NCBI GenBank assembly: GCA_902623995.1
Contig: CACNWE010000003.1
Location: forward strand, 124,001 to 188,000
DNA length: 64,000 nucleotides
Direction of reading: 5' to 3'
From: an uncultured SAR116 cluster alpha proteobacterium
Lineage (GTDB): Bacteria; Pseudomonadota; Alphaproteobacteria; Puniceispirillales; Marisalimonadaceae
Shown here piece after piece: positions 1 to 64,000 of the stretch. The translations under genes and the position numbers were made by a program. The notes beneath the pieces were generated by a model. The model was not told the origin of the DNA. It ran no database searches and was given only the letters and a program-made list of their open reading frames with translations. Positions within the stretch are counted from its first letter, which is position 1. Each line of letters begins with the position of its first letter.

Positions 1-1
1 T

Positions 2-55
2 TTTGAAGATTTATATGAAGTCATAGAGTTCATAAAAAATAATTTCCAGTATTAA
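2..55 (+). CDS. C-terminal tail of a gene entering from the left
   Basis: Reading from base 2 gives FEDLYEVIEFIKNNFQY followed by a TAA stop at 53-55. The other two plus frames stop within the first eight codons. With only 17 residues the family cannot be recognised. The call rests on the open frame and on the 120-base gap before the next start. It could also be non-coding sequence. Confidence 0.3.
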   Translation, partial: FEDLYEVIEFIKNNFQY

Positions 56-113
56 TAAAGCCTCAATATATCTTTAATTTAGGAAAAGTTAACCAAATTC
101 TTAAAAAAAACTT

Positions 114-141
114 TTGACATATTGAATATTTTAAGTCTATT
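114..141 (+). promoter_or_regulatory. candidate sigma-70 promoter of the TIGR02300 gene
   Basis: A perfect TTGACA lies at 114-119. After a 16-base spacer comes TCTATT at 136-141, which matches four of six positions of TATAAT. The start codon is 36 bases further on, behind a good AAGGAGA ribosome site at 164-170. The promoter probably also feeds the tRNA-Ala gene downstream, which has no clear promoter of its own. Confidence 0.45.
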
Positions 142-176
142 CCAATATTAAGAAATTTTTATTAAGGAGAATAGCA

Positions 177-584
177 ATGGCAAAACCAGAATGGGGTAGA
201 AAGAGAACTTGTCAGGTATGTGGTAAAAAATTTTATGATCTTAACAAATCTCCTATTATTTGCCCTTGTCCTGAAGCTGTTGAATTTGATCCTAACGATT
301 ATTTAAAATCAAGAAAAGGTAAAGGTATTCCTCCAAAAGCTTCAGTAGAAGATGACAATGATTTAACAAAAGATATTGAAAACATTGACGATATTGAAGT
401 CGATGCTGATGGTGAAGTTGTAAGTGACGATGATCCATTACTTGAAATAAATAAAGAAGATCAAAATGTAATAGCAGATGACGAAATTGATATGGATGAG
501 GATATTTCTTTTATTAACGATGATGAAATTACAGAAGACGATAATGGTATTAATGTAGAAATAAATGAAGATGATAAGAATTAA
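177..584 (+). CDS. TIGR02300 family (FYDLN acid domain) protein
   Basis: This is a 135-residue protein of a family that is widespread in Alphaproteobacteria and has no established function. The N-terminus shows Cys12-x2-Cys15 and Cys29-x-Cys31, a likely zinc ribbon, with the diagnostic FYDLN at 19-23. From about residue 55 to the end the chain is almost purely acidic (Asp/Glu with Asn and Ile) and is likely disordered. An AAGGAGA ribosome site seven bases upstream fixes the ATG. It sits directly before tRNA-Ala. The family call is secure; the role is unknown, and a zinc-dependent nucleic-acid or ribosome-associated function would be a guess. Confidence 0.9.
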   Translation: MAKPEWGRKRTCQVCGKKFYDLNKSPIICPCPEAVEFDPNDYLKSRKGKGIPPKASVEDDNDLTKDIENIDDIEVDADGEVVSDDDPLLEINKEDQNVIADDEIDMDEDISFINDDEITEDDNGINVEINEDDKN

Positions 585-593
585 AATATTTTT

Positions 594-669
594 GGGGCTA
601 TAGCTCAGTTGGGAGAGCGCTACACTGGCAGTGTAGAGGTCAGGGGTTCGAACCCCCTTAGCTCCACCA
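594..669 (+). tRNA. tRNA-Ala (anticodon GGC)
   Basis: A 76-base cloverleaf with the 3' CCA encoded. The acceptor stem GGGGCTA pairs with TAGCTCC with one G-T pair. The anticodon stem CTACA/TGTAG encloses the loop CTGGCAG, so the anticodon is GGC. The T arm carries the usual GGTTCGAACC. It starts ten bases after the stop of the TIGR02300 gene. Confidence 0.97.
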
Positions 670-736
670 TTAAACTTAGGAGTTTTAAAATATATACTAA
701 TCAAAATATTAAATCATTTGATTTTGGTATTTAATA

Positions 737-1675
737 ATGCCGTTTGTAGCTTTTTATAGTGAGCATAGTGATTTAGAGTTACAAAACGAATGGGAAGATA
801 GATTACGGGTTCACCACCCATTAGTTAAATTAGTACCTTTGTTCAGTGATCAAGCAGAGAATGCAATAACTGCTCTGTTATGGAAAGCACCTCTTAAAAG
901 AGTAAAAAAATTAAATAATTTGAGAGGTCTAATATCCTTAGGCCAAGGTGTAGATCACATTCTTAAAGATAATATAATTGATAATAAAATTCCTGTTGTG
1001 AGAATTGTTGATCCTTTTATGTCAAAATCAATGAGTCATTGGGTGATTCTTTCTGTTCTCAATTTTATTAGAGATACTTTTGGTTATTATAATCAACAAA
1101 AAAATAAGATATATAAGTCTAGAAAGGAAATTAACTTTACTACCATAAAAATTGCTGTTTATGGTATTGGAGCAATAGGAAGTATTGTTTCAAAAGATCT
1201 TAAACAATTAGGATTTAAAGTCTATGGCTGGAGTAGGACTCAAAAAAAAATTTCAGGTATAAATTGTTTTATTGGTAAAAATAAATTTAAATATCTACTC
1301 AAATCTTGTGATATTCACATATGTCTCCTTCCATTAACTATAGAAACGAACAACATTTTTAATAACTTTTCGTTTAAAATGATGAAACATGGTTCATGTT
1401 TCATAAATGCTGGAAGGGGAGAACAAGTAGATGAAGAACATTTGATAGAAAATTGTAAATCTGGTCATATCTCTTCGGCAATTTTAGATGTTTACCGTAA
1501 AGAACCATTACCAAAAATGAGTGAGTTATGGCATCAAGAAAATATTATGATTTGGCCTCATGTAGCTGCAGAAACAAACCCTGAAACTGCAGCTAAGCAA
1601 ATAGCAAATGCAATAAAATGTATTGAAAATGGAAAATTACCGCCCAACACAATAGAAAGAAAACTAGGTTATTAA
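737..1675 (+). CDS. GhrA-type glyoxylate/hydroxypyruvate reductase
   Basis: A 312-residue D-isomer-specific 2-hydroxyacid dehydrogenase, expected to reduce glyoxylate or hydroxypyruvate (or another 2-keto acid) with NAD(P)H in the cytoplasm. The nucleotide-binding GxGxxG is at Gly143-Gly148. The catalytic trio is visible as Arg227 (NAGRGEQ), Glu256 (DVYRKEP) and His275 (WPHVAAET). WPHVAAET together with the SLGQGVDHI segment at 67-75 points to the GhrA subgroup rather than to SerA. It is followed 25 bases later by an HpcH/HpaI aldolase and then by another dehydrogenase, so it probably belongs to one small hydroxyacid-catabolism operon. The exact substrate cannot be set. Confidence 0.85.
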   Translation: MPFVAFYSEHSDLELQNEWEDRLRVHHPLVKLVPLFSDQAENAITALLWKAPLKRVKKLNNLRGLISLGQGVDHILKDNIIDNKIPVVRIVDPFMSKSMSHWVILSVLNFIRDTFGYYNQQKNKIYKSRKEINFTTIKIAVYGIGAIGSIVSKDLKQLGFKVYGWSRTQKKISGINCFIGKNKFKYLLKSCDIHICLLPLTIETNNIFNNFSFKMMKHGSCFINAGRGEQVDEEHLIENCKSGHISSAILDVYRKEPLPKMSELWHQENIMIWPHVAAETNPETAAKQIANAIKCIENGKLPPNTIERKLGY

Positions 1676-1700
1676 TATTTAGAACTTAAAGGAGATTTAT

Positions 1701-2447
1701 ATGGACTTAAAACAAAAAGTAACTGCATCAACCCAAATGCGTGGTGCAATGGTTTTTGAATTTTTTAGTCCTGGAATACCAATTATATTAAAAAATGCAG
1801 GTTGTGAATTCGTAATTTTTGACATGGAGCATGGAGGTCTTTCTTTAGAACAATTTAAGACCCTATCAATAATATCTAATTCCAATAAAATTGCACCATT
1901 TATTAGAATTCCCGAAATAAAGTATAATTATGTTGCTAGAGCATTAGACTTAGGTGCATCAGGTGTTATGGTTCCAATGGTAAACACACGAGATGACGCA
2001 ATGAAAATTGTACGTTCATCTAAATATCCCCCACAAGGTAAACGAGGAGCAGGCTTTGGTTTTGCGCATGATAATTATTTTAATCAAAACCCTTTATCTT
2101 ATATTGAAAAAGCAAATAATTCTCTAATCAACATTATTCAAATTGAAACAAAACAAGGTTTGGAAAATGTTAAAGAAATTGCTTCAGTAGATGGTGTGGA
2201 TTGTCTATGGGTTGGACATTTTGATTTAACTAATTTTTTAGGAATACCTGGAGATTTTTCTTCAACGATATATCTAGATGCAATTAATGAAATTGTTTTT
2301 GCTGCGAATACTTACAAAAAAAGCCTAGGTATAATGGTTAATAATAAACAAGAATTAGAAACTTATTCCAAACTTGGTTTTAATATGATTGCAGTTGGAA
2401 CAGAAATGAATATTTTATCAAGATCAATTTATCAAATTTTAAATTAA
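1701..2447 (+). CDS. HpcH/HpaI family aldolase
   Basis: A 248-residue class II pyruvate-type aldolase, of the family that cleaves 4-hydroxy-2-keto acids to pyruvate and an aldehyde. The family DMEHG motif is at 41-45 with catalytic His44, substrate Arg69 lies in PFIRIP, and the metal ligands are Glu149 (IQIET) and Asp175 (GHFDLTNFLG). An AGGAG-like site precedes the ATG. Flanked by two 2-hydroxyacid dehydrogenases in the same direction, it could feed or drain a 2-keto-acid pool. A paralogue in a similar setting is at 44440-45198. Confidence 0.85.
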   Translation: MDLKQKVTASTQMRGAMVFEFFSPGIPIILKNAGCEFVIFDMEHGGLSLEQFKTLSIISNSNKIAPFIRIPEIKYNYVARALDLGASGVMVPMVNTRDDAMKIVRSSKYPPQGKRGAGFGFAHDNYFNQNPLSYIEKANNSLINIIQIETKQGLENVKEIASVDGVDCLWVGHFDLTNFLGIPGDFSSTIYLDAINEIVFAANTYKKSLGIMVNNKQELETYSKLGFNMIAVGTEMNILSRSIYQILN

Positions 2448-2477
2448 TTTTGATAATAAAAATTATGGAGTAAAATT

Positions 2478-3455
2478 ATGTTTAGGGTTGGTATTTCTGG
2501 AGATTTATTAAATAGTCGTGATGAGCCATGTTTTGGAATGGAACCATTAAATCTCTTGAAGGATAGAGAAGATATTGAAATATCTTGGATGGATAAATCA
2601 ATAACTGAATTAGACAAAGAAATGACATCAAAATTTGATGCAATTCTTTTAAATTTACCAAAAGCAAATGCTAATTGTGTGTCTGATTCCAATTGTAAAT
2701 TAAAAATAATCTCTAGGTTTGGTGTTGGTTTTGATTCTGTTGATATTGAAGCTATGAAAAAGAAAAATATTATAGTTACTAATACTCCTAATGCAGTTAG
2801 AAGACCAGTTGCAGTTGCAGCTTTAACAATGATTTTTGCGGTTGCTGGAAAATTATTGCAAAAAGATCATCTTGTAAGGAGTGGTAAATGGAATGATAGA
2901 ACTAATTTTATGGGCACAGGTTTAGCTCGAAAGACATTAGGGGTCATAGGAGCAGGAAGTATAGGCACAGAGACCATTAAGTTATCAAAGCCTTTTTTCA
3001 AAAACATTTTAGCCAATGACCCATTTAAATCTAAAAAGCAATTATCAGAAATTGGTGCAATAAAAGTTGATATAATTGAGTTAGCTTGTAAAAGTGACTT
3101 TATTGTAATTCTCTGCAATCTTGATAGTAATACAAAAGGTATCATTCAGAATAATTTTTTTTCAAATATGAAAAAAAGCGCTTATATTTTCAATTTATCA
3201 AGAGGCCCTGTAATTAATGAAAGTCATTTGGAAAATGCACTTGAAACTAGAGAAATTGCTGGTGCGGGTCTAGATGTAACTGAAAAAGAACCTCTTTCAG
3301 CAGATAGTAAATTATTAAACTATGAAAACGTTATAATAACTCCACACTCTCTATGTTGGACAGATGAGTGTTTTAACGACATAGCAAATGAAGCAGTCAG
3401 TTCAATATTAAATTATATTGATAAAAAACCTATTTTAAACCAAGTTAATAAATGA
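2478..3455 (+). CDS. D-2-hydroxyacid dehydrogenase, phosphoglycerate-dehydrogenase-like
   Basis: A 325-residue NAD-dependent 2-hydroxyacid dehydrogenase. FGVGFDSVD at 81-89 is the signature of the phosphoglycerate-dehydrogenase subgroup. GxGxxG is at Gly158-Gly163, and the catalytic residues are Arg242 (LSRGPV), Glu271 (EKEPL) and His290 (ITPHSLCWT). There is no C-terminal ACT or ASB domain, so it is the short catalytic form and is unlikely to be the main serine-pathway SerA. It closes the three-gene set with the aldolase and the GhrA-like reductase. It converges on ptsN with only three bases between the stop codons. Confidence 0.82.
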   Translation: MFRVGISGDLLNSRDEPCFGMEPLNLLKDREDIEISWMDKSITELDKEMTSKFDAILLNLPKANANCVSDSNCKLKIISRFGVGFDSVDIEAMKKKNIIVTNTPNAVRRPVAVAALTMIFAVAGKLLQKDHLVRSGKWNDRTNFMGTGLARKTLGVIGAGSIGTETIKLSKPFFKNILANDPFKSKKQLSEIGAIKVDIIELACKSDFIVILCNLDSNTKGIIQNNFFSNMKKSAYIFNLSRGPVINESHLENALETREIAGAGLDVTEKEPLSADSKLLNYENVIITPHSLCWTDECFNDIANEAVSSILNYIDKKPILNQVNK

Positions 3456-3458
3456 AGA

Positions 3459-3923
3459 CTAAGCAGCTTCTACTCTATTTGATTGAGAAATTACTGCAAT
3501 AGCACTCTCAGCGCTTTTACAACCTCTTAATTTTGTAGTGAGTTCTTTGTTTCTTAATAATCGTGATATTAAAGCTAAAGCTTGTAAATTCTCTGATCCT
3601 TTGTTCTCTGGAGCAATCAATAAAAAAACTATATCCACTGGAAGATCGTCTGTTGAATTAAAGTCTAATCCATTGACTAGGGTAGTAACAAAAACATGAG
3701 ATTTATCAATGTTGGCTACATTAGCATGAGGAATAGCAATACCATTACCTACTGCAGTAGACCCTAATTTCTCTCTCTTTGCTAAATTTTCTAACAGTGA
3801 CCTCGAATTTATTCCAAGTTTAATTTCAGCCAATTTACTTAATTCTTCTAATACCTGTTTTTTACTAGTACCATCAAAGTTTACTAGAAAGGCATCATTA
3901 GATAACATATCATTGATATTCAT
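3459..3923 (-). CDS. ptsN: PTS-Ntr EIIA-like regulatory protein
   Basis: A 154-residue EIIA of the nitrogen-type phosphotransferase system, which regulates nitrogen and potassium metabolism rather than transporting sugar. The phosphorylated histidine is His66 in the GIAIPHANV segment. Length and overall fold match PtsN. It follows lptB on the same strand after 93 bases. In most Alphaproteobacteria rpoN and hpf lie between lptB and ptsN; here both are absent. Confidence 0.9.
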   Translation of the reverse strand: MNINDMLSNDAFLVNFDGTSKKQVLEELSKLAEIKLGINSRSLLENLAKREKLGSTAVGNGIAIPHANVANIDKSHVFVTTLVNGLDFNSTDDLPVDIVFLLIAPENKGSENLQALALISRLLRNKELTTKLRGCKSAESAIAVISQSNRVEAA

Positions 3924-4016
3924 ATTTAACCTATAAATTTGAGGAATAAATTATTTTGGTTTGTAAATAATATTAACTTTACTATCAGTCAAGTTTATAA
4001 TTTAAAAAATATAGTT

Positions 4017-4922
4017 TTAAAAATTATTCCCAAGATAAACATCCCTAACTCTCCTATCTGATTTGATTTCATTAGGATTGCCAGACATTATTACTGAACC
4101 ATCAAAAAGTATATATGCTCTATCAACAATACTTAGTGTTTCTCTAACATTATGATCTGTTATAAGTACACCAATATTTTTTGATTTCAATTTATAAATT
4201 AAATTTCTTACATCATTAATTGCAATAGGATCTATGCCAGCAAGTGGCTCATCTAGAAGAATGAAACTTGGGTTTGAAGCTAAGGCTCGAGCAATCTCAG
4301 TCCTTCTTCTTTCTCCTCCAGACAATGTAGCTCCATTTGAGTTTCTTATTTTATTCAAATTGAATTCAGCTAATAGTTCTTCTAAAATCTGAAATTTATA
4401 TTTTTTGTCATATTTTTGCACTTCTAAAACAGACAATATATTTTCTTCAACCGTTAATCCTCTAAAAATAGACGATTCTTGTGGTAAATAACCAATACCT
4501 TTTTTTGAACGAATATGCATTGGTAAGTGATTAATACGTACTTGATTTAAAAATATGTCACCCTCATCAGTATCAATAAGTCCTGCTATCATGTAAAAAC
4601 AAGTAGTTTTGCCAGCCCCATTTGGGCCAAGAAGCCCGACAGCCTCTCCTTTTTTTAACTTTAAAGAAACTTTATCTACAACTTTTCTTTTATTGTAATT
4701 TTTAGATATAGAATTTACTTTTAATTCTTCCTTTGAATTTGAAGCTTCAGATTTATTAAAAGCATGCAATATTGAATCATTTTTATTGTTTTGATCTTTT
4801 AAAGATGACTTTAAGCGTTTAAGCTCTTCTTCTAAATTAGTCAGTTTTATCTCCTTTTTTTTGTTTTTTAATAGGAGAAAATGTTCCTTTAACACGTTTT
4901 TTATCTTTTCTATCACCAACAA
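4017..4922 (-). CDS. lptB: LptB, LPS export ABC transporter ATPase
   Basis: Cytoplasmic ATPase that powers the LptBFGC machine moving lipopolysaccharide from the inner membrane to the outer membrane. Walker A is at 99-107 (GPNGAGKTT), the signature LSGGERRR at 200-207 and Walker B ILLDEP at 221-226. From the ATG the protein is 301 residues against a usual 240-260. The extra 70 or so are Lys/Glu/Asn-rich and coiled-coil-like, and overlap lptA by 86 bases in another frame. The only other plausible start before the ABC core is a TTG at codon 52 (base 4769), giving about 250 residues. The ABC identity is certain; the start is not. Confidence 0.92.
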   Translation of the reverse strand: MLVIEKIKNVLKEHFLLLKNKKKEIKLTNLEEELKRLKSSLKDQNNKNDSILHAFNKSEASNSKEELKVNSISKNYNKRKVVDKVSLKLKKGEAVGLLGPNGAGKTTCFYMIAGLIDTDEGDIFLNQVRINHLPMHIRSKKGIGYLPQESSIFRGLTVEENILSVLEVQKYDKKYKFQILEELLAEFNLNKIRNSNGATLSGGERRRTEIARALASNPSFILLDEPLAGIDPIAINDVRNLIYKLKSKNIGVLITDHNVRETLSIVDRAYILFDGSVIMSGNPNEIKSDRRVRDVYLGNNF

Positions 4923-5646
4923 TATTACTTACACCAGTTTTCAAATTTGTAATACCTTTGGAACCTGAAAGCTTAGATTTTTGGTTAATTATGACAACGT
5001 TACCAGTTAGTCGTATAATTTCGTCATTTGAATTATAAACTCCTAAATCAGCTTTGGATTTTCTATCTTTAGACTTATTTTCAATGATAACATTACCCTT
5101 AGCAATAGCCTGTTTTAAAGATTTGTTTGAAGATTCAAAATCAGCTTTGACGTTATCTGCATAAATTATAGTTTTATTTGATAAAATTATTTTAACGTTT
5201 CCTTCGGCTTTGGCTTTATTATTTACATCATCAAAAATAATATTTTTTTTTGACTCTATGTACCCAGATGGAGATTGAAATGTTTGAAAAGGACCAGATA
5301 TTGCTGCTACTTTATTTTTTACATCATATGTCATGTAATGACCAGTTGCTTTTGTATTTTCTTTAGTAAGTATAACTTTATCTATCGCAATTATTTTATT
5401 CAAAATATTTTCACCATTTTCAAAAACATAATCAGCTTTAATGGTATTTGCTTTTAAAGTTAAATCGTCTTTTTTTAAAATAACATTCCCTTTTGCAAGA
5501 TAGTATTTTTCTTTTTCAAACCATTCTAATGATTCGTCTGCCTCGACAGTTAATTCAGACTTATTATTATTGGTTTTTGCACAGACAAATTGTGAAAAAA
5601 ATGCCAACAAAATAAAAACAAGTGAAATTATTTTTTTAGAAGACAT
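4837..5646 (-). CDS. lptA: LptA/OstA periplasmic LPS-transport protein
   Basis: A 269-residue OstA-family protein that forms the periplasmic bridge carrying lipopolysaccharide between LptC and LptD. Residues 1-23 are a signal peptide (Lys-rich start, hydrophobic core, cleavage after VCA). The rest shows the repeating beta-strand pattern of the jellyroll, for example LTLKANTIKADY, KAEGNVKI and KSKADLGVY. The C-terminal 25 residues are a basic tail. It starts inside the end of lptC (11-base overlap) and ends inside the N-terminal extension of lptB. The three genes are one transcription unit. Confidence 0.88.
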   Translation of the reverse strand: MSSKKIISLVFILLAFFSQFVCAKTNNNKSELTVEADESLEWFEKEKYYLAKGNVILKKDDLTLKANTIKADYVFENGENILNKIIAIDKVILTKENTKATGHYMTYDVKNKVAAISGPFQTFQSPSGYIESKKNIIFDDVNNKAKAEGNVKIILSNKTIIYADNVKADFESSNKSLKQAIAKGNVIIENKSKDRKSKADLGVYNSNDEIIRLTGNVVIINQKSKLSGSKGITNLKTGVSNIVGDRKDKKRVKGTFSPIKKQKKGDKTD

Positions 5647-6211
5647 TTTTTTGTAGTAAAAGCATTCTCAATTTTGCTTTTCCTTTTATTTTTATATATT
5701 CACCGTTTTTTTTAATCTGAAGACCTTTACCTTTTATTACTGTATTACCCGAAATTATATCAACATCATCATTTGTATGATAATTACCTTTTTTAAAAGT
5801 TCCAGTTAATGTTTGTGTTGTAAGGGTGAATTTTCTTGTTTTTTTTGTAATTTTAACTTTGTTTGAAAAAGTAAAATTATTATAATTATTTGTTATAATT
5901 GCATTTCCTGCAGAAATTTTAGTTAAAATACCTTTTTGATCAATTGTTGTTAAAGAATTTTCTAAAATGACCTTCTGATCTTTTGATTCTATTTCTTCTA
6001 AGGCGTCAGCAATAATTAAAAATTTATCTCCTTGTTTATTTTGTTGTCTTATTTCAACACCAATCATCTTATCTTGGTTCTCAGAGCTTCTTTTATATTT
6101 ATTTTTGTCTGTAGAGAAATAATCATTGTTTAAAAAATTATTAACCACAAAACTCATAATCAGAAGAAAAACTAAAGAAGCGAAGATTGTTTTACCACTA
6201 ATTATTTTCAT
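5636..6211 (-). CDS. lptC: LptC, inner-membrane LPS-transport protein
   Basis: A 191-residue bitopic protein that receives lipopolysaccharide from LptBFG and passes it to LptA. One membrane helix lies near residues 9-27 (IFASLVFLLIMSFVVNNFL), followed by a periplasmic region with OstA/LptC-like strands such as LTTQTLTGTFKKG and GNTVIKGKGLQIKK. Sequence identity in this family is low, so the call leans on position directly before lptA and on the single N-terminal helix. RNase D follows upstream on the same strand after 34 bases, so rnd-lptC-lptA-lptB may be one operon. Confidence 0.85.
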   Translation of the reverse strand: MKIISGKTIFASLVFLLIMSFVVNNFLNNDYFSTDKNKYKRSSENQDKMIGVEIRQQNKQGDKFLIIADALEEIESKDQKVILENSLTTIDQKGILTKISAGNAIITNNYNNFTFSNKVKITKKTRKFTLTTQTLTGTFKKGNYHTNDDVDIISGNTVIKGKGLQIKKNGEYIKIKGKAKLRMLLLQKNVF

Positions 6212-6245
6212 TTTTATCTAAAAATTTTTGTTAAGTTATAATATA

Positions 6246-6869
6246 TCAATGGGCAAAAATATCTAAATTTTCAAATCCAATTAAATCTAATTTTGATCGT
6301 GTTTTTAAAAATTCAAAACACTTTTTAGCAATTTCTTTTTTATTTTCACGTATAAGTAATTGGTCTAATTTATTCTTTATTTTGTGAAGATAAAGAACAT
6401 CTGAGGCGGCGTATTTTAATTGAGAATCACTTAAAGTTTCTAATCCCCAATCAGAAGTTTGATTTTGTTTGTCTAACTCTAAATCCAAAAGATCTTTACA
6501 TAAGTCCGCTAGACCATGCTTTGCGCCAAAAGTTCTAGACAATTTAGATGCTATTTTTGTACAGTATATTGGTCCATTTAATTTACATATATTTTTCTCA
6601 ATTACAGCCATATCAAATCTTGCAAAGTGAAAAAGTTTTGTTGAGTTTGGATTTTTAAAAATTTTTTTTAGATTCGGAAAATTTTCTTCTTTCTCTATAC
6701 TTTTTTTTGATATTTGAACAAGATGAGCAATTCCATTTCCGTTTGATAATTGAATCAAGCATAATCTATCTCTATTTATGTTTAGTCCCATTGTTTCTGT
6801 GTCAATTGCTACAACATCACCAAATTTCACTTCAGATGAAATATCATCATGATATAAAAAATAAGTCAT
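6246..6869 (-). CDS. rnd: ribonuclease D-type 3'-5' exonuclease
   Basis: A 207-residue DEDDy-family exonuclease, likely trimming tRNA 3' ends. The four acidic residues are Asp23 and Glu25 (IDTETMGL), Asp86 (HFARFDMAV) and Asp157, with the matching Tyr153 in KYAASDVLYLH. The protein has only the catalytic domain and no HRDC domain, which is the usual compact form in Alphaproteobacteria, whereas enterobacterial RNase D is about 370 residues. It is the first gene of the leftward rnd-lptCAB block. Confidence 0.88.
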   Translation of the reverse strand: MTYFLYHDDISSEVKFGDVVAIDTETMGLNINRDRLCLIQLSNGNGIAHLVQISKKSIEKEENFPNLKKIFKNPNSTKLFHFARFDMAVIEKNICKLNGPIYCTKIASKLSRTFGAKHGLADLCKDLLDLELDKQNQTSDWGLETLSDSQLKYAASDVLYLHKIKNKLDQLLIRENKKEIAKKCFEFLKTRSKLDLIGFENLDIFAH

Positions 6870-6978
6870 TTATTATCCATAAAACTTTAAAAAATATGAG
6901 TCATGACTAAATATATCAAGTAGTTAAATAAATCCACAAACAAAATCATATTTAAATATAGCATAAAAGGTAAATCCA

Positions 6979-7890
6979 ATGGGAAAAAATATAAATAAAA
7001 AAATTGCAGTTATTGGGGGTAGTGGGTTTTTAGGAAAATCATTGTTGAAATTACTTTTAAATGAAAATGCTGAAATAATTTTATTTACACGAAAAAAAAA
7101 TTATCAAAAAAATTTAAACAAAATTTTTCCTGACAATAATATTAAATGTATTCAGTGGAATATTAACAATTTTAATATCATTGAAGAAAATATTAAAAAT
7201 GTATATACTATAATTAATTTATGTGGTATTCTTTTTGAAAATAAAAGTGGTGATTTTTTTAGAGTACATAAAGAAATTCCTGCTTTTTTGGGAAAAATTT
7301 CTTTAAAACATAAAATAAATACTTTAATTCATGTTTCTGCACTTGGTGTATCTACAAATTCTGAAAGTAAATATTCTAGAAGTAAAGCAGAGGGTGAAAA
7401 CCAATTGCTAGAACATTTTCCTAATGGAAAAATTTTAAGACCTTCATTGCTCTATGGTAAAGGCGATAATTTTTTTGGACAGTTTTCTGACATGACTAAG
7501 ATTTCTCCCTTTTTGCCAGTAATATCTAGATCAACAAAATTCCAACCAGTTTTTGTTGAAGATGTTGCAAAAGCAATAATAAAATTAATAAAAGATAGAA
7601 AAAATAAAAATAATATTTATGAATTAGCAGGAGATACAATCTTCTCTTTTGAAGAACTGTTAAAAATTTTATTAGAAATTAAAAATATTAAAAGGCTTCT
7701 TGTTCCTCTTAATGCAACATTTATGATGATACCTGCATTTTTTTTACAAAATTTACCTAAACCTCCTTTTACAGTAGATCAAATGATACTTCTTAAAACA
7801 GATAATATATTAAAGAACGGTTTACCTGGATTAAAAGATTTAGGTATTAAAATATCTGACATGAAAACTGAGCTTCTTAAGATATATTAA
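6979..7890 (+). CDS. NDUFA9-like NAD(P)-binding protein (complex I-associated SDR family)
   Basis: A 303-residue atypical short-chain dehydrogenase related to the mitochondrial complex I subunit NDUFA9. The N-terminal GGSGFLGKS is the nucleotide-binding loop. STNSESKYSRSKAEGE carries the SxxxY-type region (Tyr then Lys), and ILRPSLLYGKGDNFF is the extended-SDR signature. In Alphaproteobacteria such proteins are annotated as complex I NDUFA9 subunit family and may act in complex I assembly, in ubiquinone synthesis, or neither. It diverges from rnd and converges with uppP with ten bases between the coding ends. Confidence 0.8.
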   Translation: MGKNINKKIAVIGGSGFLGKSLLKLLLNENAEIILFTRKKNYQKNLNKIFPDNNIKCIQWNINNFNIIEENIKNVYTIINLCGILFENKSGDFFRVHKEIPAFLGKISLKHKINTLIHVSALGVSTNSESKYSRSKAEGENQLLEHFPNGKILRPSLLYGKGDNFFGQFSDMTKISPFLPVISRSTKFQPVFVEDVAKAIIKLIKDRKNKNNIYELAGDTIFSFEELLKILLEIKNIKRLLVPLNATFMMIPAFFLQNLPKPPFTVDQMILLKTDNILKNGLPGLKDLGIKISDMKTELLKIY

Positions 7891-7900
7891 TAAAACTAAG

Positions 7901-8692
7901 TTAAATGTAAGCATATATTAAGATCAGAATCCCAAGCATAATTCTATATGCAACGAAAATTTTAAGTGAAGCTTTATTAATCCATTTCATAAATAACGTA
8001 ATTGTAATTAAGGCGAAGCAAAAACTTAAAATAATACCCATAATCATTTCATTATTAAAAAAGAAACCTTTTTCGATGAATAAGTTTATGCTTTCCAAAG
8101 TAGTTGCAGCTATTATAACTGGGATTGATAATAAAAGAGAATATTTAGACGCATCAAAACGGCTGAAACCCATACATAATCCAGCGGTTATAACAATTCC
8201 AGATCTACTGGTTCCAGGAATAATTGCTAGTGTCTGAGCAATGCCAATTACGAGTGCGTCCTTTAAATTCAAACTTTTAAAATATTTTATAACTTTAAGA
8301 TTTCTGTCTGCTATACCTAATAATATTCCAAATGTTAAGGTGGTCCATCCAATGACTTCTAAACTTCTAATTATATCAAAATTATTTATATGAACCAAAA
8401 ATCCAACAATGATAATGGGTATAGTGCTAATTATTAGATTTTTTAAAATAATAAAACCTTCGTTATCTTTTTTTAAAAAAATTGTATCTAAAATTATTTT
8501 TATTAAATCTTTTTTTAAATAATATATTACAGCTAATAAAGACCCAAAGTGAAGAGAAACGTCAAATCCTCTGCTAGATTCTAGATTTAAAAAAAATTCA
8601 GGTATTATGATTAGATGTGCACTAGATGAAATAGGTAAAAATTCTGTAATTCCTTGAATTAATGATAAAATAATTATTATTTCTAAAGCCAT
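7901..8692 (-). CDS. uppP: undecaprenyl-diphosphatase UppP/BacA
   Basis: A 263-residue membrane phosphatase that recycles undecaprenyl diphosphate to the monophosphate carrier for peptidoglycan and surface polysaccharides. Both family signatures are present: QGITEFLPISSSAHL at 13-27 (Glu17 and the triple serine) and PGTSRSG at 159-165 with the catalytic Arg163. The rest is a run of hydrophobic helices ending in a short polar tail. Length is typical. Divergent from the reductase gene at 8808. Confidence 0.93.
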   Translation of the reverse strand: MALEIIIILSLIQGITEFLPISSSAHLIIIPEFFLNLESSRGFDVSLHFGSLLAVIYYLKKDLIKIILDTIFLKKDNEGFIILKNLIISTIPIIIVGFLVHINNFDIIRSLEVIGWTTLTFGILLGIADRNLKVIKYFKSLNLKDALVIGIAQTLAIIPGTSRSGIVITAGLCMGFSRFDASKYSLLLSIPVIIAATTLESINLFIEKGFFFNNEMIMGIILSFCFALITITLFMKWINKASLKIFVAYRIMLGILILIYAYI

Positions 8693-8807
8693 TTAAAACT
8701 CTATCTTTTACATAAACTTTATTTATCTTATATATTGATAATATCTAATTAAAAATAGGATTAATTTTTATTTTAATTTCTTTTAAAATTTTTTGAGTTG
8801 TAATTGT

Positions 8808-9926
8808 ATGAATTGGAATAAACAAAACCCATATTTAGCTAAAATCACGTCTAAAAAACTTTTATCTGGCAAACAGTCAAACAAAGAAGTTTTTCATTAT
8901 GAAATTTCTCTAGGTGATAGTGGTATTATTTATCAACCTGGAGATAGCTTAGGAATTTTCCCAGTAAATAATAATACTCTAGTAACAGCTATTATAAATA
9001 GATTACAAATCAATCCTACATACATACCCGAAGGATATGATCTTAACATTTATGAGTTACTAGAAAAAAAATTTGAGATTCTTACACCAACGAACAGATT
9101 AATAAAATTTGTTAACGATAATATTAATCATAAAGAATTAAATTATTCTTTAGATACTAAAAACATAAATATATTGATGGATTTTAAATTTGGAAAAGAT
9201 GTTTTAGATTTCATGAATTTGGATGAAAGTCTTAAATTTGATGTATTGCATTTTTTAACTCTTTTAAAACCACTCCAGCATAGAGCATATTCTATTGCAT
9301 CAAGTAACTTAATTTTTAAAAACTCAGTGCATATAACTGTTTCAACTCAACGATGGCAAAGAAAAACAAGAGATTATGGTGGTGTTTGTACAACTTTTTT
9401 ATCTGATAGTTGTGAATTAGGCGATAAACTAAAGATTTTCTTAATTCCAAATAAATTGTTCAAATTACCTGATGACCAAAACAAGCCAATAATTATGATT
9501 GGTCCTGGTACGGGTGTGGCACCCTTTTTATCATTTATACAAGAAAGAAAATACCTAGAGAGTAATGGAAAAAATTGGTTGTTCTTTGGTGCTCAGACCA
9601 AAAAAAATGATTTTATATATGAAGATCAGATTTCAAATTTTGTAGAAGAAAAAATTTTGAATAATTTAGATACTGCTTTTTCAAGAGATCAGGATAAAAA
9701 AATTTATGTACAGGATAAAATTTATGAAAGAAGTTATGAATTTTTCCAATGGTTAGAAAATGATGCAATAATATACGTATGTGGAGATGCTCAAAAAATG
9801 GCTAAAGATGTTGAAGTCACAATTATAAATATAATTGCAAAAGAGCTTAAATGTGACGACAAAAAAGCTTTGGATTATTTAAAAATGTTAAAAAAAGAAA
9901 AAAGATATTTATTAGATGTGTATTAA
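8808..9926 (+). CDS. sulfite-reductase-type flavoprotein (FAD/NADPH domains only)
   Basis: A 372-residue reductase of the ferredoxin-NADP reductase superfamily, closest in layout to the C-terminal two thirds of CysJ. Relative to the ATG at 8808: YQPGDSLGIFP at 42-52 belongs to the FAD-binding insertion domain, RAYS at 159-162 and GGVCTTFL at 191-198 bind FAD, IGPGTGVAPF at 231-240 binds NADPH, and the extreme C-terminus KRYLLDVY matches the CysJ ending. No flavodoxin domain is present, so its electron partner is unknown. An in-frame TTG at 8793 would add five residues including two cysteines; neither start has a good ribosome site. Confidence 0.8.
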   Translation: MNWNKQNPYLAKITSKKLLSGKQSNKEVFHYEISLGDSGIIYQPGDSLGIFPVNNNTLVTAIINRLQINPTYIPEGYDLNIYELLEKKFEILTPTNRLIKFVNDNINHKELNYSLDTKNINILMDFKFGKDVLDFMNLDESLKFDVLHFLTLLKPLQHRAYSIASSNLIFKNSVHITVSTQRWQRKTRDYGGVCTTFLSDSCELGDKLKIFLIPNKLFKLPDDQNKPIIMIGPGTGVAPFLSFIQERKYLESNGKNWLFFGAQTKKNDFIYEDQISNFVEEKILNNLDTAFSRDQDKKIYVQDKIYERSYEFFQWLENDAIIYVCGDAQKMAKDVEVTIINIIAKELKCDDKKALDYLKMLKKEKRYLLDVY

Positions 9927-9967
9927 AAAGATTATTATAAAATTAAAAAAGAGTATAGAGGTTATTT

Positions 9968-10861
9968 ATGAAATGGGATAGATTAAGATTATTTAATATC
10001 GTTGCCCAAACTCGAAATATTACTGAAGCTTCTTATATCTTACAAATGAGTCAGTCTGCATTGAGTAGACAAATGAAGGCTCTAGAAAACGAATTAGGTG
10101 TCAGGCTTTTTTTAAGAAACTCAGATGGTATTACTCTTACTAAAGCTGGTATGAGATTATCATCTTCCGTTCAAATTTTAGCCTCTGATATAAGCAAGAC
10201 TCATAATCAACTTCTTGAGGATATGGACGTTCCATCTGGTAGATTGAATGTTTCTGCAACAAATGCGTTTGGGGCTTTATGGGTTGCTCCTAGAATGTCA
10301 AAATTCAAAAATTTATTTCCAGAAATAAATGTTGCGCTTAGCCTAAGAGATTCTGAACCTCGAGTTACCAATTTCAACTCTGACGTTGAGGTTAGAATGA
10401 CACCCAGTGTTTCTCAAGACGATATTCAAATTAAATTAGCTGACTGTAGATATAAGATATTTGCATCAAATGAATATATTTCTAAAAATGGATATCCAAA
10501 AACTAGTACTGATTTAGATAATCATAAAATAATATCTTATGGAGAAGATGCACAACCCCCTCTTGATAGACATCGATTGAATTGGCTATTAACAATTGGA
10601 AAAGAAAATAAAAGACCAAGAAAGCCAATTTTAGAGGTTTCTAGCATATATGGAATAGCAAAGGCTACTGAGGTTGGTATGGGAATAGCCTCATTACCAG
10701 ATTGGATGGAATTTGAAATGATAGAATTAACAGAAATTTTATCCCAACTAGAAGGACCTAAAATGTCAATTTCTTTATGTTTTAATTATGAGTTGAGAAA
10801 TGATTCTAGGATTAAGGCATTTAAGGATTTTATGATTAAAGAAGCAGAGATAATTAATTAA
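9968..10861 (+). CDS. LysR-family transcriptional regulator
   Basis: A 297-residue LysR regulator. The winged helix-turn-helix occupies about residues 1-60 (ILQMSQSALSRQMKALENEL is the classic recognition region). A LysR substrate-binding domain fills the rest, with ATEVGMGIASLPDW near the C-terminus typical of the family. It lies 41 bases downstream of the CysJ-like gene and 160 bases upstream of gltB, all in one direction. LysR proteins usually act on a neighbour, so either gene could be the target; neither is proven. Confidence 0.87.
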   Translation: MKWDRLRLFNIVAQTRNITEASYILQMSQSALSRQMKALENELGVRLFLRNSDGITLTKAGMRLSSSVQILASDISKTHNQLLEDMDVPSGRLNVSATNAFGALWVAPRMSKFKNLFPEINVALSLRDSEPRVTNFNSDVEVRMTPSVSQDDIQIKLADCRYKIFASNEYISKNGYPKTSTDLDNHKIISYGEDAQPPLDRHRLNWLLTIGKENKRPRKPILEVSSIYGIAKATEVGMGIASLPDWMEFEMIELTEILSQLEGPKMSISLCFNYELRNDSRIKAFKDFMIKEAEIIN

Positions 10862-10903
10862 TTAGTTAATCAATTTTGTAATGCAATTTGTGCATATCTG
10901 ACA

Positions 10904-10934
10904 TATAATGAATAATTTTACAAATATATGTAAA
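10904..10934 (+). promoter_or_regulatory. candidate gltB promoter with overlapping palindromic operator
   Basis: A perfect TATAAT is at 10904-10909, with no convincing -35 element at the expected distance, as in activator-dependent promoters. Directly after it, at 10917-10934, is a perfect palindrome TTTACA-N6-TGTAAA that would cover the transcription start. The gltB start codon is 88 bases further on. The upstream LysR protein is one candidate binder. Confidence 0.4.
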
Positions 10935-11021
10935 TTATTTATGTTCCACGTTCTTCATTAGGGAATAAATATATTAAGCATTAACCATAGTTAGTTGATT
11001 TTATAGATTTACAGGAATTAA

Positions 11022-14000
11022 ATGAGTATTAAAAAATTGAACAAAATGGGGTTTCCTGAAAAATATGGTTTATATGATTCAGATAACGAACATGAAAATT
11101 GTGGTTTTGGTTTTATTGCAAATATTAAAAATGAACCCAAACAAGAGATAGTTCATCAAGCCTTAGAGATTGTTCATAACCTTGACCATAGAGGTGCTAT
11201 TGGGGCTGACCCTTTAGCGGGTGATGGTGCTGGTATTTTAATTCAAATACCACATGATTTTTTTAAAGAAGAATTTTTAAAGACTGATATTAAACTTCCA
11301 GAAATTGGTAATTATGGGGTCGGCATGATTTTCCTGCCTCCAGAAAAAAATAGAGCTAGTTCTGCAATCAAATCAGTTGAAGAAGCAATCAAAAAAGAAG
11401 GTCAATCTCTAATTGGATGGAGAGATGTTCCAGTTGATGATTCTGTCTTAGGAGAAACTGTAAAAAATAATGCGCCAATCATTAGGCAATTTTTTATTCA
11501 AAAAGGAAAAAACACAAAAACTGAAAAAGAATTTCAAAGAAAATTATATGTAATAAGAAATCAAAGTCTTTTTTTACTTCAACAAGAATTACAAGATGAT
11601 TGCGATGATTTCTACATTGTTTCACTCTCAACAAGAACGATCATATTTAAAGGAATGGTGTTAGCACCAAATCTATCAAAATTTTATATTGATTTTCAAA
11701 ACAAGAATTTCAAAACTGCAATAGCTCTTTTCCATCAAAGGTTTTCAACAAACACATTCCCGTCATGGCGTCTAGCCCAACCTTTTAGATATTTATGTCA
11801 CAATGGTGAGATTAATACTGTAAAAGGAAATACAAATTGGATGAACTCTAGACGATACAGCATGTATTCTGAACTTTTAGGAGATGATCTAAAAAAATTA
11901 TGGCCAGTTATAGAAAAATCACCATCAGACTCTGCAACATTTGATAATGCTTTAGAACTTCTTGTAATGGGTGGTTATTCACTACCTCATGCAATGATGC
12001 TAATGATACCTGAAGCTTGGAAAGATAACTCATTAATGGATCCAAAAAGATCTTCATTTTATGAATATTACTCTGCATTAATGGAGCCATGGGATGGACC
12101 AGCTGCAATGGCTTTTACAGATGGTGTTCAAGTTGCAGCAACTTTAGATCGCAACGGTTTAAGACCAGCTAGATATGTCGTAACAGATGATGACTTGGTT
12201 ATAATGTCATCAGAAGTAGGTGTTCTTAGAGATATTCCAGAACATAAGATTATTCAAAAATGGCGGTTACAACCAGGAAAAATGCTTCTGGTTGATTTAG
12301 ATGAAAAAAGAATAATTTCAGATGAAGAGCTTAAGGATAATTTAGTTAATTTGTATCCTTATGACGAGTGGGTTAAAAATTCGAAAGTTAATATTAAATC
12401 AATTGATTTTAATACAAATAAAACATTGCCAGAGGATAATGTTTTATTAGATTTACAGCAAGCATTTGGATATAACAAAGAAGATCTCAAATTTTTTCTA
12501 GAGCCAATGATTTTAGAGGGGCAAGATCCAATTGGATCAATGGGAAGAGACATACCCTTAGCTGCGTTATCAGATAAAAATAGGCTTTTATATGACTATT
12601 TTTTTCAAAATTTTGCTCAGGTAACAAACCCTCCTATAGACCCAATTCGAGAAGAGTTGGTAATGTCTTTGATGAATTTTATAGGACCAAGGCCAAATTT
12701 GCTTGATCCTAAATCAGGTAAAAATCAAAAGTTAATTGAAGTTGACCATCCGATATTAGATAATTTAGATATAGAAAAGATTAGAAATATAGATAAATTT
12801 ACTTCTAACAAGTTAAGGTCCGTTACTTTAAGTATTTGTTATAATAAAAAAGAAAATCCTAATTTAGAAATTGAAAATTTTTTACAAAGCATTTGTATTG
12901 AAGCTGAAAGAGTTATAAATAGCAATGCCTGTAATATAATTATCTTATCAGATAGAGAAGTTGATCAAAACAATATTGCAATTCCTGCGTTACTTGCTAC
13001 GAGCTCAGTACATCACCATTTAATAAAAAAAGGTCTAAGAACAAAAGTAGGATTAATAATAGAAACTGGAGAAGCAAGAAGGGTTCATGATCTATGTCTT
13101 CTTGCAGGTTATGGAGCAGAAGCAATAAACCCATACTTAGCTTTCTATACCTTATCAAACATAATTAAAAATCATAATCAGGAAATTGAAGAAAAAGAAG
13201 CTTACACAAAATATATCAAAGCGGTAACAAAAGGCATGCTTAAAGTAATGTCTAAAATGGGTATTTCTACATATCAATCTTATTCTGGTGCTCAAATTTT
13301 TGATGCAGTAGGTCTTTCTTCTAATCTTGTTGATAGATACTTTTGCGGCACGTCGTCAAAAGTTGAAGGTATTGACTTAGAAGAAATTCAAATAGAAACA
13401 GAGAATAGACATGAATTAGCTTTTGGTGATTCTCCAATATTATCTAATGATCTTGATGTTGGTGGTGATTTAAGCTTTCGAATTCGGGGTGAAGAACATG
13501 TTTGGACTCCTGAAACTATTGGAATGCTTCAACATTCAGTTAGAAGTGCTAATTATGATACTTTCAAAAAATACTCTAAGAAAATTAATGATCACTCTAT
13601 AAAATTAAAAAATTTGAGAGGTTTATTTAAGTTCATAAATAAAGCAAAAGCTATAAATATAGATGAGGTAGAACCTACATCTGAAATAGTTAAAAGATTT
13701 GCTACAGGTGCTATGTCTCTTGGATCAATATCCACAGAAGCTCATACAACCTTAGCAATTGCAATGAACCGTCTTGGAGGAAGATCTAACACAGGAGAAG
13801 GTGGAGAAGAAACATCAAGATTTGTTCCTCTTTCTAATGGTGACTCTATGAACTCCAGAATAAAACAAGTTGCATCCGGAAGATTTGGGGTTACAACTGA
13901 ATATTTATCAAACGCGACTGATATTCAGATCAAAATGGCTCAAGGTGCTAAGCCAGGTGAGGGTGGACAGCTTCCAGGTGGAAAAGTTGATGAATTTATT

Positions 14001-15659
14001 GCTAAAATTAGACATTCAACACCAGGTGTTGGTTTAATATCACCACCACCTCATCATGATATTTATTCAATTGAAGATTTAGCACAACTTATACATGATC
14101 TTAAAAATGTTAATCCAAAAGCTAGAGTTTCTGTAAAACTTGTATCTGAGATTGGTGTTGGAACCGTCGCTGCTGGAGTTAGTAAGGCTTATGCTGATCA
14201 CGTAACTATTTCAGGAAATGATGGTGGTACTGGAGCAAGCCCAATTACATCTCTGTTAAATGCTGGTGGTCCTTGGGAGACTGGCCTAGCTGAAACTCAT
14301 CAAACACTCGTCATGAACGGATTAAGAGAAAGAATAGCTGTCCAAGTTGATGGAGGTTTGAGAACTGGAAGAGATGTTGTAATTGGAGCAATTTTGGGTG
14401 CTGATGAATTTGGATTTGCAACTGCCGCACTTATTTCTGAAGGATGTATAATGATGAGAAAGTGTCATTTAAATACCTGTCCTGTAGGAGTTGCCACACA
14501 AGACCCAGAACTGAGAAAAAACTTTGCGGGAACACCTGACCATGTTGTAAACTTTTTTGTTTTCATTGCTAATGAAGTAAGAGAAATAATGGCAGAGCTA
14601 GGTATTAAGAAGTTTAACGATTTAATTGGAAGAAGAGATCTTATTGATTTTAATGGCGCAGAAGAACATTGGAAAGCTCACGGATTGGATTTAAGAAAAC
14701 TTATTGTAAATTTAGAAAAAGAAAAAGATGAGACTTTCTATAATTCAAAAGAACAAAACCATAGGTTAGAACTTGCTCTTGATAATGAATTAATTTCAAA
14801 ATCAAAAAAAGCTATATCAAATAAAATAAAAGTAAATATTTCATCAAAAATTGTAAATACTAATAGAACTGTTGGTGGAATGTTATCAGGAGTTATAGCA
14901 AAAAAGTACGGTCATAATGGATTGCCCAAGGATACAATAAATGTTGATTTTACAGGGAACGCTGGTCAAAGTTTTGGAGCTTGGTTATCAAAAGGTATTA
15001 ATTTTAACTTAAAAGGTGATGCTAATGATTATGTAGGTAAAGGCCTGTCAGGTGGTAGAATATCCGTCAGCCCTCACGAAACAAGTAAAATTATTCCTGA
15101 AAATAATATTATTGCTGGAAATACCCTTTTGTACGGTGCAATTTCTGGAGAATGTTATTTAAGAGGTGTTGTAGGAGAACGTTTTGCCGTTAGAAACTCA
15201 GGTGCTACTGCTGTTGTTGAAGGTTGTGGAGATCACGGATGCGAATATATGACAGGTGGTATTGTTATTATACTTGGAAAAACTGGTAGGAATTTTGCAG
15301 CAGGAATGTCTGGTGGTATAGCTTATATTTTAGATGAAGAAGGTACATTTGAATCTAAATGCAACAAAGCTATGGTAGGTTTAGAAAAATTACAGAGTTT
15401 AAAAAACTTGGACACTCCTTCAGCTAAAGATATTGATAATGACTTGCTTGATTTTGATGAAGCACGATTAAAATTAATAATTCAAAGACATTTAAAATAT
15501 ACTAAAAGTGAAAAAGCCAGATTAATATTAGAAGATTGGGATAAATATCTTAAACTTTTTTATAAAATAACTCCTTTCGATTTTAAGAGAGCTTTAAACG
15601 AAAGAAAACAAAAACTTAAAGAAGATAATAAAGTACCAAATAGAATTGCTGGAGAATGA
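11022..15659 (+). CDS. gltB: glutamate synthase (NADPH) large subunit
   Basis: A 1545-residue alpha subunit that transfers the amide of glutamine to 2-oxoglutarate, giving two glutamates; the key ammonia-assimilation enzyme with glutamine synthetase. The N-terminal glutaminase domain has nucleophile Cys27 (HENCGFGF) behind a 26-residue propeptide. The FMN/synthase domain holds [11 protein letters not shown] and the [3Fe-4S] cysteines Cys1142, Cys1148 and Cys1153. The C-terminal glycine-rich beta-helix follows ([15 protein letters not shown]). Length is normal. gltD begins two bases after its stop codon. Confidence 0.97.
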
Positions 15660-15660
15660 T

Positions 15661-17103
15661 ATGGGTAAGGTAACTGGATTTATGGAATTAGACCGAGTTG
15701 AAAGAGATTACGAACCGGTTGAAGACAGGATAAAACATTTTAAAGAATTCCTAGTTCCTCTAGACGAAAAAAAAGTTTCAGAACAAGGTGCTAGATGCAT
15801 GGATTGCGGAATTCCTTATTGTCATCAAGGTTGTCCTGTCAATAATCTAATTCCTGATTGGAATGATTTAATTTATAATAATAGATGGAAAGAAGCTCTT
15901 GATTTACTTCAATCAACGAATAATTTTCCTGAATTTACAGGTAGAATTTGTCCAGCACCTTGTGAAGCATCATGTACTTTGAATATTACAGATAATCCTG
16001 TAGCAATTAAAACAATTGAATGTTCCATTGTAGATAAAGGGTGGGAAGAAGGTTGGATTAAACCAGTGATTAGTAATAAAAAAACTGGTAAGAAAGTTGC
16101 TGTTATTGGTTCTGGACCTTCTGGTTTAGCATGTGCTCAGCAACTAGCTAGAGCAGGTCATACCGTAGTTGTGTTTGAAAAAAATGCGAGAATTGGTGGC
16201 CTTCTTAGAATTGGTATACCTGATTTTAAAATGGAAAAACATCTTATTGATAGAAGGATGTCTCAAATGGAGGCAGAAGGTGTTGAGTTCAGAGTTAATT
16301 CTCACATTGGTAAAGTTATAAAAATAGAAGAATTAAATAAGGATTTTGATGCTATTGCTTTTTGTGGAGGATCAGAAAATCCAAGAGATTTGCCTGTTAA
16401 AGGTAGAGACCTTAAGGGTATTTATTTTGCTATGGAGTTCCTCTCTCAACAAAACGATAGAGTTGCAGGTAATAAAATAGATCCAAAAGTTGAAATCTCA
16501 GCAAAGGGAAAGAATGTTCTCGTAATTGGTGGTGGAGATACTGGATCTGATTGTGTAGGTACTTCTAACCGTCAAGGAGCCAAATCAGTGACGCAACTCG
16601 AATTACTTGATCAGCCACCTGAAAAAGAAAATAAAGCACTTACATGGCCTAATTGGCCTTTAAAACTTAGAACTTCTACATCTCATCAAGAAGGTTGCGA
16701 CAGAAATTGGTCTGTTTTAACAAAATCATTTGACGGTCATGACGGAAAAGTTAACAAACTAAATTGTGTTAAAGTTGCATGGTCAAAAGATAATAATGGA
16801 AAAATGAAAATGAGTGAGGTTACAGGTACTGAATTTTCTTTTAAAGCAGATCTTGTATTGCTTGCTATGGGTTTTGTGCATCCAATTCATGAAGGTTTAA
16901 TAAACAGTTTAGGTGTTAACCTTACACCAACTGGTAATTTAGATGCTAATGACAAAGAATATAAAACATCTATTGATAAATTTTTTGCAGCTGGCGACTC
17001 AAGACGTGGTCAATCATTAGTTGTTTGGGCAATAAGAGAAGGTAGACAATGTGCAAGGTCTATTGATGAGTTTTTAATGGGGAAATCTGAATTGCCAAGC
17101 TAG
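15661..17103 (+). CDS. gltD: glutamate synthase (NADPH) small subunit
   Basis: A 480-residue beta subunit that passes electrons from NADPH through FAD to the large subunit. Cys46, Cys49, Cys54 and Cys58 ([13 protein letters not shown]) with the later CPAPCEASC are the iron-sulfur ligands. [17 protein letters not shown] is the FAD loop and [13 protein letters not shown] the NADPH loop. The start is taken at the ATG at 15661 ([12 protein letters not shown], the family's normal beginning), behind GGAGAA two bases after gltB. A TTG at 15646 would add five residues inside gltB and is unlikely. Confidence 0.96.
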
Positions 17104-17174
17104 GTGAATTTTTAAAATTAACTAAATAACAATCCAGTATTTGGAAGATTTTAAATCGAAATACAAAAATTTAT

Positions 17175-17685
17175 ATGTATATAAATAAATTATCGTCAGA
17201 GAAAAAAAGATTATGATAACATTAAAAATATTTTAAATAAAAATTTTGGTAAAAACAGACACCAAAGGTTAGTGTATTTATATCGCAAAAAATTGCCTAT
17301 TAGGGGTTTGTCATTTGTTTCTTGTTTAGATGTAGATCCATATTCTGTAATTGTTACCATTACTTTTTATAGAACTATAGTTACTAATATTAATTACCTA
17401 CTGCTAGGCCTTTTAGCGGTTAGAAATCCTTTTCAAAGAAAAGGTTTTTGTAAAATACTAGTAAAAAGAGGATTAGAAATTGCTAAGCTAAAAAATGAAA
17501 CTTTATGTTTTGTTTCAGCTAAATATAACTATTATAAAGTATTTGATTTTTTAAAATTAAGTAGTAAAAACTTGGCGATTAATGCAATAGATAATTTAAC
17601 GTATGGTGAACTTCTTGTTAAAGAACTAAAAAAAGATTTTTTAAACTTATTACCTCTAAAGGCACAACTTCTTCCTGAAAAATAA
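17175..17685 (+). pseudogene. GNAT acetyltransferase, frameshifted and degenerate
   Basis: From a GTG at 17272 an open frame encodes 137 residues matching the middle and end of a YhbS-like N-acetyltransferase: RGLSFVS, LLLGLLAVRNPFQRKGF, and the YYKVFDF that follows the catalytic fold. The frame is open back to 17185 with GNAT-like sequence (ILNKNFGKNRHQRLVYLYR) but has no usual start there. An ATG at 17175 lies in another frame and joins it if one A is removed from the seven-A run at 17202-17208, giving a normal 170 or so residues. The acetyl-CoA loop also reads QRKGFC, where the family has QxxGxG. I infer a decaying gene; a sequencing slip in the A run is the alternative. Confidence 0.55.
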
Positions 17686-17693
17686 TTTGAATA

Positions 17694-18362
17694 ATGATTA
17701 CTCTTTATCACTACTACTTATGTTCATCTTCAAGATTTATTAGGCTTATTTTAGAAGAACATAAAATCTTATATAACACTCAGCTGGAAAATTATTGGAA
17801 ACCACAAAAGGATTTTCTACAACTGAATCCAGCTGGTCATTTGCCAGTTTTAATTAATAAAGAAAATTTTCCAGTTATTGGAGCTAATGCTTGTGTTGAT
17901 TACATCAGGGATCTTCAATCAAGATCTAATTTATTTGTTGATGATTATAAAGAGAAAGCTGAAATAAATAGGTTAGTCCATTGGTTTGATGTAATTTTTA
18001 AAAAAGAGGTTTTTGATCCAATTATTTATGAAAAAGTATTTTCAAGGATAGTTGATAATATAACACCTAATAGCGATAATATAAGAGCAGCTCTTCATAA
18101 TTTGGATTTTCACATAAAATATTTCAATTATTTACTAAATAGTAAAAAGTATTTTATTAAAGATGAGTTAACTTATTTAGATTTTTTAGCTGCAGCTAAT
18201 TTTTCAGTTTTGGATTATTTAGGGATATTAAATTTAAAAAATTATGAGAACATAAAAGAATGGTATTTCAAAGTTAAGTCAAGGCCTTCATTTAAAACAT
18301 TGTTAAAAGATCAAATAGTGGGTCTAAATCCCCATGAAAACTATAAAAATATTGATATTTAA
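17694..18362 (+). CDS. glutathione S-transferase family protein
   Basis: A 222-residue GST-fold protein. The thioredoxin-like N-terminal domain starts with LYHYYLCSSSRFIRLILEE; Ser/Cys near residues 9-11 would contact glutathione. NPAGHLPVLINKENFPVIG holds the cis-proline (HLPVL), and GANACVDYI takes the place of the usual E-S pair. The helical C-terminal domain includes LTYLDFLAAANFSVLDYL, the conserved capping motif. Substrate unknown. It abuts the convergent hydrolase gene with no base between the coding ends. Confidence 0.78.
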   Translation: MITLYHYYLCSSSRFIRLILEEHKILYNTQLENYWKPQKDFLQLNPAGHLPVLINKENFPVIGANACVDYIRDLQSRSNLFVDDYKEKAEINRLVHWFDVIFKKEVFDPIIYEKVFSRIVDNITPNSDNIRAALHNLDFHIKYFNYLLNSKKYFIKDELTYLDFLAAANFSVLDYLGILNLKNYENIKEWYFKVKSRPSFKTLLKDQIVGLNPHENYKNIDI

Positions 18363-19109
18363 TTAAATTTTTGTTTTTATTTCTTCAATAATATTTGTGA
18401 TGCTTCTAAGTTGATGTATATCGGATAACCTATGTCCAGCATCTTTTTCTAATAATAATTTTATATCATTAGTTCCTTTAAATGTTTTGATAATTTTTAA
18501 ACTTAAATCGAATGGCACGGCATCATCGGCCATACCATGGTATAAGTAGATAGGACCATTAAAATATATACTGTCTGATAAAGTAAGGTTTTTAAGACTA
18601 TCTTTAATTAATGTGTATGAAAAATCAATTTTTGATCCATCTTCATATTTTACACTTGTCTTTCTATTTTTTATTAATTCTCTTTTCTCATCCCTAGTCA
18701 TTTTATTCCATATCAATAGTTTAGGGAAATCTGGAGCAGGTGCTAGACCTATTAATGCTGAAATCTTATGTGGAATGCGTTTTGCCAACATTAGCATAAT
18801 CCAGGCACCCATTGATGATCCAATTAAAATCTGCTTGTCTTTTGTTTTTTCATTGATTATGTACTCAGCATCTTGATACCAATCAGAAAAACAAGTTGTG
18901 TCAATTGTTCCTGACGATTGACCATGTCCTGAATAATCAAATCTTAAATAGCCATGATTATTATCTTTTGCCCATTTTTCAATATATAATGCTTTTTTAC
19001 CTTGCATATCTGAATTAAAACCACTTAAAAATACAATACCTATATTTTTTCCTGTTAATTGTTTATATGCAATAATGTTATTATCAGATCTATTAATAAA
19101 TTTAGTCAT
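18363..19109 (-). CDS. alpha/beta hydrolase
   Basis: A 248-residue serine hydrolase of the alpha/beta fold. The nucleophile elbow is GSSMG with Ser99, the acid is Asp195 or Asp196 in YHGMADDAVP, and the base is His226 in KDAGHRLSD. FLSGFNSD near 28-35 forms the oxyanion region. No signal peptide, so cytoplasmic. It resembles small carboxylesterases and mammalian ABHD10-like enzymes; the substrate is not predictable. It diverges from the glycosyltransferase gene with 32 bases between starts. Confidence 0.82.
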   Translation of the reverse strand: MTKFINRSDNNIIAYKQLTGKNIGIVFLSGFNSDMQGKKALYIEKWAKDNNHGYLRFDYSGHGQSSGTIDTTCFSDWYQDAEYIINEKTKDKQILIGSSMGAWIMLMLAKRIPHKISALIGLAPAPDFPKLLIWNKMTRDEKRELIKNRKTSVKYEDGSKIDFSYTLIKDSLKNLTLSDSIYFNGPIYLYHGMADDAVPFDLSLKIIKTFKGTNDIKLLLEKDAGHRLSDIHQLRSITNIIEEIKTKI

Positions 19110-19141
19110 TTACAAATCCGTTTGGTTAAAGGTTAATTAAA

Positions 19142-20293
19142 ATGAATAAAAAAAAATATACCATTGCTCAGATTTTACCAGCCTTAAATACTGGCGGAGT
19201 TGAAAGAGGCACTGTTGAAATTTCTAAAGCACTAGTTGATAATAATTTTAAATCAATTGTTATCTCGTCTGGTGGTTATATGGTTTCTCAAATAACTAGA
19301 AATGGTGGAATTCATTACGATCTTGATGTACACACAAAAAACCCATTAAAATGGCCGAAAATTAGAAGTAAGTTAAAGAGAATTTTAGAAAGTGAAAATG
19401 TAGATCTAATTCACTTTTGCTCTAGAGCGCCTGCATGGATTGGTATACCAATTGGGGTTATCTTAGATATACCGGTTATTACTTCAGTACACATGAGATT
19501 TAGAAAATCTAATTTTTTAAAAAAATATTATAATAGTATTTTGACTAAAGGAAATTCTATCATTGCTATTTCAAAGCATATTGAGGAGAGTATAACAACT
19601 TCTTTTCCAAAAGTAAGCGCAAAAATTAAAATTATTCATAGGGGAGTAGATTTAGATTTATTTAATCCTAGTAAAATAAATCCCGCGAGAATAATAGCTC
19701 AGTCAAAGCATTTAAATTTAAAAGACAATGTTCCTGTTATAATTATGGCAGCAAGACCTGCAATGTGGAAAGGTTATCAAGTTCTTATAAAAGCTTTATC
19801 GAAAGTTAAACATGATTTTCAATGTGTTTTGATTGGAGCCAGTGATGGGAATCAAAAATTTCAAAATATTTTAATTAATAAAATAATCCAATCAAAGCTA
19901 GAAACTAAAATCAGACTTGTTAACTCAACCAGGGATATACAAGCTGCAATGATCTTAGGTGATTTAATCATAATGCCATCATTAACTCCCGAGCCATTTG
20001 GAAGAATAGTTTTAGAAGCACAAGCTTTAGGTAAAATACCGATTGCTTTTGATCATGGTGGAGCTTCAGAAACTATAATTGACGGCAAAACTGGATTTTT
20101 AGCAGAACCGTTAAACGCAGAAAGTCTGTCCGAAAAAATTTCATTTGCTTTATCTTTAAAGCCACAAAAGAGAGAAAAGATTGGTGAATTCGCAAGAAAA
20201 TTTGTATCTAAAAATTATAGCCACGATAAGATGTGTAATTTAACTTTATCATTATATAAACAAATTATTGCAGAATATAAAATAAACGGTTAG
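19142..20293 (+). CDS. family 4 glycosyltransferase
   Basis: A 383-residue GT-B glycosyltransferase. ILPALNTGGVERGTVEIS at the N-terminus is the acceptor-side GGxE motif of the family, and PSLTPEPFGRIVLEAQALG is the EPFG-x3-LEA donor-binding motif. AFDHGGASETI is the usual element following it. Likely a lipopolysaccharide or other surface-polysaccharide sugar transfer at the inner membrane. It stands alone among unrelated genes. An internal role in oligosaccharide synthesis fits, but neither the donor nor the acceptor can be told. Confidence 0.85.
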   Translation: MNKKKYTIAQILPALNTGGVERGTVEISKALVDNNFKSIVISSGGYMVSQITRNGGIHYDLDVHTKNPLKWPKIRSKLKRILESENVDLIHFCSRAPAWIGIPIGVILDIPVITSVHMRFRKSNFLKKYYNSILTKGNSIIAISKHIEESITTSFPKVSAKIKIIHRGVDLDLFNPSKINPARIIAQSKHLNLKDNVPVIIMAARPAMWKGYQVLIKALSKVKHDFQCVLIGASDGNQKFQNILINKIIQSKLETKIRLVNSTRDIQAAMILGDLIIMPSLTPEPFGRIVLEAQALGKIPIAFDHGGASETIIDGKTGFLAEPLNAESLSEKISFALSLKPQKREKIGEFARKFVSKNYSHDKMCNLTLSLYKQIIAEYKING

Positions 20294-20304
20294 TGATATT
20301 ATAG

Positions 20305-20338
20305 AAATTAAAATTAAAATTAAAATTAAAATTAAAAT
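20305..20338 (+). repeat. hexamer tandem repeat (AAATTA) in front of thrS
   Basis: Five full copies of AAATTA plus AAAT fill 20305-20338 and end three bases before the thrS ATG. The tract occupies the whole ribosome-site zone, and no Shine-Dalgarno sequence is seen. Tracts like this can change length by slippage and so alter translation; there is no direct evidence of that here. Confidence 0.9.
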
Positions 20339-20341
20339 ATA

Positions 20342-22270
20342 ATGATTACAATTACCCTCCCTAGCAATGATAAAAAACAATATGATAAACCAGTAACGTC
20401 GGCTGAAATTGCAAATGACATCTCAGAGAAACTTAAATCTGACGCTCTAGTTTCAATGGTAAATGGTGAATTATGGGACTTAGATAGGCCTATCGAAGTC
20501 GATAGTAAGATTGCAATTTTGACAAAAAAAAATAGAGAAACATTAGATGTAATAAGACATGACGCTGCACATATCATGGCTGAGGCAGTTCTGGAATTAT
20601 TTCCTGAAACTCAAGTTACCATAGGTCCTTCTATTGAAAGTGGTTTTTACTACGATTTTTACAGAGAAAAGAAATTTATTTTATCTGATTTAGAAATTAT
20701 TGAAAAAAGAATGCACGAAATCGTTGATAGAGATGAAACAATTTCAAGAGAAGTTTGGTCTAGAGAAAAAGCATTAGATTATTTTAAAAAAAACAATGAA
20801 AAATTTAAACTTGAATTAGTGCAAGCTATTCCAGGGGACGAAACAGTTACATTTTACAGGCAAGGAAAATTTTTAGATTTATGTAGAGGTCCCCACACAT
20901 GCTCTACAAAAAAACTTGGCCATTCTTTTAAGCTTACCAAATTAGCAGGTTCATATTGGAGAGGTGATAGCAAGAACCAAGTCTTACAAAGAATTTATGG
21001 AACTGCTTTTTTTAATGATAAAGATTTAAAAGATTATCTTTTTATGATTGAAGAAGCTGAGAAAAGAGATCATAGAAAATTAGGAAAAGAATTAAATTTA
21101 TTTCATCTTCAAGAAGAGGCTGTTGGATCAGTATTTTGGCACAAAAAAGGCTGGTCAATTTATCTTGAAATTGAAGCTTATATGCGAAGGAGATTGAGCA
21201 AAACATATGAAGAAGTGAAAACACCTCAAGTTATAGATAGATCTTTATGGGAAAAATCGGGGCATTGGGATAAATTCAAAGAACATATGTTTATGGCTAA
21301 AGGTGACGATGAAAAGGTACTAGCTTTAAAACCTATGAATTGCCCTGGTCATGTACAAATCTATAAACAAGGTTTAAAATCGTATAAAGACCTTCCTATT
21401 AGAATGGCAGAGTTTGGTTCTTGTCACCGAAATGAACCTTCAGGAGCCTTACATGGTATTATGAGAGTAAGGCAATTTACTCAAGACGATGCTCACATTT
21501 TTTGTATGAATTCTCAAATTACATCAGAATGTGTAAAATTTTGTGAGTTACTACAACAAATTTATAAGGATTTTGGTTTTGCAGAATTAAAGGTTAAATT
21601 TTCTGACAGACCTAATATTCGTGCTGGAGACGATACCACTTGGGATAAAGCTGAAAAGGCACTAACAGTCGCAATAGAAGCTGCAGATATTAGCTATACC
21701 TTGAACCCCGGAGAGGGTGCATTTTATGGCCCAAAACTTGAATTTGTACTTACAGATGCAATTGGAAGAGATTGGCAGTGTGGAACTCTTCAAGTGGATT
21801 TTGTTTTACCAGAAAGGTTAGGCGCATATTATGTAGATGTTGACGGGAATAAAAAGCATCCTGTAATGCTACATCGAGCAATTTTAGGTTCTTTAGAGAG
21901 ATGGATTGGTATTTTAATCGAACAATATTCAGGAAGAATGCCATTATGGCTTTCTCCCATACAAGTTATGGTATGCTCTATAGTAGATTCAACTAATGAT
22001 TATATTTATGAAATAAAAAATAAATTAGATAAATCTAATATTAGATGTGAAATAGACTTAAGAAATGAAAAAATTGGTTACAAAATAAGAGAACATTCCA
22101 GTCAAGCTATTCCTATTATTGTAGTTATAGGAAAACAAGAGCAAGAAAATAAAAGTGTGGCAGTGAGGTACTTAGGATCTAAAAAACAAGAAGTTTTGAG
22201 TTTAAACGAATTTTTAGAAATTATAGCAAATAGATGTATGCCTCCTGATTTAATCAATGAGAAAAGCTAG
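20342..22270 (+). CDS. thrS: threonyl-tRNA synthetase
   Basis: A 642-residue class II synthetase that charges tRNA-Thr. The N-terminal TGS domain (1-60) is followed by the editing domain with His73 and His77 (HDAAH) and a later CRGPHTCS segment. The catalytic core has [13 protein letters not shown] (zinc Cys and ATP site), [19 protein letters not shown] (motif 2) and [13 protein letters not shown] (motif 3). The anticodon-binding domain starts at about 540. The ATG is immediately preceded by the hexamer repeat rather than by a ribosome site. Confidence 0.97.
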
Positions 22271-22373
22271 AATTAATTGTTGCTTTGTTAACTAATTTTT
22301 TTGAAATTTATTAACAATTTCCTTCAAAATGTTGTATTAGTATCTGAAATTAAACAATAAAGGAGATTTTCAT

Positions 22374-22907
22374 ATAGTTGGATTAAATAATACCCCTCCT
22401 AGCCAAGATGGGCCTAGAATTAATGATTTAATTAGAGCTGATAGCGTGCGTTGTATAGGAGCAGATGGGGAACAATTAGGTGTTATACCCATTAATGAAG
22501 CACTCAAGATGGCTGACGATTTAAGCCTAGATTTAGTAGAGATCCAACCAAATGTGGACCCACCTGTTTGTAAAATTCTTGATTATGGTAAGTTCAAATA
22601 TGAAGCGCAAAAAAGAAAGAATGAAGCTAGAAAAAAGCAAAAAATTATTGAGGTAAAAGAAATTAAATTAAGACCTAACATAGATAATAATGATTTCATT
22701 GTGAAAATGAAACAAGTAAAAAAATTCATTGAGAATGGCGACAAAGTAAAAATTACGCTTAGGTTTAGAGGAAGAGAAATGGCTCATCAAACTCTAGGTT
22801 CCACTGTGTTAGATAGAGTTAAAGATGATACTGATGAAATATGTAAAGTTGAATCGTTACCCAAGCTTGAGGGTAGGCAAATGGTAATGATATTGGCACC
22901 TAAATAG
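22374..22907 (+). CDS. infC: translation initiation factor IF-3 with an AUA start
   Basis: IF-3 binds the 30S subunit and proofreads the start codon. The conserved frame extends upstream of the first GTG (22446) through [15 protein letters not shown], the family's standard N-terminus. Upstream of that there is no ATG, GTG or TTG in frame. ATA at 22374 sits eight bases after a strong AGGAG (22361-22365), giving 177 residues against 180 in E. coli. Start-codon rarity matches known infC autoregulation (AUU in E. coli). Core motifs [21 protein letters not shown]-type and [10 protein letters not shown] are intact. thrS lies about 100 bases upstream and rpmI-rplT follow. Confidence 0.93.
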
Positions 22908-22927
22908 TTATAATTAGAATATTTTTT

Positions 22928-22944
22928 ATAAAGTAAAACTTTAT
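22928..22944 (+). other. small hairpin in the infC-rpmI leader
   Basis: ATAAAGT-AAA-ACTTTAT forms a perfect seven-pair stem between infC and rpmI. In E. coli ribosomal protein L20 represses rpmI-rplT through structure in this interval, so a control role is possible. The stem has a single G-C pair and may be chance in such AT-rich DNA. Confidence 0.25.
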
Positions 22945-23009
22945 GTTGCTAACTTTATCTACCTTATGTATAAGCTGTGTTAAATTTAATTAATTATTAA
23001 GAGAATACT

Positions 23010-23207
23010 ATGTCTAAACTAAAAACTAAGAGTGGCGCAAAAAAAAGGTTTAGTCTTACTTCAAAAGGTAAAGTTAAAGGTAGTCCAGCCTTTCTTAGTC
23101 ATAATCTTCGTAAAAGATCTCAAAAAATGAAAAGACAAGCTCGTGGTACAATGATACTTAATGAATCTGATGCTAAAATTGTTAAACAGTTTATACCTTA
23201 CGCTTAA
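23010..23207 (+). CDS. rpmI: 50S ribosomal protein L35
   Basis: A 65-residue highly basic protein of the large ribosomal subunit. MSKLKTKSGAKKRFSLTSKG is the standard L35 N-terminus and HNLRKRSQKMKRQARG the conserved core. Length is normal. It lies between infC and rplT, as in most bacteria, with 12 bases to rplT. Confidence 0.97.
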   Translation: MSKLKTKSGAKKRFSLTSKGKVKGSPAFLSHNLRKRSQKMKRQARGTMILNESDAKIVKQFIPYA

Positions 23208-23219
23208 AGGAGTTAATTA

Positions 23220-23576
23220 ATGGCTAGAGTAAGAAGAGGTGTTACAACCCATGCTAGACACAAAAAAATAATAAAAGCTGCAAAAGGTTATTACGGAGCT
23301 AGAAAAAATCTTTTTACAGTAGCAACTCAAGCTGTTGAAAAAGCAAGCCAATACGCTTATAGGGATCGTAGAAACAAGAAACGTAATTTTAGGGGCCTTT
23401 GGATACAAAGAATTAATGCAGGTTCTCGTTTACACGGTCTAAATTATTCTAGGCTCATAAATGGTCTTAAGTTAGCTGGAATTGAAATAGATAGAAAAAT
23501 TTTATCAGATTTAGCTGTTTATGAACCATTAGCCTTTGAAGAATTAGTTTCAATGGCCAAGTCTGCTTCTGCTTAA
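23220..23576 (+). CDS. rplT: 50S ribosomal protein L20
   Basis: A 118-residue 23S rRNA-binding assembly protein. The N-terminus [19 protein letters not shown] and the later [18 protein letters not shown] are diagnostic. The ribosome site AAAGGAG precedes the ATG. Last gene of the infC-rpmI-rplT group; pheS starts 66 bases later on the same strand. Confidence 0.98.
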
Positions 23577-23642
23577 TATTTAAAATTTTCAATAAGTAAT
23601 ATAGATTATTGCAAATGCATTAAATTAGGTTTTTAATAAGAT

Positions 23643-24758
23643 ATGATTTCTGAACTAAAGGTTGATCTTCAAAACTTATTAAATAGTATTCAAATAAGTA
23701 TACATAATTCTAATACATCATCTGAACTTGAAAATATTAGAGTTAATTCCCTAGGTAAAAAAGGTTCTATTACCCTCTATTTAAAAAATATAAGAGATTA
23801 CGATTTAGAAACAAAAAAAGAAATGGGTGCTTATTTAAACGAAATAAAGAGCCAAATAAATAAATTAATTTTAGATAAAAAATTTTTTTTTAAAAAAGAA
23901 CATTTAAAAGTAAAAATTAAATCAGAAAAAATAGATGTTTCTTTAACACCCTATGAGGCTGAAATAGGTACTTTACATCCTCTTTCTAGAACAATTGAAG
24001 AATTATGTGCTATTTTTGCAGACATGGGTTTTTCTATTGTAGATGGTCCCGATATTGAAAGTGATTATTATAACTTTACTGCATTGAATATCCCAGAAGA
24101 GCACCCAGCGCGTCAAGAGCATGATACATTTTATCTCCAGCCGGATATTGAAGGACATAGGAAAGTTTTAAGGACTCACACAAGTCCTGTTCAGATTAGA
24201 ACAATGGAAAAAATTGATCTAAAAAATTTCGATGAGATTAGGTATATTATACCTGGAAGAACGTATAGATCTGATCATGATGCCACACATTCCCCTATGT
24301 TTCATCAATGTGAAGGCCTAGTACTTGGTAAAAATATTAATATGGGTCACTTAAAAGGATGTTTAATAGATTTTTGTAGAACTTATTTTAATGAAGACAA
24401 TTTACCAGTTCGTTTTAGACCAAGTTATTTTCCTTTTACAGAACCTTCAGCAGAAGTAGATATTGGTTGTAAAAAAGAAAATGATGGTAGCCTAGTAATA
24501 GGTGAGGAGGAAGATTGGTTAGAAATTTTAGGATCTGGTATGGTCCATCCTAGAGTTTTACAAGGTGTTGGAATAGATCCATCAAAATATCAAGGATTTG
24601 CATTTGGAATGGGTTTAGAAAGATTAACTATGTTAAAGTACGGTATCCCTGACTTAAGACCTTTTTATGATAGTGATTTAAGGTGGTTAAAACATTATGG
24701 ATTCTTACCTTTTGACAATCCAAGCTTACATTCTGGTTTGAATGGTGTCTTTTCATGA
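23643..24758 (+). CDS. pheS: phenylalanyl-tRNA synthetase alpha subunit
   Basis: A 371-residue catalytic subunit of the alpha2-beta2 enzyme that charges tRNA-Phe. An N-terminal coiled coil (about 1-100, reading SLGKKGSITLYLKNI) binds the tRNA. The class II core carries HPARQEHDTFYL, LRTHTSPVQIRTM, PGRTYRSDHDATHSPMFHQ (motif 2) and GFAFGMGLERLTMLKYG (motif 3). Its stop overlaps the pheT start by four bases (ATGA), so translation is coupled. The substrate tRNA-Phe is encoded at 33413-33488. Confidence 0.97.
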   Translation: MISELKVDLQNLLNSIQISIHNSNTSSELENIRVNSLGKKGSITLYLKNIRDYDLETKKEMGAYLNEIKSQINKLILDKKFFFKKEHLKVKIKSEKIDVSLTPYEAEIGTLHPLSRTIEELCAIFADMGFSIVDGPDIESDYYNFTALNIPEEHPARQEHDTFYLQPDIEGHRKVLRTHTSPVQIRTMEKIDLKNFDEIRYIIPGRTYRSDHDATHSPMFHQCEGLVLGKNINMGHLKGCLIDFCRTYFNEDNLPVRFRPSYFPFTEPSAEVDIGCKKENDGSLVIGEEEDWLEILGSGMVHPRVLQGVGIDPSKYQGFAFGMGLERLTMLKYGIPDLRPFYDSDLRWLKHYGFLPFDNPSLHSGLNGVFS

Positions 24759-27157
24759 AATTTACATGGAAATGGTTACTAGATCATCTCGAAACGGATA
24801 AGAAATTGTCAGAGATTATAGAAACTCTTCCAAAACTTGGTTTAGAGGTTGCTTCAGTTGTAAATTTAGCAGAGGATCTAAAAAATTTTATATCAGTCGA
24901 AATTATAGATGTGAAAAATCATCCAAATGCAGATAAACTTAAAGTTTGTAAGGTATTTGATGGAAAAAATACATTCAATGTTGTTTGTGGAGCTCCTAAT
25001 GTCAAGTTAGGTATGAAAAGTGTTTTTGCAAATATAGGAACATTTATTCCTGGTCTTAATTTAAAATTAAAGAAAGGAAAAATTAGAGGAGAAGAATCCC
25101 TTGGTATGTTATGTTCAGAAAAAGAGTTATCTTTATCTGAAAATCATAATGGAATAATCGAACTAGAAAATTCATCTGAACTTGGTTTGTCGATATCAGA
25201 TATTATGGATTTAAATGACCCAATTATAGAAATTGAAATTACTCCTAATAGAAGTGATTGCCTAGGTGTAAGAGGTATTGCAAGAGATTTAGCAGCAGCT
25301 GGGGCAGGAAATTTAAAAGATTTAAATGTTAAATTTAATGATGGTGAATTCGATAGTATTATTAATTGGCACGTTGATTTGGATGAAGATGAAGAATATC
25401 TTTGTCCTAAGATTTTTGGAAGATCATTTACTAATCTGAAAAATGATGAATCTCCGTCATGGCTTAAAAATAGATTAATAGCCGTCGATCAAAGACCAAT
25501 AAGTTCTATTGTAGATATAACTAATTATATCATGATAGATATTGGAAGACCTTTACATGCATATGATATAGATAAAATTAAAGGTAGAACTCTTAGAATT
25601 TCAAAATCAAAAAAAGGTGACAAGTTTTTTGCACTTAATGGAAATACTTACGAGTTAGATGATAACATGCTTGTTATTTCTGATGAGTATAGTGTTGATG
25701 ATTTAGCTGGAATAATGGGTGGAGAAAGAACAGGGGTTACCGAAAATACAACAAGAATGTTTTTAGAGGCTGCTATATTTAACCCAGTTTCAATAGCCAA
25801 TACTGGAAGAAAATTAAACTTAAATTCTGATGCCAGATATAGATTTGAAAGAGGGTTAGATTATAACTCTCCAGAAATAGTAATGCATTATGCAGCTGCA
25901 ATGGTCAATAAAATTTGTGGTGGAAAATTTAGTAAAATTGTTAATTTTGAATTAGAACAAAAAAATAGAATAATTAAATTTGATCCAAATACTGTTTATC
26001 AACTAACAGGGGTTAAAATTGAAAACAAATTGTCTAAATCAATTTTAGAAAAATTGGGTTTTAAAATTGTCTCTGTAGATAATATGTGGGATATAACACC
26101 TCCTAGTTGGAGACCAGACATAGATGGAAAAGCAGATATTGTTGAAGAAATCATCAGAATACACGGGTATGAAAAAATACCTTCAACAAAATTAGCAAGA
26201 AGTAATTATATCGCAAAGCCTGCAATGAGTATCAAGCATCGTCAAGCTTTTTTTGCTTCAAAAATACTAGCAAGTAGAGGTTATAATGAAGTAATTACTT
26301 TCTCATTTTTAAATAAGGCAATGGCTGATCAATTTAATGGAGGTAGACTGGCTTTAAATTTAGTAAATCCTATTTCTTCAGAGTTAACCGATATGAGACC
26401 TTCAATTATTCCAAATTTATTACTAGCAGTAAAAAAGAATTTAAATGTAGGAGCTCAAGATCTTTCTTTTTTTGAGATTGGTCCAATTTTTAAAGGTGAT
26501 AGTCCTAGTGACCAAATAAGTACAATTACAGGAATAAGATACGGTGAAAAAATTAAAAAAGATTGGCAAAAAGAAGCTGTCCAATTTGATTTCTATGATA
26601 TAAAACTTGACGTTTCTAAGACTTTGGATGCAATAGGGGTTCCTAAAAATAGTATTAAAATTTTTAAAGATGCTCCAAATTATTTTCATCCAGGTAGAAG
26701 TGCGGTTTTTAAAATCGGTCAAAGTATTATAGCTAATTTTGGTGAAATTCACCCTAATATTGTTGACTTTTTTGGGTTTAATAAATCAGCTATTGGTTTT
26801 GAAATATTTTATGAAAATATACCATTACCAAAAAGAAATAAAATTTCTAGACCAATGTTGAAAATATCTACTTTGCAACCAGTTACAAGAGAATTTGCAT
26901 TTCTTATCAATAAAGAAATAGAATCTGAAAAAGTTTGTATGATTGCTAAATCCATTAACAAAGATTTAATAACAGACGTGATAATACTTGATATATATAA
27001 TGGTGAAAAAATTCCTCAAGATATGAAATCTGTTGCTATTAAAGTTACAATTCAACCTATCCAAGAAACACTAACTGATTCTGTATTAGAAGAAATAAGT
27101 GCAAACTTAATAAACGCTATTGAGAAAAAATTATTAGGCTCTTTAAGAGAAATTTAA
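24755..27157 (+). CDS. pheT: phenylalanyl-tRNA synthetase beta subunit
   Basis: An 800-residue partner of PheS. In order: an EMAP-like tRNA-binding domain at about 40-150 (HPNADKLKVCKVFDG), the B3/B4 editing domain (about 210-380), the B5 domain, the catalytic-like core with RYRFERGLD, and a C-terminal anticodon-binding ferredoxin-like domain (from about 705, PVTREFAFLI). Length is typical for the bacterial enzyme. It ends just before the convergent tRNA-Thr. Confidence 0.97.
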   Translation: MKFTWKWLLDHLETDKKLSEIIETLPKLGLEVASVVNLAEDLKNFISVEIIDVKNHPNADKLKVCKVFDGKNTFNVVCGAPNVKLGMKSVFANIGTFIPGLNLKLKKGKIRGEESLGMLCSEKELSLSENHNGIIELENSSELGLSISDIMDLNDPIIEIEITPNRSDCLGVRGIARDLAAAGAGNLKDLNVKFNDGEFDSIINWHVDLDEDEEYLCPKIFGRSFTNLKNDESPSWLKNRLIAVDQRPISSIVDITNYIMIDIGRPLHAYDIDKIKGRTLRISKSKKGDKFFALNGNTYELDDNMLVISDEYSVDDLAGIMGGERTGVTENTTRMFLEAAIFNPVSIANTGRKLNLNSDARYRFERGLDYNSPEIVMHYAAAMVNKICGGKFSKIVNFELEQKNRIIKFDPNTVYQLTGVKIENKLSKSILEKLGFKIVSVDNMWDITPPSWRPDIDGKADIVEEIIRIHGYEKIPSTKLARSNYIAKPAMSIKHRQAFFASKILASRGYNEVITFSFLNKAMADQFNGGRLALNLVNPISSELTDMRPSIIPNLLLAVKKNLNVGAQDLSFFEIGPIFKGDSPSDQISTITGIRYGEKIKKDWQKEAVQFDFYDIKLDVSKTLDAIGVPKNSIKIFKDAPNYFHPGRSAVFKIGQSIIANFGEIHPNIVDFFGFNKSAIGFEIFYENIPLPKRNKISRPMLKISTLQPVTREFAFLINKEIESEKVCMIAKSINKDLITDVIILDIYNGEKIPQDMKSVAIKVTIQPIQETLTDSVLEEISANLINAIEKKLLGSLREI

Positions 27158-27177
27158 TTAAACAATCTAAGTTTAAA

Positions 27178-27253
27178 TGGTGCCGCCAACTGGATTTGAA
27201 CCAGTGACCTCGTCATTACCAATGACGCGCTCTACCGCTGGAGCTATGGCGGC
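27178..27253 (-). tRNA. tRNA-Thr (anticodon GGT)
   Basis: A 76-base cloverleaf on the minus strand with encoded CCA at 27178-27180. The acceptor stem GCCGCCA pairs perfectly with TGGCGGC. The anticodon stem CGTCA/TGACG encloses TTGGTAA, so the anticodon is GGT. The T arm has GGTTCAAATCC. It converges with pheT, 20 bases past its stop. Confidence 0.97.
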
Positions 27254-27367
27254 ACAATATTATTTCTTAACTTAAATATGTTTTCATTAATGACAAGTAT
27301 TTTTATGGATATATAGTAATATATGTACTTAAAACTAAATAACTAAAACTTGTAAGATTTTAAAAAC

Positions 27368-27541
27368 ATGACTAAAAAAAAAAGTGATAAAGAAAACAAT
27401 CTATCAGCTTCTTTAAAAAGAAATTTAAAGTTAAGAAAGAAACAGGTTTCAGAACGAGATGATAATAAAATTATTGGAAAAAGGACTAACAAAATTGGTC
27501 AAGCAAGACTTTTTATTAACAATGATAAAAATAATTTTTAA
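27368..27541 (+). CDS. small basic protein upstream of murA
   Basis: A 57-residue Lys/Arg/Asn-rich protein starting MTKKKSDKENNLSASLKRN. A short basic protein with an LxxNLKxRKxQ-like core in front of murA is a recurring alphaproteobacterial arrangement as I recall it, and this one has SLKRNLKLRKKQ at 15-26. The stop is five bases before the murA ATG, so the two are probably co-transcribed. No function known. A ten-A run inside codons 3-6 makes the frame vulnerable to slippage. Confidence 0.6.
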   Translation: MTKKKSDKENNLSASLKRNLKLRKKQVSERDDNKIIGKRTNKIGQARLFINNDKNNF

Positions 27542-27546
27542 TTGAA

Positions 27547-28824
27547 ATGAATAGTTTTACTAAAAATAATACTGAAAAAATTTATATAACAGGTGAGCAA
27601 AAATTAACTGGAAGTGTTAATATTAGTGGAGCCAAAAATGCTGCTTTACCGCTAATGACACTATCTTTAATTATTAATAAAGATTTTAATCTTTACAATG
27701 TTCCTGACTTGGCTGATACCAGATTAATGTCTAACTTATTAATTGATTTAGGTATTGACATAAACTGGGGAAAAGGAAATTTAACCTTTAATGGAAAACC
27801 AAGAAAAGACGAGGCCTCTTATGATTTAGTAAGGCAGATGAGAGCTTCAATTCTTGTTTTAGGACCATTGTTAGCGTCAAAAGGTTCAGCAAAAGTTCCT
27901 CTTCCTGGTGGATGTGCCATAGGCAGTAGGCCTATTGATTTACATGTTATGGTAATGGAAGCGCTTGGAGCAAATGTTATTTTTGATAGAGGTTTTATAA
28001 TTAGTTCGTTAGGTAATGAAGGTTTAAAAGGGGGCGTTATTAATTTTCCTAAAGTTTCAGTTGGTGCTACTGAAAGTGCAATAATGACTGCTGTGTTGGC
28101 AAAAGGGCAAACTAAAATCTTTAATGCAGCAAGAGAACCGGAAGTTACTGACCTAGCAAATTGTTTAAACAAAGCAGGTGCAGATATTAAAGGTTTAGGA
28201 ACTGGTAGTTTAATAATTAATGGTGTAAAAGAATTAAACAAAGTTTCTCATTCAGTAGTTTCTGACAGAATAGAGGCAGCATCTTTTGCAATAGCATCTA
28301 GTATCACTATGGGTAACGTAGAAATAAATAATATTAATCCTAAAAATTTAACTGAGTTTACAAATGTCCTAAAATTGACTGGTAGTAAAGTTGAGATTTT
28401 TGAAAATTCAATGAAAGTTTCTTGTTCACAAAAACCTAAAACTCATAACGTGAAGACAGATCCCTATCCTGGATTTCCTACTGATTTACAAGCTCAATAT
28501 ATGGCACTAATGGCTATTGCGAATGGAAAAACATTAATTAGAGAAACAATTTTTGAAAATAGATTTATGCACGTTCCTGAACTAATGAGAATGGGCGCAA
28601 AAATATTTGTAAATCAACAAGAAGCAGAAATCTATGGTGTAAAAAAATTAAAAGGCGCTAAAGTGATGGCTTCAGATTTAAGAGCTTCTATGAGTTTGAT
28701 ACTTGCAGCGCTTGCTGCTTCAGGTACAAGTGAAATTGATGGCTTATATCACTTAGATAGAGGGTATGAAAATTTAGAAGATAAATTAACGGACCTTGGT
28801 GCAATAATAAAAAGGTCAAATTAA
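27547..28824 (+). CDS. murA: UDP-N-acetylglucosamine 1-carboxyvinyltransferase
   Basis: A 425-residue cytoplasmic enzyme that transfers enolpyruvate to UDP-GlcNAc, the first committed step of peptidoglycan synthesis. NISGAKNAALP at 25-35 contains Lys30 and Asn31 of the active site. The catalytic cysteine is Cys123 in PGGCAIGSRPIDLH, so a fosfomycin-sensitive Cys type. The end carries SDLRASMSLILAALAASG. Length normal. Downstream come DUF2948 and the his genes. Confidence 0.96.
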   Translation: MNSFTKNNTEKIYITGEQKLTGSVNISGAKNAALPLMTLSLIINKDFNLYNVPDLADTRLMSNLLIDLGIDINWGKGNLTFNGKPRKDEASYDLVRQMRASILVLGPLLASKGSAKVPLPGGCAIGSRPIDLHVMVMEALGANVIFDRGFIISSLGNEGLKGGVINFPKVSVGATESAIMTAVLAKGQTKIFNAAREPEVTDLANCLNKAGADIKGLGTGSLIINGVKELNKVSHSVVSDRIEAASFAIASSITMGNVEINNINPKNLTEFTNVLKLTGSKVEIFENSMKVSCSQKPKTHNVKTDPYPGFPTDLQAQYMALMAIANGKTLIRETIFENRFMHVPELMRMGAKIFVNQQEAEIYGVKKLKGAKVMASDLRASMSLILAALAASGTSEIDGLYHLDRGYENLEDKLTDLGAIIKRSN

Positions 28825-28851
28825 TCACAGTAAAATTTTATAGTGAGTTTA

Positions 28852-29271
28852 ATGTCTATTGAAAACAAAATTCGACTTAATGCTTTAAACAATGATGATT
28901 TAAAAATATTCTCATTTCTTTGCCAAGATGCTATAATTTCTAAAGAAGAAATTTTTTATGACAAAACAAAAAAAATGTTTGTAGCTACACTTACAAGATA
29001 TTGTTGGGAAAAACAAAAATCAAATGATAAAAATATTAATTATAGAGTTGTAACTGGTCTGCAAATTAAAAATGTTAATAATGTTGAATATATTAACTTT
29101 AAATCTAAAATATCTTTTTACAATCTCTTAGCAATAACTTATGAAAAAGCAAATATTTTTCTTGTTCTATCAATGTCTTCAAAAATAAAGTTAAATTGTA
29201 AGAAAATAAATGCTACTATTGAAGATATAGATATTCCCTGGCCAACTAAGCTAAAACCCTTGCATAAATAA
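28852..29271 (+). CDS. DUF2948 family protein
   Basis: A 139-residue protein of unknown role, typical of Alphaproteobacteria and almost always placed between murA and the hisG or hisD genes. Features are IRLNALNNDDLKIFSFLCQDA at the start, YDKTKKMFVATLTRYCWEK in the middle and the terminal DIDIPWPTKLKP. The ATG at 28852 gives the family-like N-terminus; a GTG at 28843 would add three residues. No signal or membrane segment. Confidence 0.82.
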   Translation: MSIENKIRLNALNNDDLKIFSFLCQDAIISKEEIFYDKTKKMFVATLTRYCWEKQKSNDKNINYRVVTGLQIKNVNNVEYINFKSKISFYNLLAITYEKANIFLVLSMSSKIKLNCKKINATIEDIDIPWPTKLKPLHK

Positions 29272-29289
29272 TTTTATGGGAAATAATTA

Positions 29290-29949
29290 ATGACTTTAAA
29301 TAAAAGTTTAAATATTGCCTTGCCAAAGGGTAGGATTTTAGATTCAGTACTTCCGATTTTATTAAAAGTTGGTATAGAGCCTGAAAAATCTTTTTTTGAT
29401 AGAAACGACCGTAAGTTGAAGTTTAAGACAAACATAAATAATATAAATATAATTAGAGTAAGATCTTTTGATGTTGTCACATTTTTAGCCTATGGCGCTG
29501 CTCAAATGGCGTTTGTAGGGAGTGATATTCTGGATGAATTTAATCATGCAGAAGTTTATTCTCCCTTAGATTTAAACATAGGGAACTGCAAAATGGTTAT
29601 TGCAGCTGAGAAAGATATTATTGCCAATGAGGACCCAAGGTCTTGGAGTCATGTAAGAGTTGCTACTAAATATCCCAATATCACCAGAAAACATTTTGAA
29701 GCTAGAGGTGTTCATGCAGAGTGTATAAAATTAAATGGTGCAATGGAACTTGCTCCATCAATGGGTTTATGCAAAAGAATAGTAGATTTGGTTGAAACTG
29801 GTTCTACTTTAAAAGCTAACGGATTGGTTGTAGTAGAGAAAATTTGTGAAGTATCAACAAGATTAGCGGTAAATAGAAGTTATATGAAGACTAACTTAAA
29901 AACTATACAACCTTGGATTGAAAAGGTTGAGGAAGTAATAAATGTCTAA
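29290..29949 (+). CDS. hisG: ATP phosphoribosyltransferase, short form
   Basis: A 219-residue enzyme joining ATP and PRPP, the first step of histidine synthesis. NIALPKGRILDSVLPIL is the N-terminal signature and DLVETGSTLKANGL the PRPP-binding loop. It lacks the C-terminal regulatory ACT-like domain, so it is the short HisG that needs HisZ; no hisZ lies in this window. hisD overlaps its end by eight bases. Confidence 0.95.
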   Translation: MTLNKSLNIALPKGRILDSVLPILLKVGIEPEKSFFDRNDRKLKFKTNINNINIIRVRSFDVVTFLAYGAAQMAFVGSDILDEFNHAEVYSPLDLNIGNCKMVIAAEKDIIANEDPRSWSHVRVATKYPNITRKHFEARGVHAECIKLNGAMELAPSMGLCKRIVDLVETGSTLKANGLVVVEKICEVSTRLAVNRSYMKTNLKTIQPWIEKVEEVINV

Positions 29950-31249
29950 ATTTAAAACTAGATATATTAATTATACAGACAGAAACTTTAAAAAAAAATT
30001 CGAAAATTTGATTAATGATGAAAGAAAATCAAACAATAAAATTAATCTTACAGTTACAAAAATTTTAAAAGAAATTGTAGAGAAGGGTGATGATGGTTTA
30101 TATCATTTTGTAAGTAAATTTGATAAAATAAAAGTTAAAAAAATTAAGGATTTATTCATTTCAAAAGACACCTTAAGAAAAGCTTATGATGGACTTGAGA
30201 AAGAACAGAAAAAAGCATTAAATATTGCAGCTGATAGAATAAAAAAATTTCATAAACATCAAATTCCTAAAAACTTTAGTTACAAAGATAACTTAAAAGT
30301 TAATTTAGGTTTGACTCACTCTCCAATAGGCTCTGCAGGTTTTTATGTGCCTGGAGGAAAGGCTATTTATCCATCATCAGTATTGATGAACGCAATTCCC
30401 GCTTTAGTTGCTGGTGTTAAGAGGAGAGTACTTGTAAGCCCAATTTCAGATATTAACCAGTCATCAATTGTTCTTGCAGCAGCTCATGTTGCAAAAGTGA
30501 CAGAGTTTATTCGAATGGGTGGAGCTCACGCTATAGCTGCACTTGCTTATGGCACAAAATCAATTTTACCTGTAAATAAAATTGTTGGTCCTGGAAATGC
30601 TTACGTTGCAGAAGCCAAAAGACAAGTATTTGGTCAAGTAGGAATTGACTCAATTGCCGGACCGTCAGAGGTCTTAATCGTTTGTGATGAAACAGCTAAT
30701 CCAGACTATGTTGCTATAGATCTTTTATCACAGGCAGAACATGATGAATTAGCACAGTCTATTTTGATAACAACAAGTAAAGAAATCGCAACAAAAGTTA
30801 AACTTTCGTTAGAAAAACTTCTTATGGAAATTTCTAGGTCCAAAATAGCTAGTTCTTCATGGTATGATTTTGGAGCTATAATTTTAGTTGAAAATTTAAA
30901 TCAAGCTATTGAACTAATAAATATAAAAGCACCTGAACATTTACAATTAATTCTTAAAAATGTACAAAACGTTATAAAAGAAATAAATAATGCGGGAGCT
31001 ATATTTGTTGGTCCTTTTACTCCTGAAGCAGTGGGTGATTATATTGCCGGACCAAATCATGTTCTTCCAACAAACGGAACAGCAAAATTTTCGAGTGGAT
31101 TAGGTGTCATAGATTTTTACAAAAGAACCACTATAGTTAACTTTAATAAAAATAGCCTTAATGAACTAGGAAAACATGTCATAACATTAGCTGAAGCAGA
31201 AGGTTTAGAGGCACATGCAAGGTCTATTTCAATCAGAATAGACAAATAA
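29942..31249 (+). CDS. hisD: histidinol dehydrogenase
   Basis: A 435-residue zinc enzyme that oxidises histidinol to histidine in two NAD-dependent steps, the last of the pathway. GSAGFYVPGGKAIYPSSVLM, GGAHAIAALAYGT, VGPGNAYVAEAKR and LSQAEHDELAQ (zinc ligands Gln and His) are all present, as is GPNHVLPTNG near the end. It begins within hisG and is followed 80 bases later by infA. Confidence 0.96.
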   Translation: MSKFKTRYINYTDRNFKKKFENLINDERKSNNKINLTVTKILKEIVEKGDDGLYHFVSKFDKIKVKKIKDLFISKDTLRKAYDGLEKEQKKALNIAADRIKKFHKHQIPKNFSYKDNLKVNLGLTHSPIGSAGFYVPGGKAIYPSSVLMNAIPALVAGVKRRVLVSPISDINQSSIVLAAAHVAKVTEFIRMGGAHAIAALAYGTKSILPVNKIVGPGNAYVAEAKRQVFGQVGIDSIAGPSEVLIVCDETANPDYVAIDLLSQAEHDELAQSILITTSKEIATKVKLSLEKLLMEISRSKIASSSWYDFGAIILVENLNQAIELINIKAPEHLQLILKNVQNVIKEINNAGAIFVGPFTPEAVGDYIAGPNHVLPTNGTAKFSSGLGVIDFYKRTTIVNFNKNSLNELGKHVITLAEAEGLEAHARSISIRIDK

Positions 31250-31329
31250 TAAAAAAAAATATTATATAAAAATCTTGACTAATTAGACATAATAGTGAGA
31301 TTAAACTTAAATTTTAAAAAAGAGGTTAA

Positions 31330-31548
31330 ATGGCTAAAGAAGGTGTAATAGAATTTTCTGGTATTGTAGAAGAACTTCTACCTAATGCTATGTTTAGAGT
31401 TAAACTTGATAATGACCATGAGGTACTAGCCCATACAAGTGGGAAAATGAGGAAAAATCGTATTAGAGTATTACTTGGTGATAGAGTGAATGTAGAAATG
31501 ACACCTTATGATTTAACTAAAGGAAGAATTACATTTAGATATAAATAA
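31330..31548 (+). CDS. infA: translation initiation factor IF-1
   Basis: A 72-residue OB-fold protein that occupies the ribosomal A site during initiation. [19 protein letters not shown] and [19 protein letters not shown] are the canonical IF-1 segments, and it ends KGRITFRYK as usual. An AGAGGT ribosome site precedes the ATG. Confidence 0.97.
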
Positions 31549-31572
31549 ATTCTGATGTGTTAAGTTTGTTTT

Positions 31573-32172
31573 ATGGATAAAACTAAATTGAACAAACATT
31601 TTATACTGGCATCTAGTTCACAAAGACGACTTGAACTTCTAAGTCAAATTGGTGTCAAACCTGATTTAATATTATCACCAAATATTGATGAAAAGATATT
31701 TTCTAAAGAACTGCCCCGCATATATGTTGAAAGAATGTCTTTAGAAAAAAATAGAGTTTTTCAACAAAAACACCCTCAATCAATAATTCTTACTGCTGAC
31801 ACTGTGGTTTCTGTAGGAAGAAGAATCTTGCCAAAAACTATGGATGTAAGTTTTGCAGAAGAATGCTTAAAATTAATTTCAGGAAGAAGACATAAAGTTT
31901 TTACAAGTTTTACTGTTTACTCGCCAAACAATTCACTCAAAACAAAAACTATACAATCAATTATTAAATTTAAAAGGTTACATCCTGACGAAATAAGTTA
32001 TTACCTTGCCACAAAGGAATGGGAAGGGAAAGCAGGAGGATACGCTATACAAGGAATTGCAGCATCATTTATAAATTTTATGTCTGGTTCATATAGTAAT
32101 GTGGTAGGTTTGCCGCTGGCAGAGCTTTACAGAGTGTTAATCTCTATTGGATATAATTTCAAAAATGATTAA
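31573..32172 (+). CDS. maf: Maf-like nucleoside triphosphate pyrophosphatase
   Basis: A 199-residue house-cleaning enzyme that hydrolyses non-standard or pyrimidine NTPs. LASSSQRRLELLSQIG at 13-28 binds the triphosphate, ILTADTVVSVG holds the metal-binding Asp, and GKAGGYAIQGIAASFI is the C-terminal signature. The motifs do not firmly separate the dTTP/UTP group from the 7-methyl-GTP group. Overlaps the RNase E/G start by eight bases. Confidence 0.9.
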   Translation: MDKTKLNKHFILASSSQRRLELLSQIGVKPDLILSPNIDEKIFSKELPRIYVERMSLEKNRVFQQKHPQSIILTADTVVSVGRRILPKTMDVSFAEECLKLISGRRHKVFTSFTVYSPNNSLKTKTIQSIIKFKRLHPDEISYYLATKEWEGKAGGYAIQGIAASFINFMSGSYSNVVGLPLAELYRVLISIGYNFKND

Positions 32173-33184
32173 TGAAATTAAAGATCATTTTATTTTGGTA
32201 GATAAATGTGCGGAACAAACAAGAATAGTTGAAATTAAGAGTAAAAAAATTGCTAAAATTACCTGTTGGCAAGATGAGAAACCACCGCTAATTGGTAATG
32301 TTTTAGATGCCACGGTTTTAAAAACATTAAATAGTGGGATTATTAGGGCTAATCTAAAGAACAAAAAAACAGTCACTGTTAGAGTAGGAAAAAAATTTTT
32401 AAAAAATAATGCAAAAATAAAAGTTCTTATAACTAGTGAAGAATTTGAAGATAAGCCTTTACAAGCAAAATTATGGACTGGAAATTGTGATTTTGAAAAA
32501 TTAAATGATGTGAAACGGATTATTGATCTTTTTTTTAATAAAAAAATACCTGTAATAGAAGACAATTATGCAATCTATTGGAATAATATGGATTTAGATA
32601 GCTGTTTTTTAAAAGCTCTTGATCCAATGGTTAAGACTGAGGATGGTAGTGTTTTATGGATTGAAAAAACAAAAGCCGCCACTCTTATCGATATAGATAC
32701 TAAAAATATATTAATTAATAATGAAGATGAAATGTTAAAGTTCTGTAAAAATGTGTTTCTAAGATGTATGGATGAAATTAAATTGAGAAATATAGGAGGT
32801 ATGATACTAATTGATTTTCCAAGGGTATCATTTAATAAAAAAGCTGATCTTCATGAATTTATTGCTAAAGAAGGCACAAAAAAAATCCGAGACAGTAATT
32901 TTTTAGGTTTTTCCAGATTACAACTTTATGAGATGTATGTACCTAGAAACTTTAAATCTTTAGAAAGTTTTTATATTAACAAAAATGAATTTGATTTTCA
33001 AAATCATATTAGGACATTGTGGAGAGCATCTAAGAATATCAAATCTAAAAATAACATTGAGTTTATATGTGGTAAAAGTCTTCATAAAAAATTAAAGCTT
33101 AAAAAAATTCCAGAATATATAAATATTGTTGAAAGAATAGATCTCCCAAAGGATTATGGTGAGTTATTAGAAAAAAAGATATAA
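32165..33184 (+). CDS. rng: compact RNase E/G family endoribonuclease
   Basis: A 339-residue RNase E/G-type protein, much shorter than E. coli RNase G (about 490). The two catalytic aspartates are recognisable in VLWIEKTKAATLIDID and in IGGMILIDFPRVSF. The zinc-link CPxC motif and a clear S1 domain are missing. This short form between maf and yacG recurs in Alphaproteobacteria next to a separate full-length RNase E. The start is taken at the ATG at 32165, inside the maf stop region; a TTG at 32147 is less likely. yacG begins on the last base of its stop. Confidence 0.82.
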   Translation: MINEIKDHFILVDKCAEQTRIVEIKSKKIAKITCWQDEKPPLIGNVLDATVLKTLNSGIIRANLKNKKTVTVRVGKKFLKNNAKIKVLITSEEFEDKPLQAKLWTGNCDFEKLNDVKRIIDLFFNKKIPVIEDNYAIYWNNMDLDSCFLKALDPMVKTEDGSVLWIEKTKAATLIDIDTKNILINNEDEMLKFCKNVFLRCMDEIKLRNIGGMILIDFPRVSFNKKADLHEFIAKEGTKKIRDSNFLGFSRLQLYEMYVPRNFKSLESFYINKNEFDFQNHIRTLWRASKNIKSKNNIEFICGKSLHKKLKLKKIPEYINIVERIDLPKDYGELLEKKI

Positions 33185-33354
33185 TGAGAGAAAATCAAAA
33201 AATTAAATGTGTTAATTGTGACAATGAATTTGATAACAAATCAGATACAAAACCGTTCTGCTCTAAACGTTGTAGTTATATAGATTTAAATAATTGGTTG
33301 GGTGAAAAATACTCAATACATATAAATGAAGAAGATTATGAAAAGGATGTTTAA
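33184..33354 (+). CDS. yacG: YacG zinc protein, DNA gyrase inhibitor family
   Basis: A 56-residue zinc-ribbon protein. The four zinc cysteines are Cys9, Cys12, Cys26 and Cys30, in the diagnostic FCSKRCSYIDLNNWL. E. coli YacG binds and inhibits gyrase. The start codon overlaps the preceding stop (TAATG), so expression is coupled to the RNase gene. tRNA-Phe follows. Confidence 0.93.
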   Translation: MRENQKIKCVNCDNEFDNKSDTKPFCSKRCSYIDLNNWLGEKYSIHINEEDYEKDV

Positions 33355-33371
33355 TTTTTTTTTTTGTTGGC

Positions 33372-33400
33372 TAGACATAATGTAATGATCACGTTATAGA
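33372..33400 (+). promoter_or_regulatory. tRNA-Phe promoter
   Basis: TAGACA at 33372-33377 and TATAGA at 33395-33400 are separated by 17 bases, and the mature tRNA begins 12 bases after the -10 element. Each hexamer matches four or five consensus positions. The spacing is ideal for a stable-RNA promoter. Confidence 0.55.
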
Positions 33401-33412
33401 TAATTTATTAAA

Positions 33413-33488
33413 GCCCGGGTAGCTCAGTAGGTAGAGCAGAGGACTGAAAATCCTCGTGTCGGTGGTTCGAATCCGCCCCCGGGCACCA
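33413..33488 (+). tRNA. tRNA-Phe (anticodon GAA)
   Basis: A 76-base cloverleaf with encoded CCA. The acceptor stem GCCCGGG pairs with CCCGGGC. The anticodon stem GAGGA/TCCTC encloses CTGAAAA, anticodon GAA. This is the only complete copy in the window; its 3' 51 bases recur at 36181-36231 and 40603-40654, which marks it as an integration target. Confidence 0.97.
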
Positions 33489-33600
33489 TATTTTTCTAGA
33501 TCAGACTTCAATAAACCGTCAATCACACCTCTTAGATTAATACAATTAGCGTCTCAATTTATAGCTGATTTGTCAAATAATTGTGACAGAGGTGTGACCG
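33489..33600 (+). repeat. left-arm repeat of element A
   Basis: About 110 bases after tRNA-Phe recur after the second tRNA fragment (36232-36341). Nineteen bases, AAACCGTCAATCACACCTC, are identical, then CTCAATTTAT, TTTGTCAAA and the closing GAGGTGTGAC are shared at matching distances. TCACACCTC and GAGGTGTGA are inverted to each other. Also TGTGACAGAGGTGTGACCGG here resembles TGTGACGGAGGTGTGACGG at the far right end (40533-40551). The pattern fits integrase arm-binding sites. Confidence 0.6.
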
Positions 33601-33888
33601 GGAATAATAATTGTTTTTGTTTTTATTAAGTAAATTCAGAAACTTAAAAAAAAATAAGAAATTTCTTGATAAGGTCTTTTCGAACGATTCTGGACCTAAT
33701 ATTGTAATTTAATCAAAAAAAATTTATGCAAGTTATGATAATTATAAAATATTAAAAATTATTTTTTGAACAAGTTAGTAAACAAGTTTTTATTATTAAA
33801 GACATAATCAGGTATTTTACTGTACAAATTTTTCTGGCATTATATTCTTTAATTACGTTTATGGTGTGATTATTGCAATTGGCTAAAT

Positions 33889-34074
33889 ATGCTTATAAAA
33901 GAACATAAAATGTTGACGAAAAAATCTTTAGATCAGGCTCTTATGAAGTCAAAATCAAATTTAGAGAATAATAGGTTTGTTGAGTTTAAAAGATTATATC
34001 AAACAAGCCCAATAGCTTTTCTTAAAAATAAAAGTGCACAGCAGAAATTAGTTTCTTTATACAAAATAAAGTAA
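33889..34074 (+). pseudogene. severed N-terminal part of the TPR-methyltransferase protein
   Basis: A 61-residue open frame, MLIKEHKMLTKKSLDQALMK onward, rich in Lys, Leu and Ser and helical in character. It ends in a TAA at 34072-34074 that lies in the same frame as the following gene, with only three codons between the stop and that gene's ATG. Related TPR-methyltransferases often have an N-terminal helical stretch of this type. I infer a nonsense mutation splitting one gene; a separate small protein is the alternative. Confidence 0.4.
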
Positions 34075-34083
34075 TGCGGTGAT

Positions 34084-35952
34084 ATGCAAAATCCACCTCA
34101 AGAAACAATAAAATACCTAATTAGTCTTTATAATAAAGGTCAATTTTTATTTGCTTTTCAACAAGCTAAAACTCTTACTGAAAAATATCCAAAGTCATTT
34201 ATGATTTGGAATATACTTGGAGTATCTTCTTTTCAAATAGGGATATTGGAGGAAGCTATTAAATCTTATAAACAAGCACTTTTACTTAAACCTAATTATG
34301 CTGAAGTTTACAACAACATTGGTGTTGCTTTCAAAGAACAAGGTAATATTGAAAAAGCAATCGAGGCTTTTAATAAATGCATTTCAATCAAACCTGATCA
34401 CACTGCTGCAAACATAAATATAGGCGATGCTCTTAAAAATATAATTTTTGAAACACAAAATCCTATTTTGCAAAATACAATGATCTCATTACTTGATCAA
34501 AAAACATATGTGAGACCAAAAAACATTGCCAAAACTGTTATCAGTTTTTTAAAGTTAGATCCTAAATTAAAAAAATATCTTCAAAGTAACTCTTTCGTAC
34601 AAAAAATTTCTTTGAAGAATATTATTAGTGATCTATCTGAGCTAACTTTACTCCTTAAGTTAATGAGTGTCTGCCCAGTTATAGATATTGAGATAGAAAA
34701 ATTACTTACGTTTATTAGATCAAGATTGTTATTATCAATTTCATCTTTCAGAGGTAACAATGAAGTAATAAAGTTTCAGTCCGCATTAGCTCTACAGTGC
34801 TTTAACAATGAGTATATATATATACAGAGTGAAGAAGAAAACAAAGCTCTTGAAAACTTAGAGATGGTTGTAAGACTTGCGCTAAATAATAATGAACAAC
34901 TAAGTCCACAATATATACTATGCTTAGCTTGTTATAAATCTCTTAATAATTATGCATGGAGTAGTAACCTTATTATTACTACTGAAATTCAAGAAGTGTT
35001 TAATAGACAGGTTGTTGAACCAACTGAAGAAACTAAATTAAGATCAACAATACCTATTTTGAAAGAAATTAAAAATGTGGTTTCTTCACAAGTGAAAGAG
35101 CAATATGAAGCAAAACCTTATCCAAGGTGGATAAATTTAGGACTACCATTCAAACCTGAAACAATTTTTAAGGTTATTAATGATATGAATCTGAAGATAT
35201 TTGACGATAGGATCAAAGAAGTTTATACACCAAGTATTTTGATAGCTGGCTGTGGCACAGGTCAACATTCAATTGAGACAACATCAAGGTTTAAAGATTC
35301 GAAAGTCTTGGGTATTGATCTTAGTATGTCAAGTCTTAGTTATGCCAAACGTAAAAGTATTGAGTTAAATATCCAAAATATAGATTATATGCAAGCTGAT
35401 ATATTAGACCTTGGCAAACTCGATAAACAGTTTGATATAATAGAATGTGTTGGGGTACTTCATCACATGAGTGAACCTGTTGAAGGCTGGAAAGCATTAA
35501 GAAATTGTCTAAAGCCGGGTGGTCTAATGAAGATTGGTTTATATAGCGAACTAGCCAGACAAGACATTGTGAAAATCAGGAATGAAATTAGTAATAAGAG
35601 CTTTGGATCAAGCGATTTTGAATTGAAATCATTTAGAAATAAACTTATAAACTCAGATAATAATCACTATAAACTAATATTAAATTCTTACGATTTTTAC
35701 AGCCTTAGTGCAGTAAAGGATTTACTTTTTCATGAAAAAGAGCACAGGTTCACTATTGATCAAATACAAAAATGCTTGTCTCAGTTAGAGCTGAGGTTCT
35801 GTGGATTTGAGGATAAAAAAATAGTTTCAGAATTTAAACAAACAAACGCTAACATGGAAGATTGTTATGTTCTTGATAAATGGAAAATTTATGAGGAAGC
35901 CAATCCTCAAGTATTTTCAGGAATGTACCAATTTTGGTGTCAAAAGATGTAA
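34084..35952 (+). CDS. TPR repeat protein with SAM-dependent methyltransferase domain
   Basis: A 622-residue protein. Residues about 1-130 are tetratricopeptide repeats (NILGVSSFQIGILEEAIKSY, NNIGVAFKEQGNIEKAIEAF). A helical middle section of about 200 residues follows. A class I methyltransferase domain starts at about 385: ILIAGCGTGQHS is motif I, VLGIDLSMSSL motif II, ADILDL and DIIECVGVLHHM the later motifs, and NCLKPGGLMKIGLY the end of the Rossmann sheet. QYEAKPYPRWINLGLP ahead of it is typical of this marine-bacterial family. Acceptor unknown; glycans, small molecules or proteins are possible. Sole cargo of element A. Confidence 0.8.
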   Translation: MQNPPQETIKYLISLYNKGQFLFAFQQAKTLTEKYPKSFMIWNILGVSSFQIGILEEAIKSYKQALLLKPNYAEVYNNIGVAFKEQGNIEKAIEAFNKCISIKPDHTAANINIGDALKNIIFETQNPILQNTMISLLDQKTYVRPKNIAKTVISFLKLDPKLKKYLQSNSFVQKISLKNIISDLSELTLLLKLMSVCPVIDIEIEKLLTFIRSRLLLSISSFRGNNEVIKFQSALALQCFNNEYIYIQSEEENKALENLEMVVRLALNNNEQLSPQYILCLACYKSLNNYAWSSNLIITTEIQEVFNRQVVEPTEETKLRSTIPILKEIKNVVSSQVKEQYEAKPYPRWINLGLPFKPETIFKVINDMNLKIFDDRIKEVYTPSILIAGCGTGQHSIETTSRFKDSKVLGIDLSMSSLSYAKRKSIELNIQNIDYMQADILDLGKLDKQFDIIECVGVLHHMSEPVEGWKALRNCLKPGGLMKIGLYSELARQDIVKIRNEISNKSFGSSDFELKSFRNKLINSDNNHYKLILNSYDFYSLSAVKDLLFHEKEHRFTIDQIQKCLSQLELRFCGFEDKKIVSEFKQTNANMEDCYVLDKWKIYEEANPQVFSGMYQFWCQKM

Positions 35953-36118
35953 TAAATACAAAAGCTACTTCATATCACTAACTAATAAATAAATTGTAAA
36001 GAAGTTTTTTAAATTTTAAGCTGATCTTAAATCTTTATTATATCCAGGAATTTATATTAATCATATTTTCCTTTATTTCATATGTGCTTAATAAAGTTTA
36101 ATATTATTTAATCAAAAT

Positions 36119-36341
36119 ATCCTCTTTGTTATAGAGTTGTGTCATAAGAGCAATAAAACTTATAAAAATTGTACAAAAGAAGAGGACTGAAAATCCTCGT
36201 GTTGGTGGTTCAAATCCGCCCCCGGGCATCATGTTTTCTTTTTAAAGACTAAACAAACCGTCAATCACACCTCATTGGTTAATACCTACAGAATCTCAAT
36301 TTATGACTTATTTGTCAAAATAATTATTACTGAGGTGTGAC
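36119..36341 (+). repeat. internal att junction with tRNA-Phe 3' fragment (copy 2)
   Basis: 36181-36231 repeats the last 51 bases of tRNA-Phe with three substitutions (one in the CCA end, now TCA), and lacks the 5' half. To its left are TTGTACAA (36169-36176) and a decayed arm motif at 36119-36143 that matches 40525-40549 at about two thirds of positions. To its right the left-arm repeat restarts, with AAACCGTCAATCACACCTC at 36255-36273 and GAGGTGTGAC at 36332-36341. Between 36342 and 36532 I see nothing else but the promoter region of the next operon. Confidence 0.75.
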
Positions 36342-36532
36342 TAGATTTTATAATTATAACAGCTTTTTTATTAGTGATTTCAAAGTTTAAAATGTTAATT
36401 TTTTAATTTAAAAGATAACTTTTTAGGCATATTAGAACTTTAATTTGATAATTTATAAACACTTCATAAATAATCTTGATGTAGGTATTTTAAGGATTAT
36501 TCTTTTTAGATTGTATTATTAGGAAATTAAGC

Positions 36533-37957
36533 ATGACTTATTTTACAAAAACGTATGACGAGGCTTTTATAAATCAAGACTCTATAAGAACCAATTACAA
36601 AAAGTTTATTAGTTGGTATAAAAATCAAGATGATAATGAATTAACAAAAATAAATTCTGATGCAATAAAATTTTTTGAAAATACAGGTGTATCATTTAAA
36701 GTTTATTCCAGTGAAAAAAAAGAAAATCTAATACCATTTGATATAATCCCAAGAATAATAAACTCCAAGGAATGGGATAAATTGGTTAAAGGGATAACAC
36801 AGAGGGTTTTAGCTATTAATTTTTTTCTTACTGATATTTATAGTCAACAAGAGATAATAAAAAATGGTGTGATACCTGTTAATTTAATTCAAAATAATCC
36901 CGCTTTTTTGAAGCAGATGATAGGATTTACTCCTCCAAACAAGACATACAATCATATCTCTGGTATAGATTTAATTAAAACAAATTCAGACAATTTTTTT
37001 GTATTAGAAGATAATGTTAGAGTCCCATCTGGAGCTTCTTATATGATAGAAAATAGGGATACTATGATAAAATTATTTCCTGACCTAATCTCAAGATATA
37101 AAGTATCTGAAAATAGAAACTATACCAAATACTTATCTGAAATTTTAAAGAAGTCTTCACCAAAAAAAACAAAAATAAACCCAAACATAGTTTTGCTAAC
37201 TCCTGGAATATATAATTCTGCGTTTTTTGAACATGCTTTTTTGGCAGATAAGTTAGGTGTTGAATTAGTAGAAGGTAAGGATCTTCGTGTAATTAATAAA
37301 TATTTAAATATGAAAACTATAGATGGTTGGAAAAAAGTAGATGTAATTTATAGAAGAATAGATGATATCTTTTTAGATCCGTTATCATTTAAAGAAGATA
37401 GTTTTTTAGGTGTTCCAGGTTTAATGGAGGTATACAGAAATAAAAACGTTACGATAGCAAATGCTCCTGGCACAGGCATTTCAGACGATAAATCAATTTA
37501 TTCTTATATTCCAGACATTATTAAGTTTTATTTGGGTCAAAAACCAATTTTAAAAAATGTAAAAACATTCAAGTGTGGTATAAAAGATGAATTGAAATAT
37601 GTATTAGAAAATTTAAATAAATTAGTCGTTAAAGAAGTTCACGGCTCAGGTGGTTATGGGATGCTAGTAGGGCCACTAGCAAGCAAGATTGAAATATCAA
37701 AATTTAAAAATAAAATTAAAAAAAATCCTTACAATTATATTGCTCAACCAACTTTATCTCTATCTACTTGTCCTATTTATACAAAAAAAGGTCTAACTCC
37801 TAGACACGTTGACCTTAGATGTTTTGCATTATTAGCACAAGAAAAGGTTACTGTTACAAGTGGTGGCCTCACCAGAGTTGCTCTAAAGAAAGGATCTCTT
37901 GTTGTTAACTCCAGTCAAGGTGGTGGTACTAAAGATACTTGGATATTGAGTTCATAA
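36533..37957 (+). CDS. circularly permuted ATP-grasp protein
   Basis: A 474-residue member of the circularly permuted ATP-grasp family (DUF404/DUF407 type), predicted to form amide or peptide bonds using ATP. SYMIENRDTM near 166-175 and the preceding LEDNVRVPSGAS are hallmark segments, LGVELVEGKDL lies mid-protein, and VVKEVHGSGGYGMLVGPLA is the ATP-binding loop. The C-terminal VTSGGLTRVALKKGSLVVN with SQGGGTKDTW is diagnostic. First gene of a tight four-gene operon; comparative genomics (Iyer and colleagues on amidoligases) links this set to peptide tagging or synthesis. Substrate unknown. Confidence 0.9.
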   Translation: MTYFTKTYDEAFINQDSIRTNYKKFISWYKNQDDNELTKINSDAIKFFENTGVSFKVYSSEKKENLIPFDIIPRIINSKEWDKLVKGITQRVLAINFFLTDIYSQQEIIKNGVIPVNLIQNNPAFLKQMIGFTPPNKTYNHISGIDLIKTNSDNFFVLEDNVRVPSGASYMIENRDTMIKLFPDLISRYKVSENRNYTKYLSEILKKSSPKKTKINPNIVLLTPGIYNSAFFEHAFLADKLGVELVEGKDLRVINKYLNMKTIDGWKKVDVIYRRIDDIFLDPLSFKEDSFLGVPGLMEVYRNKNVTIANAPGTGISDDKSIYSYIPDIIKFYLGQKPILKNVKTFKCGIKDELKYVLENLNKLVVKEVHGSGGYGMLVGPLASKIEISKFKNKIKKNPYNYIAQPTLSLSTCPIYTKKGLTPRHVDLRCFALLAQEKVTVTSGGLTRVALKKGSLVVNSSQGGGTKDTWILSS

Positions 37958-38883
37958 TGCTAGGAAGTACAGCAGATTCTTTATTTTGGATGTTTAGATA
38001 TATTGAGAGAGTTGAAAATACATTGTGTATGATTGAGAGTGGTTTCCAATTGTATCTTTTATCCTCTAGTAATTTGAATAATGAATGGGATGCAATTTTA
38101 AGAACTAATTCTATAAGGCATCATTTTTTAAAGAAAAATAACTCTTTAGATAGTCTTAATATAATTAACTTCATGTTAAAAGATCCTAAGAATTTTAATA
38201 ATATTTTAATACTTATTGAAAAAGCTAGAGAAAATGCACGAAGATCAAGAGGATCAATTACATCAGAAGTTTGGGAGGCGATAAATACTTGTTGGTTATA
38301 TTTAAATGAAGAACTTAATAAAAAAATAAATGAAAGTAAAATTCAAACAATTATAAAAAACACAAGAGAAAAAATTGCTCTGATTTTTGGCTTTTTAGAA
38401 AGAGGCATGTTGAAAAATGAAATTTTAAATTTCTGCTATTTAGGCACATTTATTGAGAGATTTGATAATACTGTAAGAATTTTGAATACAAGATATTATC
38501 TTCTATTAGACGAAAAAAAAATTAGATTTGAGGGTTACGATAATTTTCAATTAGAAATGATTTTGAGAAGTATTTCTTCATACAGATCATTTATGTGGAA
38601 AAATCAAAATGAAATTAAAGCTAATAAAGTCTCTTATTTTTTAATATCAGATAAAGATATGCCTAAATCACTAATATTTTGTGTTAATGAAACTATTAAA
38701 AATTTAAGGTCAATTCATAAAAAAAAATTTTCAAAAAATAAAAGTTACCTAAATGCTCTAAATATTCAAAAAAAAATTAAACAAAAAAATAGAAATTTAA
38801 ATAATTATTCATTTTTAAATAGTCTATTTCAATTAAATATCACATTAGCTGCAAATATAGAGGAAGAATTTAATTTCCAGTAA
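37957..38883 (+). CDS. alpha-E domain protein
   Basis: A 308-residue all-helical alpha-E (DUF403) protein, with no known catalytic activity, always near circularly permuted ATP-grasp genes. The N-terminus MLGSTADSLFWMFRYIERVENT is the family hallmark, and ENARRSRGSITSEVWEAINT and LGTFIERFDNTVRILNTRYY are the other conserved helices. The start is set at the ATG at 37957, which overlaps the previous stop by one base (TAATG); an upstream in-frame codon at 37939 would add six non-family residues. It may be an adaptor for the ATP-grasp enzyme. Confidence 0.9.
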   Translation: MLGSTADSLFWMFRYIERVENTLCMIESGFQLYLLSSSNLNNEWDAILRTNSIRHHFLKKNNSLDSLNIINFMLKDPKNFNNILILIEKARENARRSRGSITSEVWEAINTCWLYLNEELNKKINESKIQTIIKNTREKIALIFGFLERGMLKNEILNFCYLGTFIERFDNTVRILNTRYYLLLDEKKIRFEGYDNFQLEMILRSISSYRSFMWKNQNEIKANKVSYFLISDKDMPKSLIFCVNETIKNLRSIHKKKFSKNKSYLNALNIQKKIKQKNRNLNNYSFLNSLFQLNITLAANIEEEFNFQ

Positions 38884-38887
38884 TAGT

Positions 38888-39697
38888 ATGATTTTAAAAA
38901 TAACACAAAAAATTGTATATGAAATTGATGGAACAATTAATTATGGATTTAATAAGTTACTTTTAACTCCTCAAAGTAATGAAAGTCAAAAAATTTTAAA
39001 TTGGAAAATTTATATTCAGGGTGGAAGTAAGGAACTTAATTCTATAGATCAATTTGGTAATCTAATAGATTTGGTTAGTATACAAAATGACACTAAAAAA
39101 ATTGAATACAATATTCTTGGTAAGGTTGAAACAAAATCTAACTTTGGAATAAAAGAAATCTCAAAAAAAGATCTTCCAATTTGGTGTTACATTGATAAAA
39201 CTTACCTTACGAAACCTGGTGAATATCTATCAAAATTTTACAAAGAAAACATTTTGAATTTCGAGGATTTGATAGGAAGTCTTCATGAACTCTCATCTAA
39301 AATAAAATCTAAAATTAAATATAAAAAAGGAAAAACAGATTATAAAACAACAGCTGAAGATGCATTTAAAAAAGGGTTTGGTGTTTGTCAGGATCACACT
39401 CACATTTTTTTATCTATAGTCCGAATGAATAATCTGCCTTGTAGATATGTTAGTGGATTATTTAAACCGATACAAGATACTCATAATCTTTCCATGCATG
39501 CTTGGGCCGAAGTATTTATAGAAAATCTTGGTTGGATAGGCTTTGATATATCTAATGGTATTTCTCCAGATGGCAGATATGTAGAAATAGCAAAAGGTTT
39601 CGATTATAATGATGTGGTACCTATAAAAGGTATTATAAATGGATATTTTATTGAAAATCAAAATTTAGAATTATCAATTGATATTTTAAATCAATAA
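38888..39697 (+). CDS. transglutaminase-like cysteine protease
   Basis: A 269-residue protein with the bacterial transglutaminase N-terminal beta domain (about 1-90) and a transglutaminase-like catalytic domain. The triad is Cys167 (KGFGVCQDHTH), His204 (SMHAWAEVF) and Asp220 (WIGFDISNG). The end, RYVEIAKGFDYNDVVPIKG, is the family's conserved tail. No signal peptide, so cytoplasmic. In this operon it is thought to cleave or form isopeptide bonds on the product of the ATP-grasp enzyme. Four bases after the alpha-E gene. Confidence 0.9.
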   Translation: MILKITQKIVYEIDGTINYGFNKLLLTPQSNESQKILNWKIYIQGGSKELNSIDQFGNLIDLVSIQNDTKKIEYNILGKVETKSNFGIKEISKKDLPIWCYIDKTYLTKPGEYLSKFYKENILNFEDLIGSLHELSSKIKSKIKYKKGKTDYKTTAEDAFKKGFGVCQDHTHIFLSIVRMNNLPCRYVSGLFKPIQDTHNLSMHAWAEVFIENLGWIGFDISNGISPDGRYVEIAKGFDYNDVVPIKGIINGYFIENQNLELSIDILNQ

Positions 39698-39709
39698 TCA
39701 AGGTGCGTA

Positions 39710-40444
39710 ATGACTTATTGTGTAGGATTAAAATTAAATCAAGGTTTAGTATTCATGTCAGATACTTTAACTAATGCGGGTATAGACAATGTTAATACAA
39801 ATAAAAAAATGTTTTTTTGGCTGAATAAAAACGAAAGAAGTGTAGTTTTGTTAACTTCTGGAAATTTAGCCACATCCCAGGCTACTATCAATCTTATAAA
39901 TGAAGCTATTGATAACCCCAATAATGATAACGATAATATTCTTAAAACTAAATCAATGTTTCAAGTTGCAAGAATTGTTGGAAAAATTTTAAGGAACATA
40001 TCTAATGAATACTCTTCTGATGGTCAAGCAGGTGAAAATCCATATTCCTCTACTTTAATTTTAGGTGGTCAAATTGCAGGTCAAGAACATAGGTTATTTT
40101 TAATATATCCTGAGGGTAACTTTATAGAAGCATCTGAAGATCAATCTTTTTTTCAAATTGGAGAAACAAAATATGGCAAACCAATTATAGTTAGAGCACT
40201 AGAAAAAGACTCAAACTTCGGTGATGCAATAAAACTACTTTTAGTATCATTTGATAGTACTATGAAGGCTAATGTTTCAGTAGGCATGCCAATAGATGTC
40301 TGTACCTTAAAAAAAGATGATCTTGAATTGAATAATCAAATAAGGTTTGAAAAAAATGATCCTTATTTTGAAAAAATATCAAATAGTTGGGGAGAGGCTC
40401 TAAAAAAAAGTATAAAAGAGTTACCACCATTTGATTTTCAATAA
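39710..40444 (+). CDS. Anbu, proteasome-related N-terminal nucleophile hydrolase
   Basis: A 244-residue member of the proteasome beta-subunit superfamily of the Anbu (ancestral beta subunit) group. MTYCVGLKLNQGLVFMSDTL is the Anbu N-terminus; Thr2 becomes the nucleophile once Met is removed, with Asp18 and the nearby Lys (NKKMFFW) at the active site. The strand GENPYSSTLILGGQIAGQEH and the C-terminal region match. Known Anbu proteins form helical or ring-like assemblies and their substrates are unknown. Last gene of the operon; its end abuts the integrase stub. Confidence 0.92.
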   Translation: MTYCVGLKLNQGLVFMSDTLTNAGIDNVNTNKKMFFWLNKNERSVVLLTSGNLATSQATINLINEAIDNPNNDNDNILKTKSMFQVARIVGKILRNISNEYSSDGQAGENPYSSTLILGGQIAGQEHRLFLIYPEGNFIEASEDQSFFQIGETKYGKPIIVRALEKDSNFGDAIKLLLVSFDSTMKANVSVGMPIDVCTLKKDDLELNNQIRFEKNDPYFEKISNSWGEALKKSIKELPPFDFQ

Positions 40445-40519
40445 TTTAGATATTGATACTATTTTTCTATTTCTTACTTGAACTCGCCATAGCCCATTTC
40501 TTTTCCTAAATGACGCCAT
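40421..40519 (-). pseudogene. N-terminal stub of a tyrosine integrase
   Basis: From the ATG at 40519 the minus strand reads MASFRKRNGLWRVQVRN then RKIVSISK, which matches the N-terminal arm-binding domain of phage-type tyrosine integrases (MAS-x-RKR-x-G-x-W-x-V-x-V, then S-K-T-F). Homology breaks after SISK at about 40445, and the remaining seven codons run antisense through the 3' end of the Anbu gene to a TAA. It lies 84 bases from the tRNA-Phe fragment, pointing into element B, where an integrase would be expected. Confidence 0.6.
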
Positions 40520-40524
40520 TTTAC

Positions 40525-40654
40525 ATCCTCCGTGTGACGGAGGTGTGACGGTGGTAATATAAATTTTGTTAAATCTTTAATATACCTACGTAGATTTGTA
40601 CAAGAGCAGAGAACTAAAAATCCTCGTGTTGGTGGTTCGAATCCGCCCCCGGCA
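40525..40654 (+). repeat. right att end with tRNA-Phe 3' fragment (copy 3)
   Basis: 40603-40654 repeats the 3' part of tRNA-Phe with a few substitutions, loss of one G in the final GGGCA, and no CCA end. TTGTACAA precedes it at 40596-40603, exactly as in copy 2. At 40525-40549 is the arm motif, which contains CCTCCGT-GTG-ACGGAGG (a seven-pair hairpin, 40527-40543) and the direct repeat GTGTGACGG (40532-40540 and 40543-40551). No left-arm repeat follows. Confidence 0.75.
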
Positions 40655-40725
40655 TGACGTTTAATATTCAAATTTTTAAATTACATTAATTGCTTTTTAA
40701 TATAAATATAATGGTTCATTTTTAA

Positions 40726-41862
40726 TTAAACATTAAACAGTTTGTCTTGGAGATCAATTATTGGATCATTCCAGAAGACCTGACGTTTAAGTTTTTCAAA
40801 ATCTGTTTCAAATACCATTGCCATTGCTGAGCAATATATTGAACGTGCATCTGTTGTAGAATTAAGATCCTGACCTTCAAACAAGTTTTTACGATTTAGT
40901 CCTGGCCAATCAGAATATACTTGAGCCTTTTTCACTAACCCACCAATCATCAATACAGCGGTACCATAACCATGTTCGGTACCATTACCACCATTTTGTT
41001 CAATCTTCCTGCCAAACTCTGTTAAAGTAACAATCAATGTATCTTCATATGTCGGACCTAGATTTTTTTGTAAAGTTCCAAAAATTTTATCTAAATTATA
41101 CAATTTATCAGCATGCTCACCATTTGCCCCCCCTTGTGCTGCATGAGTATCGAACCCGTTCATATCAAAAACTGCAACTCGTGGACCATTCGCTTTAGAT
41201 AAAGCCTTTGCAGCCGTTCCAGCAAGTTTATGGGCTTTCCTGGATCCTTTTCCAGAAAGCATTGAATATGGACGCATAATAACTCTTTGAATTGTGGATC
41301 TTAGGTTGCTATCCTCAGGGTAGGTTGAAGCTACTCGTTTCATAATATCAGGTGAAGGTGTTGATAATTTTGTTGGAAAATAGTTATCTAAATTTGCTTT
41401 ACTTCTGAGAATTAATGGCATAGGCAAAGCTATTGCCAAACCATCTAAATTAGCTGTTTCCATTCCGCGGCCAAGCCAACCTGTATATTCAGCAAAAGGC
41501 TTATGACCACCACTTTCCATTAAATCTTGTCCTTCAAAATGTGAACGCATCGTATAAGGTATATTTGTAGCATGTACAATTGCTGCTTTACCTTGTTTCC
41601 AGGCATTATGAAAATTTTTTAAAGAGGGATGTAATGCAAAATCAGATGTAAGCGGCAAAGTTTTTTTAACTAGAATGTCAGGACGAAATTTTTCAAGTTT
41701 AGGATCAATTGGTGGTACAGCTGACAAACCATCCATCCCACCACGGAGAGAAATAACAACAAGATTACGCTTTTTTTTCTTTTCAGCTAATGCTGAAAAT
41801 AATGGGGAACCTAGAAGAGTTACTGTTATTGAACCTGTTAGAAAAGTACGTCTATTTATCAT
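40726..41862 (-). CDS. DUF1501 family protein, Tat-exported
   Basis: A 378-residue protein of the sulfatase-like DUF1501 family, of unknown function. The N-terminus MINRRTFLTGSITVTLLGSP is a twin-arginine signal followed by a hydrophobic stretch and an Ala-rich cleavage region. LVVISLRGGMDGLSAVPP opens the mature domain, and FDMNGFDTHAAQGG and LTEFGRKIEQNGGNGTEHG carry likely metal-binding residues. It overlaps the DUF1800 gene start by four bases (ATGA) and is translated after it; the two families occur together widely. Confidence 0.88.
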   Translation of the reverse strand: MINRRTFLTGSITVTLLGSPLFSALAEKKKKRNLVVISLRGGMDGLSAVPPIDPKLEKFRPDILVKKTLPLTSDFALHPSLKNFHNAWKQGKAAIVHATNIPYTMRSHFEGQDLMESGGHKPFAEYTGWLGRGMETANLDGLAIALPMPLILRSKANLDNYFPTKLSTPSPDIMKRVASTYPEDSNLRSTIQRVIMRPYSMLSGKGSRKAHKLAGTAAKALSKANGPRVAVFDMNGFDTHAAQGGANGEHADKLYNLDKIFGTLQKNLGPTYEDTLIVTLTEFGRKIEQNGGNGTEHGYGTAVLMIGGLVKKAQVYSDWPGLNRKNLFEGQDLNSTTDARSIYCSAMAMVFETDFEKLKRQVFWNDPIIDLQDKLFNV

Positions 41863-43286
41863 GTTTTTAACATCCTATAACTCGGGAAAATTAATTGCAT
41901 CTTAGTTGAAGATGATTTAACTCCATCAATAAGGGCCTTTATTTCTTCTGGATCATCAAAATTTTTTTCTATCATTTCTCCAAAATTTTTGAGGGCAAAT
42001 CTGCGCTGAGCTATTTCTTTGGGAGCAGACATTCTTCTAATGAGTAATTCAGGCGATATCCAGTCTGACTCCAAATCAGAAAAACCATTTGGTTGTATAG
42101 GCCTATAGGGTTCATATCCAATTTCTTTCATAAAAAAACGAGGTCTTCGTTGATGATTGTTAGGTTTAATTTTGAAGTTATATTTCATTTCGTCTGCCTG
42201 TAGCGGCCAACTGCCACCTACCATGTGAACCATTTGTAACATCCATATTTCCGGATTTTGAAATTTAGCTTTACTGTCAGCATGGTCATAAACAACCTGT
42301 AGCAAAGCCTTATGAATGATTGGTAGATTGCCATCAGATTTTTCCCATGCAGAAATAATTGGTGCTATCATATCTTCTGTTGGATTGTCAGTAAGGAAAT
42401 GTCGACACAGCTTGAAAGCAATAAAGCGTCTTGTCTCAGGATGATTTGATAAATCTTTCAATACATCAATTAATTTGTTTTTTGGTGAAAGGCCTCGTTG
42501 TTTGTATTTCTTTCCTAATACTTTATGATTACCAGGTTCATGCTTTTTATAGTTAAATCTTACAGGGTTACATTCTTTTCTTTTTTTTGTGTGTTCATGT
42601 TCCCACCCTGCCATAACATAAGAAAGATGTATCACATCTTCTTGACTATATCCTGCTGAAGGAGAAACTGTATGTAATTCTAGTAACTCACGAGCATGAT
42701 TTTCGTTTACTGTAGCGAGTTTTCCTCTTTTTCTACGATTTTTTCCCCACTCAGAATGTGGTCCTATAGATTCTGAATTATCAAGATTATGAATCATTGA
42801 CCAACCTAGAGTTGCTTCCTTTAAAAGTGTTTCAAATGAACCACACATGTTAGTTCTAATAGTTTCACGATGATAAGGACCAGTTGTAAATTGTGGCATT
42901 GCATCTTTATCAATAATTGCAAAATGATTGCACCAGAAAAACCATAGTCTTTCAAAAACTGGAGATTTACTTTTTACTGCGGTATTTTGTCGAATACAAA
43001 TTTCTAGATTTTCAAAGTATTGCTGTCCGACCTTATAACGAAGTTTATTTTTAGCTTTTTTGTAAGCTTGACGATTTTCTTTATACTTTTTTCTTAATAT
43101 TTCTCGGTCTGTATATACCCACTCTGCATAATGGTTAAGCATTTCTTCACCACTACGTATCTGTGTATCCCAAATCAAGGGTGGCACTTCGTCAACTTGA
43201 TTTTGTGCCCAAGAAATAGGATTCTCTGGAACCACTTCATCTGGACCAATACCAAAACCTACTTTTCGAAAGAAATTTTTTTTCAT
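41859..43286 (-). CDS. DUF1800 family protein
   Basis: A 475-residue protein of the DUF1800 family, unknown function, paired with DUF1501 in many bacteria. ERLWFFWCNHFAI near 120-132, NENHARELLELHTV, and DVLKDLSNHPETRRFIAFKLCRHF are the conserved family segments. No convincing signal peptide is seen at this start, although many homologues have none either. The surroundings (Tat-exported partner) suggest an extracytoplasmic or envelope role. Divergent from the dehydrogenase at 43447. Confidence 0.86.
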   Translation of the reverse strand: MKKNFFRKVGFGIGPDEVVPENPISWAQNQVDEVPPLIWDTQIRSGEEMLNHYAEWVYTDREILRKKYKENRQAYKKAKNKLRYKVGQQYFENLEICIRQNTAVKSKSPVFERLWFFWCNHFAIIDKDAMPQFTTGPYHRETIRTNMCGSFETLLKEATLGWSMIHNLDNSESIGPHSEWGKNRRKRGKLATVNENHARELLELHTVSPSAGYSQEDVIHLSYVMAGWEHEHTKKRKECNPVRFNYKKHEPGNHKVLGKKYKQRGLSPKNKLIDVLKDLSNHPETRRFIAFKLCRHFLTDNPTEDMIAPIISAWEKSDGNLPIIHKALLQVVYDHADSKAKFQNPEIWMLQMVHMVGGSWPLQADEMKYNFKIKPNNHQRRPRFFMKEIGYEPYRPIQPNGFSDLESDWISPELLIRRMSAPKEIAQRRFALKNFGEMIEKNFDDPEEIKALIDGVKSSSTKMQLIFPSYRMLKT

Positions 43287-43446
43287 GTAATTCTAAATTA
43301 TGCAAATTTTAAACAAATATTATTTATTAATTTTATTCTATTTTCAATAAATTTTGCTTACAAATTTTATTTCTATAGACTACCATTTTAGCTAAATTAG
43401 ATATAAAACTTTTATTTGTTTAGTACGTGGTTCGGGGGGCTTAGTT

Positions 43447-44430
43447 ATGAACATAAACATAAATAATAAAAAGAAAGTTTTAATGGTTCAAGGTCTTCAT
43501 GAAGAGGGTCAAAAGCTGTTGTTACAAAGAGATGATATTGAACCCATTACAATTATGTCAGCAAACGAAGATGAAATTCTTGAAGCTGCAAAAGAAGTTC
43601 ATGGTATCACAGTAAGAACTGCTAATATTTCTAGAAAAATAATTGAAAACTCAAAAAATCTAAAAGTGGTCTCAAGACACGGTGTAGGTTATGATTCTAT
43701 TGATGTTGAAGCTTTAGACGATTGTGGTATACCCTTAGCCATTGCTGCTCATTCAAATATGATTTCCGTAGCTGAACATGCAATGTTTATGTTATTGGCA
43801 TTATCAAAAAACGTTTTTTACTATGACAAATTTGCCCGTAAAGCTGATTGGTCAACCCGTTGGGATATAAGGGCGTGGGATCTTGCAGAAAAGAATTTGT
43901 TAGTAATTGGTTTTGGTAGAATAGGTTCTAGATTAGTTAAAAGGGCTCTTGCATTTGATATGAAGGTATTTGTTTATGATCCTTATGTTGATGCATCAGA
44001 AATAAAAAATTCAGGAGCTAATCAAGTAAATAAATTCCTTGATATTTTACCTCAAATGGATGCTGTTTCATTACATTGTCCTAAAAATGAAGAAACTACT
44101 AATATGTTTTCAGAAAATGAGTTTAAAATTATGAAAGAAAGTGCCTTTTTGATTAATTGTGCAAGAGGTGGAATTGTTAATGAAGTAGCATTATTAGATG
44201 CTCTAAAATCAAACAAAATCAGAGCTGCTGGTTTAGATGTTTACGATGACGAACCATCAACATCTTCAAACCCACTTTTTAGTTTAGATAATATTCTACT
44301 TTCCCCTCATATTGCAGGAGTTACTCAAGAGGCAACCATAAGGATGTCTAAACAAGCTGTTCAAAACGTACTTGATGTATTTGATGACAAAGTAGATCCT
44401 GAAGTTATTATAAATAAAAATGTTTTATAG
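43447..44430 (+). CDS. D-2-hydroxyacid dehydrogenase, phosphoglycerate-dehydrogenase-like
   Basis: A 327-residue NAD-dependent 2-hydroxyacid dehydrogenase without a regulatory domain. HGVGYDSIDV at 78-87 is the SerA-type signature, GxGxxG is at Gly155-Gly160 (IGFGRIG), and catalytic Arg240 (CARGG), Glu269 (DDEPS) and His288 (SPHIAG) are in place. Behind a GGGGGGC ribosome site. It is directly followed by an HpcH/HpaI aldolase, repeating the arrangement at 1701-3455. Likely acts on a catabolic hydroxyacid rather than 3-phosphoglycerate. Confidence 0.85.
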   Translation: MNININNKKKVLMVQGLHEEGQKLLLQRDDIEPITIMSANEDEILEAAKEVHGITVRTANISRKIIENSKNLKVVSRHGVGYDSIDVEALDDCGIPLAIAAHSNMISVAEHAMFMLLALSKNVFYYDKFARKADWSTRWDIRAWDLAEKNLLVIGFGRIGSRLVKRALAFDMKVFVYDPYVDASEIKNSGANQVNKFLDILPQMDAVSLHCPKNEETTNMFSENEFKIMKESAFLINCARGGIVNEVALLDALKSNKIRAAGLDVYDDEPSTSSNPLFSLDNILLSPHIAGVTQEATIRMSKQAVQNVLDVFDDKVDPEVIINKNVL

Positions 44431-44439
44431 GAGAAAAAA

Positions 44440-45198
44440 ATGAAACAACAAACTTTAAGAGATTGTTGGGCTAGAGAAAAAGGTGCCATAAATGCTTGGT
44501 GCTCAATACCAAGCGCTGTAACTGCAGAAATGATGTCTATGAATGATTTTGATTCTATTACCATTGATATGCAACATGGGCTTGTTGATTATCAAGCTGC
44601 GTTAAATATGTTACAAGTTATCTCAGGCTCAGGTAAAACTCCTATGGTAAGGGTCCCATGGAACGAGCCGGGTATTATAATGAAATCATTAGATGCAGGT
44701 GCCTTAGGTATTATATGTCCAATGATAAATACTCCCGAAGATGCAATTGATTTTGTAGGTGCTACTATGTATGCTCCAGAAGGTCACCGAAGTTCTGGGC
44801 CGACAAGAGCCCTAATGGTTCATGGTGCAAACTATCATGATGAGGCAAATGATAAAATTATTTCTTTAGCTATGATAGAAACAGTTGAAGCTCTTGAAAA
44901 TGTTGAAAAAATAGCCGCCACTGAAGGATTAACAGGAATTTATATTGGCCCCTCAGATCTAAGTATTTCAATGGGTTTTAAACCTGGTTTAGATAGAGTT
45001 GAGCCTGAAATGATTAGTGCTATAAACAAAATTTATGATGCTTGTAAAAATAACAATATTAAAGTTGGTATACACTGTCTTTCTCCTGCTTATTTAAAAG
45101 AAAAACTCTCTAATGGTTATGATTTAGCTACACTGGCTAGTGATGTTAGAATTTATGCGGAAGGTTTGAGTAACAAAATTAAAGAAGCAAGATCATAA
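44440..45198 (+). CDS. HpcH/HpaI family aldolase
   Basis: A 252-residue class II aldolase of the 4-hydroxy-2-oxo-acid type. The family motif is IDMQHG at 42-47 with His46; most members have E-H, here Q-H. Substrate Arg71 (VRVPW) and the metal ligands Glu147 (AMIETVEA) and Asp173 (IGPSDLSISMG) are present. Nine bases after the dehydrogenase, behind GGAGAAAAAA. The product 2-keto acid could be reduced by that dehydrogenase. Confidence 0.87.
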   Translation: MKQQTLRDCWAREKGAINAWCSIPSAVTAEMMSMNDFDSITIDMQHGLVDYQAALNMLQVISGSGKTPMVRVPWNEPGIIMKSLDAGALGIICPMINTPEDAIDFVGATMYAPEGHRSSGPTRALMVHGANYHDEANDKIISLAMIETVEALENVEKIAATEGLTGIYIGPSDLSISMGFKPGLDRVEPEMISAINKIYDACKNNNIKVGIHCLSPAYLKEKLSNGYDLATLASDVRIYAEGLSNKIKEARS

Positions 45199-45223
45199 AA
45201 TTCAAACATTTGAGAGGATAAGA

Positions 45224-46195
45224 ATGAAAGCAGTTACTGTAGTTGAATCTGGAGTTCAAATAATTGATGTAGATACTCCATCACCCAAGGATACTGAGGT
45301 TCTCGTAAAGGTACATGCATGTGGATTGAATAGAGCTGATTTAGTTGTAGCTGATGGTGGAGCACATGGTGCGGCTGGAGGTCCTGGTACAATTGTTGGG
45401 ATGGAGTTTTCAGGAGAAATTATTAAATGTGGAGAACATGTAAAAAATCTTTCAATTGGTGATAGGGTTATGTGTTCAGGAGCTTCAGTTTGGGCTGAAT
45501 ATGCAATTGCAGATTATGGAAGAGTAATAAAGATACCTAACAATAATATGGATTTTGCTATAGCTAGTACATTACCGATAGCTCTAGCAACGATGCACAA
45601 TGCTCTTGTTACAATTGGTAATTTTAGTAAAGGACAAACAATTTTAATACAAGGAGCAAGTTCAGGTGTTGGTCTTATGGGACTCCAAATAGCAAAACAT
45701 TTAGGGGCTAAACTAGTTATAGGAACATCTACAAAGCCTGAAAAATTTGATAAATTAAAATCTATTGGTGCTGACCTAGTAGTAAATTCAAAAGATAAAG
45801 ACTGGGTTGATCAGGTATTACAAGCAACTAATAACGAAGGTGTAGATTTAATTATAGATCAACTTTCTGGTTATACAATCAACGAAAATATGAGAGCATC
45901 TAAAGTAAAAGGAACAATAGTAAACGTAGGAAGGTTAGCTGGAGGTAATACAAAATTCAATTGTGATCTTCATGCTTTAAGAAGAATAAATTATCGAGGT
46001 GTCACTTTTAGAACTAGATCAATAAACGAGATCAGGGATGTATACTCAAAAATGTGGAATGATTTAGGTAATTTGGTTTTTAAAGGGAAATTATCTCTAC
46101 CAATAGAAAAGATCTTTGAATTTAATGATGTTGCAGATGCTTTGTCATGTATGAGAGAGAATCAACATTTTGGAAAATTGATTTTAAAAGTTTAA
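45224..46195 (+). CDS. quinone-oxidoreductase-like zinc-independent MDR protein
   Basis: A 323-residue medium-chain dehydrogenase/reductase of the NADPH:quinone oxidoreductase group. VHACGLNRADLVVADG is the N-terminal catalytic-domain signature, and IQGASSGVGLMGLQIAKHLG the NADPH-binding loop of the quinone reductase group, which has no structural zinc cysteines. VDLIIDQLSGYTI and GTIVNVGRLAGG follow. Likely reduces an enone or quinone. Same strand as the aldolase and TauE-like genes with short gaps. Confidence 0.82.
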   Translation: MKAVTVVESGVQIIDVDTPSPKDTEVLVKVHACGLNRADLVVADGGAHGAAGGPGTIVGMEFSGEIIKCGEHVKNLSIGDRVMCSGASVWAEYAIADYGRVIKIPNNNMDFAIASTLPIALATMHNALVTIGNFSKGQTILIQGASSGVGLMGLQIAKHLGAKLVIGTSTKPEKFDKLKSIGADLVVNSKDKDWVDQVLQATNNEGVDLIIDQLSGYTINENMRASKVKGTIVNVGRLAGGNTKFNCDLHALRRINYRGVTFRTRSINEIRDVYSKMWNDLGNLVFKGKLSLPIEKIFEFNDVADALSCMRENQHFGKLILKV

Positions 46196-46202
46196 AGATT
46201 TT

Positions 46203-46946
46203 ATGACTTTTGATCCAATTACGATTTTTGCAATTTTAGCTGCTTTTGCTTTAGCAGGAACACTTAAAGGTGCGACTGGTGCGGGAGCGCCTATAATAAC
46301 AATTCCTGTGATAGCTGCATTTTATGATGTTCGATTAGCAGTTGTAATAATGGTTTTACCTAATTTATTAACTAATATTAGCCAGATTTATCAATTTAGA
46401 AAAACAATTCTTCCACTTTTCTTTACAATTTCATTTGCGATAGGCGGTGGTATTGGCGCCTTTGTTGGAACAATTTTATTAATTAATTTACCTATTAAAA
46501 TACTTACTCTTTCAGTTGCGTTAATTGTAATAATATATATAGCGCTCAAGTTAATTGTTCCTAAGTGGAAATTAACCTATCAAAGAGCTACTAAATTAGT
46601 TTTTATAATGGGTGCTGGAGGTGGAGTATTGCAGGGTAGTGCTGGTCTTTCAGCTCCAGTATCTATAACTTTTTTAAATTCTATGAAATTAGAGCGAAAC
46701 CAGTTTATACCAACTATTTCAGTTTATTTTGGTGTTATGTCTATTTTTCAATTTCCTACTTTGTATTATCATGATTTTTTTAATTTTGAGATCACTGTAC
46801 TTAGTGTTGTGTCCACAATTGTTTTGATTTGTTTTATGCCACTTGGTTCTTGGTTTGCTAAAAATATGTCAAGAGATATCTTTGACAAAATTATTCTATT
46901 TTTACTAGCATTTATTGCTTTAAGGATAATTTATCTAAATTTTTAA
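46203..46946 (+). CDS. TauE/SafE family permease
   Basis: A 247-residue membrane protein of the TSUP (DUF81) family, with about seven or eight helices. GTLKGATGAGAPIITIPVIA near 19-38 and GAGGGVLQGSAGLSAPVSI near 138-156 are the two repeated family motifs. TSUP proteins export or import small organic or sulfur-containing anions. It starts seven bases after the reductase, so it is probably the transporter of the 43447-46946 operon. Substrate unknown; a carboxylate product or precursor is plausible. Confidence 0.85.
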   Translation: MTFDPITIFAILAAFALAGTLKGATGAGAPIITIPVIAAFYDVRLAVVIMVLPNLLTNISQIYQFRKTILPLFFTISFAIGGGIGAFVGTILLINLPIKILTLSVALIVIIYIALKLIVPKWKLTYQRATKLVFIMGAGGGVLQGSAGLSAPVSITFLNSMKLERNQFIPTISVYFGVMSIFQFPTLYYHDFFNFEITVLSVVSTIVLICFMPLGSWFAKNMSRDIFDKIILFLLAFIALRIIYLNF

Positions 46947-46951
46947 AATTT

Positions 46952-47641
46952 TTAATTGTATTTGTTACCACATACCAACTTTCCATTTTGAGAAATACAT
47001 CCATATTGAAGATTGAATTTTTTATTTTTATTTTTTTTAGTTATAGGAAACTTAATCATACAATCTTTTAAAATTTCTTTAGAAATTTTGTTAGTTTCTA
47101 ATAATTTTTTTTTAGTAACTTTGCCATTATTTGATAATTCTAAAATAGTAAACGAGGGTAAACTAATTTTGTTAATGTCATCCTTATAGAAAATACTTAA
47201 ATTATTTTTGAAATTAGTTACTTCTAGATTATTTTTTTTTGAGAGAATAATAACATCCCCAATATCATCTAAATTATAGTAATAGAACTTTAAGTTATAG
47301 TTGTACTTTGACTTTTTGTTGATAGAAAAAAGTATCGAACCTTTTGTGAACTCAAAATTTATTATATTTTTATTTTTTAAAATTTTTAAAGAAGAATTTG
47401 AAGAGAAACATAATTTTGTATTATCTTGAAAAATAATTGTAGCAGGTTTTTCTCTAGTACTTAAATAATCACCAGATTTTATGCTGGTCTCTTCATTTAA
47501 AAAAAATCTTTTTCCATGTACGTTTAATACATTAATTATATTATTAATTTTAGAAATATTTATTTCTGAAAAACAAGATTTTGGGAAAATAATAATTACT
47601 GAAAAAAAAATTAATAAGTATTTTACAAAAGTGTTATTCAC
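46952..47641 (-). CDS. exported FecR-like domain protein
   Basis: A 229-residue secreted protein that I place near the FecR family by pattern only: SIKSGDYLSTREKPATIIFQ, then DNTKLCFSSNSSLKIL and FEFTKGSILFSI match the 'G-d-x-l-x-T-x3-A-x4-DGS' strand repeat. The GTG at 47641 gives a clean signal peptide (MNNTFVKYLLIFFSVIIIF, cleavage near CFS). A TTG at 47665 is in the same frame but lies inside the terminator of the next operon. The C-terminus ends in a Lys-rich run and two late cysteines. No partner gene tells its role. Confidence 0.55.
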   Translation of the reverse strand: MNNTFVKYLLIFFSVIIIFPKSCFSEINISKINNIINVLNVHGKRFFLNEETSIKSGDYLSTREKPATIIFQDNTKLCFSSNSSLKILKNKNIINFEFTKGSILFSINKKSKYNYNLKFYYYNLDDIGDVIILSKKNNLEVTNFKNNLSIFYKDDINKISLPSFTILELSNNGKVTKKKLLETNKISKEILKDCMIKFPITKKNKNKKFNLQYGCISQNGKLVCGNKYN

Positions 47642-47650
47642 TAGATTAAG

Positions 47651-47684
47651 AAAAAAGGTAGCCAAATAATAATATGACTACCTT
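47651..47684 (-). terminator. rho-independent terminator of the ABC transporter operon
   Basis: On the minus strand AAGGTAG and CTACCTT form a seven-pair stem with a loop of about 16 bases, and the second arm runs straight into TTTTTTC. It begins nine bases after the stop of the BMP binding protein. Weak by GC content, but placed and oriented as expected. Confidence 0.55.
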
Positions 47685-47692
47685 AATTATAA

Positions 47693-48802
47693 TTAACCAG
47701 GAACTTTACCATTTACACCTTGTAAATAATAATTCATTCCCCATAAAGCACCATCATCAAGTGCTTTACCTGCAGGAATGATTTCTTTTCCTGTGTTATC
47801 AATTAATGGACCTGCAAAAATGTTTATTTTTCCAGTTTTAATACCATCTAGCGCTTCTTGAGCTTTTTGAGCAACATTTGCTGGCATATTTTGGAACTTG
47901 GATATAACCAACATATCTGATTTTATACCACCCCAAACATTTCCAGGCCAATGGTTAGGACCATCCCCAGTGTTCCATTTTCCATTCCTTAGTTCCTCAA
48001 TTTTCTTAATGTAATAAGGACCCCAGTTATTTATTGAGGCAAACAATTGAGCTTTAGGAGCAAATGCTGACATGTCTGTTGATTGACCAAAACCCATAGC
48101 TCCATTTTTCTCAGCTATTTGAAGCATAGCTGGAGAATCTGTATGTTGAGCTAATACATCAGCTCCTTCAGCGATATGAACCTTTGCTGCATCAGCTTCT
48201 TTAACTGGATCATACCAAGTATTTGCCCAGATAACAGATATTGAAGCATCTTTATTTACAGATTTTAATCCTTGAGCAAAAGCATTAATCCCCATTATAA
48301 CTTCAGCTATTGGATAAGCTCCAATATATCCAATTTTATTAGTTTTGGTCATTAACCCAGCTACTACCCCTTGTATGTATCTTCCCTCATAAAATCTGAT
48401 ATTTCCTGTCGCAACATTCTTAGATCTTTTATACCCTGTAATGTGTTCAAACTTTACATTTGGAAATTCTTTAGCAACTTTTAAAGTTGGTTCCATATAA
48501 CCAAATGAGGTTGTAAAAATAATTTCATTTCCTTGTTTTGCTAATTCTCTTATTACACGAGTAGCGTCAGGTCCCTCAGGAACATTTTCAACTACAGAAA
48601 CTTTAACATCTTTACCAAATCGTTTTTCCACCATTTGTTTCCCAAGTTCATGGGCATATGTCCAACCATGATCTCCTGGTGTTGTTAAATATACAAAACC
48701 TACCTTTGTTGGACTTCCAGCAAAAGTACTCGAAATTACAAAAAACAAAACTGATATACTTAGAGTAATCAGTGAAAAAATACGCATACAAAATTTTATC
48801 AT
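47693..48802 (-). CDS. BMP-family ABC transporter substrate-binding protein
   Basis: A 369-residue periplasmic binding protein of the BMP/PnrA group, whose studied members bind purine nucleosides. Residues 1-28 are a signal peptide (ending SSTFAGS). There is no lipobox Cys, so it is a soluble periplasmic form. VGFVYLTTPGDHGWTYAHELG is the N-terminal lobe signature, and AEGADVLAQHTDSPAMLQ and GFGQSTDMSAF line the cleft. It is the last gene of the four-gene transporter operon, 109 bases after the second permease. Confidence 0.88.
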   Translation of the reverse strand: MIKFCMRIFSLITLSISVLFFVISSTFAGSPTKVGFVYLTTPGDHGWTYAHELGKQMVEKRFGKDVKVSVVENVPEGPDATRVIRELAKQGNEIIFTTSFGYMEPTLKVAKEFPNVKFEHITGYKRSKNVATGNIRFYEGRYIQGVVAGLMTKTNKIGYIGAYPIAEVIMGINAFAQGLKSVNKDASISVIWANTWYDPVKEADAAKVHIAEGADVLAQHTDSPAMLQIAEKNGAMGFGQSTDMSAFAPKAQLFASINNWGPYYIKKIEELRNGKWNTGDGPNHWPGNVWGGIKSDMLVISKFQNMPANVAQKAQEALDGIKTGKINIFAGPLIDNTGKEIIPAGKALDDGALWGMNYYLQGVNGKVPG

Positions 48803-48911
48803 AACAAACTCCTAATTTAATGATAAAATCTTAAAGTGAATCTTCAAAATAACAATAAAAAAAAATTAAATTGTTAATTAAATTCTATAAATGCAAATAA
48901 ATTCCACAATT

Positions 48912-49823
48912 TTATTGACTGCCAAAAAAAGGTTTACCGAGTGATGACGGTACAGCGCTATTATTTTTAGATAATCTTCCTGAAATCATCGTTAATGCAA
49001 TGATGGTGGCTATATATGGCATCATAGAGAGTAACTGCGAAGGAATAGGCCAACCCCTTGCTTGTCCAACTAATTGTGCGATAGTTATTCCTCCAAAAAT
49101 TAGAGCTCCAACTATAATACGCCACGGTATCCAAGAAGCAAATACAACTAATGCAAGCGCAATCCAACCTCTGCCAGCTGTCATACCTTCTGACCAATGA
49201 GGTGTTAGTACTAAGGGAATATAAGCTCCTCCAATACCAGCACACATTCCACCAAAACAAGTCGCATACCATCTTATTTTTTTTACTGGATATCCTACGG
49301 AATGTGCACTTTGATGATCGTCACCAACTGCCCTTAAAATAATTCCTGATTTTGAATATTTTAAAAAGAAAGAAATATAAATAATAATTGCTATTGATAA
49401 ATAGGCTACAAAATCTTGTTTGAATAAAATACTACCAACTACAGGGATGTCTGATAATAAAAAAATCTCTATTTTAGGTAAAGAGGTAATGGTTTTGCCA
49501 ACTAAAGGTGCACCTGCCAAGCCAGTAAGACCAGTGGCAAATATTGTTAAACCTAGTCCAGTAGCAACTTGGTTTGTCATAAAATTGATTGTAAATATAG
49601 AAAAAATTGATGCCATAAGTATACCTGATAAGGCTCCTGCAACTATTCCATAATAAGGGTTGTTAAGCCACAAAACTGCTCCTAGAGCTCCTACAGCTCC
49701 GCTTAACATCATCCCTTCAACTCCAAGATTTAAAACTCCACTTTTTTCAGCTATTAGTTCACCTGTAGCTGCAAGTAGTAATGGGATTGAAGTTGCTATA
49801 ATAGTTAAGACTAATGCATCCAT
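48912..49823 (-). CDS. ABC transporter permease (nucleoside-type, second subunit)
   Basis: A 303-residue inner-membrane permease of the BPD/branched-chain-like type found in BMP systems (like YufQ/NupC). LIAEKSGVLNLGVEGMMLSGA near 22-42 is the conserved ATPase-contact motif, and NPYYGIVAGALSGILMA and GMCAGIGGAYIPLVL are other family segments. About eight helices. Its start overlaps the stop of the partner permease by one base. Confidence 0.9.
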   Translation of the reverse strand: MDALVLTIIATSIPLLLAATGELIAEKSGVLNLGVEGMMLSGAVGALGAVLWLNNPYYGIVAGALSGILMASIFSIFTINFMTNQVATGLGLTIFATGLTGLAGAPLVGKTITSLPKIEIFLLSDIPVVGSILFKQDFVAYLSIAIIIYISFFLKYSKSGIILRAVGDDHQSAHSVGYPVKKIRWYATCFGGMCAGIGGAYIPLVLTPHWSEGMTAGRGWIALALVVFASWIPWRIIVGALIFGGITIAQLVGQARGWPIPSQLLSMMPYIATIIALTMISGRLSKNNSAVPSSLGKPFFGSQ

Positions 49824-50902
49824 TATTTTTTACCTTCAGACCATTTAATTTTGTATTTTTGAAGAGTTTCACCTGTTAACAAAAAAAAGAGTAAAATACC
49901 TTCAAATAAACCAGTTACGACTTTTGGTATACCCATAGTCATTTGAGCATTATCTGCACCAAGCTTAACTGTTGCTATTATTATTCCAGCAAATAAAATT
50001 CCGACGGGGGTTAACCTTCCAAGAAAAGCAACAATAATTGCTGTAAATCCATAGCCGAAAGACACCTCTGGCTGTAATTGACCTATATTTGCTGATACTT
50101 CAATTACCCCTGCTACACCAGCTAAACCACCAGATAATAAAAGAACAGTAATAGTAATTGAATTTTGTTTAAAGCCTGCAAATTTTGCTGCTTGTGGTGC
50201 AGATCCTAATACATTTATTTTAAAACCTCCTAAAGTTTTATTAACAAAAATCCATGAAACAGGTATTAATAAAAGGACAAACAAAATACCATAATGAAGT
50301 TGACCTAGAAAACCAATTCCTGGAAAAGGTATTTTATTTATCAACGCCCCGTCTGGATAGGGTTTAGATAATGGAAATCCAAAGCTCATTGGATCGCGCA
50401 ATGGTCCTCTGACAATAAAATCTATAAATAACATTGCAACATAAACCAGCATCAAACTTACTAGAATTTCATTTACATTTAATTTAGTTTTCAAAATTGC
50501 TGGTATAAATGCCCATAATGCTCCCCCGACAAATCCAGCTAAAATAGTAATTAGTAAAAAGAATTTTGTTTCAATATTTGGAAATGACAATGCTATAAAA
50601 CCAGCTAACAAAGCTCCCATAATAAATTGACCTTCAGCTCCAATATTCCAAACATTAGACTTAAAACATAACATCAAACCAGTACCAATTATAATTAATG
50701 GGCAAGCCTTTACTAATATATCACTAATACGATCTATTCTTGAAAAAGGAGATACAAAGATTTGATATAGAGTTTCGAGTGGATTGTAACCTAGAAACGT
50801 AAAAATTAGTAAACCAAAAAATATTGTAAAAACTATTGATAATATAGGTGCTATGATTATCCAGTTTTTTGAAACTTTATCTCTTGGTATGAAAGTAATC
50901 AT
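49823..50902 (-). CDS. ABC transporter permease (nucleoside-type, first subunit)
   Basis: A 359-residue inner-membrane permease (like YufP/NupB). CFKSNVWNIGAEGQFIMGAL near 83-102 is the ATPase-contact motif of this subunit, followed by KLNVNEILVSLMLVYVA. About nine helices, the C-terminus cytoplasmic and basic. Overlaps the ATPase stop by four bases. Confidence 0.9.
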   Translation of the reverse strand: MITFIPRDKVSKNWIIIAPILSIVFTIFFGLLIFTFLGYNPLETLYQIFVSPFSRIDRISDILVKACPLIIIGTGLMLCFKSNVWNIGAEGQFIMGALLAGFIALSFPNIETKFFLLITILAGFVGGALWAFIPAILKTKLNVNEILVSLMLVYVAMLFIDFIVRGPLRDPMSFGFPLSKPYPDGALINKIPFPGIGFLGQLHYGILFVLLLIPVSWIFVNKTLGGFKINVLGSAPQAAKFAGFKQNSITITVLLLSGGLAGVAGVIEVSANIGQLQPEVSFGYGFTAIIVAFLGRLTPVGILFAGIIIATVKLGADNAQMTMGIPKVVTGLFEGILLFFLLTGETLQKYKIKWSEGKK

Positions 50903-52455
50903 TTAATAGAATCCATTTGTTGATTTTCTTTATTTTTACCACCCATTAATAATCCAACATCTGTTGCTGTTATTTTTCTGACGTCAAATATTTCACTCAA
51001 GACACCTTCATTAATGACACAAATCTTGTCTGATAATTCAAAAATTTCTTCCAAATCTTGACTTATTAAGACAACTGCTTTCCCGCTTTGAGAGAGATCT
51101 AATAGTTTTTGCCTAATTGCAGTTGCAGCCCCAATATCAACACCCCAAGTAGGTTGAGAAAAAATTGCAACTTTAGGATTGTTGGCTAAAGATCTTCCCA
51201 GAATAAATTTTTGTAAATTTCCTCCAGATAATTGACTAGCTAAAGGATTTATTTCGGGACACCTTACATCATTATTTTTAACTATTTTTTTACTTTCATC
51301 TAAGCTATTTTGAGGATTATTTAATATATTAGTTATCCAACTTTTAGCATTACTATATTTAAAAAAATAAGTAAGGAATGTATTTTCACTTAATGTTAAA
51401 TTTGGAACTGTAGCGTGAAAAGTTCTCTCTTCTGGTATTGTTTCAATTCCAAGTTCCCGTCTTTCATTTATATTAGCTTTACCAATGGGTAATTTATCTA
51501 AAAGTATCTGGTTATTATCTTCACAATTAATTTCACCGCTTAAGATTTCCATTAACTCTACTTGTCCATTGCCAGCAATTCCGGCAATACCTAGAATCTC
51601 TCCATAATTAACCTGTAAATTTATGTTAGTTAGCGAAATTCCAAATTCATGATCTTTTTGTTTGTTTAAATTTTTAACTTCAAATGCGATGTTTTTTTTA
51701 CTTGTTTTAATATTTTTTTTAAGTTGAGTAATTTTTTTACCAACCATTGTCTCTGCTAAAAAATTGGTTGTTGTTTTCTTGGCATCAATTGATGCTATAG
51801 ATTTACCTGATTTTAAAACAGTTACTTCATCAGCCAACTCGATTATTTCTTCTAATTTATGGCTGATATAAAGTATAGAACATCCTGAAGATGCAAGCCT
51901 TTTTAAAATTTTAAATAAATTTTTGATTTCTTGAGGAGTAAGGACTGAAGTTGGTTCATCCATTATTAATAAACTTGGATTTTGCATTAAACATCTAATA
52001 ATCTCAACTCTTTGTTTTTCACCAACTGATAGCTCACTAACTAATTTTAAAGGATCAACAAATAATTCCCATTCTTTTGACAATTTCGATATTGCATCAA
52101 CTACTTTATTAAACTTCATTTTATTATCTAGTGCGATTAGGATATTTTCTGCAACAGTGAGGGCAGGGAAAAGAGAAAAATGTTGAAAAACCATTCCTAT
52201 ACCGTTTTTCCGAGCTACATTAGGAGATGTTATAGAAACTTTTTGGTTATTAATTTCTATTGATCCACTATCTTGCTGAAGCACACCATAAAATATTTTC
52301 ACCAACGTTGATTTACCAGCGCCATTTTCACCCAAGAGGGCATGTATTTGCCCTTTAGCAATTGAAATATCAATATTTTGATTTGCAATAAAATTACCAA
52401 AAGATTTACAAATTTTTGTTGCTTTTAAAAGAATGTCTAATTCTTTTTTTGCCAT
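50899..52455 (-). CDS. ABC transporter ATPase with two nucleotide-binding domains
   Basis: A 518-residue double ATPase as found in BMP-type nucleoside and in sugar importers. Domain 1 has ALLGENGAGKSTLVKIFYG (Walker A), LSVGEKQRVEI (signature) and LLIMDEPTSVLTP (Walker B). Domain 2 has the degenerate IAGIAGNGQVELMEIL instead of a full Walker A, and LSGGNLQKFILGRSL. That asymmetry is normal for this group. First gene of the ABC part, 65 bases after the small membrane protein of the TRAP block. Confidence 0.92.
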   Translation of the reverse strand: MAKKELDILLKATKICKSFGNFIANQNIDISIAKGQIHALLGENGAGKSTLVKIFYGVLQQDSGSIEINNQKVSITSPNVARKNGIGMVFQHFSLFPALTVAENILIALDNKMKFNKVVDAISKLSKEWELFVDPLKLVSELSVGEKQRVEIIRCLMQNPSLLIMDEPTSVLTPQEIKNLFKILKRLASSGCSILYISHKLEEIIELADEVTVLKSGKSIASIDAKKTTTNFLAETMVGKKITQLKKNIKTSKKNIAFEVKNLNKQKDHEFGISLTNINLQVNYGEILGIAGIAGNGQVELMEILSGEINCEDNNQILLDKLPIGKANINERRELGIETIPEERTFHATVPNLTLSENTFLTYFFKYSNAKSWITNILNNPQNSLDESKKIVKNNDVRCPEINPLASQLSGGNLQKFILGRSLANNPKVAIFSQPTWGVDIGAATAIRQKLLDLSQSGKAVVLISQDLEEIFELSDKICVINEGVLSEIFDVRKITATDVGLLMGGKNKENQQMDSIK

Positions 52456-52520
52456 TAAAACACCTGATTTAATTAAAATTTAATAAATTAAAAATGAGGA
52501 TAACAAAGAAATATAAGTAA

Positions 52521-52706
52521 TCAATTCTTTTGTTTTGAAGTTTTTAGTATTAGAAAAATTAAAATTGCAACTGATATAAATATAATTGAAATAAACAAAT
52601 TGAAGTTACTAACATGCATTTTGTTAAACCCACATGCAAATATTATAGCTGTTGCAATTATAATCATTAACCAATGAATTGGTTTGCCAATAAATATTTT
52701 ATTCAT
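52521..52706 (-). CDS. small two-helix membrane protein next to the TRAP permease
   Basis: A 61-residue protein with two predicted membrane helices (about 12-27 and 35-54) and a short basic C-terminus. Its ATG overlaps the TRAP permease stop by four bases, so it is translationally coupled to it. I recognise no family. The fused TRAP permease already contains the small and large subunits, so this could be an accessory of the transporter. Confidence 0.55.
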   Translation of the reverse strand: MNKIFIGKPIHWLMIIIATAIIFACGFNKMHVSNFNLFISIIFISVAILIFLILKTSKQKN

Positions 52707-54718
52707 GTAGTAACTTTCATATTGAAATTAAGTTTTCCTTGCAAATAATATATTATCATAAGAATAAATATTCCTAAAAAATTAAAATAAATACCATCTA
52801 TTCCATAAATATTTTGCAATGGTGGAATTAATAAAGCAACTGAGCTAAGCAGTGCTAAAGTTCTTTTAAATACGTTTAATTTACCATTAAACCAACCCTC
52901 TAGACCTAGTGTCATACTCCAATAAGCAAGAAGAACCGAAATCAAACTATATATACTCCATATAATAGGCCCTTCCATTAACAAGGAAGGGTTATACACA
53001 AATGCAAAGGGGACAATATACTTGGCAATTCCAACTTTACTTGACTCAACAGCAGTCGCCATTGGAGGAGATTTTGCAATCGCAGCACCCGCAAATGAAG
53101 CAAGAGCAACAGGTGGAGTAATGGTTGAAACAACACCAAAATAAAATGCAAACATATGGGCTGCAATTGGCATTATTCCAGACTCAATCAAAGAAGGAAC
53201 TATTAGTGCTGCTACAGTAATATAAACCGCTGTTGTAGTCATGCCCATACCAAGAATTATTGCTGAGACTGCAGTCAGACATAATAAGATAAATAAAACA
53301 CCTCCTGACAAATCTATAACTGATTGGGTAAATTTTAATCCCAGGCCAGATACAAATACTGACCCAATAATTATACCAGCACAGGCACAGGCAATAGTAA
53401 CTGGAACTGTAGATTTTATTCCACTTTCAAAGGCTCCTAATAAATCAACAACTGACATTCTTGTATTTTTTTTAATAAAACTAAGAACTATTACAGAAAC
53501 AATACTCCAAAAACCAGCTGTCATAGCAGTTTTTCCGTAAATTAAAAGTCCTATTAAAACAACAAGTGAAAGCAACATATGCCCTCCACCTTTAAGTACT
53601 TCAATTACATTTGGTAAAACAGATTTATCAATTTTTTCAATACCATGTTTTTCTGCTTCAACATGAACCATAAAATAAATTGTAGTAAAATATAAAAAAG
53701 CTGGAATTATTGCTGCTAAAATTACATATGAATACGGAGCTTCTAAAAATTCAGCCATTATAAACGCAGCGGCACCCATAATCGGAGGGGTAATTTGTCC
53801 TCCCGAAGAAGCACACGCTTCAACTGCGGCAGCAAATTTAGCTCTATATCCATAATTTTTCATCAATGGAATAGTAAATGATCCAGTTGTTACAACATTT
53901 GCAACAGCAGATCCGTAGACTGTCCCAGTCATTCCTGATGCTACTACAGCTGCTTTTGCTGGTCCTCCAGTTCTATGGCCTGTAAGTGCAACCGCTAAGT
54001 CAACAAAAAATCTTCCAACACCAGACCTTATTAAAATTCCGCCAAATATTATAAATAAAACGATATACGTTGAAGCTACATAAAGTGGTATTCCATATAT
54101 TCCATCAGATGTCATAAATAGAGTATCTATGTACTTAGCTAATCTTGTTGGGGGACCATAAAAAAAACCAAAAAACTTGTGCGCATATAAAGCATGAAAC
54201 ATAAAAAAACCTGCAACAAATACCATAGCCCAACCAACGGCTCTTCTAGTTGCATCTAAAACAATAAATATAAGTATGGAACCTACAATTATATCCCCAA
54301 TATATTTATCTCCGTACCTCATCATAAAGTTTTCAACATCCCAGGTCGTCCATAGCTGGACAAAAATTATTGAAATTATAATTATGAGATCGTAACAAAA
54401 ACCAAAAGATCTTAAAAAATTACCTTTTGAGTCATTTTTTATAATTACAGGATCTTTAATATTATTTCGAAAAAGAGGGTAAATAAATACTGCTAAAACC
54501 ATCATTGCGGATAGATGGATAGATCTAAATGATCTACCTTCTGGAGTTCCGTAAACTGCAACAAATAAATGGTAAAATGCTAATCCTACTGACAACCAAG
54601 AGCAAAGAACTATAATCCAATAATAAATTGATTTATCTTTGTTCCATTCTAGTAATTCGTCAAAAAAACTTATTTCTTTAACTTCGTTATATACTAATTT
54701 TTTGGTATTTTGCGCCAT
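52703..54718 (-). CDS. TRAP transporter fused permease (TAXI type)
   Basis: A 671-residue fused DctQ-DctM-like permease, driven by an ion gradient. About 4 plus 12 or more helices. GYRAKFAAAVEACASSGGQITPPIMGAAAFIMAEF is the signature region of the large subunit (quoted only in part here: SSGGQITPPIMGAA), and a second GVVSTITPPVALASFAGA near the end is its internal repeat. It pairs with the TAXI binding protein upstream, with a hairpin between them. Confidence 0.92.
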   Translation of the reverse strand: MAQNTKKLVYNEVKEISFFDELLEWNKDKSIYYWIIVLCSWLSVGLAFYHLFVAVYGTPEGRSFRSIHLSAMMVLAVFIYPLFRNNIKDPVIIKNDSKGNFLRSFGFCYDLIIIISIIFVQLWTTWDVENFMMRYGDKYIGDIIVGSILIFIVLDATRRAVGWAMVFVAGFFMFHALYAHKFFGFFYGPPTRLAKYIDTLFMTSDGIYGIPLYVASTYIVLFIIFGGILIRSGVGRFFVDLAVALTGHRTGGPAKAAVVASGMTGTVYGSAVANVVTTGSFTIPLMKNYGYRAKFAAAVEACASSGGQITPPIMGAAAFIMAEFLEAPYSYVILAAIIPAFLYFTTIYFMVHVEAEKHGIEKIDKSVLPNVIEVLKGGGHMLLSLVVLIGLLIYGKTAMTAGFWSIVSVIVLSFIKKNTRMSVVDLLGAFESGIKSTVPVTIACACAGIIIGSVFVSGLGLKFTQSVIDLSGGVLFILLCLTAVSAIILGMGMTTTAVYITVAALIVPSLIESGIMPIAAHMFAFYFGVVSTITPPVALASFAGAAIAKSPPMATAVESSKVGIAKYIVPFAFVYNPSLLMEGPIIWSIYSLISVLLAYWSMTLGLEGWFNGKLNVFKRTLALLSSVALLIPPLQNIYGIDGIYFNFLGIFILMIIYYLQGKLNFNMKVTT

Positions 54719-54738
54719 TTAAATAAAATATTAATGGA

Positions 54739-54766
54739 CAGAAAGGCACAAAAAGGTGCCTTTCTG
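54739..54766 (-). other. intercistronic hairpin between TAXI binding protein and TRAP permease
   Basis: CAGAAAGGCAC and GTGCCTTTCTG form a perfect 11-pair stem with a six-base loop. On the minus strand it follows the binding protein stop by eight bases, and no U run follows. It is probably an mRNA-stabilising or partial-termination structure that raises binding-protein expression over the permease; such hairpins are common between periplasmic binding-protein and membrane genes. Confidence 0.7.
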
Positions 54767-54774
54767 ACTAAAAT

Positions 54775-55731
54775 TTACATAACACCTTGTTCTTTATAGT
54801 ACTTTGCAGCTCCAGGATGAATTGGTACTGCAGCACCATTAACAGCGTCTTTTAGAATTACTTTTTTCCAAACGCTTTTCACTTTTACAAACTCAGCATG
54901 ATTATCCCAAAAAGCTTTCGTCATCTTATATACTAAATCATCAGACAAATCTTTATGTACAATCATAGAAGTTACAATACCTAAAGTTGGTATATCTTTA
55001 TCGAGTGATTTGTAAGCACTGGCTGGGATTTTACCATAAATATAGCCTGGATTATTTTTAACAATCCTATCTATTCTGTCTTTAGGAAGACCAATAAATC
55101 TTATACCAGGACTATTTTCAAGTTCAATAAAACTAGCCTGTGGAACAGAAGTTGCAGCCATAAAAACATCTGCTTGTCCGTCTTTCATTAGAGCAACTGA
55201 TTCTTTATAACTAACCATATGAACTACACCACCATTTTTCTTAATAGTATTAAAATCATATCCATAGTCTTTTATTATTGATTCACAAAATGCAGTACCT
55301 GTCCATTTTGGTTTTCCAGGACTGATATTTGCTGATTTCATATCTTCAAAACCTTTAATCTTTGAATCTGCTCTCACAGCAACTTGGAAAGCTGCAGGAT
55401 ATAAAGTTGCAAAATATCTAACATTTTTATGTGCTTTTTTAAATTTACCTTTTCCGGTATAGCCATTGGCAACTGTGTGAGCATATGTCCATCCAATTTC
55501 AGCATCGCCACCATCAACAGACATTACATTTGATATTCCACCACCAGAAGTATTAGATGTTGAAACTCCCTTAATATTAGTTTCCATAACTTGCATTACT
55601 TTTGCACCAAGAGGATACCAAGATCCACCTGAAGGTCCAGATACCATTCTGAGAAATTGATCAGAATATGCAATTGATGATGTTACTAACAATGAAGAAG
55701 CGACTAATAGTACACTTGAAATACGTTTCAT
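54775..55731 (-). CDS. TAXI-family TRAP transporter solute-binding protein
   Basis: A 318-residue periplasmic binding protein with a signal peptide of about 23 residues (ends SSIAYS). MVSGPSGGSWYPLGAKVMQVM is the TAXI N-terminal signature, DGGDAEIGWTYAHTVANGYTG the next conserved region, and YGYDFNTIKKNGGVVHM the mid-protein segment. Members bind carboxylates such as glutamate or C4/C5 diacids. First gene of the minus-strand transporter block, divergent from the HMG-CoA-lyase-like gene with 140 bases between. Confidence 0.92.
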   Translation of the reverse strand: MKRISSVLLVASSLLVTSSIAYSDQFLRMVSGPSGGSWYPLGAKVMQVMETNIKGVSTSNTSGGGISNVMSVDGGDAEIGWTYAHTVANGYTGKGKFKKAHKNVRYFATLYPAAFQVAVRADSKIKGFEDMKSANISPGKPKWTGTAFCESIIKDYGYDFNTIKKNGGVVHMVSYKESVALMKDGQADVFMAATSVPQASFIELENSPGIRFIGLPKDRIDRIVKNNPGYIYGKIPASAYKSLDKDIPTLGIVTSMIVHKDLSDDLVYKMTKAFWDNHAEFVKVKSVWKKVILKDAVNGAAVPIHPGAAKYYKEQGVM

Positions 55732-55871
55732 TGAATTCCCCCCAAATTTTAAAGTTGTTTATAATTTACAAATATCACTACTAAATTTTTAAAAGGTCAA
55801 GAGATTGTTGTATTTTTTTAAATTAATCTTATTGTTAATTCCACTAGCCATAAATTAAGGGGGATGAATTT

Positions 55872-56810
55872 GTGAAAAATAAAAATATCAAAGTAACAGA
55901 AGTGGGGCCTAGAGACGGTTTTCAATCTGAAAAAACTATACTAAAAACTGAAGATAAAGTAGAAATTATTAATAACTTAATTGATGCAGGTTTTCCTAGA
56001 ATAGAAGTTTCCTCTTTTGTATCTCCAAAAGCAATTCCTCAATTAGCTGACGCTTCTTCGATTCTTGAAAATGTAAAAAAAAATAAAAATACAACTTTAG
56101 CTGCGTTGGTACCAAATGCTAGAGGGGCAGTTAGAGCAGCCGAAGCTAAAATTGACGAGATAGTAGTTTTTCTGTCAGCTTCAGAAAGTCATAATAAAAA
56201 AAATGTTAATAGGAGCGTACAAGAATCATTATTAGGGTTTAGAGAAATTGTAAAAATTGCAGAAAATAACAATATACATATACAAGGTGATATTGCTACT
56301 GCATTTGGCTGTCCTTTTGAAGGAAATGTTTCTCCAACAAGGTTAGGCGAAATCTCTAAAGAATATAAGATGATGGGCTTTAAGGGTGTAACTTTAGGAG
56401 ATACTACTGGCATGGCAACTCCGACAGTGGTTACTGAAGCAGTAAATACTATTAGAGACATGGTTCCAGATTTTGAAATAACACTACATTTCCACAACAC
56501 AAGAGGTATTGGCTTAGCAAATGTAATGACAGGTTTAAATTTAGGTGTTACGGATTATGAAAGTTGTTTTGGAGGCATGGGTGGCTGTCCTTTTGCACCT
56601 AACGCAACAGGAAATATTTGTTCCGAGGATCTGATATATTTGCTTCATGAAATGGGTATTGAGACAGGTATCAATTTAGACAAATTAATTACTATCGCAA
56701 AAAAAGTTGAAAAATTAGTTGGTCATAAATTGCCTGGTCAAGTTATGAAAGCTGGGCCAAGATTACTTTCTTATTCAATGAATGATGTTCCTACAGCAAT
56801 TGGAGCTTAA
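55872..56810 (+). CDS. hydroxymethylglutaryl-CoA lyase family protein
   Basis: A 312-residue HMG-CoA-lyase-type TIM barrel that cleaves a 3-hydroxy-3-methylacyl-CoA to acetyl-CoA and a keto acid. Arg14 and Asp15 (EVGPRDGFQSE), metal His206 and His208 (HFHNT), and Cys239 in GGMGGCPFAPNATGN are in place. GTG is the start, behind GGGGGA; the upstream ATG stops after three codons. It opens a same-strand run with CaiB and crotonase genes, so it may cleave a citramalyl-CoA-like thioester rather than HMG-CoA. Confidence 0.85.
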   Translation: MKNKNIKVTEVGPRDGFQSEKTILKTEDKVEIINNLIDAGFPRIEVSSFVSPKAIPQLADASSILENVKKNKNTTLAALVPNARGAVRAAEAKIDEIVVFLSASESHNKKNVNRSVQESLLGFREIVKIAENNNIHIQGDIATAFGCPFEGNVSPTRLGEISKEYKMMGFKGVTLGDTTGMATPTVVTEAVNTIRDMVPDFEITLHFHNTRGIGLANVMTGLNLGVTDYESCFGGMGGCPFAPNATGNICSEDLIYLLHEMGIETGINLDKLITIAKKVEKLVGHKLPGQVMKAGPRLLSYSMNDVPTAIGA

Positions 56811-57965
56811 ATGACGTTATTGAATAAAATTGGAGCTCTTTCTGGGATAAAGGTTATTGACCTAACAAGAGTATTATCTGGTCCTTTTTGTACTATGTTA
56901 CTTGCTGATATGGGAGCTGATGTTATCAAAATTGAACCACCAAAAGGTGATAATGTCAGAAATCAAGGAGATATGGTGGATGGTTATAGTTCATATTTCG
57001 CACAGTTTAATAGAAATAAAAAGTCTGTAATTCTTGATCTTTATGTTGAGTCAGAAAAAGATATTTTAAGGTCTTTACTTTCAGATGCAGATGTAGTTGT
57101 AGAAAATTTCAAAGCTGGCGTTTTTGATAAAATGGGTTTTGATTATGAAACTTTAAAATCAATTAATCCAAAAATAATAAGTGCTTCTGTTAATGGATTT
57201 GGCAGTAAAGGAGAAATGAGTGACAGGCCTGCTTTTGATTTTATAGCACAAGCATTATCTGGTTTTATGTCATTAAATGGAACAGAAGAAACTGGGCCAA
57301 TGAGAGCTGCTATGCCTATATCAGATTTAGTTGCAGGATTATACTGTGCGTTTGGGATTGTGTGCGCTCTACAATCACGTTATAAAACTAGTAAAGGACA
57401 AAAAGTTGAGGCAAGTCTTACCTCTGGTTTAATTTCAATGATGGCATACTTATCATCTGAAAGCTTTGTTACAGGAAAAGCACCAAACAAATCTGGTAAT
57501 AATCATCCTATTATAGCCCCTTATGGAATTTTTAAAACATCTGACGGAGAAATTGCAGTAGCACCAGCAAGTGATAAGTTTTGTAGTATATTTCTTGAAT
57601 GCGTTGATTTAACAAGTTTATTAGATAATGAATTATATAAAAACAATTCTAATAGAATGAAAAATAGAGATAGTCTTAACAAAATTATAAATGAGAGAAT
57701 GATTTCTGAAACTTGCGATTTTTGGATTAAAAAATTAAATAAAGCAGGTTGTCCTGCAGCAAAAATAGTTTCACTTCCAGAAGCTTTGAATAGTCAATTA
57801 GTTCAAGATAATGAGATGGTAATAAGTTCTAATGGACCAGAGGGTAGACAAATAAAAATGACAGGGTTTCCGATAAAATTATCTGACACACCATCTCAAC
57901 TGTATAGGCACCCCCCTTTATTAGGTGAGCATACAAATGAAATTTTGAAGACAATAAAAAAATAA
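56811..57965 (+). CDS. CaiB/BaiF family CoA-transferase
   Basis: A 384-residue class III CoA-transferase. LSGIKVIDLTRVLSGPFCTM at the N-terminus and LLADMGADVIKIE are the family signature, DRPAFDFIAQALSGFM carries Asp143, which I take as the catalytic aspartate, and GQKVEASLTSG is the C-terminal conserved region. It presumably activates the pathway acid with CoA from succinyl-CoA or acetyl-CoA. Begins on the base after the lyase stop. Confidence 0.88.
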   Translation: MTLLNKIGALSGIKVIDLTRVLSGPFCTMLLADMGADVIKIEPPKGDNVRNQGDMVDGYSSYFAQFNRNKKSVILDLYVESEKDILRSLLSDADVVVENFKAGVFDKMGFDYETLKSINPKIISASVNGFGSKGEMSDRPAFDFIAQALSGFMSLNGTEETGPMRAAMPISDLVAGLYCAFGIVCALQSRYKTSKGQKVEASLTSGLISMMAYLSSESFVTGKAPNKSGNNHPIIAPYGIFKTSDGEIAVAPASDKFCSIFLECVDLTSLLDNELYKNNSNRMKNRDSLNKIINERMISETCDFWIKKLNKAGCPAAKIVSLPEALNSQLVQDNEMVISSNGPEGRQIKMTGFPIKLSDTPSQLYRHPPLLGEHTNEILKTIKK

Positions 57966-57980
57966 TGGAGAATAGTTAAT

Positions 57981-58772
57981 ATGGATTTAGAGACAATAAA
58001 TTTTAAAATCGAAAATGAAATAGCTTACATTGAATTAAATAGACCAAAACAATACAATTCTATGAATCAGACTATGGCTAATGACTTGTTTAAAGTTTCT
58101 TTAGAATGTGACGATAATCCTAAAATAAGGTCCGTTTTAATGACTGGATCAGGAGAAGATGCTTTTTGCGCTGGTGGAGACGTTAACTCTTTTTATAAAT
58201 ATGGTAATAAGACTTCTAGTCATTTGAAAGAAGTAACAACAACTCTTCATGGAGCAATTTCAAGACTTTCTAGAATGAATGCTCCATTAATTGTTGCAGT
58301 TAATGGTGTTGCAGCTGGTGCAGGGTTTTCTTTTGTTGGATTTGCAGATATTGCTATTGCTTCAACAAATGCAACATTTGTTTCAGCATACTCAAAAATA
58401 GGATTAACACCAGATGGATCTTCAACCTATTTTCTACCCAGAATTATAGGTACGAGAAGATATACAGAACTTATCTTAACGAATAGGGTTTTAAGTGCGA
58501 ATGAGGCACTTGACTGGGGATTGATTAATAAGGTTGTAGATTTTAAAGATTTAAAGGATGAAGCAAATAATTTAGCTAAAAAATTAGCCTCAGGTCCAAC
58601 TTTAGCATTTGGTAAGTTGAAGAATTTAGTTAATAACAGCTTTTTAGACTCATTAGAAGGTCAAATGGAATATGAGGCTAGAATGATTTCAGATTCTGCA
58701 AAAACGAAAGATGGCATGAATGGAATAGAAGCTTTTGTAAATAAAAAGCAAGTTTCATTTAGAGGTGAGTAA
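57981..58772 (+). CDS. enoyl-CoA hydratase/isomerase family protein
   Basis: A 263-residue crotonase-fold protein. Residues 62-67 FCAGGD and 108-116 NGVAAGAGF form the oxyanion hole and CoA site. In GLTPDGSSTYFLPR (141-154) Asp145 stands where PaaG-type isomerases carry Asp and many hydratases carry Glu. It could therefore shift a double bond or hydrate an enoyl-CoA. Positioned between the CoA-transferase and a decarboxylating-type dehydrogenase. Confidence 0.87.
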   Translation: MDLETINFKIENEIAYIELNRPKQYNSMNQTMANDLFKVSLECDDNPKIRSVLMTGSGEDAFCAGGDVNSFYKYGNKTSSHLKEVTTTLHGAISRLSRMNAPLIVAVNGVAAGAGFSFVGFADIAIASTNATFVSAYSKIGLTPDGSSTYFLPRIIGTRRYTELILTNRVLSANEALDWGLINKVVDFKDLKDEANNLAKKLASGPTLAFGKLKNLVNNSFLDSLEGQMEYEARMISDSAKTKDGMNGIEAFVNKKQVSFRGE

Positions 58773-58783
58773 GAAGAGAATTT

Positions 58784-59875
58784 ATGAAACTTAATATAAT
58801 AGCTTTTGATGGTGATGGTATTGGACCAGAAATAGTAAGTTCTACTTTAGATATAATAAACTTATTAAATACTAAATTAAAGCTAGACATAGAAATAAAA
58901 AGAGAGATTTTAGGTTTTAATTTATTAAAAAAAATTGGGGTAACTTTTACAGACGATTTATTATTAAAATCTAAAGAAGCTGATGGTATAATTTTAGGTC
59001 CTGTTGATCATAATGCTTATCCTGCAGTTTCTAATGGTGGAATAAATCCATCAGCTAAACTTCGCATTGAACTAGATTTATACTCTAATATTAGACCTGC
59101 TAAAAATTATGTTAATGTAAAATCATTATCACAAAATATGGACTTAGTGATTGTACGTGAAAACACCGAAGGTTTTTATGCTGATAGGAACATGTATGAT
59201 GGTAGTGGGGAATTTAGTCCTATACCTGGTGTTGGATTATCGTTACGAAAAATTACAAAAGAAGCTTCTTTAAAAATTGCAAAATCAGCATTTGAAATAG
59301 CAAAATCTAGATCTGTCAGTAAATCAATAAAATCTAAAATCCATGTAGTTCACAAAGCAAATGTAATGAAAATTACTGACGGTATTTTCCTTGATGCATG
59401 TAGACATATATCATCAAAGTATAATGATGTTGATTATGAAGAGATGCTAGTAGACGCATGCGCTGCACATCTTGTAAGGAACCCAGATCAGTTTGATGTT
59501 ATTGTAACTACAAATATGTTTGGTGATATTTTATCTGACCTAGCAACTGAATTATCTGGATCTTTAGGTCTTGCTGGATCATTAAATGCTGGTAACAATC
59601 ATGCAATGGCTCAAGCACAACATGGAGCTGCTCCAGATATTGCAGACAAAAATATTGCAAATCCAATATCATTAATTTTATCTTCAGCCATGTTATTAGA
59701 TTGGCTTGGAAAAAATAGGAAAATAAACAAATTAATTTTAGCTTCCAATTTAATCAACAACTCAGTGTTAGAATTACTTAAAGATAGAGAAAACTTTACT
59801 AGGGATCTTGGTGGCAATGCTTCTACTAGTAAAATCACAGAAAATTTGATTAAAATATTAAATAATATTATTTAA
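58784..59875 (+). CDS. isocitrate/isopropylmalate dehydrogenase family protein
   Basis: A 363-residue beta-decarboxylating dehydrogenase fold (isopropylmalate, isocitrate, homoisocitrate, tartrate group). DLVIVRENTEGFYADRNMYD is the substrate-side motif, KIHVVHKANVMKITDGIF the subunit-exchange segment with catalytic Lys, and TTNMFGDILSDLATELSGSLGLA the cofactor motif with metal Asp residues. No leu genes adjoin it, so a catabolic malate/tartrate-type role fits better than leucine synthesis. Confidence 0.86.
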   Translation: MKLNIIAFDGDGIGPEIVSSTLDIINLLNTKLKLDIEIKREILGFNLLKKIGVTFTDDLLLKSKEADGIILGPVDHNAYPAVSNGGINPSAKLRIELDLYSNIRPAKNYVNVKSLSQNMDLVIVRENTEGFYADRNMYDGSGEFSPIPGVGLSLRKITKEASLKIAKSAFEIAKSRSVSKSIKSKIHVVHKANVMKITDGIFLDACRHISSKYNDVDYEEMLVDACAAHLVRNPDQFDVIVTTNMFGDILSDLATELSGSLGLAGSLNAGNNHAMAQAQHGAAPDIADKNIANPISLILSSAMLLDWLGKNRKINKLILASNLINNSVLELLKDRENFTRDLGGNASTSKITENLIKILNNII

Positions 59876-59880
59876 AATAC

Positions 59881-60981
59881 ATGTCTGATCAAATATCTAT
59901 ACCAGCTGTTTATATGAGAGGTGGAACCTCAAAAGGGTTACTATTTAATAAACATTATTTACCCAAAGATCAGTCAGAGTTAGATAAATATCTACTTGCA
60001 GCAATGGGGTCACCTGATCTTAGACAAATAAATGGAATGGGTGGAGCAACATCTGTAACAAGCAAAGTTTGTATAATTTCAAAAAGTTCACAAAAGAATG
60101 TAGATATAGATTACTTATTTGCTCAAGTAATTATAGATAAAGCAAAAGTAGATTACGAGCCTACCTGTGGTAATATGCTATCTGCAGTTGGCCCTTTTTC
60201 AATTGAAAATGGCCTTATTGATGCTGAAGAAGGTGAAACTAAAATAATTATCAGATCTGTAAATACAGGTTCTATAATTGAAGCTGTGGTTCCAACACCC
60301 AATAAAAAAATAAAATATATGGGTGATTTTAAAATTGACGGAGTTCCTGGAAAAGGCGCTCCAATATTATTAAAGTTTAAGAATTTAGTTGGTGGAGCCA
60401 CGGGAAAAATTATGCCTACTGGAACACCTAATATAACAGTTAAAGGTATAGAAGTTACATGCCTTGATATTTCAATGCCTATAGTAATGGCCAAAGCTGC
60501 TGACTTTGGCATAAGTGGTAATGAAACAAGTAATGAACTAAATAAAAATCTGGAATTACTTAACAAGATAGAAGAGATCAGAGTTATTGCGGGTGCTCAA
60601 ATGGGATTGGGGGATGTAAGTGGAAAGGTAATACCAAAATTTGCTCTTCTATCAAAACCATTAAATGGTGGAACTATTACGTCTAGATATTTTACCCCTA
60701 AAACCTGTCATGAGACTCATGCTGCCACAGGTACTAATTGTATTGCATCTGCTTGTCTTATTTCTGATACAATTGCTTCTAAAATCTCTCAAATTGAAGT
60801 TAAACAAGAAAATAAAGTAACAGTAGAGCATCCTTTAGGTTCAATAGATTGTTTTGTAGAAACATGCTTGTCAACTGCAGACAATAAAAATGACTTCATA
60901 ATTTCATGTGGTATCTATAGAACATCAAGAAAAATAATGGATGGAAAAATTTATATTCCACAAAATATAAATGATCACTGA
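59881..60981 (+). CDS. PrpF-like cis-trans isomerase/tautomerase
   Basis: A 366-residue member of the PrpF family, which includes 2-methylaconitate isomerase, 4-oxalomesaconate tautomerase and trans-aconitate isomerase. VYMRGGTSKGLLF at 10-22 is the family signature, Cys96 (TCGNML) one catalytic Cys, and HETHAATGTNCIASAC the other half. Moves a double bond in a tricarboxylic or branched unsaturated diacid. Six bases after the dehydrogenase, overlapping the next gene by 11 bases. Confidence 0.88.
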   Translation: MSDQISIPAVYMRGGTSKGLLFNKHYLPKDQSELDKYLLAAMGSPDLRQINGMGGATSVTSKVCIISKSSQKNVDIDYLFAQVIIDKAKVDYEPTCGNMLSAVGPFSIENGLIDAEEGETKIIIRSVNTGSIIEAVVPTPNKKIKYMGDFKIDGVPGKGAPILLKFKNLVGGATGKIMPTGTPNITVKGIEVTCLDISMPIVMAKAADFGISGNETSNELNKNLELLNKIEEIRVIAGAQMGLGDVSGKVIPKFALLSKPLNGGTITSRYFTPKTCHETHAATGTNCIASACLISDTIASKISQIEVKQENKVTVEHPLGSIDCFVETCLSTADNKNDFIISCGIYRTSRKIMDGKIYIPQNINDH

Positions 60982-62041
60982 CAAACCAAAATTAGTTAAT
61001 TTTTTCTTTGGGTGGTGGCCTGAGAGACGGCGATATACTTGGAGTTTGTTGTTAGCAATATCTAGTGGCTTTTTAGCCTACTATATAGGACTTCCTTTAC
61101 CATGGATGTTGGGTCCACTGATAGGTTGCGGATTTTTTGCAGCAATTGGTAAAGGAGTAATTATTGGGAAAAAACCAAGACCAGTTTGTAGGGCGCTACT
61201 AGGTTGTACAATTGGAGCTAATTTTGGACCAGAGATAATAGACAGAGTTGATGAAATTGGTATTTCATTATTATTTGTTCCATTTTTTGTAATTTTGATG
61301 GGTTCTACAACTTATTTTTATTTAAACAAAATCATGAAAATGGACAGATTAACTTCAATTTATGGTTCTTTCCCTGGTGGTTTAAATGAAATGGTTATTC
61401 TTGGTCAAGAGATTGGATCAAACCCAAGAACTTTAGTATTAATACATGCAACTAGAATTGTTGTTGTCGTTTTTTTAGCTTCTTTACTTATTATGTTTGT
61501 TCCTAAGTTAAGTGTTGATATGTTACCAAATCCTGATTTATTTTATAATTGGCAACAACTTCCATTTGTTTTTATCATATCTTACTTAGGATGGTATTTG
61601 GCAGTTAAGTTGAAAATCCCGGGTCCAACAATAATTGGTCCAATGATTTTTTCAGCACTTATTCATATCTTCGAAATTGTAGAGGCAATGCCAATGTATA
61701 TAATTGTTATTGCTGTTCAAATTTTATTAGGTTCAGCTCTTGGATGTCTGTTTAAAAATATTACTTTAAAGGAAATGTCAGGACCTGTGCTCGCTGGACT
61801 TATAACAACCTTAATAGCAATTATTCCTCTGGTGATTATTTATTTTATACTAGTAAATATTGGATATGACCCTTTATCAATTTTACTAGCATTCTCGCCT
61901 GGTGGACAATCAGAAATGAATATTTTAGCTCTTTCTGTTGGAGCTGACATGTCATTTATAAGTCCACATCATATGTTAAGAGTTTTTATGGTAATAATTT
62001 TTGCTGGAATTCTGCATAAAATCATTAAACAAAATCTTTAA
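60971..62041 (+). CDS. AbrB family membrane protein
   Basis: A 356-residue membrane protein with about ten helices in two repeats of the AbrB fold (GltS-like). LPLPWMLGPLIGCGFFAAIG near 37-56 and SFPGGLNEMVILGQEIG near 133-149 are repeated as LKIPGPTIIGPMIF and FSPGGQSEMNILALSVG in the second half. Some members have been named ammonia monooxygenase in error. Its overlap with the prpF-like gene argues for a transport role in the same pathway. Confidence 0.85.
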   Translation: MITDKPKLVNFFFGWWPERRRYTWSLLLAISSGFLAYYIGLPLPWMLGPLIGCGFFAAIGKGVIIGKKPRPVCRALLGCTIGANFGPEIIDRVDEIGISLLFVPFFVILMGSTTYFYLNKIMKMDRLTSIYGSFPGGLNEMVILGQEIGSNPRTLVLIHATRIVVVVFLASLLIMFVPKLSVDMLPNPDLFYNWQQLPFVFIISYLGWYLAVKLKIPGPTIIGPMIFSALIHIFEIVEAMPMYIIVIAVQILLGSALGCLFKNITLKEMSGPVLAGLITTLIAIIPLVIIYFILVNIGYDPLSILLAFSPGGQSEMNILALSVGADMSFISPHHMLRVFMVIIFAGILHKIIKQNL

Positions 62042-62043
62042 TT

Positions 62044-62445
62044 TTATTTTTTAATTTTAGACTTGTTTGTGTCTACTAAGCTCATTTTTGTATTATCTAC
62101 ATAAGGAGCGTTTTCAATCCAAGACATCTCAAAACCTTCAATGCAAGCTATATTAAATCCATATTCGTTAGGATTGGATCTTCTTTTGTGGTGTGTATTT
62201 ATTCCACAGATTTTACAGAAATAATGTTCAGCTATATTGGTATTCCATTTGTAAGTTGATAGAAATTTTTTTCCAGATACAATTTTAAGGAGTTCAATGG
62301 GTGCTGATCCCATTACAAATCCTTTTCTAGAACAAATTGAACAATTACACCTACGAAGGTCTCTCAAACTTGTGTTAATTTTAAATTTTATAACACCGCA
62401 ATGACAACTTCCCTTAAGGGGTATCTTTAAATCCTTGATTTTCAT
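62044..62445 (-). CDS. GFA family (glutathione-dependent formaldehyde-activating-like) protein
   Basis: A 133-residue zinc-binding protein. Cysteines Cys14 and Cys16 (GSCHCGVIKF), RRCNCSICSRKGF and HYFCKICGINTHH give the seven or eight ligands of the Mss4-like zinc fold. Family members are often annotated as formaldehyde-activating, but most have no assigned function. It converges with the AbrB gene with a two-base gap. Confidence 0.87.
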   Translation of the reverse strand: MKIKDLKIPLKGSCHCGVIKFKINTSLRDLRRCNCSICSRKGFVMGSAPIELLKIVSGKKFLSTYKWNTNIAEHYFCKICGINTHHKRRSNPNEYGFNIACIEGFEMSWIENAPYVDNTKMSLVDTNKSKIKK

Positions 62446-62453
62446 TTTGATCC

Positions 62454-63365
62454 CTAAAATTCAAAGCCATAACTATCTTTCAGTTTGTTTGCTAATTCAG
62501 TTGTTTTATCTTCAGATATAGGTTTGAATGGGGGTCTTAAATTGTTCCATAAAGAGTTTTTTGTTTGTAAGGCTAATAAAGATTTTTGAGCAGGTATTGG
62601 TGCATAGTCTTGAAATAATAATCTTACTGATTTAACCTTTTTCTGAAGTTCTTCAGCCTTGTTCCATTTTCCTGAGTGACAAAGATCTATTACCTTTGAG
62701 ATATCTTTACTATTCAAGTTAGCAGTTGCTGAAATACAACCAGGGGCACCTAATTTAATGGCTTCAATTACAGGAAGTTCTGCACCAGGATAAACTACTA
62801 AGTTTTTTATGTTTAGGAGGGCCTCTGTGTTTTCCCAAACGCCGGAACTATCTTTAATCCCTATTATGAATTCTGGGTATGCTTCTTTCAATTTTTTAAC
62901 AAGTTCTATGGATAAACCAACACCGCTTACCTGTGGAATATGATATAAATATATATTAAGTCTATGGTCATTGACACCATCAATTAGTTTTTCAAAATAT
63001 TCATATAGTCCTTCGTCACTCATTCCTTTAAAATAAAATGGGGGTAATGTCATTGCACCTAGGCATCCCAAATCTACTGCATGTTTAGTGATTTCAATAG
63101 TATCTGGTAAATTGCATAAACCTGTTCCTGGGATTAAGGTTTTTGGGTCAATCCCAGACTTGACCAAACCTTCAATTGCTAACATTCTTTCTTTGTTGCT
63201 AACTGATAAAGCTTCTCCAGTAGTTCCAAAAGGGGCAAGTCCTGAGCAACCATTTTCCATAAGATCTTTGGCGAGGTCATTATACATCTTTTGATCTAGT
63301 TTTAGTTCGTTGTCAAAAGGTGTTAAGATTGGTGCAATTAAACCTTTAATCAATTTTATCTCCAT
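62454..63365 (-). CDS. dihydrodipicolinate synthase (DapA) family aldolase
   Basis: A 303-residue class I pyruvate-type aldolase. GTTGEALS at 47-54 binds the pyruvate carboxylate, Tyr141 (LYHIPQ) and the Schiff-base Lys171 (GIKDSSG) are present, and the barrel is complete. The surroundings are catabolic rather than lysine-biosynthetic, so it may cleave a 2-keto-3-deoxy acid or 4-hydroxy-2-oxoglutarate-like compound. Eight bases downstream it is followed by the GFA gene on the same strand. Confidence 0.87.
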   Translation of the reverse strand: MEIKLIKGLIAPILTPFDNELKLDQKMYNDLAKDLMENGCSGLAPFGTTGEALSVSNKERMLAIEGLVKSGIDPKTLIPGTGLCNLPDTIEITKHAVDLGCLGAMTLPPFYFKGMSDEGLYEYFEKLIDGVNDHRLNIYLYHIPQVSGVGLSIELVKKLKEAYPEFIIGIKDSSGVWENTEALLNIKNLVVYPGAELPVIEAIKLGAPGCISATANLNSKDISKVIDLCHSGKWNKAEELQKKVKSVRLLFQDYAPIPAQKSLLALQTKNSLWNNLRPPFKPISEDKTTELANKLKDSYGFEF

Positions 63366-63520
63366 ACAGAAAATTTAAAAATTAACACTACTTTAATTTT
63401 TTATATAAATAAATTTCAATTTTAACAATTAGTTAAAAAATCTAGTTATTTTATATAGCTAATCTATGGGTAAGGTTTTCAGTTATGTGCATGTGTTTGC
63501 TTAAATAAATATGAGCATAA

Positions 63521-63537
63521 AACATACCATGTATGTT
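63521..63537. promoter_or_regulatory. candidate operator between dapA-like and Ldh-like genes
   Basis: AACATAC-CAT-GTATGTT is a perfect seven-base inverted repeat with a three-base centre, in the 267-base divergent interval. Size and symmetry suit a GntR or similar dimer. The rest of the interval is AT-rich with no recognised RNA, and no regulator gene lies next to it within the window. Confidence 0.4.
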
Positions 63538-63632
63538 AGTTTTTACTGAGAGAGAAAATTACATAGATCAATTCATATGTTAGTGATATAAAAAAAAGGG
63601 ATAAATAAATTGCATTGTAAAAGGGGATATAA

Positions 63633-64000
63633 TTGTCAGAGAAAAGTAATAGTGCTGAAATTCGAATAGATGTAAATTATGCAATTGAACTAATTACAGA
63701 AATTTTTCAAGCTAAATCTAGTAACCACTATGAAGCTAAGACTATTGCTGAAAGATTATGTGGATCTAATCTAAAAGGACATGATAGTCACGGGATTGCT
63801 AGAGTTCCAAGATATGTAGAATGGATGGAAAGAGGCTGGCTGTATCCAAACATGAAACCGGAACTTGTCGTAGATGCTGGTGCCATGGCGTGTTTGGATG
63901 CAAAACAAGGATTTGGACAAATAGCTGGTGAATGCGCAGTTGATGAAGGTATAGAAAGAGCTAAAAAACATGGTTGTTCTGTTGTTGGCTTAAGAAATTC
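63633..64000 (+). CDS. Ldh family oxidoreductase, N-terminal part
   Basis: The open frame runs off the window's right edge after 122 codons. LKGHDSHGIARVPRYVEWME at about 52-71 is the signature of the malate/L-lactate/sulfolactate/ureidoglycolate dehydrogenase family (Ldh2), with catalytic His in GHDSHG. CLDAKQGFGQIAGECAVDEG and KKHGCSVVGLRNS follow. TTG is the likely start, six bases after AAGGGG (63621-63626). NAD-dependent; the substrate cannot be set from half the protein. Confidence 0.85.
   Translation, partial: MSEKSNSAEIRIDVNYAIELITEIFQAKSSNHYEAKTIAERLCGSNLKGHDSHGIARVPRYVEWMERGWLYPNMKPELVVDAGAMACLDAKQGFGQIAGECAVDEGIERAKKHGCSVVGLRN

Follow-up and report, generated by a model that had tools for sequence, protein, structure and literature searches.

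Two cassettes of 2.7 kb (A) and 4.4 kb (B), both without a recombinase, lie in tandem behind tRNA-Phe in the window (the whole 64,000-nucleotide stretch that was analysed). They are best read as CIME-like cassettes that either were moved by an integrase acting in trans or were reshuffled by way of the ends they have kept. A and B would then be two integrase-deleted cassettes of a tRNA-Phe element family, added in turn at tRNA-Phe and still movable in trans; from the sequence comparisons below, the probability of this was put at a little over three in four. At tRNA loci, gene content differs from one ocean bacterium to another, and movement of small integrase-less islands is hard to test. Here the ends, an integrase-bearing relative, an empty site and a stub left by the missing enzyme are all named, which makes movement in trans directly testable. 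Such cassettes can be traced elsewhere by a tell-tale, the 5' stub of an integrase gene lying up against cargo.

The tRNA-Phe gene, its partial copies and the empty site

The 51-base 3' part of tRNA-Phe recurs at the A/B junction with three substitutions, as given in the preliminary description (Table 1). Copy 3 matched the gene at 44 of 47 positions, with the alignment resuming after a 1-base deletion. A 220-nt query of tRNA plus arm was searched against the whole 2.08 Mb genome and returned copy 2 (E 1.6e-37), copy 3 (E 1.6e-15) and one further non-self match, 83 nt of a tRNA gene at 80% on contig C19 (E 2.4e-13), which looks like another tRNA gene. Copies 2 and 3 were confirmed to lack the 5' part of the tRNA, and each is closely preceded by TTGTACAA, which was absent elsewhere within 33400-40700. 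The left-arm repeat reported after the full tRNA and after copy 2 (at 33510 and 36252) is longer than claimed, with 81% identity over 68 nt including the 19-nt identical run, and ends in GAGGTGTGAC; the absence of an arm match behind copy 3 was also reproduced.

Table 1. Features of the tRNA-Phe locus in window coordinates
Feature	Position	Strand	Basis
Intact tRNA-Phe(GAA), 3' part = attL core	33413-33488	+	ARAGORN; empty-site alignment
Left end (arm) of A, TCACACCTC...GAGGTGTGAC inverted repeat	33489-33598	+	97/108 identical to G032 left end
61-aa ORF in A	33889-34074	+	
A cargo: TPR + SAM methyltransferase protein, 622 aa	34084-35952	+	Pfam
Right end of A, decayed, with TTGTACAA at 36169-36176	36110-36180	+	By eye; alignment not significant
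tRNA-Phe copy 2, partial, A/B junction	36181-36231	+	48/51 identical to gene
Left end of B	36232-36341	+	84/98 identical to G032 left end
B cargo: circularly permuted ATP-grasp	36533-37957	+	Pfam CP_ATPgrasp_2, E 7.3e-155
B cargo: Alpha-E protein	37960-38883	+	Pfam, E 3.3e-63
B cargo: transglutaminase-like	38888-39697	+	Pfam Transglut_core, E 1.3e-18
B cargo: Anbu, proteasome-family protease	39710-40444	+	Pfam Proteasome; solved Anbu chains
Integrase stub, first 25 codons of tyrosine recombinase gene	40445-40519	-	23/25 residues as in G032
Right arm of B, with two GTGTGAC repeats (40532-40538, 40543-40549) and TTGTACAA (40596-40603)	40520-40602	+	
tRNA-Phe copy 3, partial, attR, remnant of original target	40603-40652	+	Alignment
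Original right flank of empty site, into DUF1501	40653-40919	+	Alignment to G023

The relatives are labelled as SAR116 cluster. The site is empty in G023, which has a single tRNA with a continuous flank: 146 columns align with the left flank and tRNA of the window, and 317 columns with copy 3 and the sequence to its right. Together with the three core copies, this upholds the proposed order attL - A - junction - B - attR. Cassette B directly adjoins the full tRNA, without A, in G006 and G014, which fits a later entry of A at the tRNA; against the proposed reading, no tRNA copy was detectable behind cassette B of G014. The intervals had been described as non-core genes within a conserved core order, but the DUF1501/DUF1800 pair, regarded as part of the core flank, itself lies between tRNA copies in G039. 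Also against the reading, a TPR-methyltransferase ORF is present near the tRNA in G015, with neither arm nor tRNA copy.

Three tRNA copies on one strand could also be produced by simple duplication of tRNA-Phe, the intervening genes being ordinary chromosome. This is scarcely credible, given that copies 2 and 3 are without the 5' part, that the flank of the one tRNA of G023 is continuous, and that the intervals have common arms and an integrase stub. Entry of one element only, with copy 2 made by later internal rearrangement, is very improbable: copy 2 is indeed just three bases from the gene, but B occurs alone beside the tRNA in the two relatives above, and a separate left end is present in A and in B.

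Cassette ends and integrase-bearing relatives

The Anbu protein was matched to solved Anbu chains (5loy, E 1e-71; 5nyj, E 4.6e-67), and the 61-aa ORF of A to no Pfam or PHROG family. Among six ORFs scanned between 33489 and 40602 no integrase family was found with Pfam, the 25-codon stub being the only trace, and a whole-genome search gave no Phage_integrase place in that interval. The end of the stub adjoins the Anbu stop codon base to base. When the 5' end of the G032 integrase gene was used as query, its only match in the window's own genome was at 40429-40557 (E 1.8e-43), where 115 of 129 nt are identical to the start of that gene. Like the left end, the right end is a common module; that of B contains this stub, the key feature of the locus, which the preliminary description did not mention. 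The right end of A was unrecognisable by alignment (score 26 against a shuffle maximum of 35), with no alignment to the integrase gene and no recognisable stub.

The integrase-bearing element of G032 is on two contigs; both of its ends are ∼90% identical to those of the window, and its integrase contig starts inside a right end that is 93% identical. Both elements of the window had been called degenerate. This holds in that neither cassette has an integrase; the left ends and the right end of B, on the other hand, are conserved modules in common with integrase-bearing G032. A second integrase-bearing element, of 34 kb, was found in G065; its ends are diverged, and its left end scored at about shuffle level against that of G032, which counts against the proposed reading. 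These parent-like elements have an AlpA-like gene and a Prim-Pol/D5 protein at the left and a tyrosine integrase at the right. P4-like satellites, which are packaged by a helper phage, carry an AlpA-like gene and a primase-helicase near a tRNA attachment site, and the parent-like elements resemble them in these genes. A DUF6538 integrase beside tRNA-Phe in G031, G063 and G069 was considered as the driver and dropped because the window stub matches the other integrase type.

Left ends were compared with that of G032 in 22 cases. Homology was lost at nt 109-110 in 12 of 12 informative cases with different cargo (nt 109 in A, nt 110 in B); one of the remaining ends was identical throughout, 2 were partial matches and 7 scored at about shuffle level. 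Right ends scored above shuffles in 9 of 16 cases. Integrase stubs ranged from 0 to ∼30 codons, with ∼30 codons in the Anbu cassettes of G000, G006, G014 and G011, 26 in G039, 14 in G012, 8 in G036, and 6 and 0 in G035. Cassettes with the same cargo have left arms 82-85% identical and cargo genes 95-98% identical. The left arms of two tandem cassettes with different cargo in G035 are 95% identical. An exact left-arm pattern, which proved too strict, was found in 4 of 101 genomes, and its reversed control matched nowhere in 101 rows.

The Anbu operon at other sites and proposed cassette mobility

Close relatives differ in where the Anbu operon lies, and several kinds of site are represented. 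The operon was found outside tRNA-Phe in five relatives, each time adjoining an integrase stub. Of 8 loci tested, 5 had an integrase-start stub of the G013 type directly behind Anbu, with a score reached by 0 of 500 shuffles at each of the five, and no stub was found behind Anbu at the other 3 (L172-L174). Fragments of tRNA-fMet flank the operon on both sides in two of the five relatives; no fMet fragment was found within a few hundred bases beside the operon at L167 and L171. This last result and the missing stubs at L172-L174 run against the proposed reading. The stubs at tRNA-Phe and elsewhere belong to two integrase types (G032-type and G013-type), so that integrase loss before spread rests on the shared Anbu/stub junction. 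The stub of G006 is Phe-type over its first ∼30 nt and then like L167. Among the three tRNA-Phe copies, fourfold-site identity of the operon was 88.0-90.7%, against 61.6-71.4% for the pooled flanking core; single core genes can reach operon-like values (88% for one gene, G000 vs G006), and codon bias may raise the identity of the operon.

In the mechanism we propose, both ends would be bound by an integrase at their GTGTGAC repeats, and this integrase would recombine within the anticodon arm of tRNA-Phe. Integrase supplied in trans would also cut and paste cassettes that have lost the gene, and later arrivals would land at the restored tRNA, pushing older cassettes to the right. The Anbu cassette may have changed site (Phe, fMet) by exchange of ends, which in G006 would be visible inside the integrase stub. 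Since relatives carry one stripped package at other sites and the ends are related to those of complete elements, the stripped cassettes may still be able to spread; we infer this movement from the comparisons. Two points count against this explanation, namely that no match to the G032-type integrase was found in G000 (genome 89% complete) and that A has no stub.

The first of these points, with the decayed right end of A, would also suit elements that both lost their own integrase in place, their ends being fossils and their cargo shared by homologous recombination between islands. Cargo could be moved in this way without integrase. The chimeric stub of G006 fits such exchange, and stubs that differ in length between cargoes and in type between the two kinds of site point in the same direction. 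Such an origin is nevertheless rather doubtful. The adjacency of Anbu to an integrase stub at tRNA-Phe and in five other places is easier to explain by a single truncation of the gene that preceded the spread, and the 95% identical left arms of the G035 tandem also speak against fossil ends. In cargo-only cassettes, moreover, the arm motifs vary less than the arm outside them (6/21 vs 58/88 columns, P 0.002), although the motifs were picked after the data had been seen and low variation was found in primase-bearing cassettes too (0/21 columns). A wider reading would tentatively credit SAR116 bacteria with a stock of cassettes lacking integrase, comparable to MITEs or CALINs but based on att sites. 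Their ends would be conserved and their cargo exchangeable, a few integrase-bearing elements would move them in trans, and the retained stub would let them exchange ends and thereby change tRNA target, with Anbu as a nomad operon; the odds are somewhat against this wider picture.

Comparison with described systems

In viral contigs the single integrase relative, at 25% identity, was a distant one, and the right-arm pattern had no match; viral packaging was dropped on this weak negative evidence. Their 44 tRNA-core matches were taken for ordinary tRNA-Phe sequence, and a scan with the DUF1501 query from G039, of little use, found no relative. No report of such cassettes was found in the accessible portions of the literature on tycheposons, CIMEs, additive islands, VEIMEs, truncated integrases and the Anbu operon.

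CIMEs (cis-mobilizable elements) are described in the accessible part of PMC7563491 as decayed, cargo-bearing derivatives that keep att sites, are found in tandem and are without recombination genes. They are also characterised by descent from a conjugative or mobilizable parent (ICE or IME) and by transfer through accretion-mobilization. The window cassettes have the same traits: no recombination genes, cargo, tandem order and att sites, the last represented by three core copies, the empty site and the arms of A left, B left and B right, with the right arm of A decayed. They differ in that neither a relaxase nor a conjugation family turned up among the 30 ORFs scanned of 31 in the parent-like element of G065 (all but ORF 16258-19113), that the right end keeps an integrase 5' stub, and that one and the same cargo is found at sites of two kinds.

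Additive flexible genomic islands, in which cassettes are added at a tRNA and tRNA 3' ends are repeated, are known from Alteromonas (PMC4119200) and Methylophilaceae (PMC10872708); conserved arms and integrase stubs, present here, are not described in the portions of those two papers that were available. Tycheposons, as partly covered in PMC10872708 and PMC11389934, are marine, tRNA-anchored and cargo-carrying, with a tyrosine recombinase. By description the window cassettes are likewise marine, tRNA-anchored and cargo-carrying, but at 2.7 and 4.4 kb they have no recombinase, whereas the parent-like elements have a tyrosine recombinase. CALINs (PMC11389934, in the part available) are arrays of integron cassettes in which the integrase is missing and whose cassettes can be moved in trans; in contrast, tRNA cores form the repeats here, and the integrase relatives target tRNA genes.

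Cassettes and empty site at tRNA-Phe

The genome containing the window (G000) comprises 2.08 Mb in 48 contigs; G+C content of the window is ~30%. Cassettes A (TPR-methyltransferase cargo) and B (Anbu operon cargo), neither carrying an integrase, lie in tandem behind tRNA-Phe, with partial copies of the gene at the A/B junction (copy 2) and behind B (copy 3). Both copies are preceded by TTGTACAA and were the top matches after the gene itself in a whole-genome search (E 1.6e-37 and 1.6e-15). The left arm, placed by the preliminary description behind the full tRNA and copy 2 and absent behind copy 3, was confirmed in that arrangement and spans ~110 nt. The same description proposed looking for an empty site in relatives, and one was found in G023, which has a single tRNA-Phe with the DUF1501 region directly behind it. 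The left flank and tRNA of G023 aligned with the window over 146 columns, and from AGAGCAGAGGACTG onward G023 aligned with copy 3 and the right flank of the window over 317 columns. DUF1501 is also mapped directly behind the tRNA in G018, G033 and G037, but alignment of these with the right flank went no more than a few bases beyond the tRNA portion, so the empty site is claimed from G023.

Features at the tRNA-Phe site and in related genomes (window coordinates unless a genome or fetched locus is named)
Feature	Position	Strand	Remarks
tRNA-Phe, intact	33413-33488		
tRNA-Phe 3' part, copy 2	36181-36231		48/51 identical to gene
tRNA-Phe 3' part, copy 3	40603-40652		44/47 identical, then one-base deletion
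Integrase stub	40519-40445	minus	25 residues, 23 as in G032 integrase start
DUF1501/DUF1800 pair	40726-43286		see also L034
G065 element	G065:C4:82524-118700		L088, L089; 34 kb, tRNA-Phe to partial copy
C-terminal integrase stubs	L202 3317-3454 and 13615-13752; L203 4942-5079		
C-terminal integrase stubs	L213 ~2063-2191; L214 ~2455-2589; L215 ~2074-2193		
tRNA-fMet examples	G035:C4; G012:C1:629991-635869; G018:C2; G022:C1		

In total 54 tRNA-Phe loci were oriented and mapped, 51 with the full gene. Leaving out 16-nt matches, antisense matches and a 5' fragment in G021, at least one extra same-strand 3' fragment was present in 13 of the 51 (G000, G039, G006, G035, G025, G007, G012, G040, G050, G055, G056, G058, G065). 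From genome to genome, the stretch from the tRNA to the following conserved gene contained different genes, among them TPR-methyltransferases, the Anbu operon, an epoxide hydrolase (G052), an Nmad3-domain protein (G014) and others. The DUF1501/DUF1800 pair, treated here as core flank, may be older cargo, since it is inverted or missing in some relatives and lies between tRNA copies in G039.

Cassette ends, integrase-bearing elements and integrase stubs

Integrase-bearing elements occur in two relatives, G032 and G065. The left part of the G065 element encodes an AlpA-like ORF, which has no Pfam match of its own and clusters with that of G020, which has one, together with a Prim-Pol/DUF5906 protein; a 319-aa Phage_integrase lies at the right. 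Among its further ORFs are defence genes resembling MzaB, D and E, as well as genes for Vsr, a C5 methyltransferase and a restriction helicase. Scanning 30 of the 31 ORFs (all but one long ORF) revealed no family of relaxases, conjugation proteins or capsids. With the right end 75% identical to that of the window over 83 nt and the left end at about shuffle level against G032, the ends of the G065 element are diverged. One G032 contig carries the left arm, two unknown genes and AlpA-like and Prim-Pol ORFs (clustered with scanned G020 and G034 proteins). Another G032 contig starts within a right end 93% identical to that of the window and encodes a Phage_integrase of 315-329 aa; we infer that the two contigs are one element. 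An integrase of this kind in G057 adjoins a 98% tRNA-Phe fragment. Relatives of the G065 integrase at 62-68% identity (G003, G013, G014, G019, G038, G039, G050) adjoin a fragment of a CAT-anticodon tRNA (anticodon read by eye); the tRNAs next to more remote relatives are tRNA-Val, -Arg, -Pro and -Met. No match to this integrase was found in G000. Among integrase places listed in 25 genomes, only that of G031 lay within a fetched tRNA-Phe interval; its N-terminal domain is DUF6538.

This G031 protein (L054; DUF6538 + Phage_integrase) lies directly behind tRNA-Phe and belongs to another family, with which the integrases directly behind tRNA-Phe in G063 (L081) and G069 (L082) cluster. tRNA-Phe thus seems to be a target of two or more integrase families.

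Left ends (22 cases) and right ends (16 cases) were compared with G032. The G020 left end equalled that of G032 throughout the 400 nt compared. In 12 of 12 other above-shuffle cases (G000 A, G000 B, G039, G028, G034, G009, G006, G014, two in G035, G025, G007) homology stopped at nt 109-110, the end of GAGGTGTGAC. G018 and G017 matched partially, and seven of the 22 were at about shuffle level (G003, G012, G050, G057, G052, G065, G061). Right ends exceeded shuffles in 9/16 cases and did not in 7/16 (cassette A, G025, G007, G050, G055, G056, G040).

The first 130 nt of the G032 integrase contig (gene start) gave a single match in the genome of the window, at 40429-40557 (E 1.8e-43). The stub similarity also covers the last 16 nt of the Anbu gene. 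Anbu cassettes (G000, G006, G014, G011) show it up to about codon 30. Stubs comprise 26 codons in G039 and 8 in G036, and of the two cassettes in G035 one has 6 codons and the other 0; the junction thus differs among cargoes and is common to copies of one cargo. G012 has a 14-codon stub followed by a C-terminal integrase piece, an internal deletion.

Proposed mode of movement

Around the directly observed sites, ends, stub, integrase-bearing relatives and empty site, a mechanism can be proposed in which the integrase would bind GTGTGAC repeats, recombination would occur in the tRNA-Phe anticodon arm and cassettes would move in trans. The order of cassette entry is consistent with the relatives. 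Variable columns in the arms numbered 6/21 in motifs and 58/88 elsewhere for nine cargo-only arms (P 0.002), 2/21 and 28/88 for three Anbu arms (P 0.03) and 0/21 and 24/88 for three primase-bearing arms, all with motifs picked post hoc.

Cassettes of the same cargo were 82-85% identical in the left arm, 89-93% in the spacer and 95-98% in the genes; given this difference between arm and genes, the ends seem to have had a history apart from that of the cargo. At fourfold sites (genes with <20 sites left out), G000, G006 and G014 shared 88.0-90.7% identity in the operon and 61.6-71.4% in pooled flanking core genes. The operon likewise exceeded the core mean in nine further pairs, and single core genes can reach operon-level similarity. 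For its upstream core, the nearest genome to G000 was G009 (90.4%); for the operon it was G014 (96.2%), closely followed by G032 (96.0%). The three Phe-site copies formed a clade in the operon tree (support 1.000), and the upstream core tree had no such clade. The main rival to movement in trans holds that the ends are fossils and that the cargo spread through homologous recombination. The two may act together, as read from sequences rather than from an event seen. The cassettes work like cis-mobilizable elements (CIMEs) and are candidate members of that class, in which the parent is conjugative or mobilizable.

Anbu operon at other sites

The operon encodes ATP-grasp, Alpha-E, transglutaminase and Anbu proteins, the last matching solved Anbu chains (1e-71); this four-gene operon is named in PMC5666114. 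The ATP-grasp gene was present in 21/61 genomes. The 20 loci retrieved with the ATP-grasp protein of the window carried SAR116 cluster titles, one merely 'Alpha proteobacterium SCGC AAA536-G10'. The operon lies at tRNA-Phe in G000, G006 and G014, and at other places in G003 (L171), G009 (L170), G012 (L186), G020 (L169) and G032 (L167). The ATP-grasp proteins of these five loci are 94-95% identical to that of the window, and the operon neighbours are mostly different. Directly behind each operon is a 25-codon stub with an internal stop, matching the G013-type integrase start (0/500 shuffles reached the score in each case) and hardly the G032 type. Partial copies of a tRNA that we take, from its anticodon arm, to be tRNA-fMet flank both sides of the operon in L170 and L186 and one side in L169; none was visible in the stretch viewed beside the operon in L167 and L171. 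In more distant relatives (L177-L185; 72-82%) the surroundings of the operon are largely conserved, and neither tRNA-Phe nor the window arms had a match there.

Most simply, the integrase would have been truncated a single time before the cassette reached two kinds of site, where local versions replaced its stub and arms. The G006 stub looks like an example of such exchange, because its start is Phe-type and the remainder L167-like.

No integrase stub was found behind the operon in L172-L174. At ~7600-8000 in these loci, the operon follows a gene resembling the G052 epoxide hydrolase, with a partial left-arm relic between them (by eye); two former cassettes are perhaps fused here.

C-terminal stubs of the same integrase family (~residues 273-318, at most 93% identity) recur without the remaining gene and start near one codon. 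The stop region of the L203 stub equals the reverse-complemented anticodon core of tRNA-fMet and is followed by an fMet-type arm; the stop regions in L213 and L215 come close to this core. A query of the tRNA-fMet 3' end and spacer matched 36/40 genus genomes, a count that includes weak matches to other tRNAs. Many of these genomes have several copies at spacings of a few kb (maximum 8 matches, G035), and tRNA-fMet seems to be another hotspot for cassettes.
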